In this document: positions 1 to 64,000 of the stretch, piece by piece
Position numbering within the stretch: position 1 is the stretch's first letter
Layout: each line of letters begins with the position of its first letter
Assembly: GCF_037126465.1 (NCBI RefSeq)
Contig: NC_088204.1
Coordinates: 22,946,804 to 23,010,803, forward strand
DNA: 64,000 bases
Direction: 5' to 3'
Source: Ornithodoros turicata
Taxonomy: Eukaryota > Arthropoda > Arachnida > Ixodida > Argasidae
The notes under the pieces: generated by a model
The model's input: only the letters and a program-made list of their open reading frames with translations
Told to the model about the DNA's origin: nothing
The model's database searches: none
Program-made: the position numbers and the translations under genes

Positions 1-787
1 CTTACTTCTCTCAGCATTGCGTCACTCGATCTCCTTAGCATTGTTTTCACCATGTCTGTGTCACTTAGAGCCAATACTGTGAAACACACCTTTCAAATAC
101 TGAAATACACCTAAACAAAACAGCGACACACACGATTAATCACAAGGTCAGTACCATTGGATGACACGCAGGACGACTCCACGCTTGCACAGAGGGCAAG
201 TTTACTTTGCTGGTTCACACCAGACGGTTTCTCTCCGGCGGACGGATGAAAAGTGTACTTCATTATTCTTAAGCTGAATTCGTGTACTGGAAATGTGACA
301 TGTGTATACCAAACTTACGGGGTTATGAACGAGGCAGAGAGCGTTCCCTGAGAATCCTGAGAATCCGATTCGGGAAAATGGTGAAGAGGTGGTCCATATA
401 CCCACGTCGCCCAGTGACATTAAAGTGCGTTCGACTTTATGAATCTTTGAGGGCTGCCATAAAGAGAACCCTCCGTCCTAGCTGAGCCTGTTAATACGTT
501 TCAGCTAGATAATTTTCACCTTTTTGTCTTTCGGAAACGAGTGTCATTGCAGCTCCGGTTACGTGGAATGTTGTCTGCGTATTATGGCACGCAGCACGTT
601 TGCCAGCTGTTTTTCTTCTTCTTCGACGATATTTGTCCTTTCACTGGCCAAGGAAAGACGTATCTACTTTAACTTCACGGGAGCCCACCCTTGAAATTAC
701 ATTAGATTTGAATACTATACCAATAGGCCTATATCTCAATCAACATAATTACTCACGACACGACCGTTACTGTACTGAACACATCGC
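1..787. other. No gene recognised
   Basis: Short overlapping ORFs only, none with a known domain. No repeat unit recognised. Confidence 0.5.
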
Positions 788-1075
788 GTGGCTTCACTGG
801 CCAGGGGTGATGACTGGTTGATTTGAATGTTATTTACGAACTATCTGCCGGGATTCGAACCCGAGAGGTACCCGGGTACGAATCCGGGTGCCGGCTGTGC
901 TGTCTGGGGTTTTTCCTGGGTTTTCCTCAGACGCTTTCAGACATATGTCAGCACAGTTCCCTTAGAAATCGTCTCAGGACGCACATTGCCCCAGGGCGTC
1001 AGTCGTGACGTTGCCCACCTTTGTGAGGCCGACAACGGCGAGCCCTTTCACCATCACCACTACCGCTACCACCTG
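788..1075 (+). mobile_element. tRNA-derived SINE, Ruka-like, copy 1
   Basis: A tRNA-like head with an A-box-like stretch (GCGTGGCTTCACTGG) and a B-box-like GGTACGAATCC precedes a unique body shared with the copies at 42.5, 50.6 and 52.7 kb: GCCGGCTGTGCTGTCTGGGG, GACGCTTTCAGACATATGTC, GCACAGTTCCCTTAGAA and GAGGCCGACAACGGCGAGCC. It ends in a (CAC/CAT)n-like tail. The body recalls the tick SINE Ruka; the name is from memory and not verified. Confidence 0.75.
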
Positions 1076-1084
1076 CCCGCCTGT

Positions 1085-1165
1085 GTCGTGGCTTGTTGGC
1101 CGGGGGTTCGTGAGTCCTGGGCTGACTTCACAGGGAACTGTGCTGATATTTACCTTATAGCGCCC
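1085..1165 (-). mobile_element. Fragment of the same SINE, opposite strand
   Basis: CTGGGCTGACTTCACAGGGA followed by ACTGTGCTGATATTTACC matches the minus-strand copy at 50.6-50.8 kb. It lies directly after copy 1, so two copies sit head to head. Confidence 0.5.
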
Positions 1166-2054
1166 GGACGTGTACAGCAGATGTCCGCATTCGAGCCCGA
1201 AGCACCTCCCCGTTCGGATGTGGAAACCGATCGCGACAGTAGGGTGGGAGGGGGGGGGATGACGTTTGGGGAAGGTGAGTTTAGCCTGCACCCTGAGTTG
1301 ACGGCTTGGTGCACCAGGGGAAGAAAGAGAAAATGGAGAGATGAGAGAGGGGGGAAATACAATGGCCGCACAGGAGATGGAGGGGTGTTCAGACCGTCTT
1401 GCTCTGGGATTCGTGTAGGGCAAGGTGGTCTATGTTGAAGACAGTTGGACTACTTTGTTAATAGCAGTCAGAATAATCGCCTAAATTGTACCATAATTCA
1501 TTAACTGAGTCCCCAAACCTTTGAGAAATGATCCACAAATTACTGTGGTGCTAAACCCGATATTAATTTCCTACGAGCCAAAAATGACAGGCTACAAATT
1601 TTCATCAACTTACCCCACCCTATGGGTAAGTTGAGGACATGAAAAAATTGATGCCGGGTTTAAATTTTGTCTTTGTTTGGGCCAGCCGAAACGGTCAGCC
1701 ACAAGTAGCGCACATGGAAACACAGGGTAATGACACAGCACCATAACGGTGAGGTCATATTTTATTAGCCGAGGAGCAGAAATGAGCAAATTGGAAGTCA
1801 ATGCTCGCGAAAGTTACAGGTGGGAGAAAAAGGGGCCCCTCTTACATCGACCACATCTGCAAAACAACGTCTCACGTCTTTCTAGAAAGCCACGTGCAGA
1901 ACGTCAACATGTTACTTCAAAGCCCAGAAAACGACTCTGCTCACCCTGGTGTCACAGACGAGAAAAAAAATATTGCTAAAAAAATACCACGCGAAAAACC
2001 CAAACTGTCCTCAACTTGCTCCCGTCTTCAAGTAGCCCCACCTTACCCTATATA
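1166..2054. other. No gene recognised
   Basis: Contains a G-rich run near 1248-1258 and AT-rich sequence. Nothing assignable. Confidence 0.5.
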
Positions 2055-2453
2055 CAGGGTGGATGGTCTAAAAGGCCAATCACATTTACATTTTCGTGCA
2101 TGACGTGATATTTCCTTGACGGAAACCTCGTTGGCGCACATACTTCCGTTGCCTCACAGTAAAGAATTTATGCCTGAGAAACCTACAAAAAATTGTGGTT
2201 ACCAACCACTGTGTAACAAACTAAATACGACCACGCAAACTTTCGTCTCAATCCATCGTTATAACGCATAGGAAATGCACGAAGACGAAAGTTTGTGTGG
2301 TCGTATTTATTTTTTTACGCAATGCATTGCAACCGCGATTTTTTTCGTACATCTCTGGCGCAGATTATCTACTTTCTGGTAGCCGGAGCTTGTCTCTCAA
2401 GCAGATATAGCGATATACGAAAATGTGACTGACCTTCTATAGCACCCACTCTG
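2055..2453. mobile_element. 399-bp foldback MITE with TA target duplication
   Basis: Ends CAGGGTGG...CATTTTCGT and ACGAAAATG...CACTCTG are inverted repeats of about 40 bp, flanked by TA on both sides. Inside is a second, nearly perfect inverted repeat (AAATACGACCACGC... and ...GTGTGGTCGTATTT, about 2223-2310). The TA duplication and CAGGGTG ends suggest a Tc1/mariner-type origin. No coding capacity. Confidence 0.75.
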
Positions 2454-2808
2454 TATATGTATCGACATCGAAGGCGGAAGTCCAGTCACATGGACATCCC
2501 TCAGCAGCCTTCATTGGAATGCTCCCTGCACCATTCCATGCATGCCCCAAAACCACGGAGCAGTATTTCTTGTCTGGTTGCAGTCTTCCAATGAGGCTGG
2601 CATAATGGCCGTTATAGCCTTAATGCTCCTAAAAATCGATAAATTTAAGCAAGAAACAGATCAACTACAACAAGGGACATCGTTGCACGCAGCAAGTATT
2701 AAAAGTTCGGCATCCTAACTACGTTGTTTCACCCTTGTCGCTACACCAAACACCGCTCCCTTCGTATGCAGTGCCCCATTAGGGGCCGCTCGCGATGTAA
2801 GTCCTGGC

Positions 2809-2984
2809 ATACTTACCTGGTGTCGGGTAGCCCGTGATCAATGTGGCAGGCTCCCCGGTTGGAGGCCAAGGCATTGCACTGCGTCTTGGTTGAAACCTGC
2901 CACTTCCCCAAATCGGGGTAGCTGGGACATGCAATTTTTGGTAGTGGGGGCTTGCGTACGCGCTCGTCCCCGTTTCTGTCGAAT
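2809..2984 (+). ncRNA. U1: U1 snRNA-like gene (variant stem-loop I)
   Basis: The sequence begins with the U1 5' end that pairs with donor sites (ATACTTACCTGG), contains the U1A-binding loop (CATTGCAC), an Sm site (AATTTTTGG) and the terminal stem (GTAGTGGGGG...CGCGCTCGTCCCC). A possible 3' box (AAAAGCAGA) follows at about 2992, which suggests a gene copy and not a processed fragment. Odd point: stem-loop I reads GATCAATGTGG instead of the highly conserved GATCACGAAGG bound by U1-70K, so this may be a variant or a decaying copy. No clear PSE was recognised upstream. Confidence 0.82.
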
Positions 2985-2992
2985 TGAAAAGC

Positions 2993-5696
2993 AGATTGTT
3001 CGGTACGTTCATCTAGCGTGCCAGAGTCGGTAAAGGGGCTATGAAACGATTTTATTTTCCTTTTTGCCGAGGAGCAGGGACACACCTCATGACCGATGAA
3101 TGTTCTTGCGAATAGAGCATTGTGGCGTCATATTCGCGAAGCCTGACCAACGCCTCCTCTATGCTAGATGCCTGTCGCACGTCGAGCACGCTTCCGTACT
3201 TCTGCTTGTGCGCGTGGTTTCCGTGATGAACGCGAGATGGCGCCAGCTTCTGTATACGGCTCTGACACTGCCACCCGCGCTACACTCTCCTTGTAAATCC
3301 CAGCAGGATGCGAGCTGTTTCAATGCAAAATATACTAGATATTTATTGTGAGCCTAGGTGTAAATGAGCTCAGCTTGAGCACAACGTATCAAGGAGCCAA
3401 GCGAATATAGAACCATCCATGTTCTTGGGGAAGCACACAACATGCTCACGGATTTGCGAGGTGATTTACATTCGAAAGACCGGCTCAGTAAAAGTGCAGT
3501 TTCTCTATGCTTTCCGGAGCCATATAGGATGAGAAATGATGCCAAGAAAAATAACTGCTGATGCGGTGACAAACAAGCAAACAAACAAGCTGTCTATGTC
3601 GCCTGCTCGGCATCCGCGATCCAAGAAACTTGCCTGGTGTGGTATTCTTTTTTGAGTTTTTCAACTTTCTCTTTGTTGGCGTCTACGGTGGACCGCAGCC
3701 TTTGGTTCCGTGCTTTCTGGACATGTTCTTTCTCACGCCAATTTTTTCCTTTCTCTGAAGAGTACCAATGAGCGTCGCTTTCCATTTTGCGTGCCAAAGG
3801 ATCTCTTGGCGGCCGTGTACACTATCACTATCAGCACAATCCCAGTCACTGCCAGCAACAGCTGCTTCACTTGGCCTTGTGTCCTGTATATTCGGTTCCA
3901 CGGGGACGCCTAACGTCGCAGTACCGGATCACAGCTTGGGCGAAGCAAATCGCGTCATCTGTATAGGTACAGGAAAATGCTCACGCTTCTTTTTCCGAAT
4001 GCTACCCGTCGCAGCGTTGTTATTTTTTGCGTCGCAGGACTTACGTACGAAGGGTAACGCGGAAATATGCTGGGCATTGCAACGGGTCTCAACATGCGCA
4101 TCTTATGTCGTTCAGAAGTCCAGCCCCCAAAAAAAAAATGCAGACTGCCTGCAAACTGCGTGCACATGGCTGGGTAGTTGGAAGTGGGGTTCAGCTGCCA
4201 GTTCCTCCTAGATATTGAGCACTTTCAGCCATTCTTCTCTCAGGGCCTAGTCTGGTGGGATTTCCTGAAACTACACACTCGGCTCTTTTTTTCTTTTTTT
4301 TTTTCGCTGGCATGATGTAAAAGGCGGCCAATACCACATGTTCATGCGCTATAGGTACTTCTGCGACGGTGAACAAAGTATCCGACACAAAACCAAGACA
4401 ACAAACTCCATGCATGTTTATAGCTCGCCTAATTCCTCGTTGCCTTATCACGGCTGACGTTTGCAAAAAAAAAAAAAAAGCTGGACACGTTCCTCAAATT
4501 CTGCAGCTGCTTTGACCGAGCGTGTCGTCTGTTAGCTTTAGCGTCATATGGCAGCGCCGTGCAGCGGAAGCGCGGGCATAAAAGGGAGAGGGCAGGGATA
4601 TCGCTCCGCGCTCTTTTTACGTCATGCACCTAGTACAGATAGAGGACGCATTGGCCCTGGCACATTTTCAGACAAAGCGCAATATCCTCTAGAACGCTCT
4701 ACAACGACTTCTCAAAGCATGGTTTTGTCTGTTCTTTCCTTTCAAATGGAAGAACACATACTTGGCTGGCGACGTGATCGCCAGTTTCACAGCGGGGAGG
4801 GGGACACATAGGTCAGATGAGACACACATGCACAACAAATGGGATGATGCTGTGGCGGGAACATGGGTGTGTGGCGAGATGAGACTCACACACACACATA
4901 TTTATAAATGAGATGATGATGTGGAGGGAACATGGGTCCATAATGTAAAACACACAGAGGGACAGACAGATGACTCAATCCAGCAGAGATGTGCTCCCAT
5001 CTAGGCGCTACGCGGAGAAGCAGGTCATATGCTTCAGCGCGGCAAGAATAGCAAACAGTTTAACTTCTACAGACGACGTTTCGTATGGAAGCAGAGACTT
5101 ATGCTCGAAGTCTTCACTAGGGGCATAGTACGCCGTTGTCGGAACCTTGCCGCACTGACCCGTCAGCATACACTTCCGTTATATGGCTATAGAAGGCATG
5201 CGTGTGGTCCAGGGATAGTGAAATATGAAACATGATCGTGGTACTTAATAAATATAATTTCGATGATAGGATTCTGATGAGCAACAAGACATGACACAGA
5301 AGGCGAACACTTCGATGGCGGGGCTATAACTTACGTAGAGCGCTCATTTGGAAATGTCAAAACACTTATGCCGGCTTATGCTGGCCATCACGGCCATTAT
5401 TCACCACCACATCATGAACAATGATGTGATGTTGTGTTATGGGCAACGGTATTTATTTATTCATTCAAGTCAGACATTTAAGAGCCCCATGGGCCCTTTG
5501 GTGTGATGCTGAGTGAGGGTGAACGAAACTGAATGAAACTGAACTGATGGTGAATGGAAATGGTGTATGGTGATGTTGAATGATGGACATGATGGACTCT
5601 GGGTAAGGTTCACCATGATGCAATATTTAATGAATTTCTAGAAAAGTGTCTTTGTCTATTGTCTGTTGTCTACTGTCCAAACCTTTGTCTATTCTA
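2993..5696. other. No gene recognised
   Basis: Several poly-A/T runs (4125, 4288, 4466) and CACACA tracts near 4890 occur. ORFs here are short and overlapping on both strands. No domain or transposon terminus recognised. Confidence 0.45.
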
Positions 5697-7140
5697 TTCT
5701 GGATTGGATTGGATATGAAAGGAAAATATGGAGAGGTTAGTCCCGACCCAGTCAGGAGTGGCTACTCCAAAACGCGTTTGTGGGTATAAAATGAAAAAAA
5801 AAAGAAAGAAAAACAAACAAACAGCAAAGGGTGGGTCAAGCAGAAAAAAGCCTAAAGGAGAAAGGGGGGAGACGTTAGACTCCGAGAAACGCTCACTGGT
5901 TCATAATGTCAGAGACAGCGCGGACACAGAGTGTCACAGAAGTTGTTAGAGAGTGTCAAGCAGGTTCGAAGGGGTGAGGAAGTCGGCAAGAGCGCGCAAT
6001 GCCGTCACCTGGCAGGCCAGCAGCCGAGAACCTTCCCAACGGAGAAGGGGCGGTTGTCGAGGCGGGCAAGTGTCGCCGCAAGGGAACAACGAGGCGCGCT
6101 GTGTCGAGGGCAGGCCTCGGTAACATGTTCTGTGTCTTACAATACCCCGCACTGAGAACAATCGGGTGAGTAAATCTTCGCAAGTTTAAAGGGGAAGCGG
6201 CCGGTATATGGGACATTCAGACGGAGCCGGTAAATAACGGAAGTAACGGCACGGGGGAGCGCTGGGGGCATTAGAAACCGCAGATCCGGATCCACTTTGT
6301 GCAGTAGTGAGGAAGATACGCCAACGTTCCATGCTCGGATGCTTCACTACTGCGTTTATCGTGCTCTTGCATCCTCTCTTGTGAAGTACACGGGGTGCGT
6401 GCGAAGGCCACACGCTAGATGAGCTCGCCTGGCAGCCGCGTCCATAGCCTCATTTCCGGGAACACCGCAATGGCCAGGGACCCACTGCAGCTGGATGTCG
6501 TGTCCCCGTAATACGGCAGAGGAGTACACTTCAAGGATGTCATGCACCATTGGAGTCGAACAGCCCTATCCTGCAGAGTAGAGAATGACTTGTAGGGCAA
6601 GTTAGTGGGTGTAGATGGAACATTAGGCTGAGGGCGGAGAGGACGCAGTGAAGACAAGCGCCATACAAATCGCGCGCAGTACCGCTGCCGCCGCCGCCGT
6701 GTGGTGTGGCAGTTTTGTACATCCTTCAGCCGACAACTGCGGGATCACATAGGCACAAGCATAGCCGGAACGAGTCGTTGATGCGTCGGCGAAAACTTGA
6801 ATCCTCCCTGTATCGCCGTCAAGTACGGCCAAAGTGAGCTGCCGTAGAACAACCGTCGATGCAGATTTCTTTGAGGTCACTCCAGGTACGTCGACACAGA
6901 CGTGCGGGCAGGGCCCAGAGTGGGACAGCCGGCAAAGGTTTGTGCTTGAGGATGATGCTAGGGTGGGCCAGAACGGCTTGGTTGTATCCAGAAGCTGGAC
7001 GACGAAGCAATGCGCGCACTAAGGGGAAGGGACGTTTCCGTGCGGGACACCAGCTGCTGCACCGTGATGAAGGGTTTCGCGTTCTGAGGTCTTCATCACG
7101 TATATAGACTCCTGTCCAACTAGTAGTGTATATCAGCTGC
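5697..7140 (-). pseudogene. Decayed LINE with RNase H domain (I-clade-like), 3' part
   Basis: On the minus strand, fragments in different frames spell an RNase H domain: IQVFADASTTRSGYACAYV (about 6.8 kb), then LQWVPGHCGVPGNEAMDAAA (about 6.47 kb), then a C-terminal PYTGRFPFKLAKIYSPDCS and DTEHV stretch near 6.2 kb. LINEs of the I group carry RNase H after RT. The 3' UTR follows to 5.7 kb and ends in a TTGGAT repeat on the plus strand (ATCCAA tail on the element strand). Multiple frameshifts and stops show it is dead. The same 3' UTR recurs at 15.9-16.2 kb. Confidence 0.75.
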
Positions 7141-7210
7141 ATGTGACATTTCGCGGTCTCCCCTGTCTCCCCTGTGAGTGTGCATCCCCAACAAGAAAAA
7201 TGCTGTACAG

Positions 7211-7351
7211 AAACCGGTCATTCGCAGGCTAGACGAAAATTACGAAGTGGCCGAAGGCGTCTGCATTCCCAGGAACACCCTGTACTTGCACTACGTGGAC
7301 TTCTGTGCCAAGAACTCCATGCAACCAGTCAATGCGGCAAGCTTTGGGAAG
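7211..7351 (+). CDS. Rfx4: RFX exon 1 of those seen: first half of DNA-binding domain
   Basis: The segment encodes the first helices of the RFX winged-helix domain, including [21 protein letters not shown] and [10 protein letters not shown]. It ends in phase 0 at a GTACGT donor. The acceptor is taken as TGTACAG ending at 7210; a second AG at 7227 (TTCGCAG) would shorten the exon by six codons. The preceding exon should carry the N-terminus and is not visible upstream, where a decayed LINE occupies 5.7-7.1 kb. Confidence 0.92.
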
Positions 7352-10300
7352 GTACGTGAAAGCGCAGAGGGCCAGCCATTGCACAGAAGGATATCGTGAT
7401 CAATCCTCATGTGTGCAAAGGCATAGGGCGTACGCCTTTTTGTGACAATTAACTGCATAGGTGTCACAAAAAGGCGGACGGCACCCGCTTTCAACAGATC
7501 CAGGGAGAGAACGATGTCTTTCGGGATGATGGTTGGCTATTAGCATGTAATGCGGTGAAGTTCCCGATCCTGCCATTACCCTCCCCCTCCTTTCCATCCA
7601 AGTTAAATCCTTGAACATAAGTAGAGGAGGCAAGCAAGCTGGTGTAAACGATTGAACGGAAACATCTCCTTGAGCCTGAGGAGCAGCGAAGGGGAGGTAG
7701 TGGGGACTAGTCGTCGTTGTCGGTTCTTGTCCCGTGTCCGTCCTGTCTAGTCCCCGCCCCCTCCTTTGCTGCTCCTCAGAGTCAAGGAGATGTTTCCGTT
7801 CAATCAAGGTCCATCTTTCTTCTCTTCTTATTATGAGTCTTTGTCTGCCCGGCATGACAGTCGTGAAGAGTGTTCAGTCGTTGCACGCGATACTTGTCGG
7901 GAACTACCGTAGATAATCCTACCTGACTTCTCCTTGCGTGGACGCCACCTCCTGTTTATTAAACATATATATACCTCCCCCCCTAGAAGTACGCATCCTC
8001 AGTGAGGCCGACAACGGCGAGCCGTTTCACCAGCACCACCACCAACCATCTTTCTTATAAGAGTGCACCTCAGACGATTTGTCAATTCATCGCGGGAGAT
8101 CATTTGAGGAGGCCAATCCGAGCCATCTACGCATGATAGCGCTTGTTGAGAAGGAGAGGGAGAGAAAAGACGTACAGATCCACACTTTGGTCCCCCTGTT
8201 AAACCCGTTAACCCCAAGCAGCAAAATGTACTGAAAGTCGAGTGCAATAGGGGTGGACGGTATGTGTCTTATCAATGTTCTTTACTTTCAAGAGTCTGTT
8301 CACGGCCTTCCACCTACCCGTCCACCCCTATTGCACTCGACTTTAAGTACATTGTGCTGCTTTGGACGCCATCCATAACCCTTCAAATAACGTGGCAATA
8401 ACGAGGCCATGGCCCCAGAAGAAAAACAATCTGTGTTCGAAATACTATCGGCTCTATAGTCCCGAGTCTCCTCCCTACACATGACTGTATCACTTTTTTC
8501 TTCACTGAGCTCCGAGAATGTCCGCCTCTTCATTACCAGCTCTTAACGAAGCCTTTCGAGACTGTAGAAGTGGCAAAATCAACGTAGAAGAAACAGAAAG
8601 ACGTAAACAAAGACGCGTTCTTCCAAAAGATGACGGGGGGAGTATGCGAGATACCGAAGTAAACAGAAGCGAGTGTAAATCAAATAATCTGGTTTACGTT
8701 GCTAATGAGACAGGCATGCAGTGTCATCGAGGGAGAGAACCTGTTTCACGCTTGACGGAGCACAAAACTGACGCAGGATGACTGAGTTCGGCTCCATATC
8801 CTGGGCGCTAATTGGAAACGCCTGCTCGTTAGCTGATTTTCACTAGCAGCAGAATTAGCTGGAACATTCCACGTTCAAGCACGGGTAGAACGCACACGTT
8901 ATTGACGTTTTTCTTTTATGTTCACCATGCATGGCCAGACGCTGTGGAAAGCAGTGGCATTTTTGTTAGAGTTCGTCACGCATCGCGGAGTCCGTTTCGC
9001 TTTCGTAAACGGATACGTTCAAAGTCATCACGGTGAAGAAAAAAAGGCTATATGCATAGATAAGCGTTAATGAAGGTACTGCTTACGACGCACTTGTCTG
9101 AAATCTTTGTTCAAAGTTGCAGCAACCCGTATTTAGGCTTGGCCATCCCTGAAAGAGCTGTTCCACTATTGTGTTTGAGGGTGGGCAGTACCCAGTCTAT
9201 TGGGCGGACCTTGCGACATCTGACGGATGGATCTCGCAACATATGAGGATTTTCAGGCAGGATACACCGCGAGCTGTCAGTTTCGGAAAAGTATGCCGCA
9301 AGCAGTAGATCAGGTAAATAGGTGCATAGAAGTGGCGATGTTCAGCAAGAGACCGACAATGTACATGAGAGTGAGCTGCGTTCCGAGGAGACAACAGAGG
9401 TTAACTTCTGTGTGAATTAGAGCAGATTTGATTACATTCTTTTCTGTATGGTTTTGTAAGATTCGTGATAGGTATTGTTGCTTTCCATATGTTACCTGTG
9501 CTGTGTCCGTAGGCATGAGACATGGTAGCCAGACTCAGCTCTTACTTGCATGGCTGTGTCTTACATACGTGATCAGCCCGAAAATGTAATTTTCCATTAT
9601 GCCTCATTTACTCTTCCTGCGTATTTAAATGGAAGATTCTGCTATTTCCAGGCGTGTGTTTACGACATCCAACTGGTTACCTCGAAGAGGGAAGGAACCG
9701 CAGTGCTCGCGCTGTAACTTTCTGTGACACATGTTTTCATCACATGAGCCCCTTGTACACACGTGTACCCACCCACATGTACCCTCATCCACATGTACCC
9801 TTCCTAAGCGTGTTTACTATATGTATATTTAGTACAGTCGATTATGTGAAAAATACATGTTTTCATAATTGCATCCTTGCATGCTTTCTCAACTTTTTTC
9901 TTTTCTTTTGGCCTCCCGAAGTGTCTGGCTAAATTCATTGCTCACCGTCGTTTTGTACATCACTGCCTTTGTGGCTTATCATCACGTGTGTCAATGGCAT
10001 CCTGTGATTTACAGATCATTCGTCAGCAGTTTCCTCAATTAACTACTCGACGCCTTGGAACAAGGGGACAGTCTAGGTAAGGTGCATTCATGCTAATGTT
10101 TCCGCGTGTGTGGACCATATGTTATTAGCAGACACATCGGGTCTTGGAAAATGTGTGCAGGAAGGTGTTGACTATATACTCTATGAAGAAAACTTCACCG
10201 CATAGCACCTTCTTGCACAACTAACCGGCATTCAGGGTGAATCGTGCTCTTTCAGATTTGTTGAAAATAGAAAGTGTACAGCTGAGATAACTGAAAGGAT

Positions 10301-13300
10301 GGCGGCTAGATGGTGAAGATCCAGAAAGTGCAAGAAAACGTTGAGCTTGAGGGGACGTAAAAGATGAACACACACGAAGGCTTCGTGTGTGTCCGTCTCT
10401 TACGTCTCCTCAATGTCAAGTTTTTTTTGCACTATCAAGTGTACACCAAGAATGTATTGACCAACGCGCAGGTCTTTGTCCGGGCAGGTGATCTCCGTAG
10501 TTGAACTGAAGGTACGATCGGAATAGTGGGTGCCTGAAATACATGTAGCCGGAATATTCCTTTTTGAAAAAGTCGCAAACATTAGAAAATGAATTTAATC
10601 GGATTTTGCAGCCGGCTGCGCTCCCGGCTGAATTCAGGCAACAGTGTGCGGACCGACGTCACTGGAGTCGGTTATGAACACAGGGGTGACACAAACCCGC
10701 CATTGTTGTAACTACCCTCAAGCGGGTGCCTTTGGCAAGACTGCCATCTTTCTCCTGGTCACACGTCATCCAAAACGTCATTTTGATGTCATGTGACTTT
10801 GTTTACATGTCGTTTTGCCGCTTACCGACATATTTCCGTCGTCATAACGCCAAGAGATGAACGTATTTTGCCAGCGTAAACTACTTATGCGGTGCTTCTT
10901 CCGCAACATGGTAACCCATTTCTCCTAAGTTTATCGCATCGGCTCAGTCAGTCTTAACGCGCGGTCGTAGTCACATCTTTGGAAGTCGTCAACAGTACGA
11001 AGCCTTATGTACAATACTGCGCGTTTTACTGCGAGATTATCGGATAAAAATAATTACCGTGACCGAAAGACATCCAAAACATCGCGCAACAACAACCGCA
11101 TTGTTTACAAACGGTTTGGCCGCCGATCACGGGCGGCGCCATCTTTAGGGTCACGTGTACCTCGACGTTTGCTGTGACGTACGACCAGCACCTGTTCAGG
11201 ATGCATTGTGTTCGCCTAGCACGCTTTCATTTACGGAGCAATGCATTGGGTGCCATCCCTGTGGCTATGAACGCAGGCTGTCCGTCACAAAATGCGACTC
11301 GCAATCTGCTGTCGAACAGTCGCTAGAAACATCTGCGTTCATTCTTTCGGTGGTATCGGATGGCAACCAGTCTGGCGACTCCGTCAGCTGAGTGATTGGG
11401 GATCTCACCGGCAATGCCAATTACGTCACCGGAAGAGGCAAAGCAGGGAAGGGCCGTTTCAACCGGAAACTGACAGTTGATTTCGAATTCCATATTTTCG
11501 ATGTTTTATGAAAAACCGCCAACGAATTTTGCGAAACTTTTGCGTGTGTTGTCTTATTGGAAGGCATCTCCAAGTGGATATCACATGAACTTTATAATTC
11601 CGGCTTCATCGCGGACACCACCCTTAAGGATATCCTACCTGACAAAGAGAAATGTTAGTGACATTTCGAAATCTACGACATATATTATATTGTCATAATA
11701 CACGCATCCACGATGGAGAAAGAAATACCGACGCATGTTTCACTGTCGTTCGTATAATGAATTCGCGAACGTAGGCGTTTCAAGGGGAAATGGTCTGTCA
11801 TTGCTGAGTGCATTATAATTATAGGGTCTGACTTTTCGGGTAAAATGCCTTTTCCGAACTCGGGGGGAATCGCCTGCTATTTCTAAATATCTAGCTCAAG
11901 GTGAAACCGGTTGCTATTTATATATTCGGGTGGTACTGGGTTATTGTTTTTTTTTTCTCTCTCTCTCTGTCCAGCAACGGTACGCAGTTAATGGACACGC
12001 CTCCATTCCTCGCGAACTATAGTAACAAACGCCACATGTTGTAACATCAAGCATGCTTGGCATAGTTTATAGTATCTTGCACTGAAATAATATTTCATCA
12101 GACATGCGCACAGATCTCTCCTTAGTAGCTATTAAGGAGAAATCTGTGCGCATGTATGCTAGCATACGTCATACGCGGATACAGCGTGATACGTGATTAG
12201 AATTCGCGGAGATACCGGTTTTAGCATGACTTGGTCCTTAAAGTGCCACTACGGACTAAACCTCGTGTCTTCAGAATCCTACCAAGGTTATGTTACTGAA
12301 ATTTTCTTGTCTCACTTTACATTCCTGTAAGATATTTTGGCTCTACGTGACGCGAAAGATAGAGAAAATTAATTTTTACTTTTGAGAACTGTGACGCCAT
12401 ATTATGCTCCGGTGGAGGACCGGTTCTCATCTGGCAATGTTGTCGCCCTTCGCGTCTTCTGGGGGGCTCACTTTTTGCACTCCGTGACATGCCATTAGAC
12501 CGCTCCGACCTTGGAGAAAACATTCCCCTCTTTCGATCAGCCTCACATGACTTTTCCACCACGTGACCCTCCCTGGACGCCGGCGTCGTTACTAGGAGAC
12601 GGGTTCCCTCTCCAGAACACGACATCATGGCAATTTGTGGACTTATGATGACGTCACTCTCTCAGTGCGTCATCGGAACTTGTGGAGGCTCAACAGATCT
12701 TCAAAAATTGACAGAAATGCACAGCGTTCGTTAACAGGATTGAAATTTCGCGTATAGAAGTGTGGCGGCCCGTGGACGACGATGAATACGTGCTTCTGCT
12801 GGCGCGCGGCACTGCGCCTGCCAGCCAGTTCTACCGGCACTGTCCTAGTGTGAGGCCACGTCCATCTGCCCGCTGGGACATTCCATCACCGCCGGTCAGG
12901 ACTAATGTAGAGGAAGACCATCGTCCTCTACAGAATCCTTGAAGCACCTTCTTTTCATGGACTAAATAAAATAAACGCTGTTTTCTGAGTCCGGAGTGGC
13001 ACAGGGGGAATAATAGGATGTAATTGGGTATGATTTGACAAAGTCGTCAATGAGCGCGGCCTTCGGTTTGGAGCCGTGCGCCTGTTAGACCCGTCTGACA
13101 CAGCCTCATGTCTGCATCGCTAAAGTTCACCACTACAAAAAACGTCGTCATATCGTTTCTATAGGTACCATTACTATGGGATCGCCATTCGAGATACCTC
13201 GATTTACTTTGAGATGTCTTATTCCAAGACGACGGGATGCGGGTAAGTGATGCCCATTTCTCTGTACAATGTGAAGCCATGGAAAGAGTATCTTGCCTCC

Positions 13301-16300
13301 TTTTGAGTCTCAGATATGATAAAACCAGAAGACGTGACGAGAATTTCATATAGGTTCGTGCCTTCCATCCCGTCTTTCTTACGATCGCATAGCACCGTAG
13401 GAACGGCACGGAACTGATAGCAAGCAGGGCATTCTTTGTGCATCACACTTGTATATAGCTTGGAGAAGACACTAACTAGATTTCCTCTCTTCAGAAGCCC
13501 ATCTATAATGTCATTGCAATGTACGATTTCGCATACTATATTCTCCTAAAATGTTGTTTCAGCATGTGACGCGGAAATATTGTAGAATCATTTGTCTATT
13601 TTTGAGAGGTATCGGACACACCGTGTATTCACAAGAGCGCTTCAGTGCTTTCACACATCAAGCGTCATGGAACAGCTGGTTGCACCAGTGCGACCTACGT
13701 TTCCATTTTTTTATATTTCTATTTTATTCTATTCTTACAAGAGCGACTCCTCCCGCGGAGTATTCTACAGGAAGAAAAAACAAAAGTCCGCTCACAGGGC
13801 AGAAGTTTCGCCCTGCGTTATGTTGAGCATTCGCACGGTGCCAGAACATCGCGAGTGACGTTCCCATTTAGTAGACGACACCGTCTTTTCGTGTCTGCTG
13901 CTACGGCACATATTGTGCGGCTGCGCCGCAAAGGGTATTTCTTGCTAGCTGTTAGCGGTGCACGAAAAGACGTGACGCTGAGTGCTCGAGCTTGTATGGC
14001 AGCAGAAAGTTATGACGTTTGTCGCTTCGTGCGAGGGAGTATTCTGAGGAATGTTGCTCGTGTGAATACATGGACAGTGTTACGTAGTCTGTCATCTTTA
14101 TTATTGTTATTATTTCTTTGTCAACCGATTGTCGCATCAAGGTCTCCTCACGAAAGCTGCTAACAGCCTTCGAACGTGGAGCAGAGGTCGAAGACCGGAA
14201 GGGTGCATGCGTTACAGCTAAGAGACAGTCACCAGAGCTCGTTGTGACGTCACCCACTCTTGGAGAATACGAAATTACGCAGTTTTGCGGGATCTTTTGA
14301 GGATTCGTAGGAGTGCGTAATGTGCACTGACAACATTTATATTTTCCGTACCGTGTCTTTCAACGAAGTTAATTTACGGGGTAAATTTAGCAATCATTGC
14401 AGATTTCGAGCGCACCGTAAAGGTAGAAGGCGGCGTATGTGACGTACAGTATCCTGTCCCAAACTTTGTAGATTGATAGCCATTTCTTTGAAGTGTTACT
14501 GGAATTCGTTGTCATCGGAACGTCCTGTAAAAAAATAAATAAAATAAGAATAAAGCGAAATCTCACTTCTCTAGATGCTCAATGGCCTATCTCACCAAAA
14601 GCCGCCATTTTTGCACATGCGTGTATTGATTTTCATACCACCACTCACGGTTGGCGCAACACACCGAAGAAGAATATTGTTGCATATAGTCTGCATGCCG
14701 CGTTGTTGTAGGCAGCGCCTCAGCGTGGGGAGCAGTCCCCGATGGTCTCGTTTCACTTTAAACTCTCCTGGTAGGGACAAGGCGTGGCGCTACTAGCGGG
14801 GGACCCTCCACGTCACGGGTTGACGTTAGCAGGGTCCTCTAGACGTCGTGTATATCAAAGGCCCCGCGAGCACGCTGCAGACAAGCTGGGATCATCGCTC
14901 ACGCATAATTCATGGCATTGGTTACGCAATACGACGCAGCTATCAAACGAAAAATTGGCGGAGGAGGTATTCACTGCTTCTTTACGGCTGTAACTGGCGT
15001 TGCGCAGACTATTGCGAACTGAAGCACTGTCAATACGAAACTATGTGTGCAATTGTGGAATCAGTGCGGTGCAGAGTATGGTCCGTGTAACTTCATTGTC
15101 CGTATGAGCGTGACATCACGACCTTGACTCTTTACTGTTTCAGTGACATCGAAATTAAGCGGGAATTGCCGAAGCAGGTAAGCTATATTGTTCATTTTGC
15201 ACCTTTGAAAACATCTAGACTGAGAACTCGTAAAGCACATGAAATACAAAAAAAAAAAAAACAAGTGAAGCAACGCCGAATTACTTATGCTCTACGAGGA
15301 TGCCACCCACAGGGTGTTCGCACGAAGCGACTTTGTACTTGAATGCGAAAGGAGGAAGCATTACGTCGCATCTTCCCGGATATATTCCTGCTCACTTCCA
15401 GTTCATGCGTTACTTGTCGATTACCGATGTATACTACCAATTCTTCAAGAGTTCAGCAAGCACACGTTTTGGTGTCGTTTTTTAAATTCAGGTTCACCTG
15501 AATAGGCATGGGATTCATCGGTTACGTCGTCGGTAACTTATATGAGCGAAAGAAACCGCAATTTACGCTTCCCTCTCCCTTTCCTTCTCAAGAAACCCGA
15601 TGATGAAATCGTCTGCTGAGACAAATGAGAAAGCCTTCCGCATTGTCGGTCTTCTTGAAAGGGAAAGAGAGAAGGAAAGCGCAAATTGCAGGTTATTTCG
15701 GTTATAAAGCAAGAACAACGCAATGCGGGTTATCCTATTCCTTTTATGTTGATGTCAAGGTAACAGCATCTTTCGTTCCGCTAGGAGAAATTTTTGCGTT
15801 TCGTTGCTCCTTTAAACGAACTCTACTGGGTGTTACCTTATAAAAGTCTACCCGTGCCGGCATGCTCAATGCAGGTGGAACGTTATGTTCTCTACATTGT
15901 GGAACTGGAAATGAAAGACAAATATAGATATGTTAATTTCGACCCAGTCAGGACTGGCTACTCCAAAACGCGTTTGTGGGTGGAAAAATAGTCAGAAAAA
16001 AGAGAAAAACAAACAGGAAAGAGGTAGAGTGGGTCAAGCAGGAGAAACATTAAGGAAAACGAGGGAAAGGGAAGGGGGAGACGTTAGGCACTCACTGTTT
16101 CATAAAGTCAGATACCGCACGAACTCAGTGTCGCAGAAGTTGTCACAGAGTGTCAAGCAGGTTGGAAGGTTGTCTACATAGTGTAAAGCTATAAGGGACA
16201 TCCAATCCTGGCAAATTTCAGAGCGATTGAATACCGCAGTGCAAAGTTATAACGCGAAACATGCGATTCCCGTAATCGGAATAATCAAGCTAGGGGTGTT

Positions 16301-19300
16301 GCGAAGATCAGTTGAGGCGCTGCTAGACGGCGAGGTGTCGTACACGGCGCCAGCCGGACGGAAATGCGGGTGTTCAGAAGCAGCCTATGGTTTTCATTTC
16401 GCTTTTGTGGATCCGTAGCATTTTGCTCGCGAAATGAACAACGTGAAAAACGAAATTGGCGACATAATTAGCAGACGACAACCAAAACGGATATCGTCCG
16501 CTTACTGAACCATGGAAATAACAACACGGAGACGTCTCTGCCAAAGCGACACGTCGCCGTCTAGGGAGCAGCGTCTCAACTACAGTTCGCAACTCCGCCA
16601 TCCTGATTTATTTCGGTTACGCGGTAATCGCACTTTAGCGTTATAGCTTTCCGCTTAAATTTGCCAAGATAAAATGTCCTTCAGAGCTTTACATGTAGAC
16701 AACACAATATTCCACCTGCGTAGGCGACCATGGCATGCCAGCACGGGTATACGGGACAACACCCTGTATATTAAAACAGCGCGACAAATATATTGTTGAC
16801 GGCTATGATGGTTTGTTTGTTTGTAAGAAGAAAAAAAAAGAGATGAGAAATTAAACTCGTCTCTGTTCTGCTACTCCTAACATAAATTCTATTAAAAAGA
16901 AAAAAGAAATGAAAGAAACTACAACCTCACTACCTCTCAAGTGCTCTGCTCGCAAGTTCGCTATTCACTATATGGTAGTATAAAATGGCAATAATTGATT
17001 TTGTTTCGATATCGTAGTGTAAGAGCAGAATATACCTCTGTACCTTCGCAGGTGTCAGTATCGAATGTACCAAGGTTGCGGGCAGCGCTTCCGGACTTCC
17101 CGCAAGTCCGAGATCTGGTTCTACCAGAGTCCGTCGACTCTGACACGGTGAGGATTTATAATCCATAAAGTCCCGCTTTATCGTGTGCATCGTGCCGTTC
17201 TCAAAAGATACGCCGCACTGTCGTCTGCTACACCCACCGCTTGTGTGCTTTTAAAATTGTAATTTCAACGGTCCAAACAGAATAGAAGTCAAGTGGGGCT
17301 CCCCTTGCGGAATATTGCGAATAATCTGCGAAGATTCTGTCATTGTCGGTATCATCTGGTAGGTCGTGGTCCATACATATAACATCATGCGTTCACCATC
17401 GCCTCTAGAAGTTTCGCATTGATTTGCAGGAATGTATAACGTGTCCAGGCAACCATCAGCCAAATACAATACATAAGGTTGCGGCCAATGATGATGATGA
17501 TCAATTTATAACTTTTGCAAAAATCCATCACTCCTAAACTTGTGCCCGTTCCTCGAAAAAAGTAATTGATTACTGCTGTAGTTACTTCTACGGAAAAAGT
17601 AATTGATTACCGTTACCAATTACTCGACTCCAAATGTAATTGAGTAACGAGTAGAAAAGTAACGCGTTACTCCGTTCGTTACTCTGCATTCACGCAAATT
17701 ACAGCCATCTTTGTGTGCCTCAGAAAAAGGAAGAAAGAAGAAAAAGAATGTTCAACAGCGGAAGAGCTGATATAACAAGAAAAATAAAAACGCATAGGAC
17801 AAGGAGATCTGTACGTCTACTGTATTTATCGCCCGGGAAGACGTTGACCCGATTGCGGAAGAACATGGCGTGGAACTTTCCCATGACTCGCTAAACCTCC
17901 AAAACTTCAGATGCCATGCACCACACTGGTGTAGGAAGAGATTAGGCAGAGAGACCCTGAAGTTCCAGAACGTTATTACAATGACCTCCGCTTGTTATAG
18001 TACAACAGCCCCACAAAGGCACACCGCATAAAGGGTTTGACTTTTGGCAGAACATCTGAAAGATAAGCTAATCTCTGCCAGAAAAGTAATCAATTACTTA
18101 GTAATCGATTACTCAAAAAAGTAATTGATTGCTGGAAAAATTACTCAAAACGTAATTGATTACAAGTAACGCAATTACTAGTAACGCGTTACGCACAAGT
18201 CTGCTCCTAAGGTATGCACTGCTTCTAAAGATATACTGCCGTAGCCCTGAATACAAGGAAACAATAGGAAACGAGGAAACAATAAATGTGCCCATGAATA
18301 GTTCCGCTGAAGGCTTTGAAATTGCGATGCTAGGGGTAGCGTGCAAATGACATGACCGCTATAACCTAGTAGGTCGCGTCATGGGCACTGTCAGACCGTT
18401 GTTGACGTCCTCCTCAATTATTCCCCATGTTACATGCTCTAATGCGAGTGATGCCGGTGAAGGCAGTGTAACCTATGTTCTTCTCTTCTTGTAGATCAGT
18501 ACCTTCCTTACAATGTACAGGACACACTGCCAGCGAGTGCTCGACACTGTACTCCGCGCAAACTTTGACGAGGTTTGTACATTCCTTAGTTTGGTATACG
18601 ACCTATAGGGTGTTTCTGCTCAATGAGCGGAAGTCATCCCCATATCATCGTCATCATGTATTTCTCTCTCTGTCTTACTCAACTTATCATCTTATCGTCA
18701 GCAGCTATTGTTGTTGCCAGTCAACGTCATCTAGGGCGTGATGTGGTCAATAGTAATCCGCCAATCACATACATGCTTAAATGTATATAGATTGCGGCAA
18801 GTGGGGACACATGCACTGGGCGCCACTTGAGGGTCGAGCTTGCTTCTTGGAAGAAATCTGTGCGAAATAGGGGCGATCCCTTCTCAGTCCGGGCACGCTT
18901 TGACGTTGAGGGGCAGCAACTACATATACGAGGGGCGTTCAAGTCAAACCGGGACTTTTCATTTTTCGCAAAAGTAAAATGAACTTACAGGCGAGAAATT
19001 TGTTTTATTTTTCAACGTAGTCTCCAGCTGCACTAACGCACTTGTCCCAGCGTTTCACGAGGACTTGGGTGCCAGCAGCGTAAAAATCCTTACCGGCGCG
19101 GAGCAGTCATGATCGGACCGCATTTTTGACTTCGTCGTCGCAGCTGAAGTGGCGGCTCCCAAGGAACGCCTTCAGTGGCCCGAAGAGATGGAAATCGCTG
19201 GGGGCGAGGCCTGGACTGTAAGGGGGATGTAGCAGCAACTCCCAGCCAAGTTCCTGTAAGGTGCGTGTCGTGAGATGCGCGGTATGCGGGCGTGCATTGT

Positions 19301-22300
19301 CCTGTAGGAAGAGGACTCCTTTGGTGATGAGGCCCGGCCGCTTTTGCTTCAGCGCCTTATGCACATCTCTGAGAACCTGGCAGTAATATGCACTATTGAT
19401 AGCACTATATACACTATTGATATCGAGACATGTTATCCGTCGGTCTTTGAGGATAAGGCGCTCCACAAGTTGGATGTTCTCAGGAATTCTGACACTGGGC
19501 TCTGAGCCGCCCCGGCCGGGATCGTCCAGCACTGATGTACGGCCGTCTCGGAACCGTTTGCTCCACTCAAAGGCTTTGCTGCGGCAAAGCGTATCGTGGC
19601 CATACTGAGCCTGAAGTTTTCTGTGAAGTTCAGATGACTCTACGCCTTCATTCACGAGAAACTTCATGACAATTCGCTGTTCGATGTGCGCGCTCACCTC
19701 GTTGTCGGCCATCTTGTCCAGCACGTGTCTTCTGTTTTGCACAAATTTTTGACCACCACGTGGTGAACGCGGAGGCCTGTCGCGTGTGAAAATGACGAAA
19801 GAGAAGTAGCGCGAGCCATTTGTACACTCAGGAGACAGAAAGTCCCGGTTTGACTTGAACACCCCTCGTATGAAGCATTTTTTAATGCAGAATGTTGCTG
19901 TCAAGTACATCGTATTTAAAGGGAGAATCCGCATAAGGTCCCTTCCGAGATTTTCGAATATTCGTCACCTTTAGCCATCAACGACCATGCCTGTAAAATA
20001 TATCCTTCGAAAACTGAGTCAAACTTGATAAAAATGATTTTCTTCTATGACGCGCTCGGTGACAGGGTAGTGCGAGCCACGAGCGCTTTTCTGCAAGCAA
20101 CACCGAGCGTGATGTAAGTCGCGAGATATCCCGCGCTGTCCGCCTTGCTTTGCCTGGCAGTTTTGACGAAGGAAATTTTCCGTAGCAAGTGTGTTCGTTA
20201 CGTCGCACACTGATCTTACACCCACCACGATGGTCGGTAAGACATGCTGTATAATCAGTTGTGGCAACAGGTCGGATACAACAACAGACGTAGCATATTT
20301 CGAGTTTCCGACGGCCAAACAACGTCATTTGGAGTGGGAAATGGCGCTGCGCAAAATCAAGTGGAGGAAGACCAGCTCGAGAACGATATGTTCTCATCAT
20401 TTTGAGCCAGGAATGGTCGACACGAAAAGACGGCTCATGCGGGAACTCGGAGTGGCACCTGCGGGCACCTGCGGGATGCACCGACCGCATGTACACCTGC
20501 AACATGTTTCATATTACGCGTGCACCCGTGGCACTTATACAGGGTGTCCCAGAAAACGTGTCATCATTGAATTATAATAAAAAAACTACGCCACCTAGAA
20601 TCATGCGGTCAACAGCATTTGTTCTTATTAGTTTTTGCCACCTCCTAATGTGAATGTCATTACTCCAAGTTTAATTATGTAAATATTTGCTAACTGAACT
20701 CGGAAATTTGCCAAGTAAAGGTCACTTTTTTACCCCACCAACATGAAGAGCGTGCCCAATACACTCAAATTCGTGATAATTCACAGTGATATTCACGAGC
20801 TATTCCATCGGAAAAAATAGCCGAATATCATGCTTTTCGGAGCACCGGACAATAGCGCGCGATGACGTTTTGAGCGCAATCGCTCTCAGTGCGACGAAAG
20901 GAGGTTCCGAAGCCAGCCCACAGAGTGATAGTAGAAAAAGTACCAGTTCCTAAAATTGGGAGAGGGAAAGCAAAATCCCTTTCCTTTCCTTTCTTTTTCT
21001 TAATAAACATATTCCCCCCCCCCCCCAGCGAAAGTCGGACATGATAAGCCGTGCCTGTTTTATCTGTTTCTGCGATGTCGGGGAGGGCTGGGTTTCCAAC
21101 CTCCTTTCGTCGGACTGACAAAGATTGCGCTGAAAAATTCATCGTGCGCTATTCTGTGCGACCTCCGTAGAGTATGATGTTCGGCTATTTTCTCCGATGG
21201 TATAGCTCCTGAATATCCCTGTCAATTATCGTTAATTTGACTAAATTAGACACGCTCTTCACATTGGCGGGGTTACAAAGTTACCTTTACTAGGCAAATT
21301 TCCGACTTAAGCTCGCAAAAATTTACATAATTAAACTTACGTTACACGACATTCATATGAGGAGGTGGCAAAAACCCAGTAAGAACAAATGCCATTGACC
21401 GCATGACTCTAGTTGGTGTAGTTTTTTATTGTAATTCAATGACACGTTTTCTGGGACACCCTGTATAAGAATGTGCGACAACCTATTAGAAACTCATCAT
21501 TAGTTACTCCGAGTTCGACAGTCTTCAGTGTATGGGTCCGAGGCCTCGGTTTCAAGCGCGCGCACTGGTAGAGGGTCCGTCGAATACGGCGAGTCGTTGT
21601 GGTTTATGGTGGCGGTCAAGTCATTCTCCTCATTAGAATACACGTCTGAATCGGGTTGAAGTCCCGTGGAGTTCTATTCTGATGCGGAGTCGGTTTCCAT
21701 GACTGCACGTTGAGCGTAACTTGCTTCCTGGCGTCTTCAATGCAATACAACACATGGGAATCACGGCAGACGAATCTCGCGACTGACGTCACGGCGTGGC
21801 GCTCCTCGATTCCGATGCCACCGCCTGCTCTCATAGTTTCGGTTTCGCTTTATCGTTTTCGCTGTTTAAAGATCTTGATGCATGCAGTTTTTTTTCTTTC
21901 TTCTTTTTTTTTCAAAAAAAAAGTACACAGACAGAACCGCGCTCGATCACTTTTGACTCACCCCCCCCCCCCCCCCCGGAGAGGTGAACAAGGAGGAGAG
22001 GGACAACCTATGACGTCATAACCACCAGTCGAAGTCAGCGCCTGTCGTGTTCTGTTTGTGCGTGACGGTTTTCTTGTTTTATAGTCGGTAAACCTGTTCC
22101 CCGAGGAAAGGAGGAGGGATTAGGAATTGAAAGGGTGACCGTGGACATGGAGGATTTCATTGTGCCGCGAAAGTTTCCTTGTGAGCAATGCTTCTGCAGA
22201 GTCCTGAACAGCTGACTAGCAGACGATACTCTGAACCCATCAGCGAGCGCGGACGGTGTAGCGTCAGCGCGAGGTCACAGGCTGCTACTGCTCTCCACCA

Positions 22301-24860
22301 CCGTTGCGCACGGTCGCTGTTTGCGGCGTACTTTAAATTCAATTTCTGCGATAATTATGACTCTGTGGGGTGAATTACGTCTCAAGCTGCATTTTACTGA
22401 CCTACCTAACAGTTTTATAGAAAGAAAATATGGTGTTAAACAAAACATGACTTCTGTGCTACTTTAAGAGCCTCCATGGGTCTAGACAGACTTGATGAAC
22501 TTGCTGTGCTATGTTATGCGACTATACATATGTCTACTTATCTACATCGCGACTACAGATGTCTACGTAAGAGAGAAAAAGCATCGAACAGGCATTTTCT
22601 ACAACGCGTTGGTTCGGTACTGTTCATTTCTGTTTGAGTTTTCGCCTTGCAAACAGCATATGTGTATTCACATATGCTGAGGTCTGCGCGGGTGCGGGTG
22701 TACCCACGTATCCGCGCGGATACGCGCTGTACCCGCGTTCACGCTTTTTCGCGAAGTAAACGCGCAAAAGACCGGACCCTCAGTGTGCTTTATGATAACT
22801 TGATGACCGTCCTTTCAACAATTACGCATCATACATTTGATGTACCAAATGTAAAGTGCGATTAAACGTCCACAAACCAGAGGACGAAACCGGAACTGAA
22901 CCATAACCGAAAACCGCAACAAAAAAAAACGTTATTTTTCGCCGAGCCGTAAACATTTTTGGTCTCCCCTTGAACGAACCGGAACTGAACCGAAAAATAT
23001 GATGCGGTAACCGGTTCGCAGGACGGTACAAACGCCTATACCTTCCCACTCGACTGCCGTGCACCAGCTCCCTGCATCGCTCGGAATCTTGCCGAATTCA
23101 AAATTGATAAACCAAGAAGTGGTGAGTCCATGTACCTCCTACAACCTCACCTCCAAAAGGTTCACGACATCCCCGTACATTTTTGTCATTCGAGGTGTAA
23201 AAAAAATGTGCTACACGTGTCACTTTGCATTGTTACCTCGGCTGCTTCCTGTCATTCAGCGTCGCAGTGTGAAGGCGACGTAAATTTTAATAGTTCACAG
23301 TGATATCCATAAGCAACGCAGACACGGGAAAGAGGTTGGCGTGTAGTCCAGAGCATGGCGGAAAGAAACACTGAAACCTGCGCATGGAACTCTGGGATAC
23401 TCCTATCTACCACGAGACCGCTTTCTTCTTTCTCTTTTTTTTTCTCTCTCTCTCTCTTTAGAAATTAGCGATAGCGTTTTTGCAATTGAGTTCAGTGGTA
23501 TCCTGTACGCCATTTCCCAGCACTTTTCGGTACAGTAAAGGATGATCTGCTGTCGTGAACTGCATCATGGTTCTTCGTACCTAGGAAGTGTAGAGGCGAG
23601 AGAGTAACAGGAAGGAAGGAGGAGCAAGCCAACGCCCGGAACCTGGTACTGCCACTCACATGTGGTACACTGATTAGCACAGCACACCCTAAACCGGTTC
23701 AAACCGATTAATATCGGTTCAAACCGTTATTTTGGTTGCTCTGAAACCGAACTCCGGAACTTGAACCGAACCCCAAAAAATAACGGTTCGGAGCCCTGCC
23801 ACAGACACCTTCCTGTTTTTCTTCTTTGCGCTGCAGTACTCGAACTTGACTGCACTCCCCTGCAGTGCGGGTATGTGGATATACCCGCACGACCCGCTGG
23901 TGCGAGTGGCTCCGCCAAAACTCGTGCGGGAGCGGATTGGGACACCGTGTCTGCGGGTGCGTTTCGAGAATTACATACCCGCGCCTACTTCTACCAGTGG
24001 TGTCGTCTGTTATGTGCGAGATAAGTCATTGCCGATACCGCTCAACAGAAGACACGTCGAAACTTCTGCTCCTCGAGCAGTTTTTTTTTTTTTTTTTACT
24101 GTTTTGGGCGTTTACTTTCACCTGAACATCCCGCGGATATGTTCCTTGTGTGAATACACGGATAATGTCGTGCACCAACGCTTTAGCAATTAAAAAATTA
24201 CCGCGAAAGCATGCTCTATTCTACCGAACAGTCGGCTTAAACGTACGCCCGCGTCGTTACCCTTGCATTCACTTGCTGCAAAAGTGTGATATGTAGAATC
24301 TCTCTTTCCGTGTTCCGCGCATATTTCACTTGATGTACAATATGAGTGACTGTCAATGTATGATGAGCAAAGAGCGATTAATTGCAGGCTTGGTACTTTG
24401 CGCATTGCTGTGCAGGTTCAGCAGTATCTGGAACACTTCTGGAGGGGAATCCCCGCTCATCTAAGCCCGGTGTTGGGTTGCAACGCTTTGGTTAACCTGA
24501 TGGGTGTTTGTGACTCGGTGCTCTACCGGGCGCTGGCGTCTGCTCTCCTGCCATCTCCGTTACAACCGCTTCCTGACAGGTATTTACTTACATCGTCTTT
24601 ATTCGTTTCGTAGAATCGTGCATGTTAACGCGACGTTCGCGCCGATACACATTCATCTCGCATTATCGAATCAACAAGAAAGCTAAACTTGGTGAAAGTT
24701 GCAAAACGTACAGCAGTATGGGACTGCTGCAATTAATCTCCATTAATTTCGTTCTCTCACTTTCACCTTGCGTGTAATTATACGCCCAATTATTCATTAA
24801 TATGATTCGCCCTCTTCTTACTATCTCATATTATGTAATGCAATTATGTACTTCCAAAAT

Positions 24861-24900
<40 letters not shown>

Positions 24901-27900
24901 GGCCCCTGCGCAAGGATGACACGCAAAATCGTGAAGCGTATTATCAACTTGATATTTCATTTTCACTTTTTGTAAAACTTTTGTTATGCATTTCTATATT
25001 CTACTTTTCTTATGTGCTTCTCTCCACTCCGTTATGTAATACACCCTGGGGGTCTTCAACGTACTTAAATAAATAAATAAATATTTAAATAAATAAATAT
25101 CCTTCCCATCTTCCGTTCTTATCTTTCCTTTCGCCTATACACCCCGTGCAGCGCCTGTAGGGGCGCCGCAAGCGAATCCCCTAGCGGGAGGAGCGGACAC
25201 TTTTCCCGGGGCTCGTAGCACGTGTATAATATTTACCGCACCACGCTGATGGTGGTATCGTGAAAGACAATGAGGTACGGCTTCTACATGTAGCGCTGGA
25301 GTGTCCATACTCAAGTGTAAAAATGGGCATAGTGGACCACAATAGGACATTATATATTCCATACCTAGCTTTCGACGAGGCCCAAAATACGAGGTTAAAG
25401 GAGTACTGTACTGCACGTAGGTGCAAGTGCAGCTTTCACTATATGTGCTTGGACTCAAGAAATGCTGTTTTTATATGTGTTCGACAAAAGAAGAAGTATG
25501 TATTCAAGTCTTGCGAGGTGACAGTTCTCTTTGTGAAGCGGTTCCCAGACTTGATGAGTTTTATTTCACGCACTTTGTGCACATCCTTAGCAAAGCCGCT
25601 ATCTAACTGAGGCTACTGCTGTGTTTTTAAAAGTACTTGTTGCATTTTATACACACCGTGCAATTTTGCTTTGTGATAAATGTAATGATGTGGAGACCAC
25701 CCCACCCATAGTCATGATTTAGTTGTTGTTGTTGTTGATGTGGAGACCATTGAAACTGGTTTAAATGTTTTGTAATAAATAATTACATGTTTAGTATTTC
25801 TTTTCTATTGTAGGAATTAGAAAATCTGATGCAAGGTTCCTAATTTTATTCGATAGTGTAACACGACTGCGTGGTACACAGGGCTGCAGAAAAAAGCGCG
25901 ATTTAAAAAATCAAATAAATCGGATTCATTTGATTTAATCGACTCTTTTAAGTCTCCCTCCTAGCTCACGATTTTCCTCATAATCGTGAAGTACAACGAT
26001 GTTATATTAAAATTCGTAGTGATTCGTACATAACATTCAATTTACACCCCCTGACACATAGGTTTCTTTGATGATGTATACTGTCATGAGCTAAACAATG
26101 GAGTTTGGCCGATGCAACTATTGGCCTGAGTGTTTTTGGAAGGAGTTGAAATACAAGCTGAGATTTCACGCTATAGATTGTGGAGCCCTCTTCAATGTTA
26201 CGAAGTAATTTCCTTTCCAAAGGAAATTAGTTGGTAAAGAACAATAAAATTAAATCATGATTAGCACTAGTGATTAAAATCGCGTTTACAATCAAGATGA
26301 TATAAATCACGCAACCCTGATGGTACATCAAATGAAGAGCATGCTTATGTTGGGAATGTAAGACAGGTCGTGTCAATTTGTGAGACCTCAGCCACACGGT
26401 GTTTTGTTCTTAGTGAGTGTAGAATGGGAATGGTTCTTCTTAATTATTGGCTTTTGCAAGGAGCTTGAAGGAGCGGACTTCCCTTGTAAACGGAAAGAAA
26501 AATAGACGGAACATGAAGATCATATTGGATCATTTGACTTAGCACCGTCCGCAAAATGGTGATTACATATGACAGTGTTATTGGTGGGCATTACACGACG
26601 AGCTACCGTTGCTAAAAGAAACAATGAACAAAGTTCGCTTAGCTTCCCGACAGTGGATAACATGACTCAAAGCGAACACGTTTCAGTGCAGCGTTTACTG
26701 TACGTTTAACTGCAGCGATCCACTTCCCTCCTTTTCACGAGGCTTCTCAGGAAACGAATAAAATTTCGTTTCAGGCAGTGAATGCACATTTCACCATACA
26801 ACAATTCTTTTTCGACTTCTTTGGCGCCATACGACATGCAGCAACCACACAAGATCAACACGCTGGACGCTGCGCGCTACAGATGCAGCCCCGGAAAACT
26901 TTCCGTGCTTAACGCAGGGTGGCGCGAGAAGCGCTCTGCACGAGGCGTATAGCAACTATGTGTAACGTAGAGTCACTAAATAGGGTACAGAGCAGGTCCA
27001 ACAAGGTCGCCATTTTCCCATGTATTTGTTCCTATCCCGATGCGTGCAATGCCGGAGGCCGCCCTTAGATACCCCATTGTTACCAGGCGTTGGCTTGCGT
27101 GGATTGTAGCGCGCTAAAGATCCAGTTGAAGCACAATCCAAGCCAGGCCAAGTCACCGAAGGAGAAATGGACGACTGCAGCGCCTGCGGCGCCTGGTACG
27201 ACACGTACGCTATGTGATGCACGCAGCCGTGCACTAGATCCTTCCGATCGCTCAACACGTTTAAAAACGGGACCAAAAAGTGAAACACGACAGAGAAAGT
27301 TGTTATACGTGTTTTATTTGGACATATAAAGACTAGATTCATTCGCAGAAACAACAAAAACATTTTGCCGCTAAACTTAGCGCGCTGAAGTGATTCGGAA
27401 CGGCAACAGTGGGGTATCTAGTGGCGGCCTTCTTCGTTGCACGCTTTTCCGAGGTGAGTTTGGGGGACCTGGTACAGAGTATCGCATTTCCTTTCCGCGC
27501 CGGAGCCGCCGTTCGGTGTCCGCGATTGGGCCAATCGTGTCACGTGGTTTCTCCTTCCAAGGACGCGCCGTTCTTGTTGAGTCCCCTCCATCCAAAACCG
27601 GTTTCCTCGGTTGCGAGCGGGCTCGACTGCGCGCTGTTCTCCTGCGGAGAAGGGGGAGATTGGTGTCCCATTGCTAGGCGACGCCAAGCAATGGGACCGC
27701 GCCGGACCCAAGATGGCGGGCTCGCTCGCCGGCGTGGCTCAGTGTCGCTACTCTGCTCCCTATTTGGTGACTCTAATGTTACGGAATGCTTTGGGAGACA
27801 GTTGATGCTTCTACGACAGTCGTACATTTCTACAGTGCAGTCGTACAGTACGTTGTGCTACTTTGGGGAGCAAAGTGCTTAATGCCTGTCAATAATAACA

Positions 27901-30900
27901 GCGCAATTCCCTGTACGAGATAGAAGGAATATTCCTTTACCGGTGACCAATAGCGACACTTTTTTTGTGGACTGTCTGTTTTTGCGCTGAACCTTCCCAG
28001 ACGAAAATGAAGTATATCACTGTTTGACAGCATAGTGCCCTTACAATACAGTGCCCTTTTGCCTGTGGGAAAAGCTACGCGTATCAGTGTACTTCATAAT
28101 ATCAATAGTCGGTTCCGTGGATATGTTCATAGTTTTCTTTAAATGCTGTGCTGCTTATACGTTTTGCGATAGGTGCATGAAACTTCCATGCACCCATGAC
28201 CGAGAGATACACGTACGCAATTCCGTGTTTTCCTATAGGCTGATACGCTTCGCCATCCTTCTTCCAGATTCGGGTTGTGGGCTTTCTGTGTTTCATTGTC
28301 TGAAATCCAAGTGGTATCGTCATCATGTCTGTCAAAGATTGCGAATATTGTGACCTTGATAGGTTATCATGGTACCCTTTCAAAGGGATAGTTCGTTTTT
28401 GACGGATCATATCTCATATGTTTGTTGGAAAGGGTAGTGCGTTTTGGACTTCACCAAGGTTTTTGCATTACGTACTTCGCGTGATGTTGTGTAGTATAAT
28501 TTAGTATCGGCATCCTAAGGCTACTGGAATCCATGCAATTTGAAATTTCCGCCCACAGAGACGAATGCGCGGAGTCATGTGATAGCACTGAGACGTACGA
28601 GAGCGTTCACATCTCACGTCCTCCTGTTGGCTGTCATCGCTGGCACGTGACTGCCTCAGAGGGAACCTCATGCAAGTCACGCGAGCGGATAAGAGGCTCT
28701 CTACTGGCAAATTCGGGTGGTCATTTTGTGGCAACTTTTTTTGCCAGATCACGAGCCGCCATGTTCGCTTGGTCAAAGCGCAGCAATCTCGAATGTTTGC
28801 CTGGCGCCTACCGAGCGCCAGGAATTTGCCAGTTAGTTCTTTTTCGCCCGGCCTCGGTATAGCCGTGCAGCGGGTAGTCCAACTCGGTGCGGGTAGCCCG
28901 GTGTCATCACATGCGCACTGCAAGGATGGCGAGGGCCCGCATTGGCTCGCACGTCGAGGTTCACGTGGGTTAGCAGACGACGAAACTGTAGTGTTGTGTT
29001 ATCACATATCAGTTGTTGAATCTTGTTGCATTCCCCTCTGTTGATATCGTTTGTCACTTGCCTGACCTTGACATGTGTATCGTGGGTTGCTACTTAAAAG
29101 GTGCAGCGGCGAAATAAAGCTTCTTTCCTCCGCTCCAGAACTTGTTGTTATCCTGTTGCTCACCTTAGCGACACCACATAGTGTCAAAAGTGTAGCATTG
29201 TTTTTGCATTCACTATGCAGTCCGACAGGGAAGACAGTCTTTGTCTCTGCACCATTCGCTGTACGGCAGCCAGAACCGTTCAACTTCGACTGCACAACAG
29301 AGTGGGAGGCGAGGATACAGGAATTTGACGACTATCGCTACGCACCAGGCCTCAGTGATCGCAGCAGCGAAGCACAAGTCCGAACCCTCTTGTACACAAT
29401 GGGCAGGGAGGCAAGAAAAGTGTTTAGCACGTTCACCACTTCTGAAGAAAAAGCTAAAAACTACGACGTCGTCAAGAAAAAGTTTGATGAGCATTTTATA
29501 CAGGTAGACAACGTAGTCTATGAGCGCGCCCGCTTCCACCGACGCTGCCAAGAACCCGGGGAGACCGTCGACCAGTATATTACTGCGTTGCACACGCTAG
29601 CGGAGAGATGCAAATTTTCCGAAATGAAAGACCGCATGATTCGCGACAGATTCATCCTAGGCCTCAAAGACTCTGCACTGTCAGAGAGTTTGCAAATGGA
29701 CCCTACACTCACCTCTGCTTCTGCACTTGCAAAGGCTCGCGTCAGGGAGAGTATTCACAAGCAACAGAAGGAGCTCCAAACAAAAGACTTAAACCTTGAA
29801 TATGCTGATCCAGTGAACAATCCTAACGTAGACAGTCTGGGTCGAGGAAAAAGGGCTCAGTCCAGGGCTCCGAATCACAGGAGCGGGCACCGAAACAAGA
29901 CTTCTATTCCCGATAGCGATTCAGTTTGTGCTTGGTGCGGGCGGGGGCAACACTTCCGTGCGGCGTGTCCAGCGAGAACGGTTAAGTGCCATAATTGCAA
30001 GAAGGCTGTACACTTCGCAAGGGTTTGGAAGAACAAAACATCGAGCAGCAGTAAGTTCAGATTTTCAACAGTTTCCAAAGAGAGCGAAACTTACGTTTTG
30101 GGGACCCTGTCAGATAAGAGGATGTCTTGCAAGTACACCAATGTTGCTATCAACGGAATTAGTGTAATAATGAAAATTGACTCTGGTGCTGAAGTAACCG
30201 CTGTCCCGATGTCTTTCCCGTGCAACCCTACCACGCTGGAGCCAGCTAACGAAGTGTTGAAAGGTCCCTCTGGACAGCCATTACGGGTGATAGGCAAATT
30301 CACGACGAACATACAATGAAGGAACAAAGTGTCCCGTGAAGTGGTATATGTGCTTCACACTGCACTGTTGGGTCTACCAGCCCTCGAGTCGCTAGGCATT
30401 GTAAAGCTCGTGGAGCCACTGACTTCGTACTCGAAAAAAGTTGAAGTCCCATCAACATCAATTTCCCAAGTTGTTTCCTGGATTGGGAACGCTTCAAGGC
30501 AAATACAGCATCAAACTTCAAGAAAATTCGACGCCATACGCCTCGTACACTGCTAGAAGAATTCCCATTCCGCTTCGGAAAGCCGTGAAAGATGAGCTTG
30601 AGAATATGGAAAAGCACGGAGTTATAAGAGCTGTAGAAGGGCCTACCCCCTGGTGCGCCGGAAAAGTAGTGAAACCTTCAGGTGGTGTCAGAATTTGGGT
30701 CGATTTGACGAAATTAAATCAAGCAGTTTTGAGAGAGCGCTATGTACTACCCACCGTGGAAGAAACTCTGGGGCATCTTCAAAATGCAAGGGTCTTCTCG
30801 AAGCTTGATGCGAACTCTGGCTTTTCTCAGATTCAGCTATCGCCAGAAGGCCAAGAATTCACAACGTTTATCACCCCGTATGGTAGATACTGCTTTAGAA

Positions 30901-33900
30901 AAATGCCTTTCGGCATCACGTCGGCTTCCGAGTATTTCCAGAGGAAAACATATGAAATTTTGAACGGGCTACCAGGTGTGGTAAACATGATGGACGATGT
31001 CCTGGTGTACGGAGAGAATGAAGCTGAACACGATTTCAACTTGCACAAAGTCTTGGAGAAGCTGCGATCTGCCGGAGTCACATTAAATGCAGCAAAGTGC
31101 ATGTTCAGGACGAAGGAAATCACTTTCCTTGGATACCGCATCAACGAAAACTGGACAGGTCCTGACGCGGATAAAGTTAGTGCCATCAAGCACCTTCCGC
31201 CACCAACAGACGTTTCTGGTCTAAGGCGACTTTTGGGAATGGTGACTTACATGAGCAGATTTTTGCCTCGCTTAGCAGACAAGACGACACCACTCCGAGT
31301 ACTGTTGCGCAAAGGTACCGAATGAACTTGGGGTCCGTCCCAACAGACAGCCTTCGATTATATCAAGGACTCGATCGCTTCTGCACAGTGTACTGGTAAA
31401 TATAATACGACGTAACCTACCATATTGTCTGCAGTCTGTTCTTCGTACGGTATCGGCACCGTTGTGATGCAAGTGCGACCGAATGGGGAAACTCGACCAG
31501 TGGCCTTTGCTTCCCGGTCGTCAACAGAAACTGAGCAACGCTATGCTCAGATCAAAAAGGAGGCTTTAGCTTTAACGTGGGCAGCAGAAAGGTTTCGAGA
31601 ATATCTGTGTGGACTTACCGTCACGTTTGAGACTGACCATCAGCCGCTGGTAACTCTACTGGGGAAGTTACCGTTGGACGTTTTACCGCCGCGGATACAA
31701 CGCTTCAGAATGCGTTTGATGTGCTTCAAATTTAACATTGTGTACGTTCCGGGTAAAAAGATGGTTACCCCGGACACGCTGTCTAAGGCGCCAATTAAGG
31801 AGTCCAAGAACCGGAAGTACGGCGTGGATGCAGCTCAGGTCGAAGCCTTTGCACTCGCGACGCTCAGCGGCTTATCGTCAAATATTCAGTTAGAAAGAGT
31901 CCGGAAGGCTCAAGAATCCGATAGCACTTGCAGGCTCCTGAAGCTGTTCTGTGAAAGAGGTTGGCCGCAGAAGTACTCTGGTCCACTCGAAGTAATGCCA
32001 TACTGGCAAGACCGGTCTTTGATTACATGTTGCAATGGTCTACTTCTTCGAGGAACCTGTCTTGTGATACCCGAAGAACTTGCACGAGAGACTTCAAGGT
32101 GCTGTCACACTGGACCGACAGCCGACAAAATTTGTATGCCGACATCGAAAGACACGGTATCCTTGCACCTGTCACACTGCACAGACCAAAGACGGGCGAC
32201 GCGTCTGTCTCTCTGCCGGCCGTCACGGCTGGACGCTGTCGGTACCCGCCGCTGACAAACATGCCTGTCACACTGAACGACAGCAACATCGCTACTGCTG
32301 CCACCACTCTGTTCGAAGATGGCGTCCTGCACAGCAGAAGCGTATGGGGATGTGCGCCGTGGCGTTTTATCTTGCGCTCAACTCGGACGACGACGATGAA
32401 ACCAGTAAAAAGCCACGATCATTGTGGAGTAGGAAGTGGCTCGTGCGACGAAAAAGCATGGGATGCTATGAGAATCTCATGCTTTGTCTCCATTGTAGAT
32501 ATCAACGTTTTCTCATCTTCCGTTGTGAACTCCATAGCTGAGGGGCAACACGACGCGCGCAGCGAAAGCTTTCCAAAAGACGAAGCGAACACACCTCCGT
32601 CAGAGGCGCTGATTGTTTAAATAATAATCGCAACACCCACAACATGGATTTTTAAAAAAATATTATCTTTTCGCGCTGTGGATGTCGTATGTCGTTCATC
32701 GCAATTTTGAGCAACGATCAAACTGCTGTTGACATGTCGTCAGACTGTGTCTGCCTGCCGATTTTGTTATCGAAATCTGTCAAACTGAAACGACATTTTG
32801 TCGACTTGCTTCTGCCGCTGTCCGTCGGCGCAGTGTGACAGGTGTGCTTGGCAATACAATGTATGGTGACAACGTCTGTCTTCCATGGGCGTCGGCGCCG
32901 TGTCAGTGTCGGTGTCGTGTCGGTCCAGTGTGACAGCACCTTTCTTTACGACGGTCATCTAGGTATCGTGCGGTCAAGAGTTAAGACACGAGAGGGTGTG
33001 TGGTGGCCGCGAATCAGTAACCAGCTTTCCGCGATGATAACAAAGTGCGGCGGAAGTGTGCTGAATTTCGGCATCAAAACTCTGAACCGCTTATCGTCGC
33101 TACCACACCTCAGCTTCCGTGGCAGAAGCTAGGTGCTGATTTGTTTGACTTGAAGAGCCGAGTGTATCTACTGATCGTGGACTACCTATCTCGTTTCCCA
33201 GAGATAGCACTTCTGGAAAGGACGACGACAACTTGCGTCAAAGAACACATGAAAAGCATTTTTGCTCGCCACGGTATTCCGGAAGTTTTGATAACAGATA
33301 ACGGGCCTCAATTCGCAAGTCAGGAGTTTGCTGATTTCGCTGGACGCTATGGCTTCGCCCATCGGACGTCGAGCCCACGTTATCCGCAAGCGAATGGCGA
33401 AGCCAAACGAATGGTTCAGACCGTTAAAGGTATGTTGCAAAAGGCAGAAGATCCGTATCTGGCGTTGCTCGCTTACAGAGATACGCCAAGTCCTCTCGGG
33501 AAAAGCCCAGCCGAAATCCTGATGGGACGAAGATTGCGCACAAGGGTTCCGGTGCATCCACGACGACTACTGCCGCGCAGAGTCGACTTCAGAAAGCTTC
33601 GCAGCGCTGACAAAGGTTACCGTCGAAAACAGGCAAGAGATTTCAACAGAAGACACACAGCAAGAAATCTGCGAAACCTACAGCCTGGTGGTAGCGTTTG
33701 GATCAAAGGTGCGAGGAAAAAGGGAACCGTCATGGAGAAGTGTGGTGCTTTCAGGTCACATGTTGTTCGCACGAGTGGTGGGGACTTGCAAACGAACCGA
33801 AGAAGTCTGGTCGACCTCTTCTCTAGTGACCAATAAGAAGAGCCTCCACGGCAGCGTGATCAACAGCAATCTTGAAACACTACAGGTAACCATGGTACGG

Positions 33901-36900
33901 CATCCTTGCTAGAAACTGAAGTGGGCAAGGATCATGTGGACGGTGAAAGGGAACCCCAGCACCAGGAGTGGTCAACCAGCCCAGGGCGCCGGGAGGGAAC
34001 TCCCGTAACTGTTACGCGCTACGGAAGGCGAGTGTACCGACCTGCACGATACGGTTTGGGGTGATTAAGTGTTTTCAGCGAATCAATGAGTTGGTAGAAC
34101 ATCCACCAACGGAGTTCGTTTCTGGCTTGAAATTTGTTCAGTGTAACGATGTGTGGAGTGTTGTGCGAATTAGTGGTAAGCTTGTTCCACGTTCCTCTAA
34201 AATGTATTTGCTATGTACTAACAAACTGTGATTATAGCCATCTTGAATATTGCTGGGTTGATTGGTTTGTAGTGTTTTTGAATATATTATCTCGCTTTGT
34301 CTGCGGAGGGATGTAGTGTTGTGTTATCACATATCAGTTGTTGAATCTTGTTGCATTCCCCTCTGTCTGCTTGATATCGTTTGTAACGTGCCTGACCTTG
34401 ACATGTGTATCGGGGGTTGCTACTTGGAGGGTGCAGCGGCGAAATAAAGCTTCTTTCCTCCGCTCCAGAACATGTTGTTATCCTGTCGCTCAGCTTAGCG
34501 ACACCACATAACACGACAGAAACCTCAAGATATCCGACCGCGATGCCCCTATAGCATGATCCAAGTGACTAAAACCGCTAGATTCCTTGCACTCATGTTC
34601 GTGTAGCAACGGTCACGTGATCCAGCACGAGCGGCACAGTCCATACTAGAAATTTCCGAGCGCTAGGTTGTGTTGACACAAGGTGACCACACGAATTCGC
34701 CGTTTCTCCCCCCTGTGTGTAGATCTGCCCACGCTACAACCTCTCGCGGCAAAAGATAGCTGAAATACAACGATTTCGAACGACATATCTTAGAGTTCAC
34801 TACTCCTGCCACATGCATTTGTTCCCAATTAGCTCAGGAAGCGAGCTATCCCTTTAATTACTTTGCGTTCTTTTCTCTTTTCTTACCAGATTGTGGTTTG
34901 CAACATGTAACGGGGGATCACAAACGAAGTTGTTTCATTTGGTCGTTTGTTAACTAACGTGTTTTGCAGCGTTCTCAAGGTGATCAGCACGTTCTCCGAA
35001 GAGCTGGAAAAATGGCTGCGGTCAGCCACCGCCGGATTTCCTGATAACCTTAGAGCTGTCAAATTCGAAAGTAAGTGTTACTCTTGACACTATACGCTTC
35101 GACTTCCACGACAGACTGACTGCGCCAATCGTTGCAGCTGGACGTGGGAGGCCGGAGCCTCAAGAAGTTCTTGCTCGAATGGCTCACCGCTCTCGTTAGA
35201 CCTTCATACGAGAAGTGTCCACATAGAAAAGAAAAGAAAAATCGTAGTCCAGACAAAATTGCACTTCCTCGAAAACACACTCTCCCACAGGATGGAAAAA
35301 CCAAGCAAATCTGACGCGTTGTTAGAGAACGATAGCGAAGGATGATGTTGATGTTGGCGAGAAGTAAAAAATAATGTGGAAAGATCGAATTCGTCACAAA
35401 AGGAGGAAACGAAACTGGCGGAGCAAGTTTATAAAGGTCGAGCTGCTACAATAAACCTCTATCCGAGAAACGTCATCATGACGTTGGTAGACACACCGAA
35501 ACCAAAACAGATCGGAAGGGGAGAGCTGGGTTCCACGAATGGGCAATTGTTCGCTGCCTCCTATTGAAAGAAAAGTGCGACCTGTTTCAGAGACCATTGT
35601 AATCCCCTCAAGACCGTGGCTTTCGGGCGCGACCTTCTTCGCCACTAGCATTGAACGTAGTTCAAATCTACCAAACTCGTGGCGCTGTCGAACATTATGA
35701 CGTCATTTGTTTACAAACAGGTAGAGGTCTATTCAATTGTTACTTCTCGTGAAAGCTCAAACGGTTAATCAGATAAAAAGCAATCCTCCGCCTCAAAGTT
35801 CTCAAAACTGAAACACTTCCTGTCACGGTAGAAGCTACGCCACCTAGCTGCTTAATGCCCCCCTCTCACTCCTTCGCACGTAAACATGTAAAGGTAGGAG
35901 GTCAGCCAGTCGGGGGCAGACGATTTCAAACACAGGCGTTCTGCGGCTACCAGTGGATCTCTAAGCGGCTCATGGCGGCTCGTCTCCATACCTGCGGCTG
36001 CGAAAAGCACAGTCGTGATTGGCGGACTCTTGAGTGTGACGTCACGTCCTTCGAGCGGTCAGGCATTGTTTCTCAGTGGTGTTAGTAGAATCCGAATTTT
36101 ACGAATTTGTTGTAGAAGCGAATTTTGCAGACCCATTATTTTGTGGTAGTAAGGGCCAGTTCTCACTTGGCGACGCACGACGCGGCGTCGTGAACGGAAG
36201 TAGAGGCGGAACTAGAGGCGCATTTCCGCCGCCCCGTCAGCGCGCACGATTTTCATGTTTCCAGCACAGCGGCGTTCCGTCGTCCAAAGTAGACCAAAAA
36301 TCGGGAGACGTGGCCTCTCTGTGTCATCTGATTGGTCGCCAGCTGTCGTTCCCGGCGGCTCTCGCCGACGTCGTGAAAGAAGGGCGGCATGGCAGTTTTT
36401 TGGCTCATCGTCTCTCCTCTCCCGACTCCGGAAATGCGCGTCTACTTCCGCCGCCCGCTCACGACGCCGCGTCGGGCGTCGCCAAGTGAGAACTAGCCCT
36501 AGGCTTTTGAATATACATATCGGACCCCTCGTCATTCACAGTGAAATATTATTTTTCGTCTCGCTCTATTTTTGTCTAGTACGATTGAGGTATTCATTCC
36601 CTCCACGTAGACACAAGTTACTTGAAGCAGATGTACATGTAAGCGGCTATATATCGCCGCTTTTTTGACAACTTCCCCTGCCACAACTGACAATACATGA
36701 TTTGATTTGATGCAAACAACACCCATCGGTGTTTTTCGTAATCTCGTTATTGAGACTGACGAATAGGAACTAGGAGCAGCGTTTAGACACGCAATGGTCG
36801 AGCTATCGCCTTTGAGTTTCGCTCGGGCTGGGAATCCGCACGGTGCGTTGTTTCAAGACACGCCTCATATAATCGTGCTTCAATGTGTCTCTTATTTCAG

Positions 36901-39900
36901 TGGGTCGAAGATTTGCCCAGAACCTCCGTCGCCAGATGTCGCTAAGCCACCTGTCTCAAGCGTGGCGCACAGTAGCGAGTAGCGGTAACACAGCTGGCCA
37001 AATGCTGCGCGACTGGAGACAGTTGGACCTGGGCGCCCTCTGCCAGGAGACCATCTTTGGCAGCCAAGAATCACCGCAGCGAGGCCCCTCCGTCGGATTC
37101 ATTTATAGATGTGGGTTGACACACGATATGTTCCACTGAGAAATGCCATCGTGTGGTGTTTCGGGTCAGGTCACGCCAGTCTTCGCTCAATTTCACTGTT
37201 TATGTTTCCTCCGGTTGTACCATGAAGCGCATCTAGGTGAGAAAGCTAAAAATCTCAGGCTCTCCATTGCGACACCGTGAACTACCAGCTATTCCGCTTC
37301 AAACCTTTAAAAAACAAAACAACAACAACAAAACTCCTCCCGATTCAAAAACCTTCGTTGGTGAACTCGATGTCGACGTTCGAGCTCATGTTGGGGAGAA
37401 TGACGAAATCATCTAGTAATTGCATGGAGGAAGGAAACACAAGGAGCCGCTCCTCCGACAGTTTTCTATCGGGACGAGCGTAGCCGGCTTTGCGTTGCAT
37501 TCTGGGATGCTCCTGTCTACCACATGACCGCCCACGTGACCCTCCAGACAGCATGGCGCCAGCAGAGCAGACGACGTGAGCTGGAGTTGTGTCCCAGTTC
37601 AGACGGTAGTACTACGATGTGCGTGTGCTTGCACTTTATTTCTGTGTGTTCGAATCTTTACTGTTCTATTAGAATACCACTCACAGTGTGCAGAACGCAA
37701 AAGGAGTACGCGGGACCGGAAACATCACGTGTGGCAACGGTTACTTCCAACGTATCTACGTTCCTTGACTGGTAAAGAATGCCGTTCTCAAAATACCATT
37801 AATCAGATTTGTACAACAACAGAAGGTATGAAATCAATCTTCGGCACAGTTTGAGGTCCCAAATGAACAATTCAAGATGACTCGAACACACACGGGCGAC
37901 TAAAACAACTTACCGTGTACTTACGGACAAAACGCGTTCCCGTGAAAGAGCTGCTTTCAGTTCAACGAGAGCCGCAGCCGGGACAGGAACACATTACCAT
38001 ACGTCGTTTCTACGATGGTGCTCACAGTTTCACAATAAAATAAAGCAAAGTCATACGGAGAGCAGCGCGAGAAACAAAGCCTTGCAAGACCGAAACCTTG
38101 GAGGGAATCACGTGGTGGACAGGAAGCAATGGCGATTTTAACTCGAGCGACCGCTACAGGGTGGCTACGCTAGTCTGGCATGAAGAGCCGCTCCTTGTGT
38201 TTCCTTCCTCCATGAGTAATTGGTGCGGAATCGATGTTCAATGGCTGAAAATGTTTGCAGGTGTGTTAAAGGGGCACTAAAATGCAAGAAAAAAAACAAA
38301 AAAAAACTGTTCTCAGACGAAAGCTCGAGTTTCAACAATCACTATGCAACCGAAATTATTTTACTTATCGCTACTATTTGTCACGAAAACCCTGTCGAAA
38401 CATCTACAAAAATACCGTCGCTTGCCGCGTCCAATCCGATCTTCAATACGCAAGAACAGCGGCAGCCAGTATGCCAACATAACACGTGCTCGCGATCGTG
38501 TCGTGTATTTCGAACACATGTCTTCCGTAGACCTATACACGTAGAGCTCGAAGCAGAGTTAGCTTGAAAGCCATTCCGGCCTGCGAACCCTGGTGATGCT
38601 TAGTGGAAATAACGGCGGAGGTTGTTTTGGTCACCGACGTACAGTTAAGAGGGGTTACCCTCTTTATGAAGGCGTTGTAGTCTGCTAGGTGCTCCCAAGG
38701 TGGCTCTGTTCCCGCTTCGCAGGCTGGAGCAGTGTTCAAGTATACTTTGACGCTAGCCGTACGCCGTTTCAGGTATTTTCCCAGCGCCTCTGCACCCCCT
38801 AACACTCCTCAAAAATATTACACCCTCAAATACCGAACTGAAAGGCCAAAAACGAAGACTTGTGTGCCCGTTACTCCAAAAAAGGTATTTGATTACCGTT
38901 ACCGTTACTCTTCGAGCAAAAGTAATTGGATACCATTACAAATCACTCGACTGAAAATGTAATTGAGTAACGAGTGTAAAAGTAACGCGTTTCTGAGACC
39001 GTTACTTTCAATTCATGCAAAAATTTCCGCCCCTCCGTGCTTCGAGAAGAAAGAAAAAAGAAATGTCCCAACTCCCAAGTGATCGGGACAACTGAAATAG
39101 CGCGAAAAACTCTCGCGTGAGAACTAGCAATAATATTTATTCCGCTTACTACAGTAGAACAGCCCAATAAAGGCACAGGAAATTTGTCACAGAGCATTGT
39201 TATTTTGAGACAAACTCAACTTCAAAAGTAATTGATGATTCGGTAATTGATTACTCAAAATTGTAATCGAATTACCTCAAAAATTGCTTGTTCGAAAATG
39301 TAATTGATTACTTGAAAAATTACCCAAAAAGTAATTGATTACAGGTAACGCAGTTACTTGTAACGCGTTACGTACAAGTCTGCAATAACGCCACAAAAGC
39401 AGCAGAGGTGCCCCCGCACACACACACACGAGATGAAAATCCCGGCCGGGAAAACATGGCCCGCTTCATGCAGTGTGCCCAGGTGACGCCACTTAGAGTA
39501 AACGAGGCCCGATCGACGTGACGTAATCATTAGGAGTCCACCAATTATGAAAGTGCTTTCGCCGGCTGCAAGTATGAGGACAAGTCGCCATCAACCGCGT
39601 GGGCAGTCACAGGTAGAGAGAGAAAACCAGTGTTTGAAATCGTCTGCGACGACTGCTGAAGCAGACGGCGTCCCGACGTATGTGTCCGCGTTGTGAAATA
39701 TTCAGAGGAGGCCTCAAGAAGGCTTTCTTTGTCTAGATGACGTTGGCCCAGGGTCCGCTCCACGTTAGCAACATCGAGCAGAATAATACGTCTTCCCTTT
39801 TGCGTAATAATTCCGTTCTTCACTCGTTACTCCGGTGCGAAGTACAATACGACCACAGACCTTGCTCTCAAATCACATACGTGATGTCAAAATACCACAG

Positions 39901-42900
39901 CCCCTTCGAGGCAACAACATTCTCATTACTTGACGCAGTGGCCAAAGAGTTCGAAAGCTACCTGGAAGACGAGACGCCAATAGAGGGCTACATGGAGTGG
40001 ATGGAGGCCCTTGTTAACAAGACTGTCGCCATAGTAAGTGCGCGTTCTTTACTGTGCTGTTCTCTCGTTGCAAATAAACGTGAAGGCCTATTAAATGCAG
40101 AAGTTATGCTGGCTTACGAGATTAGATAAATGTAGACAGTTTTTGCGAGTTGACTCTGGGAGTTACGGTGATGCACTTTCACTTACAGCCTTGCATGGAG
40201 AAATCGCTGCCGGCTCGACGCCTTGCTCGTCAGTTCCTGCTCACGTGGTCGGCTTTTGGATCGAGAGTAATTCGGGACATGACAGTGCACGGTGCTGCGA
40301 CATTCGGTGAGCTGATACTTCTCAGAACTACTGCGGGGGTGTTCGTTTATTAAACTAGGTAAACTAGCGCGACCCGCGACTCAGAGTCGAGACGTATGAG
40401 AGTTATTGTACAGGTCCCGATAAAAGTTCACGGAACACTGGAGTGGTGTATATAGTCATCTGAGCGACACGGTTGCTGCAAACAGGAGCAGATAGACTTA
40501 CAAACAGGTGACCGGTACTCGACGCACCTCTTAGTAAGTGTGTCCACTCCCGTTCGCCGCTAGGGTGTCGCTGAGATCAATAAATACGTCGCCCTGGTGT
40601 TCCGTAAACTTTTGTCGGGATCTGTACGTCAATTTTCGAACGGGAGTTACTTCACGTGGACGACGTCACGAGAGCCGCAATGCGGCATTTTCGCCTACCA
40701 AGAGTCGACTCTCTCGGCTCTCGAATTGCTCGAGTCCAATAAACGAACGCAACCAGTGCTGTGTTGTGGCTCTGGCACCTTATTGCAACGTAAGACATGT
40801 AGCTGAAAAGAGATTGGCATGTCTTAAGCTTTTCTCCTAATAGTTTCCATGGAACTGTAAGGGGTCCTTAAAATGATGTGAGCGCAGTGCTTATGATTAG
40901 AGGTCTGCGCGGGTACGTATATTCTCGACCCGCAGCCGCACCGCACCCGCACCGCACCCGCAGACACGGTCTCCCAATCCGCATTGGCACGAGTTTTCGC
41001 GGAAATGCACGCACCCGCTCCCGCACCCGCGGAGTTTGTATTATATTCGCACATAATACACGCTGCGTACATTCGCAGACCCACACTGCAGGGGCGTGCA
41101 GCCGAGTTGTACAAGTTAGAGTACTGCAGCGCAAAGAAGAAAAACACAAGGCCGTTTGTTGACGTTTAATCGCACTTGATATTTGGTACATTAAATGCGT
41201 GATACAGAATTGTTGAAAGAACGGTCATCAACTTATCACAAAACGCACTGGAAGTCCGGTCTTTTGCGCGCATATTTCTCGAAAAAGCATGAACGCGATA
41301 ATAGCACGCCTTCCACACGACCCGCAGCGGACCCGCACGTTACCCGAGACCCGAGTGACGTCACATCCAAGATCACCAGCAAATCCAAGATTTAATGGAT
41401 ATCCGCGCGGATGTGCGGGTACACCCGCACTCGCGCAGACCTCTATATAGTTTCAGGATGTCTGGTGAGAAAGTGTCATTAAATTTCAATTTCAAAAAAA
41501 CTACGCGTGGTAAAAATTTGAGACTTGTTGTACGACACTCCTGAAGGTTTTTGCCACTCAAAGGTTTGCACGAGGGTAGCTCATTTAATTAGGCTAATTA
41601 GCGTAATTGAACTCAAAATTTTGCCAAGGAAAAGTAACTTTTTTTTTCGTTAATTAAAAGGTCCGTGGCCAACACAGACACACACACATACATTGGATGG
41701 TAATGGGGTGGGCGTGGCCAAAACATGCTGTCTCAATCGTAATTTCAAGGTTCTTCAACCGTATCCCCAATTATTTGGCACCCGAAAACTTGCCATCTCC
41801 GCAAGTCCGTTTTCGTGTTTCATCAGTGCCGGCACTATCGGCAAGGCCCGAAGACACTCCCACTGCGCATGAAAAAAGCATGAGAAAAACAGAAAAAGAA
41901 AAGGAGGGCAGAGAAAAACGGAGAAATAAACGGTGGAGCAAAACAGAAGAAAAAGATATTGACATTGAGGTTACCAAGTACGTGGGCTGTACATAGCACT
42001 TGACTTGTCAAATAACATCAAAGAACCATCACAGGCTTACGTTGTGTGCCTTTTCCCAATGCGTGTTACAATGAGGTGAGGTCCTAAGCGAAAAAATAGG
42101 GCGTCACGAAGAAGGTACAGGCTAATCGCAAAACATCAAGTTTAGTTTTTCACAAGTGGAGGGCACCGATAAGTTGCCGAGGCAAGAGCACTGTCCCCTG
42201 CAAGAAATGCGTCCTCAAGACACAGCCCATCGATCATTCGTATCGAAGGAAGACGCAAAGACAGACTGTCTTTTCAGTTAATATGCATGCAAACGAGCAT
42301 ATGCATAGTTTACATTAAGAACGAAAATTGTTTCAAATAACGACTTCTTTCTAAGGAGAGCACGACTCATTTCACACGTGTTGGTCGTCACGCTTTCACA
42401 GAGTAGTAAAAGACATTGGGGGACGAGTGATAGCTGATGGGAGATTGAGAGAGTGGATGAAGCTAAGAAAGTGCTCGCGCACGAATATGACAAGAATATT
42501 GGCACTAGGCACGGCCCCTCGCAAGTGACCAGCTCGCGTGGCTCAGCTGATGATAGCGTGCTGGCCATGTCACGTCGAGACCGGGTTCGTCTGTTGTCTG
42601 GGTTTTCCTGGGTTTTCCTCGGACGCTCTCAGACATACGTCGGCACAGTTCCCTTAGAAGTCGGCCCAGGACGCACATCCCCAAGAGCGTTAGTCGTCAC
42701 GTTACCCACTCTGTGAGGCGGACAGCGGCGAGCTCTTTCATTAGCACCACCACCACCCTCGCACGCCTTTAACTTTACACGCGCATGAGACGCGCCTTTG
42801 CAGTAAGAAATCGCGCTTCTTTCTGTCAGCCGAAGCAGTCAGTCGAGTTGTGTTTCGCTTAGCGTTTTTCGCTGCTTAAACCTATAAACAGCAGCTGTGT

Positions 42901-45900
42901 TATTCATCTGCTCCGTACAGGAGCAGGTCTACTACGTCAGTTAACCGCCAAGACATGTCAATACTGTAAACAAGGATTCCCAGTATAGTAGGTGGGGCAA
43001 TGAAACATGGGACGATTGAACGCTTTGTAGTTTGAAACTGGTCGAGTTTGGCAAAAGCCAGGCTGTTCCATTCAAACTGAGGTACGACAAGCTAGTCATC
43101 GGATCCAAGAGCTACTATTATAGTCAGGAAGAATCTTGTGTTAAAGAAACTCCATCGTAGCTAAATAATGTTCATGTTGTTTCACCCGTTGTCATCACTG
43201 AAACAGTGCCATCGCTCTCTGTGCTCTATACGAACATTAGAAGCGTAATACCCAAACTTGATGCCCTGTGTAGCCTATTGTATGACTGCTCCTCGGACAT
43301 TGTTGTTTTAACTGAGACGTGGTTATCGTCTGATGTCTGTAATGATGAGCTTACCCCATGTTTTGCCGATTACCATATATTCAGATGTGATAGAGAAGGA
43401 AGGAGAGGAGGTGGTGTACTAATTGCAGTAAAAAAAACACTGTCGCCCACCCATATTGAAGTTAGCGTTGAAATCGAATCTGTATGGGTGTCCTTGTCAC
43501 AAGTGTATCCTAATCTTCTTATTGGAGTGTGCTACAGACCACCTGGTACCCCTGACTCATTTGTACAGTCCCTACACGATTCCTTATCGTATATTGTCAG
43601 CAAGTTTTCATGTCATCACTTAATTCTGCTCGGTGATTTCAATTACCCTCATGTAGATTGGACCAGTGTGAGAGCTCGCTCATCTGCTAATGGTGCCGCA
43701 TTGGTTGACCTGTCTCTAACTTTCAACTTAGAGCAACTTGTGTCTGTTGCTACGCGAATTACATCTTCTTCGGATGCTGTACTTGATTTAGTTTTTGCTT
43801 CGCATCCTGATGACGTGTCATCGCTTTCTGTTTTTGATGGGTTGAGTGACCACAAGGTCATACATTTCTTGTTAAAATGGAGCACTCCTACCCGTCATAG
43901 GGGCACTTCAACGAAATTAATCAGAGATTATGAACGCGCAAACTTCGACGCGATTAACGATGGTCTACGTATGTTCCATGATGATTTTGTTTTGGGCTTC
44001 TATGAGAGGTCCGTTAACGATAACTGGTGCCTTTTCCGTGACACCCTCAACCGCCTTACAAAATTACATGTTCCTATAATACGTATAAGACGCCATCCAA
44101 AATCGGCATGGTTTAATAACGAAGTCAGGGCACTGCGTAATAAGAAAAAGCGACTATTTAGGAAGGCTAAGAGCTCTAACTGTTCTAATTCTTGGACGGA
44201 GTACAATTTGTGCGCTAATTCTTATAAATCTGCGCTGAAGAAAGCTAAGAACAAGTACTTCAGTCGTGACTTACCCTCTCTGCTAATTAATAACCCAAGA
44301 AGGTTCTGGCAGGAGATATCCCCCAGAAAAGATAACATAATCCGTATAGCTGACTCCAGCGGGAACCCGGTATCTTCTAACATGGCCGCTTCCTTATTCG
44401 CAACACATTTTGCATCGGTTTTCGCTACTAGTCACGAAGACCGTTGCGAGTATGCTCCCCTTCATTTTTGTGCAGAACTATGCAGCATCAGTGCCCGGGG
44501 CATTTGTAAATTAATTGAATCTTTGAAGCCATCCACAAGCTCAGGGCCTGATGACGTCAATACTAAAGTTCTACGCATAACAAAAGAAATTTCGAGTGTC
44601 TTCCTTTCCTACATATTCTCCCAATCCATACAGGAGTCTGTGCTGCCGAATGATTGGAAAGTAGGAAAGATTGTTCCAGTCTTTAAGTCAGGCGACAGCC
44701 TAGTTGCCGGTAACTACGGGCCGATCTCGCTGACCAGCGTCTGTTGTAAATTATTGGAGCACATTATTTACTCTCACGTTGTGCAATTTTTGGAGGAGAG
44801 CAACTTTTTTTACCCGCTACAACATGGCTTCCGCAGACAACGATCTTGCGAGACACAGCTTGCATGCTTTCTTCATGACCTCTTCATGAATGCGGATACC
44901 CGCTCACAAACTGACGCCATTTTTTTAGATTTTCGCAAAGCGTTCGACAAGGTACCTCACCATTACCTTCTCGAAAAGCTCCGTGCGACACATATTGACT
45001 CTAAGTCTTACAACTGGATCAGAGAGTTTCTCACTAACCGTTCCTCATTTGTAATGTGCAACGACTGTCCTTCTTCCTCCTTTGCTGTGACGTCTGGTAT
45101 CCCTCAGGGCTCGGTACTTGGTCCCCTTTTTCTAATCTTCATCAATGATCTCCCTAAGAACATTTCCTCCACTATACGTCTTTTCGCCGATGACTGTGTA
45201 ATCTATAGGAAAATCTCATCACCTGCCGACCAGATTGCATTACAATATGACATCTCTCTAATTCACTCCTGGTGCCTGACTTGGGACATGCCTCTTAATC
45301 TTGATAAATGTAACCTCATATCTTTTCTTCGTCACAGTCCTAACCAAATGTTTTCATTTCCTTATTCACTTGACAGTTACGTTCTTGTCAGGGTCGACTC
45401 TTACAAATATCTCGGTATTCATCTTTCCCAGGATTTATCTTGGAACAAACACATCGAATCAATAATTAAGAATGCTAATCGCTCCCTGGGGTACATTAGA
45501 CGTCACCTTAAGTCGGCCCCACAGGGTATCCGAAAATTAGCATACGTTTCTCTAGTTAGATCGAAATTGGAGTATGGTTCAGCTATCTGGGATCCCCCTC
45601 AGCTGTACATGTGCTCTGCATGCTTTAGAGGCTGTCCAGAACAGAGCAGCTCGTTTTATTGTCAGCGACTACTCGCGAAGTTCCTCGGTAACGGCAATTA
45701 AACAGCTACTTGAGCTCCCTAGCCTGGACAGTCGCCGAACCGTCGCAAGGTTATCACTTTTTCACAGATTCGTCCACAGTATCCCACCTAACATTTCTCC
45801 GCTTACCCGCTCTACAGTTATATTCCCACGTTTCGACCATCGATGCAAAGTAAATCGTTTTCAATGTCGAACAGACATCTTTGCGAAATCATTTTTTTGT

Positions 45901-48900
45901 CGAACCGCAATTAACTGGAACGATCTTCCCTCTGACTTAGCTGAGCTCGTTGACTACGATAATTTCCGTGGCCAACTTTCCGTTTGATGTTTGTATTCTT
46001 TTTATAATGTACTATTATGTTTTTCTATTGTATGCTCTACTTTTCGTGCCAGCCAGGCAATATGACTGGTTCAGTGTTTTGTACTTTTTTTCTCTCTCGC
46101 TCGTCGTTTTTGTGTTGCTGACATGCATGTACCATCCTACTCCCCCATGTAGCGCTCTGATGAGCCTTTGGGGTACTTTAAATAAATAAATAGTGCGGTT
46201 GTGTGTTTCTTTGCCTCAGCTATGTCCTCGTTACCGGAGAAGAACGCCGTCCGCCTCGCGTGTGTTCGTCTACATAAAAGTGACTGGCAACAATGGAAGA
46301 ATGTGCTGAGAATGAGTGTGTGCTCCTGTGTTTCCTAGGGTGGCTTGGTGCATTGATGGGAGGGTAGCTTACAGGGTGTAACTGCTGGTAGCATCTCTGA
46401 ACGGAAATGGGAGGGCGTGGGATCGAATCCCGTGCACCGCTTGGTGCATCTTCATCGACTACCCTTCTTTAGTCCAAGAAACAGCGTTCTCCGAAAGTGC
46501 ATGTCGCACCCGACACATACCCAAGTGTCGCCTCTAAAGCCCGAATCCCATAACAAGCGACACGCGGCAGATACACGCGAGAAGCGACAAAATCGACGTC
46601 ACTGCCGCCACACGAGCGTCAAAAAAGCTCAGTCGCGGCTGAATATTTCTGCATCTACTCCCAGTAGATATTTGTAGCATGTCGCTGAGTTCGTTGCCTG
46701 TTGTTTGACAAAACCAGCTAGATTTGACGGCGTGAAACAAGAACTGAACGCGTGGGCAAGGGAAAGGGTGGAGAGGGCAACCAACAAAAGTAGCAGACGA
46801 AGAAGTGGGCGGGGCGTTGGGAACTTCAACCGCAGCGCCACTGCGTTACGGCGAATATTACATAGCACCTTCATTACAAGTTCTCCTCGTTTTGACGAAT
46901 GAAATACTATTTTTGGTATATTTATGGCAATTTACAACTTAGCTCGAATAAAATAAGCAATGCTTCTCCAAAAACATCATTTCTCGGCGACGAAATGTCG
47001 CTGCTCAAATGGACCAGGAAGTCGCGCCATGACCAGACGCGACAGCGACAAATTCTGCAGCGCGTCGCGTGTCGCTTGTTATGGGGTCCGCGCTTTAGTC
47101 GTTATTTCGAGCGTTGTATCTTTTGGCGTGCAGGTTCCTTCTATTTGCTACGCCTGCTGTTTGACGACTACGTGCTGTGCCTGCTCGAAGGAGTCCTTAC
47201 CGATGAACTGGTCCGGCAGTTTCTCAGCAATGCCGCCGCAGACGCCCCTCTAGTATCCTTTCCGGACCTATCCCTGCCTTCGTGTAAGCGGCGCTTCTTT
47301 TTTTTTTTTTTTCACTCACGCATATTTTCGTGTATACTAAATGAATCAGTTAAAACAGTCACCGTGTCCTACAAAGCAACGTTGAAAGAACTCGCAGCTA
47401 TAAACCCGCACTCTTAGAAAAAAGGGTGGAGCAGTTACACCTTTTAGGAGGTAATGGTTCTCGCATATGTTGTGCCTAAAAGGTTGCAAAGTTCTACCTG
47501 CTACCTACGAATGATAGGGTTACCGAGTCAGTGAGCGAGGGGGGCGTACGCCTTTTTGTAGCAATTTGGATATATAATTGCTTTTACCACCCTTTTTTCA
47601 CCATTTATCAGACGCTATGTTAACCTAGGTGGTAACTAAAGTTACCACCTTTTAACACCCTTTTTTCTTAGAGTGCGTTAAAGGTTTTCACTGCATGCAT
47701 AAAGAAGACCGTTCTCAGTTCTTCCAAACACGACCAACATTGGCAAGTATAATATTCGAGGTAGTAGTGTTTAGTAGTAAATTTTGTGTCTAGCTCATAT
47801 GGTATCCACTAAGACGTGAATTCAAATTTGCAGCCACATTTTGTCCGCCACAGAGCAGGGGTACTTTAAGAAAAAGCGCCTGCGTGCAATTACTTACTTG
47901 ATCCCGGGAACATTTAATACAGTGATTATACAGGGCTGACTGAGACGAAGAATCTTATCGGGGAAACAAATCTCAGATGGCCCCTCCACGGGGGCAGGCG
48001 GGGACGACTGACAAGACTTCTCGCTCAGGGGTGTACTATTCGGGGCCGCCAGCGCGTGTCAAACCGTGGTGGTGGAACTTTCCCCCTAAGTTCTATGGCC
48101 TGTCCAAGACGGACCTATGACTGACGTAGTCAATAAAGAAAAAAGAGAAATGTATGTTGTACGTGTAACCTATGCAGCTCCTACTGCCAGTATACCCGCA
48201 CCAGGAACTCCGGTCCAGGACGCGTACAGTCGAAGTCCACCTGCTCAAGAAGTGCCAATTGGGCCACACAGGGACGCCAGTGAATTCTGCGGTTCGTTAA
48301 ATCTTTCTCTCACTCTTAAGAACATATTACATCATAAGTGCTGTCGTGATGCTGATCTGCAGTAAACGAGTGCTGAGCGATGACCACATTCAATGATTTG
48401 TCTGGTTGATTCGCGTGTGATCTGATCTCTATCGAAACAGAAGTTCCTACTGCCATGATGACTTCTGTAGCGCCTTGGCCTCACAGCGAATACTGCCAAA
48501 GGTAGGAAAAGAAGCCCAATGAGCATACATATTTTCGTAGTGAGAAACCTCCAAATGTTCTATTTGCAACCAGAAAGTCGCCCGCCTACACATTTAATAT
48601 TAGTCTTTAAAAGGCTTATCTACGTCTCTGCGGACCTTGTTATGCGGAGCTTAGCGTCGTGAAGCGCCGATGGTGCTGGTTCCATAGAAATCTTACCGTT
48701 AAGAATTCTATGGCTGGTTCCGAGTTCTCGCCTATTGATAATGCAAGAAGCTAAAAGAGAAACATGTGTTAGGTTTCTTCTGTTTTTGTACGTTAACGAA
48801 TGCTAATATATTCGACACTTCTATGCTACGATGCTACATGATGTGCATATTATTGTGGATATGTGCGATAATCTGCCGTACACCTCATGTACTCTCAGGA

Positions 48901-49056
48901 CAGAACTTCACCACATAGCACGTTGCCCGCCAAACATTGCCACAAATGATAGGATTACTGGTTCTGATTCGAAAAGCGAGGGGGGCCTACGCCTTTTTGT
49001 AGGAATTTGTATATATGATACTTGCTACAAAAAGGCATACGCCACCCACCCTCCCT

Positions 49057-49097
<41 letters not shown>

Positions 49098-52000
49098 GAT
49101 CAGACCCGATAGCCCTATCATTCGTGACAGTATCTAGCGCACAACGTGCAATGCGGTGAAGTTCTGTTCTTAGAGCGTGGCCTCGCGGCATGCAGTGAGA
49201 ACACTGTCGGAGGAAAAATTATATTCAGTGCATCGCACAGGACTCTGGCTCTTTCTAGAGGCCGTGGATTTCGAAACCTTGCAAAACCCAAGCTGCAGGT
49301 AGACCGAATACCTTGGAGTTTTTTCCAGTGGCAAACAGAATCAGCTGCATTTTTATTTCAAATACTTAAAAGGTTGTGACGAATGTTTGCAAGCAAGTTA
49401 GCCGGTGTAAAAGGGACAATCTACACATCTATACACTACATCTTGCACTTTCGATTTCGATTTCGGTAGCACTTCTTTGACGCGCAGGATGCGCGTAACA
49501 CCTGAAAGACGGCAGTCGACGAAAAGTCGGCAAGTACCGGTGGCGAGGTTCGAGTCCACACTATCTGGTTGCCGCTACGACGCGTGCGACCGATTACACT
49601 AAGTCGACATTCTATACGGCATCGTAGCACACGTGGCCGCCAATCAGAGAGGTGTGCGGGTTCGAGTACCACCACACGCATTCGCTGACTTGTCTTCAAC
49701 TACCACCTTTCAGGTCATCGTTTGGGTGTTATGTGTGTCTTAATTATGTGTTCAACATCTGCAATTTACGTCAGAAAAAGAAAAAAAGCGCAATGCATAT
49801 CGACCAGAAGGCGCCCGTGTACCACATGTTTATTTGTCTGTCTATTGACTGCAGGCATTCTCAGCCTCAAGGAAATGCTACCAGCTCACTCACATTCTCG
49901 TTTTAATTTGCACTTCTTTGTCCTTTTTTATTTTATTTTATACCGCCCAGTGTAAGCCAACAGTGCAGCGCTTATGACACCCGCAGGTCATGGGGGAATC
50001 AAGCGAGACCTGATTCTAGGGTATACGACTTTGAAAGCGATCAGGTATGTTGACTAGCGCTTAACCCATGAAACGCATATTACATTCCTTATCTCTTTCG
50101 CAATATAGTGGAACATATCGATCCATGAAATGTGGGGCGACCTTTCCGCCGAGTCTCGTCGCCGTGCGCGACTTAAGAACGGCATGCTGAAACCGCATTG
50201 CACGACATATTATTGCAGTAAACATAACGCAGTATTCACAGTAAAAATGACATTGCTAAACTCTCGTCTCACGTGATGTTATATGTTACGTACCATACCG
50301 CGTTTCTTTGAATAAAAATGCCTCCTGGAGTAAGCAAAACTCCAAGGGCAGTAACATCTGTCCATTCTACATGTCCGTACTGCATGTATTTGCCTTAAAG
50401 GGAGACTCCGGAACAATCTGAAACTACTATAACGGCTGTGTGAATAACCTCGATACATTCTTCTGAAGTAAGAAATGAAGTGAAGTTTGTTTGGCAGTCG
50501 GGGACTTGTCAGTTGCCAAGAGAGCTGGGAAGCTCAAACCGAAACCGAAACTTCTGAAGGTTCCCTCTCCTACCTCTTGTACCATGTATGCAGGCACTTT
50601 GGTATTGGTGCTGGTAAAAGGGCTCGCCGTTGTCGGCCTCACAGAGGTGGGCAACGTCACGCAGGACTGACGCACTGGGGGAATGTGCGCCCTAGGCTGA
50701 CTTCTAAAGGAACTGTGCCGACATATTTCTGAAAGCGTCTCAGGAAAACTCAGGAAAAACCAGGAGAAACCCCAAACAGCACAGCCGGCACGCGCTTTTT
50801 AACTTATTCGTGCCACATGGATGACCAGTCATCGGCTTCCTTTCGTATTCGCCAGCGGTAAAAGCAAAACCCGACTGAAAGTCGTTCACGAGCGAGAAAC
50901 ACCGGTGCGGTGAAGCCTATAGTGTTGCTGGGCTGCTTTTCTGTGGAGGAGCGCCTAAGCACTCAAAGTAAAATATTCACTTTCTAATTAATTATCTGCG
51001 CCACTTGGGGATGAGAAATTGTATTCACTGTAATATCATACGGTACGGATTGATGTTGCACTGTTACCTCAACACGTTTTTGGTGCGGAGTCTCCCTTTA
51101 AGCATGGCACCTACTTGCACGAGACGTGAGCCAATGCAATTTTCCAATTTTCTTTCAATAATATATTCATATGTCCTCTATAAAGTACAGTTAGAGAGTG
51201 ATGTTTCGGTTATGGTGCCCTTCAAAAGCGCAAATTTTCTATTTCCATTTGCTGCCCCTTTACTCGCTTTCACCGACGGGGGCTACCGTTGGGGTCAATT
51301 CTCACTTGGCGACGCCCGACGTGACGTCGTGAGCGGGTGGCGGAAATAGACACGCATTTCCGGCGCTGGGACAGGAGAGACGTCGAGCCAAAAAACAAAA
51401 CAAATAACCATGCCGAACTTTTTTCGAGACATCGTCGAGAGCTGCCGAGAACGATATACTGGCGACCGATAAAAGTGACACAGAAAGGCCACGCCGCCTG
51501 ATTTTTCGTCTGCTTTGGACGACAGAATGCCACTGTGGTGGGAACATGAAAATCGTGCGGGGGAAAAATCTCTAATGGGGCGGGCGGAAATGCGCCTCTA
51601 CTTCCGCCTCTTGCTCACGACGTTGCGTCGGACTTCGCCAAGTGAGAGCTGGCCCTTACTTTTGCTGCAATGTTACGAAATCGATTTTTTCCCCACTCAA
51701 TTAATAATAACCGTAAATACTTGTCTGTTACATTAGCCTGAGCACTCAGTACTCTTACGTCCCAATTTTCGTCACAATTGCACTAATAGCTTTTTTTTTT
51801 AATTAAAATTGAACATTACGGGCAACATTGTTTCGAAGCGGTCACCCACTGCGCATTGCTCGTCAAGTATGGCGGCAAAACTACATTACATGTGAACAAT
51901 ACTGGATCTGAAACAAAAGAAGTTGGCTACGTGTCGGCTACGTAGTCTTTAGGGGCAGCAAGTCAGTCACAATTCAGGATTATTTGCCACCAGACGTCGC

Positions 52001-55000
52001 CCCGAGCCGGTTTACCACAATTTTGCCAGAAATTTTAAAATAGTAATCATTCTTTGTCACATACGTATCTTTTTGCGCTGAACTTACGAGCAACAAGCTG
52101 TTAAACAATACCGTCAACATTAACTGCCTGTCGGCTACTTTACTGTACCTTTAACGCTTTTCCTTGGTGTACACAGTTCTGTTTGAAATGTTCCTTGCAG
52201 TACTCCCTGTGCCCTACTGAAACTGCCGCTGCAGAGCACGCTGCGAGAGACTACAGGCCATCACCTGAAGACGGGTATGCAGATGCGGTACAAAGGCAAA
52301 ACGAAGTTGCTAACCTTGTTCGTCACTGAGGCCACACGAAGTACGGGGTACACCAGTGTAGGGATTTGTACAGGACATTCACCTTAGAGGGGGTACGAGG
52401 GAAAACGCAGGAGTGTATCCCACAATTCTTCGTGCCACAAGAACAGCGGCTGTGCGAGTCATCATGGTTTTGCGTCTCCCACGCTGGGAAAGGAAACGTA
52501 TGCCGCTCTGTCAGATCCCGCGTTACATATTCCTGTCGATACAAAATGAGGAGAACCACAATTTTTGGCGGAAGGAGAACCACAATTTTTGGCGGAAGAT
52601 CTCAGTCTGGAGAACAGAACACAAAGGAACAAAATATCACGCGATTTACTTACACCGCGCAAGATACTAAATCTCGAATCATTACACTCTTAAGCTTTTC
52701 ACGGCGAGACTTGGAGGTGACGCAGGTTCGAATAGCTGCACCGGCTGTGCTGTCTGGGGTTTTCTCTGCGTTTTCCGGCAGACTTCCCAGACGAATGTCG
52801 GCACAGTTCCCTATCAAGTCGACCCAGACGCATACTAACCTTCCTATCCCCACTCCTTCCTCATGTCATCTCTCCATCTGTCCACGTCTGTATACGTCGC
52901 TCATAGCCGCAGTTCCTTCGTGGTGCTGACACGGAATTTAAAAAATAAAACTCTGACAACTTGTTGTAGTACACGCACGTGCACAAAATGATTCTACCGT
53001 CCGATATGGCAGCACGCACCTTCCTGTTCGCAAGACGCAATCTCGAGAAAGGGCGCTCTATGATTCCAATAGAAACTGGTATGAAACATTATGATAGCTT
53101 CCTTCTTATGGCCACACGGGACAGCGCTTTTCCCCTTAGTTGGATGCAGACTGTCACTTTAAAGGGAAAGTTCACTCTCCCGTCGTAATTGAAATAAAAA
53201 ATGACTTGCGACAACTCTTCCGCGAGGCACTTCGCTGGAAAACAACGTATTCCAGAGTTATGCGTGTCTTGGCAGCGTCCCCGCACCCGCGGGTAGTGGA
53301 GCAAGCAGAAGAATATACTCATCAATTTGCGTGACTACGGGGTGCCGTTTGGTGAGGTTTCATCGCACGTCAAAGAACCCTCAGGAGTGCAAAAGCAATC
53401 CGCACACCAACCGTTGTCGCGTCGCTCATTATCTGAGTTGTCTCGCGACGTAAACCCCCAATTATAAATTATATAAAACTTGTGTGACGTTTCCGTGACG
53501 CTTCCATGAGGTTCCCTCAGGATGGTCACGTGTCAGCGTCCTCTCTCACACCTCCTTTTCACGTATTCTCCGCAGCAGGACGCTGCGAGAGCGATCGAAG
53601 CAGAGCCGTATATAGAGAGAGGAAGGGAGTTGCCTCAGGACAGAAGCCGCTGCGGCTTCTGTCCTGAGGCAACTCCCTTCCTACATTCTACCGGCTCGCT
53701 GGATTTCTACCCATCTACGTATATAGAGAGAGTTTGGCCATCTTTTGATCTTTTGCCGCTTCACGGGCGAAGCCTGTTTTGACGTCAGAGTCGGTGTTGC
53801 ACCGCCCAAAAAGCCAGAGTCCATGCGAAATCTGCTTATCAGCCAGCAGACAGGCGCCATCTTGATGCAGTTCACCGGCTGGTTGACATGGACTTTTGCA
53901 TGTCGCGCTCAATGTAATCTACCAGGGTTGCAGGCTTATGGGATGGCACACAGGCGCCTGTGAAATGGGGGCTTTGTTACCAAACTGAAAGGATTCAAGG
54001 ACGAAGGGGTGTCGAAGGACGTGTCTTCCCCCTCCCAAGCAGCACAATGCACTGAAAGTCGAGTGCAATGGGGGTGGACGGGTAGGTGGAAGGCCTTGAG
54101 CAGACTCGTGAAACTAAAGAACGTTGATAATACACATACCGTCCGCCCCTTGTGCACTCGACTTTCAGTACATTGTGCTGCTTGGGCTTGCATCGTGACC
54201 AACGCTTTGCATCAACATGGCGTCAGCGACCGGTTGACGACTGGACAACAATAGAGCGCAGCAAGGGAGGTCGTTCAGCAGTGACGTCGCATTACGCGAT
54301 TCAAGTTAGGCTCCTCCTAATGGTCAAGCTCTCTCTCTCTGAACTCTCTGTGAACGGCCCTCGATCGAAGCAAACTGAGCGACGTAGTTTAGGCCAGGAG
54401 AAAGAGAACGCCCTCTTGCGTCACACTGATGTCGCGCGTACGTCTCTCCGCGCGCAAATTTCTAACCGTCTGGATTCCAGCTCTTTATAACGCCGACAAT
54501 CAGTTATATCAGTCGGATCAGCAAAATATAAAGCAGGGATTCAGTAAATTAGGGAATGCAAAACAGAAATTCTACGAACTGATGCTTGGAGAGCGAACAA
54601 TCCCTTTAAAGTGTCCTTCTAGAGAATAGCAAGGTCCATATTTTTGTCTGATATGCATTGGTGCTTTCCTTCCTGACAGGTACGAGCAACCATTTACGGA
54701 AACCACAGTTATGACGACTTCTTTGTTTGGCACGTCACCTCCACCGGGACCCGCTGTCCATAGGGCGTGGCCCCAACCGACCCCGGACCGCACGTTCCGA
54801 ACGTCTGCTGCCTACTCCCAGGTGCATCTCTGATCCGACACCCACGAGTAGGGGCGTCCATGTGCTTGCTTCTCCATTTAAGAACTGTAAAAGCGTGCAC
54901 GATTGCGTAGCAACGCACGTCCAGACGTCTACAAATGGTTTGGCAAACATCAGAGCATCATGTCCTGTCAACGTGACGTGATGCTAACCAATACAACAAT

Positions 55001-56260
55001 GTTGTCACGGCTAGAGCTGTGTAAGTTACTCAAGGAGGGCAATTAAGTTGCAGTTACTTGATCCCTAATAGGATTAAATTACAGGAAAAGCTAGCAGAAC
55101 GAAAAATGTAAGTCAGTTACAAAGTTGGAAAGGAAAAATACTGCAAACGAAGATTTGCAACAAAAAGAAAAATAGCTCGGTTATCGTTTCTTGCTAATCG
55201 TTTATCAGGTAACATGAAAATGAAGTTGCAAGATTGCGTGAAGCCCCTCTCAACTAGGCGTACTCGTCATAGCCAGCACGAGTGGTTGCTTACTCCGGTT
55301 TTTGCGAGGACCTGTGCCTACAAAACAAGTTTTTTTTTTCAGAACCATAGATGAATGGAACTCGCTTCCATCTCAAGTTTTCCATTCGGGAAATTTTGTC
55401 AGTGAGCTTGAACGTACCTTTTGTTGATTATTGTATGGCAAAGTGGCTGTATAGTTCAATTTTTTGAAAAGTTTTTCCCAATGCTCTTTTACTGCATCAC
55501 TTTTGTTGTCTTGTTGGTTCAAATTGGGCTTGGCCCCTCCTGCTTGGGCCTCGCGCTCGCAGTATGTATAAATAAAATAATATAAATAAATAAATAAAAA
55601 CTTGTTTGGATGGCAGCTCAAGGTTACAAGCATAAGTTACAGCAAAACCTAAAGTATTTAAGTGCAGTAATATAATTACTCTAAAATATTTAGTAACAGT
55701 AACTTAGTAACTTACAATGGAATATTGCACAGCTCTGGTTACGACAGTTTGGCCTCAAGAAAGGACACAGTGGAAGGCATTCGCTGTGCCTTCCGTTGAA
55801 CATGACGAATGATGCATTGATGCTGTGCGGGCAAGCAAGAAACGACACATTTTCCTTCAGTTGCGTTTTCTTACTTAATAGCCCTTCTTGCTTAACTGTA
55901 ATACAACGATGTACGGAAAAAATGAGGCAGCACAATTAAAGCATGACAAACGCAGCGTGCTCTGTGTGTTCTCGTCTTACTGCCATCATCTTTTGCTTTC
56001 CCCTATACAGACGCATCAAACGAATCAGTCGGTTAACACGTTGAACTCCGACGTCGACCACCACATACTCTATATAACTGGGCCTAGAAGCTCTACGTAC
56101 CAACGTAACGGTACGTACCGTAGCGGCAGTACCGTAACGGTTCTGACAGCGAGAGAGAACACCGGGGAGACTAAGACACCGTTAGCTTTACTACAAACGA
56201 GGGAAACGCAATGATTTTGTGAGATTGCTCTGCTTGTGCCAATAAAGTGTTGCTACCAAT
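7211..56260 (+). CDS. Rfx4: RFX4-like winged-helix transcription factor gene (14 exons recognised, 5' end missing)
   Basis: Seen in sequence: a series of short open segments on one strand, most bounded by AG acceptors and GT donors, whose joined reading frame follows vertebrate RFX4 in order: DNA-binding domain, then the extended dimerisation region ([70 protein letters not shown]), then a proline-rich tail. Known of the family: RFX factors bind X-box DNA as dimers in the nucleus; RFX2/3/4 control ciliary genes, and RFX4/6 have developmental roles. Inferred: exon phases match at nearly every junction, so the gene is probably intact. Introns range from 155 bp to 10.4 kb and are filled with transposons. 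The N-terminal exons and promoter are not in view and the YHYYGI wing exon was not found. RFX6 is a less likely assignment, because RFX4 matches the dimerisation region better. Confidence 0.88.
7390..7563. mobile_element. Partial foldback MITE (GTACGCCTTTTTGT family)
   Basis: The centre is a hairpin: GGGCGTACGCCTTTTTGTGAC facing GTCACAAAAAGGCGGACGGC. The right part (TAATGCGGTGAAGTTC) matches the right end of the element at 48.9-49.2 kb. It starts just after the donor of the first RFX exon. Confidence 0.5.
7650..7805. mobile_element. 156-bp foldback MITE with 60-bp arms
   Basis: GATTGAACGGAAACATCTCC at the left and GGAGATGTTTCCGTTCAATC at the right are exact inverted repeats. Pairing continues through CTTGA..CTGAGGAGCAGC to CTAGTCCCC with few mismatches. 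The loop is about 35 bp. No coding content. Confidence 0.7.
8001..8050 (+). mobile_element. 3' end fragment of the Ruka-like SINE
   Basis: CAGTGAGGCCGACAACGGCG then AGCCGTTTCACCAGCACCACC matches the 3' end of the SINE at 0.8-1.1 kb. The head is missing. Confidence 0.6.
8214..8365. mobile_element. 152-bp palindromic MITE (CCAAGCAGCA family), copy 1
   Basis: Left arm CCAAGCAGCAAAATGTACTG ... GGGGTGGACGG pairs with right arm CCGTCCACCCCTATTGCACT ... GTGCTGCTTTGG over about 47 bp. A second copy in inverted orientation is at 54.0-54.2 kb. A transcript through it would form a long hairpin. Confidence 0.75.
8366..10014. other. Remainder of RFX intron after exon 7211-7351
   Basis: No domain or element ends recognised. 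A short CCCACATGTACCC repeat lies near 9760-9800. Confidence 0.45.
10015..10076 (+). CDS. Rfx4: RFX exon: recognition-helix part of DNA-binding domain
   Basis: This 62-nt exon encodes [20 protein letters not shown], which is almost invariant across animal RFX proteins and contains the DNA-contacting arginines. Acceptor is ATTTACAG and donor is GTAAGG. It starts in phase 0, matching the previous exon, and ends after two bases (AG) of a codon, so the next exon should begin by completing an R or S codon. Confidence 0.95.
10322..10437. repeat. 116-bp foldback sequence
   Basis: TTGAGGGGACGTAAAAGATG and its partner CGTCTCTTACGTCTCCTCAA form a hairpin centred near 10380 (ACACACGAAG/GCTTCGTGTGT). 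Pairing continues outward through AAGTGCAAGAAAAC/GTTTTTTTTGCACTA. Probably a MITE; no target duplication recognised. Confidence 0.55.
12102..12155. repeat. 54-bp near-perfect hairpin
   Basis: ACATGCGCACAGATCTCTCC pairs with GGAGAAATCTGTGCGCATGT around a short AT-rich loop (TTAGTAGCTATTAA). It may be the remnant of a foldback MITE or a pre-miRNA-sized hairpin in RFX intron 2. Confidence 0.5.
12760..12942 (+). other. Short ORF followed by tandem AATAAA signals, unassigned
   Basis: A 60-codon frame rich in Arg and Pro ([18 protein letters not shown] at its start) ends at a TGA. AAATAAAATAAACG follows within 30 bases, like a 3' end. It could be the end of a retrotransposon ORF or a retrocopy. 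I recognise no family. Confidence 0.25.
12943..15143. other. RFX intron sequence searched for the missing wing exon
   Basis: No YHYYGI-coding segment was seen by eye here or in 10077-12760. No transposon was assigned. Confidence 0.4.
15144..15177 (+). CDS. Rfx4: Candidate 34-nt RFX microexon
   Basis: A 34-nt open segment lies between a strong acceptor (TTTACTGTTTCAG) and a GTAAGC donor. Read in the phase left by the exon at 10015-10076 it encodes [11 protein letters not shown] and ends in phase 0, exactly what the next exon needs. RFX4 has a comparable acidic-basic linker (DLNLPASLPEEK) just before its STF...MYRTHCQ segment, so the position fits. The sequence is short and the family is variable here, so the call rests mainly on splice signals and phase. 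Confidence 0.55.
15910..16165 (-). mobile_element. LINE 3' UTR fragment (same family as 5.7-7.1 kb)
   Basis: GACCCAGTCAGGACTGGCTA, CTCCAAAACGCGTTTGTGGG, GGGTCAAGCAGGAGAAAC, GGGGGAGACGTTAG and AGTGTCAAGCAGGTT match 5745-5970 in order. It is a severely 5'-truncated copy. Confidence 0.65.
16166..17530. other. RFX intron, nothing assigned
   Basis: Short ORFs only. ACACCCTGTATA near 16760 resembles a transposon end but has no partner. Confidence 0.4.
17539..18203. mobile_element. hAT-type MITE (GTAATTGATTAC family), copy 1
   Basis: The element is dense in GTAATTGATTAC and GTAACGCGTTAC motifs at both ends and closes with CGCACAAGTCTG. Flanks CTCCTAAA (17531-17538) and CTCCTAAG (18204-18211) form a 7/8 target duplication of hAT length. 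The left terminus seems to have lost its first bases. The copy at 38.86-39.38 kb belongs to the same family. Confidence 0.75.
18495..18572 (+). CDS. Rfx4: RFX exon: start of dimerisation region
   Basis: This 78-nt exon encodes [17 protein letters not shown] followed by TVLRANFDE, very close to RFX4 ([25 protein letters not shown] is the family pattern). Acceptor is TCTTCTTGTAG, donor is GTTTGT, and both ends are phase 0. It opens the conserved B/C/D extended dimerisation region that mediates RFX homo- and heterodimers. Confidence 0.93.
18929..19868 (-). mobile_element. mariner element, internally deleted (940 bp)
   Basis: The terminal inverted repeats are about 30 bp (CGAGGGGCGTTCAAGTCAAA / CGAGGGGTGTTCAAGTCAAA reading inwards) with a single mismatch, and both ends are flanked by TA, the mariner target. 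Typical active mariners are about 1.3 kb. This copy keeps the N-terminal helix-turn-helix region and C-terminal catalytic part but has lost the middle, including the first catalytic Asp. Confidence 0.93.
19107..19712 (-). pseudogene. Truncated mariner transposase
   Basis: The frame starts [19 protein letters not shown] and continues with the typical HTH ([25 protein letters not shown]). After RRITCLDIN it jumps to [19 protein letters not shown], so roughly 130 residues, including the GDE/TGDET region with the first catalytic Asp, are missing. The second and third Asp ([11 protein letters not shown] and [11 protein letters not shown]) are present with the D34D spacing of mariner. The frame stops early at TGA (19107-19109) where related proteins have Trp; [14 protein letters not shown] continues in frame after it. 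It cannot make active transposase but could be mobilised in trans. Confidence 0.9.
20230..20539 (+). CDS. THAP zinc-finger domain, single exon or fragment
   Basis: From ATG at 20230 the frame reads [16 protein letters not shown], then [17 protein letters not shown], then [11 protein letters not shown] and LMRELGVAP. The C-x4-C ... C-x2-H spacing, the central Trp and the FEP motif define a THAP (C2CH) DNA-binding finger, found in THAP proteins and P-element transposases. It sits at the start of a frame with a plausible start codon. No downstream coding part is seen: a MITE interrupts the frame at the TA at 20538, and the read-through end after it is not conserved. It may be a fragment of a P-like transposon, a pseudogene, or the first exon of a gene. 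It lies within RFX intron 4. Confidence 0.75.
20540..21463. mobile_element. 924-bp mariner-type MITE with very long inverted arms
   Basis: Ends are CAGGGTGTCCCAGAAAACGT inverted, with TA on each side (20538-20539 and 21464-21465). The two arms remain recognisably complementary for about 300 bp or more, for example TTTGCCACCTCCT, AAGTTTAATTATGTAAAT, GAAGAGCGTG, ACCATCGGAGAAAATAGCCG. The centre has poly-C/poly-G tracts. No transposase. A diverged single arm of this family is at 41.45 kb. Confidence 0.85.
21466..22678. other. RFX intron, low-complexity tracts
   Basis: A poly-T/poly-A block (21890-21930) and a run of about 17 C (21961-21977) are present. No gene or element recognised. Confidence 0.45.
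22679..23993 (-). mobile_element. GAGGTCTGCGCGGG element, split by a nested hAT MITE
   Basis: The left end GAGGTCTGCGCGGGTGCGGG and the right end (GGGTGCG...CCCGCGCCTACTTCTA) match the intact copy at 40.9-41.4 kb in reverse orientation. The interior breaks at ...GATTAAACGTCCACAAAC and resumes at ...CTTCCTGTTTTTCTTCTTTG, which are contiguous in the intact copy (GATTAAACGTCAACAAAC then GTTTTTCTTCTTTG). The gap is filled by the element at 22878-23798. Confidence 0.8.
22878..23798. mobile_element. hAT-type MITE, 921 bp, nested
   Basis: Ends CAGAGGACGAAACCGGAACT and CGGTTCGGAGCCCTG, flanked by CCACAAAC (22870-22877) and CCACAGAC (23799-23806), an 8-bp target duplication with one mismatch. Many AACCGG/GAACCGAA motifs occur near both ends. 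The intact copy of the host repeat confirms both borders. Confidence 0.88.
24416..24579 (+). CDS. Rfx4: RFX exon: dimerisation region, second segment
   Basis: This 164-nt exon encodes [20 protein letters not shown], then [19 protein letters not shown] and [11 protein letters not shown]. The matches to RFX4 (HFWQGMP, GVCDSILYKA, LQALPD) are clear. Acceptor is GCTGTGCAG and donor GTATTT. It ends with two bases of a codon, which the next exon completes to serine as in RFX4 (PDS). Confidence 0.94.
24861..24939 (+). pseudogene. U6: U6 snRNA-derived sequence, 5' truncated
   Basis: ACATATACTAAAATTGGAAC through GATTAGCATGGCCCCTGCGC to ACGCAAAATCGTGAAGCGT matches U6 nucleotides from about 19 to the end almost without change. 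The ACAGAGA box and AGC triad are present. The 5' stem-loop is missing and the 3' T-run that ends transcription is replaced by other sequence, so it is not a working gene. Confidence 0.92.
24940..25101 (+). mobile_element. LINE 3' tail joined to the U6 sequence
   Basis: Directly after U6 comes an AT-rich stretch ending CACCCTGGGGGTCTTCAACG then TACTTAAATAAATAAATAAA. The CR1-like LINEs at 46.19 kb (GGGGTACTTTAAATAAATAAA) and 60.1 kb end in the same manner: a short GC-rich hairpin-like stretch then AAATA repeats. I infer a LINE 3' UTR. Confidence 0.65.
25110..25870 (+). other. Unassigned 116-codon ORF region
   Basis: A frame at 25260-25610 is open for 116 codons with several Cys residues ([12 protein letters not shown]) but matches no family I know, and lacks splice or polyadenylation context. 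Could be transposon debris. Confidence 0.25.
25879..26319. mobile_element. hAT-type MITE, 441 bp
   Basis: Ends CAGGGCTGCAGAAAAAAGCG and ATAAATCACGCAACCCTG are inverted repeats, flanked by GTGGTACA and ATGGTACA (7/8, 8-bp target duplication). Subterminal AATCAAATAAATC and GATTAAAATCGCG motifs pair further in. No coding sequence. Confidence 0.8.
26968..27775. mobile_element. 808-bp MITE with TAGAGTCAC termini
   Basis: TAGAGTCACTAAATAGGG at the left matches the inverse of CCCTATTTGGTGACTCTA at the right. Similarity extends into GTAAC/GTTAC outside and to CAGAG inside. The interior is GC-rich with ATGGCGG-like motifs at both ends. Superfamily not assigned. Confidence 0.6.
27776..28986. other. 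RFX intron, nothing assigned
   Basis: ORFs on both strands are short and without domains. The Mag-like element begins immediately after. Confidence 0.4.
28987..29178 (+). repeat. 5' LTR
   Basis: Begins TGTAGTGTTGTG and ends GCGACACCACA. Contains AATAAA in a GGCGAAATAAAGCTTC stretch. It differs from the 3' LTR at about nine positions and by a 5-base gap, so the insertion is old. Confidence 0.9.
29215..30319 (+). pseudogene. Gag with CCHC knuckles and start of protease
   Basis: The capsid-like region contains [20 protein letters not shown] and [20 protein letters not shown]. Two zinc knuckles follow near 29.93-30.03 kb: the first is complete ([14 protein letters not shown]), the second has Trp in place of its last Cys. 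The protease active site is DSGA ([12 protein letters not shown]) near 30.18 kb. The likely start is the ATG at 29215, in a different frame from the rest, so one extra base near 29228 shifts the frame. A TGA at 30317 interrupts the protease; its frame continues after it ([20 protein letters not shown]) before shifting again into the RT frame near 30.44 kb. Confidence 0.88.
30441..31325 (+). pseudogene. Reverse transcriptase domain of the Mag-like element
   Basis: RT motifs are in order: [72 protein letters not shown], and the catalytic box as MMDDV (both Asp present). [17 protein letters not shown] leads toward RNase H. A TGA at 31323 replaces a sense codon and a second stop follows near 31.40 kb, so translation of RT-RNase H is blocked. 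Confidence 0.92.
31425..32097 (+). pseudogene. RNase H and pol linker of the Mag-like element, cut by an insertion
   Basis: [71 protein letters not shown] and [16 protein letters not shown] form the gypsy RNase H domain. The frame then runs into [12 protein letters not shown], which normally precedes the HHCC integrase finger, and is cut at about 32097 by the Harbinger-type insertion. The rest resumes at 32941. Confidence 0.9.
32098..32940 (+). mobile_element. Harbinger-type element inserted in pol (843 bp)
   Basis: GGTGCTGTCACACTGGACCG at the left and CGGTCCAGTGTGACAGCACC at the right are perfect inverted termini. Related CTGTCACACTG motifs recur at subterminal positions on both sides. A coding remnant inside resembles the N-terminus of PIF/Harbinger transposases. 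The flanks CAA and TTT do not form a clear 3-bp duplication, so the superfamily call rests on the coding remnant. It interrupts the retrotransposon, so it is the younger insertion. Confidence 0.8.
32344..32541 (+). pseudogene. Harbinger transposase N-terminal remnant
   Basis: From ATG at 32344 the frame reads [20 protein letters not shown] then [20 protein letters not shown] and CYENLM. The RxxWxRxWLxRRxxxGxYxNL pattern is the conserved start of PIF/Harbinger (HARBI1-like) transposases. The DDE catalytic part is absent, so the element is non-autonomous. Confidence 0.65.
32941..33836 (+). pseudogene. Integrase of the Mag-like element
   Basis: [20 protein letters not shown] just after the insertion is the pol segment of the HHCC finger. 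The catalytic core follows in another frame from 33045: [11 protein letters not shown] (first D), [13 protein letters not shown] (second D) and [19 protein letters not shown] (E), giving an intact DDE set. The C-terminal part includes [15 protein letters not shown]. At least one frameshift (near 33.04 kb) separates finger and core. Confidence 0.9.
34312..34508 (+). repeat. 3' LTR
   Basis: Begins TGTAGTGTTGTG directly after the purine tract and ends GCGACACCACA. It carries the same AATAAA context as the 5' LTR and about 95 percent identity outside a 5-base indel. Confidence 0.9.
34970..35070 (+). CDS. Rfx4: RFX exon: dimerisation region, third segment
   Basis: This 101-nt exon starts with C completing a Ser codon, then encodes [19 protein letters not shown] and [14 protein letters not shown]4 has LTQVIRKFAKQLDEWL and LPENLRNIKFE at the same place. 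Acceptor is GTTTTGCAG and donor is GTAAGT. The 10.4-kb intron before it holds the U6-LINE chimera, a hAT MITE, another MITE and the Mag-like retrotransposon. Confidence 0.94.
35071..36149. other. RFX intron, nothing assigned
   Basis: No element ends or domains recognised before the Harbinger-like MITE. Confidence 0.4.
36153..36499. mobile_element. Harbinger-like MITE, GGGCCAGTTCTCACTTGGCG family, copy 1
   Basis: Ends GGGCCAGTTCTCACTTGGCG and CGCCAAGTGAGAACTAGCCC are inverted repeats extending over about 45 bp (CGACGC...CACGACGCCGCG). Flanks TAA and TAG are compatible with a 3-bp TWA target of PIF/Harbinger elements. ORFs crossing it are shadows of its GC-rich arms. It sits in RFX intron 6. 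Confidence 0.7.
36901..37091 (+). CDS. Rfx4: RFX exon: dimerisation region, fourth segment (3' boundary uncertain)
   Basis: The exon follows a TCTTATTTCAG acceptor and continues the A left by the previous exon to give [20 protein letters not shown], then [20 protein letters not shown]. This aligns with RFX4 [20 protein letters not shown] and MLEDWRNVDLNSI. The donor is unclear: GTCGGA after 37091 gives phase 0, while GTTGAC after 37114 gives phase 2, and each would pair with a different start of the following exon. Confidence 0.9.
37115..38846. other. RFX intron, nothing assigned
   Basis: GAGCCGCTCCTCCGACAG and CCGCTCCTTGTGTTTCCTTCC (37.45 and 38.19 kb) face each other, both next to a CGATGTCGACGTT/AATCGATGTTCAATGG-type sequence, and suggest an inverted repeat about 0.8 kb long. 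Not resolved further. Confidence 0.35.
38855..39382. mobile_element. hAT-type MITE (GTAATTGATTAC family), copy 2
   Basis: Begins AAGACTTGTG, ends CGTACAAGTCTG and is flanked by CAAAAACG and CAATAACG (7/8, 8-bp). Dense GTAATTGATTAC and GTAACGCGTTAC motifs are shared with the 17.5-18.2 kb copy. Confidence 0.82.
39901..40033 (+). CDS. Rfx4: RFX exon: dimerisation region, fifth segment (5' boundary uncertain)
   Basis: The open segment encodes [20 protein letters not shown] then [16 protein letters not shown], matching RFX4 [27 protein letters not shown]. The donor GTAAGT after 40033 is strong and in phase 0. The start is either after ACCACAG at 39900 or after TTCGAG at 39910; the choice depends on the previous exon's donor. 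Confidence 0.88.
40189..40306 (+). CDS. Rfx4: RFX exon: dimerisation region, sixth segment
   Basis: This 118-nt exon encodes [20 protein letters not shown] then [15 protein letters not shown]4 has [30 protein letters not shown]. Acceptor is CACTTACAG, donor is GTGAGC, phase 0 in and phase 1 out. The intron in front is only 155 bp, the shortest in the gene. Confidence 0.94.
40411..40624. mobile_element. 214-bp Tc1/mariner-type MITE
   Basis: Left end CAGGTCCCGATAAAAGTTCA pairs with right end TAAACTTTTGTCGGGATCTG, and TA flanks both ends. The inverted repeats are about 32 bp. No coding sequence. Confidence 0.75.
40898..41445 (+). mobile_element. TAGAGGTCTGCGCGGG element, intact copy (548 bp)
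   Basis: Ends TAGAGGTCTGCGCGGGTACG and GCGAGTGCGGGTG-type inverse closing CGCGCAGACCTCTA. Repeated CCCGCACCCGCA motifs fill both subterminal regions. The ends resemble hAT termini (YAGAGGT) but no 8-bp duplication is visible. Serves as reference for the interrupted copy at 22.7-24.0 kb. Confidence 0.7.
41451..41680. mobile_element. Single arm related to the long-arm MITE at 20.5 kb
   Basis: CAGGATGTCTGGTGAGAAAG, AACTACGCG, TTTTTGCCACTC and AATTGAACTCAAAATTTTGCC then AAGGAAAAGTAACTT run parallel to the left arm at 20540-20730 in the same order with many changes. No partner arm was found nearby. Confidence 0.5.
41690..42529. other. RFX intron, nothing assigned
   Basis: One Lys/Glu-rich frame (41697-41996) has no recognisable domain. 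Confidence 0.35.
42530..42765 (+). mobile_element. tRNA-derived SINE, Ruka-like, copy 2
   Basis: The best-preserved tRNA head of the family: A box GCGTGGCTCAGCTGATGA and B box GACCGGGTTCGTC. The body has GGGTTTTCCTGGGTTTTCCT, CGGACGCTCTCAGACATACG, GCACAGTTCCCTTAGAAG and GGCGGACAGCGGCGAGC, with a CACCACCACC tail. Confidence 0.8.
43206..45987 (+). pseudogene. LINE ORF2: AP endonuclease plus reverse transcriptase, one frameshift
   Basis: The first 230 residues are an AP-like endonuclease ([64 protein letters not shown]). RT follows with [71 protein letters not shown] and the catalytic [15 protein letters not shown] has Gly where nearly all LINEs have Arg. Near 45600-45630 the frame shifts by one base; the C-terminus ([31 protein letters not shown]) is in another frame and stops at 45987. 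Apart from this shift the frame is open, so the copy is fairly young. Confidence 0.93.
43206..46196 (+). mobile_element. CR1-like LINE, 5' truncated (no ORF1)
   Basis: One long ORF2 and its 3' UTR are present. The element ends GGGGTACTTTAAATAAATAA, the AAATA-type tail of CR1-group LINEs. No ORF1 or 5' UTR was recognised upstream, and the frame lacks an ATG at its start, so the copy is 5' truncated. It is inserted in RFX intron 9 on the same strand. Confidence 0.9.
46375..46445 (+). repeat. tRNA-like SINE head
   Basis: AACTGCTGGTAGCATCTCTG followed by GTGGGATCGAATCCC gives an A-box/B-box pair at tRNA spacing. The stem bases do not form a tRNA. Probably a second SINE family; the body is not identified. 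Confidence 0.4.
47134..47283 (+). CDS. Rfx4: RFX exon: end of dimerisation region
   Basis: The exon completes a glycine codon and encodes [20 protein letters not shown] then [14 protein letters not shown] and a Ser/Pro/Ala stretch. RFX4 has [20 protein letters not shown] in the same place. Acceptor is GGCGTGCAG, donor is GTAAGC, phase 1 at both ends. The 6.8-kb intron before it contains a MITE, a hAT-like element, a SINE and a CR1-like LINE. Confidence 0.93.
47409..47675. mobile_element. 267-bp MITE with CACTCTTAGAAAAAAGGGTG ends
   Basis: CACTCTTAGAAAAAAGGGTG and CACCCTTTTTTCTTAGAGTG are inverted repeats. The interior shares GAATGATAGGGTTACCGAG and GGGGGGCGTACGCCTTTTTG with the element at 48.9-49.2 kb. 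It starts about 125 bp after the RFX exon at 47134. Confidence 0.7.
48178..48251 (+). CDS. Rfx4: Candidate RFX exon: proline-rich tail
   Basis: After a TATGCAG acceptor, the frame left by the previous exon reads [20 protein letters not shown] followed by PPAQE, a Ser/Pro-rich stretch typical of RFX C-terminal tails. A GTGCCA donor after 48251 gives phase 0, needed by the exon at 52201. A GTTCGT donor after 48291 is also possible but would break phase. Tail sequence is poorly conserved, so similarity alone cannot confirm it. Confidence 0.5.
48891..49176. mobile_element. Foldback MITE with central GCCTTTTTGTAG palindrome
   Basis: Left arm CTCTCAGGACAGAACTTCAC ... CACGTTG pairs with right arm CAACGTGCAATGCGGTGAAG then TTCTGTTCTTAGAG. 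The centre CCTACGCCTTTTTGTAG/CTACAAAAAGGCATACGCC is a second hairpin. A CCCT/CT microsatellite (about 49048-49094) has expanded inside it. Confidence 0.7.
49048..49094. repeat. (CCCT)n(CT)n microsatellite
   Basis: Four CCCT units followed by about 16 CT units, inside the MITE. Confidence 0.9.
49180..50606. other. RFX intron, only B-box-like debris
   Basis: Apart from the tRNA-like sites near 49.55 and 49.66 kb, nothing was recognised. Confidence 0.4.
49536..49692. repeat. Two tRNA B-box-like sites
   Basis: GCGAGGTTCGAGTCCACAC (about 49552) and GCGGGTTCGAGTACCACCAC (about 49658) are B-box-like. No A box at proper spacing or cloverleaf was found. Perhaps SINE debris. Confidence 0.3.
50607..50800 (-). 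mobile_element. tRNA-derived SINE, Ruka-like, copy 3
   Basis: GGGCTCGCCGTTGTCGGCCT, CTTCTAAAGGAACTGTGCCG and CCCAAACAGCACAGCCGGCA are the reverse complement of the SINE body. The tRNA head toward 50.8 kb is poorly kept. Confidence 0.75.
51292..51655. mobile_element. Harbinger-like MITE, GGGCCAGTTCTCACTTGGCG family, copy 2
   Basis: Ends GGGTCAATTCTCACTTGGCG and CGCCAAGTGAGAGCTGGCCC, flanked by TTG and TTA (near TTA duplication). Shares its interior arms with the copy at 36.15 kb. Part of RFX tail intron. Confidence 0.7.
52201..52274 (+). CDS. Rfx4: Candidate RFX exon: C-terminal tail
   Basis: A 74-nt open segment sits between a good acceptor (ATGTTCCTTGCAG) and a GTATGC donor. It reads [20 protein letters not shown] then SPEDG in phase 0 and leaves two bases for the next exon. 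The pattern SL-x-x-T-x-T-x-AA weakly recalls SLTYTVTTAA in the RFX4 tail. Support is mainly from splice signals and matching phase with the exon at 54680. Confidence 0.6.
52550..52597. repeat. 24-bp tandem duplication
   Basis: GGAGAACCACAATTTTTGGC+GGAA occurs twice without any difference, at 52550-52573 and 52574-52597. Confidence 0.9.
52718..52845 (+). mobile_element. tRNA-derived SINE, Ruka-like, copy 4 (3' truncated)
   Basis: B-box-like GCAGGTTCGAATAGC, then CACCGGCTGTGCTGTCTGGG, CCCAGACGAATGTCGGCACA and GTTCCC. The GAGGCCGACAACGG end is missing. Confidence 0.7.
53619..53684. repeat. Perfect palindrome with about 31-bp arms and almost no loop
   Basis: AGGGAGTTGCCTCAGGACAG then AAGCCGC faces GCGGCTT then CTGTCCTGAGGCAACTCCCT with a single T between arms. 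No mismatch was found. The 15-mer CGTATATAGAGAGAG occurs just left of it (about 53608) and again at about 53718. Confidence 0.9.
54035..54185. mobile_element. 151-bp palindromic MITE (CCAAGCAGCA family), copy 2
   Basis: CCAAGCAGCACAATGCACTG and CAGTACATTGTGCTGCTTGG flank an interior matching the reverse complement of the copy at 8.2 kb. Confidence 0.78.
54680..54821 (+). CDS. Rfx4: Candidate RFX exon: conserved tail segment
   Basis: This 142-nt segment has a strong acceptor (TTTCCTTCCTGACAG) and a GTGCAT donor. Only the phase supplied by the previous exon is open; the other two frames contain stops. It encodes [18 protein letters not shown] then [14 protein letters not shown], whose P-x-P-V...WP...P...T...TS spacing resembles TPVTPRWPEVP...TCYTSPS of RFX4. 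Confidence 0.65.
55012..55737. mobile_element. hAT-type element, 726 bp, carrying a nested LINE fragment
   Basis: Ends TAGAGCTGTGTAAGTTACT and GGAATATTGCACAGCTCTG are inverted; GTCACGGC and GTTACGAC flank it (6/8). Subterminal AGTTACT motifs recur at both sides. A 5'-truncated LINE sits inside. Confidence 0.65.
55339..55603 (+). mobile_element. CR1-like LINE, last 30 codons and 3' UTR only
   Basis: The frame [19 protein letters not shown] then VSELERTFC and a TGA is the usual ORF2 C-terminus (compare RTVEEWNSLS in the LINE at 60.2 kb). The 3' UTR ends GTATAAATAAAATAATATAA with AAATA repeats. Extreme 5' truncation. Confidence 0.8.
56011..56214 (+). CDS. Rfx4: Candidate RFX terminal exon with stop codon
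   Basis: A strong acceptor (TTTGCTTTCCCCTATACAG) opens a phase-0 frame of 67 codons (starting [16 protein letters not shown]) that ends with TGA at 56212-56214. This is the phase left by the exon at 54821. An AATAAA lies 27 bases after the stop, as expected for a last exon. The encoded sequence is Ser/Thr-rich and not recognisably conserved. Confidence 0.6.
   Translation, partial: THQTNQSVNTLNSDVDHHILYITGPRSSTYQRNGTYRSGSTVTVLTARENTGETKTPLALLQTRETQ
56241..56246 (+). promoter_or_regulatory. Polyadenylation signal AATAAA of the RFX gene
   Basis: A canonical AATAAA hexamer follows the stop codon of the terminal exon. A TG-rich stretch follows closely (GTGTTGCT), compatible with a downstream element. 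Confidence 0.55.
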
Positions 56261-56984
56261 TGGTGACGGCGGTGATGAGCTATAAGGCGGAAATTGTGAC
56301 GTACAGTACCTCGTCCTGATGACTTCAATTGGTATTTCATGAGCTTCGGCTATGACCATCCGCGTTTCTGCAGCTCTGGAGATGCCAAGAGAGATCCTTA
56401 GGCTGCGTGCAAGGAAGCACTGAAGCCGTTGAACTTGTTATGCAGGACTTCAGACCCACCAGTAGAGGTTACTGAGAAATGCCCAAGCTGTGTCGGGTGG
56501 GGTACGGCCATGGGTACCGCATTTGCACTAGTCACACAAATTAGCCGAAAAAGTAGATTTGCAATCCGGTCTATATTGTCGTATAGGAACATCTACAGGA
56601 TGTAGATTAGACGTTGCAATGCCTCACAAACACGTCCACTGGGTGTGACAAATGACCAGCAGGTACATCCAGAGGATATGCATTTATACAGTTATGGGGG
56701 AGTTTCCAACGATCCATAGTACATCCATGGAACGTAATGTGGGCATAGCTGGATATCTACTAGACATCCAAAATGTCCACTGTGTACCATATTCTGGATG
56801 TCCATTAGATGTTTTTGGTTTACTGGGTTAGGCCTTCAGACGGGCTTGAAATGGAACGAAGTAGGCACACATGAGACAATTGATGTTTTGAGGCTGGAAC
56901 ACATATAAAAAGGAGAAATACATACAAAGCCTCAAGAGCCTAAGAAATTAATGATGAAAGATGTAAGTCACTGAAAAGGTTAGC
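56261..56984. other. Downstream of RFX; GGACATC-rich repeat debris
   Basis: TGGATGTCCATTAGATGT, GGATATCTACTAGACATCC and ATCCATAGTACATCCATGG between 56.6 and 56.84 kb are a cluster of related short palindromic motifs, probably a decayed MITE. Confidence 0.4.
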
Positions 56985-57065
56985 CAGCTGTAGGACTCGA
57001 ACCAACGTTTTCTGAATTACCGATCCAGGGCTCTAGATCCATGGAAGTAGATGCAGCACAGCCGC
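56985..57065 (-). repeat. tRNA-derived SINE head, minus strand
   Basis: Read on the minus strand: GGATCGGTAATTCAGAAAAC followed by GTTGGTTCGAGTCCTACAGC, a good B box with anticodon-arm-like sequence before it. The acceptor stem does not pair, and CTTACATCTTTCAT follows like a SINE tail, so not a tRNA gene. Confidence 0.5.
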
Positions 57066-57434
57066 GGCCGGCTGCTTCATGTGCAATGTAACGTTATAGT
57101 AATGAGTCACGTACAACCTCGGTGGATATTATAGTCTTGCCGGCAACTTCACTAGTCACTCATTCGTTCCTCTACAGCTTCACATCGTCACAATCGCGCC
57201 ACCTTATTGCTTCCGCTAATATTGTCTGCAAGCGCAGTCGGCGCACCGTCACCGCGACATCGCTGACTCCGGGGAGATATGTCATAGCGGGAGCGGAGTT
57301 CTCGCGCGCCTGTCAATATTCGATACAGTACCCCATTCATCGGCAAAGCTTGGTCATGCTTAATGCAGTGAATGAGCTCAGCATGAGACTGTGTGGAAAC
57401 GAAGAGCGGAGCGAGAGGTAGGCGAGCTGAGCAA

Positions 57435-57560
57435 ACGGAGAGCTGACCGAGTGTGAGTGAGTATGAGTGAGCAAACGGAAAGGTGAGTGACGATTGAGGG
57501 AGCATGAGTGAAAAAATGAGGGGATTAGCAGGAGATGAGTGAGTATGAGTGAGTACGTGA
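57435..57560. repeat. GAGTGAGTATGAGTGAGC imperfect tandem repeat
   Basis: TGAGTGAGTATGAGTGAGC occurs with variations at least three times, with AAACGGA between units. Minisatellite-like. Confidence 0.6.
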
Positions 57561-58299
57561 AGGAAGGAAAGAGAGGAGGAGGTGTATTGCTCCGAGAAGT
57601 GAAGCCGTGATTGGGAGCCACTCCTATGACGTCACGAAACGTCACCTTGATGCCACGTTACGAAAAATACCTATGACGTCGTCACTTGCTTTCTGGTTTA
57701 GGTTACATAGGTTACATCTCTATGGGGACCCCAATGCATAGTTTCGGAATACTTTTGGAGAGGTGTTCTAGAAGCACGCCGAAGTGTCCCCCAAAGTGGC
57801 GTGTGGAAAGCGACGTCATTGGGGCTATCCTGTGTTTGCGTTGTTGTCGTGTTTTCTATCAGTAAAATGATCAATGTACGACAATTTCTAGTCATGGAAT
57901 AAGAAAACAAAACGATACTGATATGGGCAAACAACAAGGAAGCAAAAGGAGGATACGCAAGAAACACCAAACAAGAAGATATTGGAAAAATACCCTACGA
58001 CGCGCACGTGAAACACTCGCGCCTCCGAAGAGAATGCATGTTCGCTTGTCCAAACTCACTTAAACTACAGTACATTGAGATCCATCAATTTACCACGCAT
58101 CTACCACGCATAGGTTGCGACCCAAAGGAGCATGGCTGAAGAAAGACGCTTCAGAGCTGGGAAATAAATACAAATGGAAACAAGATTTGTTGCCGGTGAG
58201 ACGTGGAAAATAAACGAACACCCTACGTTTGCAAGGAGCCGCTTGTAGATGGAACACATGGGAACACAAACCACTCTGGTGAAGAAATATAGATAAGTA
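57561..58299. other. No gene recognised
   Basis: ATGACGTCACGAAACGTCAC and TATGACGTCGTCAC near 57.63-57.69 kb are CRE-like motifs, with no promoter context visible. Confidence 0.35.
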
Positions 58300-58637
58300 G
58301 GGATGTGCCAACCGAATCCGCGAATCCTCGATTCCACGAATCCTAGGCAGGGATTCGAGATTCAGGAATCCGAATCCTAGTGCCCAAAAAGGCCAATCGA
58401 ATCTTTCGAATCCACCGACCGCGTTCGTTCCCCACTTTTTCAAACTGGCGCCTCCGGAGTCCGCCGAACGCCTCATTGACCAACGGGTGTCTTCTTGTTT
58501 ATTTGTTTACATTGCTCTGGACGGAAATAGTTCCGGCAGGAACTGTTACATTACAAGTTTAAAAGTATTATGCTTTTGCTTTTGATTGTTGCTTTAGCTT
58601 TATGGAAATAATTCAGACTCGAGAATTTACGTATCCT

Positions 58638-58757
58638 TGACGAAAACCCGAGACTGGGAAAAAGACGAAAAACAGACGACACAACACAAAGTCTCAAACA
58701 CAGCTAAAGTTTAATGGACAACCGCACACTTTTAACACATCAGGTGGGGGAGGAGGG
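58638..58757. repeat. Left 120-bp inverted terminal repeat
   Basis: Starts TGACGAAAACCCGAGACTGG and ends CAGGTGGGGGAGGAGGG. Identical over its full length to the reverse complement of 59140-59259. Confidence 0.93.
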
Positions 58758-59183
58758 ACAGTGCAAAAGGCTCGCCAAAGCAGGGCCGAAGGTCACAGAC
58801 GCTTTGCTGACACAGTTCCCAGCCCCCAAAATTGACAACGTTTCTCTCAAAAGCCTCCGACTGAGGTCGGTCTCCCTGGCCTTGACAAAGGTCTCTTCCC
58901 ATATGGGAGAACAATTAAAGCAAACTTTGAGATGCTTTGCCAATTCCGACGACTGGTCCTCATTTTTCACCTTCGAAGCGTGCTCCCGGAGCCTGTCATT
59001 CAAGCAACGTTTCGTTTGGCCGATATAGCAAAAACCGCAAGCAAGAGGTATCTGATACACCACATTTGACTGGCATTGTACATAGCTATTTTTATGCGAT
59101 TTACAAACTTTGTCACGCTTCTGGAAAGGACTCCCTCTCCCCTCCTCCCCCACCTGATGTGTTAAAAGTGTGCGGTTGTCCAT
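58740..59183 (-). CDS. Penelope GIY-YIG endonuclease domain, N-truncated protein
   Basis: The 147-codon frame has a Cys/His-rich lead (VCKSHKNSYVQCQSNVVYQI), then PLACGFCYIGQTKRCLNDRL and REHASKV, then ELAKHLKVCFNC and FVKARETDLSRRLLRETLSI. In the Penelope family this C-terminal GIY-YIG domain nicks target DNA for reverse transcription. CGFCYIGQT fits the family form of the GIY/YIG motifs, and the Arg (NDRLREH) is present. The normal protein is over 800 residues with RT in front; here only the end is left, opened by an ATG inside the right repeat. The frame is uninterrupted, so the insertion is recent. Confidence 0.85.
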   Translation of the reverse strand: MDNRTLLTHQVGEEGRGSPFQKRDKVCKSHKNSYVQCQSNVVYQIPLACGFCYIGQTKRCLNDRLREHASKVKNEDQSSELAKHLKVCFNCSPIWEETFVKARETDLSRRLLRETLSILGAGNCVSKASVTFGPALASLLHCPSSPT

Positions 59184-59259
59184 TAAACTTTAGCTGTGTT
59201 TGAGACTTTGTGTTGTGTCGTCTGTTTTTCGTCTTTTTCCCAGTCTCGGGTTTTCGTCA
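59140..59259. repeat. Right 120-bp inverted terminal repeat
   Basis: Starts CCCTCCTCCCCCACCTGATG and ends CGGGTTTTCGTCA, with no mismatch to the left copy. It contains the start codon of the endonuclease ORF. Confidence 0.93.
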
Positions 59260-59627
59260 TGGATCTTAGCCACCAGCTCGCTTGCTTTTTAACCATTTTA
59301 TCTGAATTTACGTATTTCTTGTAGTCGATGAACAATATGTGAAATGTAAATGAACTATATGGGCATATTTTCACCCGAAACTGAACTATTATGGTTTTTT
59401 TTTTTTTTTCATTAAACAAATGTATCATATTCTGCTTCAAAACACTTTCCAGTAGAAGTTTTTTTTCTTAGCTTTTTGAAATTTTTATAAAGAAAAGATT
59501 CGAAAGATTCGAGATTCGTAAGATTCGTGGATTCGCGGAACCTTCCTTGGATCCGGATCCGGATTCGGATTTGTAAAATTCTGGATTCGTCCCTGGAGTA
59601 AAAAAGGGGGAACTCGTGACATTTGCA

Positions 59628-59770
59628 GTACAGGGTGTCCCCCCGAAAGAGGGCCAGGGGCTAAAAAAAAGACTGAGTGCTGACACAAATGGAACCAATT
59701 GTACGTGTTTAGCAGTTGTGTGGTCTATCCAAAAATATTTTTTGCATCGCCCCTTGTTAATTAGCGGCAA
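59628..59770. repeat. Single transposon-like terminus TACAGGGTGTCCCCCC
   Basis: TACAGGGTGTCCCCCCGAAA resembles the CAGGGTGTCCC terminus of the 20.5-kb MITE but then diverges (GAGGGCCAGGGGCTAAAAAA). No partner end seen. Possibly a solo end of another family. Confidence 0.3.
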
Positions 59771-60208
59771 TTAATTTTCTAACTTTTAAATTATAAAAGC
59801 TACGAAGTTGTCTCAATGAGAACATCTGATCTCTTCGGTTGCCTGATACCAAAGCCGTTTTCAGAACAAAAATTCGTTCGATAGATCGTTCACAAAAAAT
59901 TCGTGAAGGAACACCATTTTTTTCTTTATTTAGTTCATTGCGCATCCTCGAAGACGCGTATTTCCTTCATTCCCAATGTGAGAGAGTGAAAGAGTACAGT
60001 GCCGCCTCATGCGTCGAAGATGAGTTTTAACTTGCGGAAACAAAACAAAAAGAAATGTATGGGGTGACTCTATCGCAACTGCCCTTATCTTGGGTTGCTA
60101 TTTCTATTTATTTTATTTTATTTATAAAATACTACAAACCCTGAAAGGGTCCAAGTAGGAGGGGCACAGAAAGTCCAAAATAATTTACAACAAGACACAT
60201 ATGTCACA

Positions 60209-62942
60209 TCATGTAACTGCGTTTAAGCCTTTCACAAATGCCGTGACAGAGCGGTGTGAGACCTGAGCAGATGACAGAGAATTCCATTCTTCGACGGTTC
60301 GAGGAAAGAACGAATATTTAAAGCAGTCAGTCCTGCACTGGAATGGTTTGACTGTGCGCTGATGGCTTAGCCGTGTTGATCTGGGTGCGTGTGGAGTGAT
60401 ATAGTCCTGATGATTGATTCGAAATTGATCATTGAGTAAATGAAAAAGAAACTGGAGCCTATGAGTCTTTCTACGCTCTTCCAGCGGTATTAAGCCACTC
60501 CGTGCGTAAAGAGGAGCAACTGAGGTGAGACGATGGTACGACTTAAAAATAAAACGTAACGCTCTCCTTTGTACGGATTCAAGAAGTCGAATATTCGCAA
60601 TGGTGTACGGGTCCCAAACAATATCACTATATTCCAGAATAGGACGGACTAATCTTTTGAATGCCGTTAACTTAGTATGAGCTGTGGATTCACGAAAATT
60701 ACGTTTTAAGAACCATAATTTCTTGTTAGCCTTCTTTGTTATGTACTGGATGTGCTTATTCCAGCGCAGGTCTGATGTAAGAAAAACGCCCAGGTATTTG
60801 TATTCGGAGACCCTTGAGAGATTCACTGAGTTAATACAATAATTGAAGGTGAGCGGTTTCCTTTTCCGAGTGACACTCATGACCACACACATACTTATGT
60901 TAAGAGGTAACTGCCATGTCTCACACCAGTCAGCCATTTTCTGCAAACAATTATTTAAACATGCATAGTCATCACCGCCATTGATTTCCTTATGCAATAC
61001 ACAGTCATCGGCAAAAAAGTTCATTTTAACATCGATACCCATACCAACATCATTTATAAAAATTAAAAACAACAAAGGACCCAAGACCGAGCCCTGGGGA
61101 ACACCGGATGTAACTGGTACGAAGGACGAGTCGGCGTTATTTGCATGGACAAATTGTTTTCTATTGTCAAGGTAGTTGGAAAGCCAGGTAAAGAGTTCAT
61201 CGCTTACAATTTCCTTCAATTTTAATAATAATTTACTGTGAGAGACTCTGTCGAATGCTTTAGCGAAATCCAGAAAAATAACGTCGACTTGTCCACGAGC
61301 GTCTACAACTTTGGCAAGGTCATGGGTAATGTTCACAAGCTGTGTCACTGTGCTTAGACCGTGGCGAAAGCCATGTTGACTGGTGGAGAAGAAATTCTTA
61401 CTTTCCAGATATTTTGAAATATGCTTATATACGATATGTTCTAATACTTTACTACATGTGCTCAGAAGGGATATCGGCCGGTAATTTGCAATATTTAGTT
61501 TGGAACCTGTTTTAGAAATAGGAACAACCTTGGCTATCTTCCAATCGTCCGGGAGCTCCCCACGTGTCAAAGATACGTTAAAAATAAGAAAAAGGTACTT
61601 GGTGCACCACTCGGCGTACCGAGTGAGAAAGGTATTTGGGATGCCGTCTGGGCCTATGGCCTTCTTGCCGTTTAAGTTAAGAAGTAGAGTAAGGATCCCT
61701 TGCTCGCTAATGCTAAGTCGTGGCACTGGTTCTGTGGGAAAACTGGGCACAGATGGTAAGCACCCGTCGTCAATGGTAAATATGCCAGCAAAATGTTCAT
61801 TGAGTAGAGAGGATACGGAGCAGCCGTCGTGAACAATATTATCGCCATGTGCTATCATTATTTGATTATCTTTGTTCGGCGAGGCGTGCCTCCAGAACTT
61901 GGATGGGTCCGATGTTAGCAGATTATGTAGTGTTATGTTGAAGTACCTTGTTTTTGATTCCCGTATATCCGCTCTCAGTTCAGCACGAAGCCGCCTGATA
62001 TCAAGAGATAGGTTCTTGTCGCCCTTCCTAACTAATCTTTGTACTTTCCTTTTCTTATGAATTATTGAGCGAGTTATCCATGGATTTTCGGAACGAAACC
62101 GTTTACGTCGTTGGGGCACGAACTTCCGGGTGCATTCGTGCACTGTTCGTTTAAAGAGGTCCCACGGGGAGTTCACTGACACAGATGAAATTGCTAGGGC
62201 ACTGAAGGTATCAAAGAAGTCGGAAAGCTCATCAATTACACTATTGTCGTCTGCCCTAGAAAAGTCATTAAATACGCGAGTTGTTAACTGCTGCCGTTTT
62301 TGGTGAAGGGTCCCAAATTCTAACAGTACGTACCATCCTGTGGTCCGATATGCCTTCAAGGATGCTGCATTCCGCTTCTCTAGTAAATATCTTGTTTGAT
62401 ACAAACATCAAATCCAATATTGACGAGGTAGTGCCCTGCGTTCTCGTAGGCTCCTTAACGAGCTGGAGTAAATTGAACGAGAATGTCATATCGACGAGAG
62501 CGCGGGAACATTCATCGTTGGTCAACGCAGCGAGAGCAGACCAGTCAATGTTAGGCAAGTTAAAGTCACCACCAAGGATTACATAGGGATGGCGGGCAAC
62601 GTGAGTGTTTATATAATCAGATAGCTTATTCAGAACGGATATGCCTGCAGAAGGAGGCCTGTAAAAGCCGCCTACAAGCAAATTTCCAAATGAGAGGAAC
62701 AGCTTCACCCAAACCATTTCGACATCAACAACTTCCGGCAGCACAATGTACTCAATTTTTTTTTTTAGGACAACAGCGACGCCTCCACCTCTAGAGGATC
62801 TATCCTTACGAACAACAGTATAGTTGGGTGGAATTATTTCATTACTTTCAATATCACTGTGAAGCCAAGTCTCCGTAACAATGAGCACATCCGGATCATG
62901 AGACAAAAGCAAACTTTCTATGTCTACTATTTTGTTCACCAT
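60209..62942 (-). pseudogene. LINE ORF2: AP endonuclease plus reverse transcriptase, 4-base frameshift
   Basis: The endonuclease half (62942 to about 62330) shows VLIVTETWLHSD, GGGVAVVLKKK, GGFYRPPS, LGGDFNLPNIDW, SILDLMFVS and GISDHRMV. At about 62330 a duplicated GTAC shifts the frame; LLEFGTLHQKRQQL continues in the next frame. RT follows: [96 protein letters not shown] and catalytic FADDCVLHK. It ends VEEWNSLSSAQ...NAVT at 60209. Apart from the 4-base insertion it is open. Confidence 0.93.
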
Positions 62943-62999
62943 GCTTCTGGCATTTAGATTAAGAACCCCAAATTTATCAGAACCAGTCTTTCCATTAAG

Positions 63000-63953
63000 T
63001 CAAGCTTTATTAGTACTGGTCAGTGGTGCATCCTTTACAGAGGTTGCTTTGCGTCGCTGACCAGAAGCATAGTCCCAAACGTACAACACACCATCTATGT
63101 ACAACTTGTCATAACTCGACCGTACTTTAGCACCTCGTGACCTTTCATCGCGAGCGCTGTCCCATAACAATTTCCTTGTTGCCCTAATTCTACTAGAGAA
63201 GTCTTCCGTAATGAACAGCTTCGTGTTTTTAAGCTTACTTGCATTACGCAACACCTCAGTTTTCTCGCGGAAATCGAAAACTCTTAGTATGACAGGACGA
63301 GGTTTACTTGAAGACCGCCTACCCAATCGGTGTATACGTTCAACTGAGGAAACCGTAACGTTAAGCTTATTTTCGAAAATTTCTTTCAGCACTTTTATTT
63401 TTAGGTTGTCCTCAGATTCGCCTTCCTCTTCTGGTACGCCGTGAACGATAAGGTTGTTGCGCCTCTGTCTGTTTTCAAGGTCATCAACTTTCTGTTGAAA
63501 TTCTTGCAACGTGTGTTTAAAACTGGCAATGTCAGACACACACTCACTCACGACAGCTTGGCCTCCACTTAACATATCTACGGTAGCCTCAATTGTAGCT
63601 ATATTGCTGGCCAGGCTCTCGATCTTCATTTCTAAACTAGATTGACTTATCCTTAATTCACTGATAACGGCTTCAAGTTTCCTATTACTTTCATTCACAG
63701 ACTCGATCCGTTTGGTTATCTCCCGTTGACCACTAATCAGGAGTGAAAGCTGTTCCTCTATCGTTGGCCCGGGGTTAGATTCGACGTCGCCCGACAACAT
63801 GAGGAGCATCTCTGAGATATTGACATAGAATGCGATGCAAGCTTGAGGGCACGGCAGCAGTATCAAACACAAGTCATTACTAGAGTAGCAAGGGTAGTTA
63901 CGCTTACCAACCTGAATAACAAACAGAGGATACATCAGTGAGCGTGCTGTCAT
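63000..63953 (-). CDS. LINE ORF1 with N-terminal 2A-like motif and coiled coil
   Basis: ORF1 has 317 codons. Residues 1-50 are hydrophobic-rich (LCLILLPCPQACIAFYVNIS). Residues 55-63 are GDVESNPGP, an exact fit to the 2A consensus D-(V/I)-E-x-N-P-G-P; in other systems the ribosome skips the bond between the last Gly and Pro. Residues about 64-170 form a long heptad-rich coiled coil, then an RNA-binding-like domain with NRQRRNNLIVHGVPEEEGES and GRRSSSKPRPVILRVFDF, as in ORF1 proteins of CR1/L1 type. Start is the ATG at 63953. If the 2A works, a 62-residue leader would be released from the RNA-binding protein. Confidence 0.92.
   Translation of the reverse strand: MTARSLMYPLFVIQVGKRNYPCYSSNDLCLILLPCPQACIAFYVNISEMLLMLSGDVESNPGPTIEEQLSLLISGQREITKRIESVNESNRKLEAVISELRISQSSLEMKIESLASNIATIEATVDMLSGGQAVVSECVSDIASFKHTLQEFQQKVDDLENRQRRNNLIVHGVPEEEGESEDNLKIKVLKEIFENKLNVTVSSVERIHRLGRRSSSKPRPVILRVFDFREKTEVLRNASKLKNTKLFITEDFSSRIRATRKLLWDSARDERSRGAKVRSSYDKLYIDGVLYVWDYASGQRRKATSVKDAPLTSTNKA
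63765..63791 (-). promoter_or_regulatory. 2A-like ribosome-skipping motif (GDVESNPGP)
   Basis: Nine codons of ORF1 encode GDVESNPGP, preceded by LLMLS. The full required core (D-V-E-x-N-P-G-P) is present with no substitutions. Confidence 0.88.
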
Positions 63954-64000
63954 ACTGCCGCAGTGCCCTCTGTCAGACTGGGGAAGCTCTGATGCTTTTA

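Follow-up and report, generated by a model that had tools for sequence, protein, structure and literature searches.

Organisation of the retroelement and its surroundings

The window (the whole 64,000-nucleotide stretch of Ornithodoros turicata DNA analysed here) carries at its right-hand end a retroelement that is read from the minus strand and comprises an ORF1 with a 2A core near its N-terminus, an ORF2 and a probable 3′ tail, while the ORF2 of a second element lies on the plus strand. The features were placed as follows:

63768–63953, minus strand: leader, residues 1–62 counted from the first ATG, which would be freed by skipping (the true start may lie upstream)
63816–63872, minus strand: 19-residue stretch where the leader is most hydrophobic, residues 28–46 (Kyte-Doolittle mean 1.86)
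63789–63806, minus strand: leucine-rich hexapeptide LLMLSG (p6–p11, residues 50–55), adjoining the octapeptide DVESNPGP; class compared by eye (PMC12846837)
63765–63791, minus strand: 2A core GDVESNPGP, residues 55–63, found by pattern and translation; skip predicted between Gly62 and Pro63
63000–63767, minus strand: ORF1 protein after the predicted skip, running from Pro63 as far as the TGA stop (63002–63000)
63459–63761, minus strand: probable coiled coil, modelled from the single sequence as one long helix over frame residues 80–180
63186–63515, minus strand: weak resemblance to the RNA-binding part (RRM) of L1 ORF1p (PDB 2yko/2ykp, E = 0.008)
62268–62999, minus strand: APE-type endonuclease part of ORF2 (PF03372, E = 5.7e-17; PF14529, E = 7.1e-17)
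60209–62407, minus strand: reverse transcriptase part of ORF2 (PF00078, E = 2.7e-33)
60101–60127, minus strand: probable 3′ tail of AAATA-like repeats, seen in the sequence and with an inferred boundary
43218–45933, plus strand: ORF2 of a second non-LTR element (endonuclease and reverse transcriptase), frameshifted near its C-terminal end

ORF1 occupies an intact minus-strand frame (63998–63000) that is open over 332 codons, the motif included, and codes for 317 amino acids from its first ATG (63953). Along this frame the motif is followed by the probable coiled coil and then by the L1-ORF1p-like region, the RNA-binding part being recognised by weak match only (the match to Pfam PF02994, E = 0.036, stayed below the cut-off of the family). 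The single-sequence model of the ORF1 frame had a mean pLDDT of 53, too poor for a fold search, and the long helix alone was used; this helix block reached pLDDT values of 81–94 over frame residues 81–140 and of 56–73 over residues 141–180, and a profile search of ORF1 matched coiled-coil families weakly, at scores under their cut-offs. The C-terminal half was modelled with a mean pLDDT of 52, with 85 of its 168 residues under 50. With this domain order, ORF1 looks like an L1-like, type II protein.

In line with the original prediction, which had assigned the frame to ORF1 of a LINE, an APE endonuclease and a non-LTR reverse transcriptase lie downstream of ORF1, and by its protein domains the element is an APE-type non-LTR retrotransposon. 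The reverse transcriptase part matched LINE-1 ORF2 protein chains from solved structures (E = 2.6e-19 to 5.8e-19) and no RNase H family; besides RVT_1, a single viral family appeared at chance level (E = 0.15). The element probably belongs to the CR1/L2/Jockey kind, and the absence of RNase H presumably fits these clades without choosing among the three. The frames of the endonuclease and the reverse transcriptase overlap at about 62.3 kb, an overlap read as a frameshift in this copy; since ORF2 is split in this way, a 2A signal in ORF1 characterises the family and need not belong to an active element.

The endonuclease lies in the frame of ORF1, directly after the TGA (63002–63000), which is followed by C, a leaky stop context, and no methionine precedes the start of the matched domain. 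The ATG found four bases past the ORF1 TGA is in another frame, which closes after 13 codons. The joint between ORF1 and ORF2 could be explained by read-through, by reinitiation followed by an indel in this copy, or by descent from an ancestor with one ORF.

Over 584 residues, the main aligned piece, the second ORF2 shared 38 percent identity with the first, and no ORF1-like frame was found for this second LINE in 40001–43600 (three frames). The window also contains a broken LTR-type retroelement (29072–33836, plus strand) with gag (PF03732), reverse transcriptase (PF00078), RNase H (PF17917) and integrase core (PF00665) matches in separate frames, and a remnant of a mariner-like transposase (19107–19964, minus strand) with PF17906 above and PF13358 below the cut-off. 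Matches to the U1 (2809–2972, plus strand) and U6 (24848–24950, plus strand) spliceosomal RNAs were both full-length to the Rfam models and mark the DNA as eukaryotic.

Relatives of the element were sought in viral and prokaryotic collections, so that missing relatives mean little for an animal element. None of the pattern matches to ORF1 passed tblastn, either in prokaryote contigs (0/37) or in viral contigs (0/5), and the same was found for the reverse transcriptase part in viral contigs (0/10) and for a two-row alignment of the two ORF2 proteins of the window (0/137 in prokaryote and 0/186 in viral contigs). The DNA pattern for GDVExNPGP had 0 matches in viral contigs, and megablast of positions 60100–64000 against phage records gave no match.

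The 2A core and its upstream context

Translation of the minus strand placed the nonapeptide GDVESNPGP at 63791–63765, that is, at residues 55–63 of ORF1, and so reproduced the exact 2A core that had originally been read at these residues. The frame of the motif is on the minus strand; one plus-strand frame translated over 63765–63953 has two stops. NPGP occurs once in the six frames of the whole window, in the ORF1 motif alone, and no second NPGP accompanies the second LINE. Searched for as a degenerate DNA pattern with up to two mismatches allowed, the core likewise had one match in the window, with 0 mismatches, against a mean of 0.01 matches in 100 dinucleotide shuffles (a match in 1/100). 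The six-frame residue frequencies of the window predict 5.5e-5 occurrences of D[VI]ExNPGP and 1.5e-7 of the full nonapeptide, and shuffling the residues of the ORF1 frame 200,000 times never produced the core. Given the expectation for the core in six frames and the outcome of these shuffles, chance was rejected as the origin of GDVESNPGP. No solved structure matched a 27-residue query spanning the motif, up to E = 10.

A 2026 study that covered almost 10,000 StopGo sequences from viruses defined the core octapeptide as (D/G/C/N)(V/I)ExNPGP and sorted the hexapeptides upstream of it into classes (PMC12846837). DVESNPGP agrees with this definition exactly. According to the same study, the hexapeptide of the leucine-rich motifs 2 and 6 ends in (A/S/C)G, a G at p11 accompanies a D at p12, D at p12 and S at p15 are associated with motifs 2, 4 and 6, and viruses of arthropods commonly carry motifs 2 and 6 (PMC12846837). 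Every stated leucine-rich preference is present in LLMLSG-DVESNPGP, namely the SG end, G at p11, D at p12 and S at p15, the fit to motifs 2/6 being judged by eye from the published descriptions. The viral leucine-rich motifs sit in polyproteins of viruses, whereas the ORF1 motif is found in a cellular retroelement (PMC12846837). Since the 2A of FMDV is fully active only with a native context of over 30 residues and chimeric sequences are often inactive (PMC12846837), the context is not to be judged from these 14 residues.

We consider it likely that ORF1 of this APE-type non-LTR retrotransposon contains a true 2A (StopGo) signal belonging to the leucine-rich class. That the motif is instead a chance or relic 2A-like peptide, which ribosomes do not recognise, would agree with the split ORF2 of this copy, and is made very improbable, the least probable of the readings weighed here, by the low number of cores expected in six frames (5.5e-5) and by the fit of the upstream hexapeptide to the matching StopGo class.

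The leader and the predicted products

With a genuine leucine-rich-class signal, the ribosome most likely skips the bond between Gly62 and Pro63, which would separate a 62-amino-acid leader from ORF1p. With residue 62 in place, LLMLSGDVESNPG would occupy the exit tunnel as the nascent chain and the peptidyl transferase centre would be distorted; the ester bond to tRNA-Gly would be hydrolysed, the leader, ending in Gly, would depart, and translation would restart at Pro63. Skipping would yield mainly an ORF1 protein that starts with PTIEEQ and carries the coiled coil and the L1-like RNA-binding region without the leader, and a minority of ORF1 protein would remain fused to it. The sequence itself shows the motif, its frame, its fit to the class and, with the RNA-binding part as a weak match, the domain order; that skipping occurs, how efficient it is and what its products serve for are inferences.

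The original prediction had called the 62 residues in front of the ORF1 protein hydrophobic. This held for residues 28–46, with their mean of 1.86, and failed for the leader as a whole, in which residues 16–27 are polar by inspection and the mean Kyte-Doolittle value over all 62 residues is 0.48; a hydrophobic character of the whole leader was rejected, the high value being confined to one stretch. For comparison, stop-free, half-overlapping segments of 62 residues were taken from all six frames of the window: 28 of the 681 segments match the hydropathy of the best stretch in the leader and 42 of the 681 equal its mean. Hydropathy alone was therefore rejected as proof of a targeting signal, as 28/681 segments are equally hydrophobic.

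These values bear on the possibility that the leader acts as a signal or membrane anchor, so that skipped ORF1p would be cytoplasmic and unskipped ORF1p would go to the endoplasmic reticulum or another membrane. Such dual targeting builds on 2A skipping and adds to it without excluding it, and it draws on the hydropathy of residues 28–46 and on the 2A signal sequences of sea urchin NLR proteins, a precedent shown with reporters (PMC4981915). We regard it as unlikely, since an equal stretch or an equal mean recurs in the window at the frequencies given above, residues 28–46 include two prolines and one glutamine, and the leader has 62 residues here against 26 in sea urchin. At the moment of skipping, residues 28–46 would be 16 to 34 residues away from the peptidyl transferase centre and thus mostly within the tunnel, so that a skipped leader would not take ORF1p to a membrane, whereas an unskipped chain could.

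The start codon of ORF1 is uncertain, because the frame is still open at the end of the window, 15 codons above the first ATG. These open codons up to the edge would allow translation to start beyond the end of the window, in which case the 2A would part ORF1p from a longer product and the 62-residue leader would be the tail of that product. Fifteen open codons are, however, presumably common by chance, and the first ATG (63953) has an A at −3; both argue for a start within the window, and we hold a longer upstream product to be improbable.

The joint at the other end of ORF1 allows a further reading, to which we give a low probability, below that of a longer upstream product: the element would be a one-frame element with two recoding steps, a 2A skip and a read-through at TGA C, and its leader would tether the unskipped minority, together with the RNP, to a membrane. 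If NPGP and TGA were both kept in other copies, this would be a LINE that sets its product ratios by recoding at both joints. For the preferred reading, a leucine-rich-class 2A signal that frees ORF1p from its leader, a family with many copies would provide a natural mutagenesis set for the residues of leader and core that the LINE requires, and for the question whether LINEs use 2A to direct the location of ORF1p.

Comparison with known 2A systems

The kind of arrangement described here is already known: non-LTR elements with 2A have been published, and so have N-terminal 2A signal sequences. Odon (2013) is said to have found 2A, in addition to Ingi, in the Rex1, Crack, L2, L2A and CR1 clades, and highly active ones reportedly came from Rex1, L2, CR1 and Ingi; these elements have in common with ORF1 a 2A core in-frame with retrotransposon proteins. 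An N-terminal 2A was reportedly described by Heras et al. (2006) in L1Tc of Trypanosoma cruzi. There, as in ORF1, the 2A is in-frame with proteins of a non-LTR element; L1Tc belongs to another clade than the present element and has a trypanosome host.

Type II ORF1s of the Tnp22 kind, with coiled coil, RRM and CTD, have been described in several CR1 and L2 subgroups, and their domain order is the same as here, as far as the weak matches show (PMC4120745). The main text of that article on type II ORF1s contains none of the terms '2A-like', 'Odon', 'translational recoding' and 'oligopeptide'. Among the literature matches listed, no title concerned 2A in a tick element, the papers of Odon 2013, Luke 2014 and Rao 2025 lying outside this scope; that of Rao 2025 is described in PMC12846837 as a profile HMM survey of viral and cellular proteomes. 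The word 'tick' is absent from the main text of PMC12846837, PMC11512398 and PMC8310308, and the available text of PMC4981915 has neither 'Ixodes' nor a mention of ticks. The sole 'ribosome skipping' entry among the tick-term matches listed concerns mouse constructs (PMC6452264).

A further comparison is offered by the sea urchin NLR proteins, in which cleaved and uncleaved forms of an N-terminal 2A reach different places in reporter assays (PMC4981915). The idea that a fused fraction is sent elsewhere is thus already known, having been published for these proteins. They share with ORF1 an N-terminal 2A in a leucine-rich context, and differ from it as host immune proteins with a 26-residue leader, signal-peptide predictions for 12/14 sequences and cell data (PMC4981915), whereas ORF1 is a retrotransposon protein with a 62-residue leader. 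The sea urchin sequence SpNLR2A6, with an activity estimated at about 80 percent, has L14, L13 and M12, the same letters as in the ORF1 motif (positions counted back from the last proline, a numbering deduced from P3A), and changes at positions 13 and 14 substantially reduced its activity (PMC4981915). At position 11, SpNLR2A6 has R and the R11A change substantially reduced its activity (PMC4981915), whereas the ORF1 motif has L, which fits the LLLLSG class. Set beside these systems, the tick element would add to the cellular 2A sequences a clean, class-conforming one, carried by an ORF1 that looks L1-like (type II).
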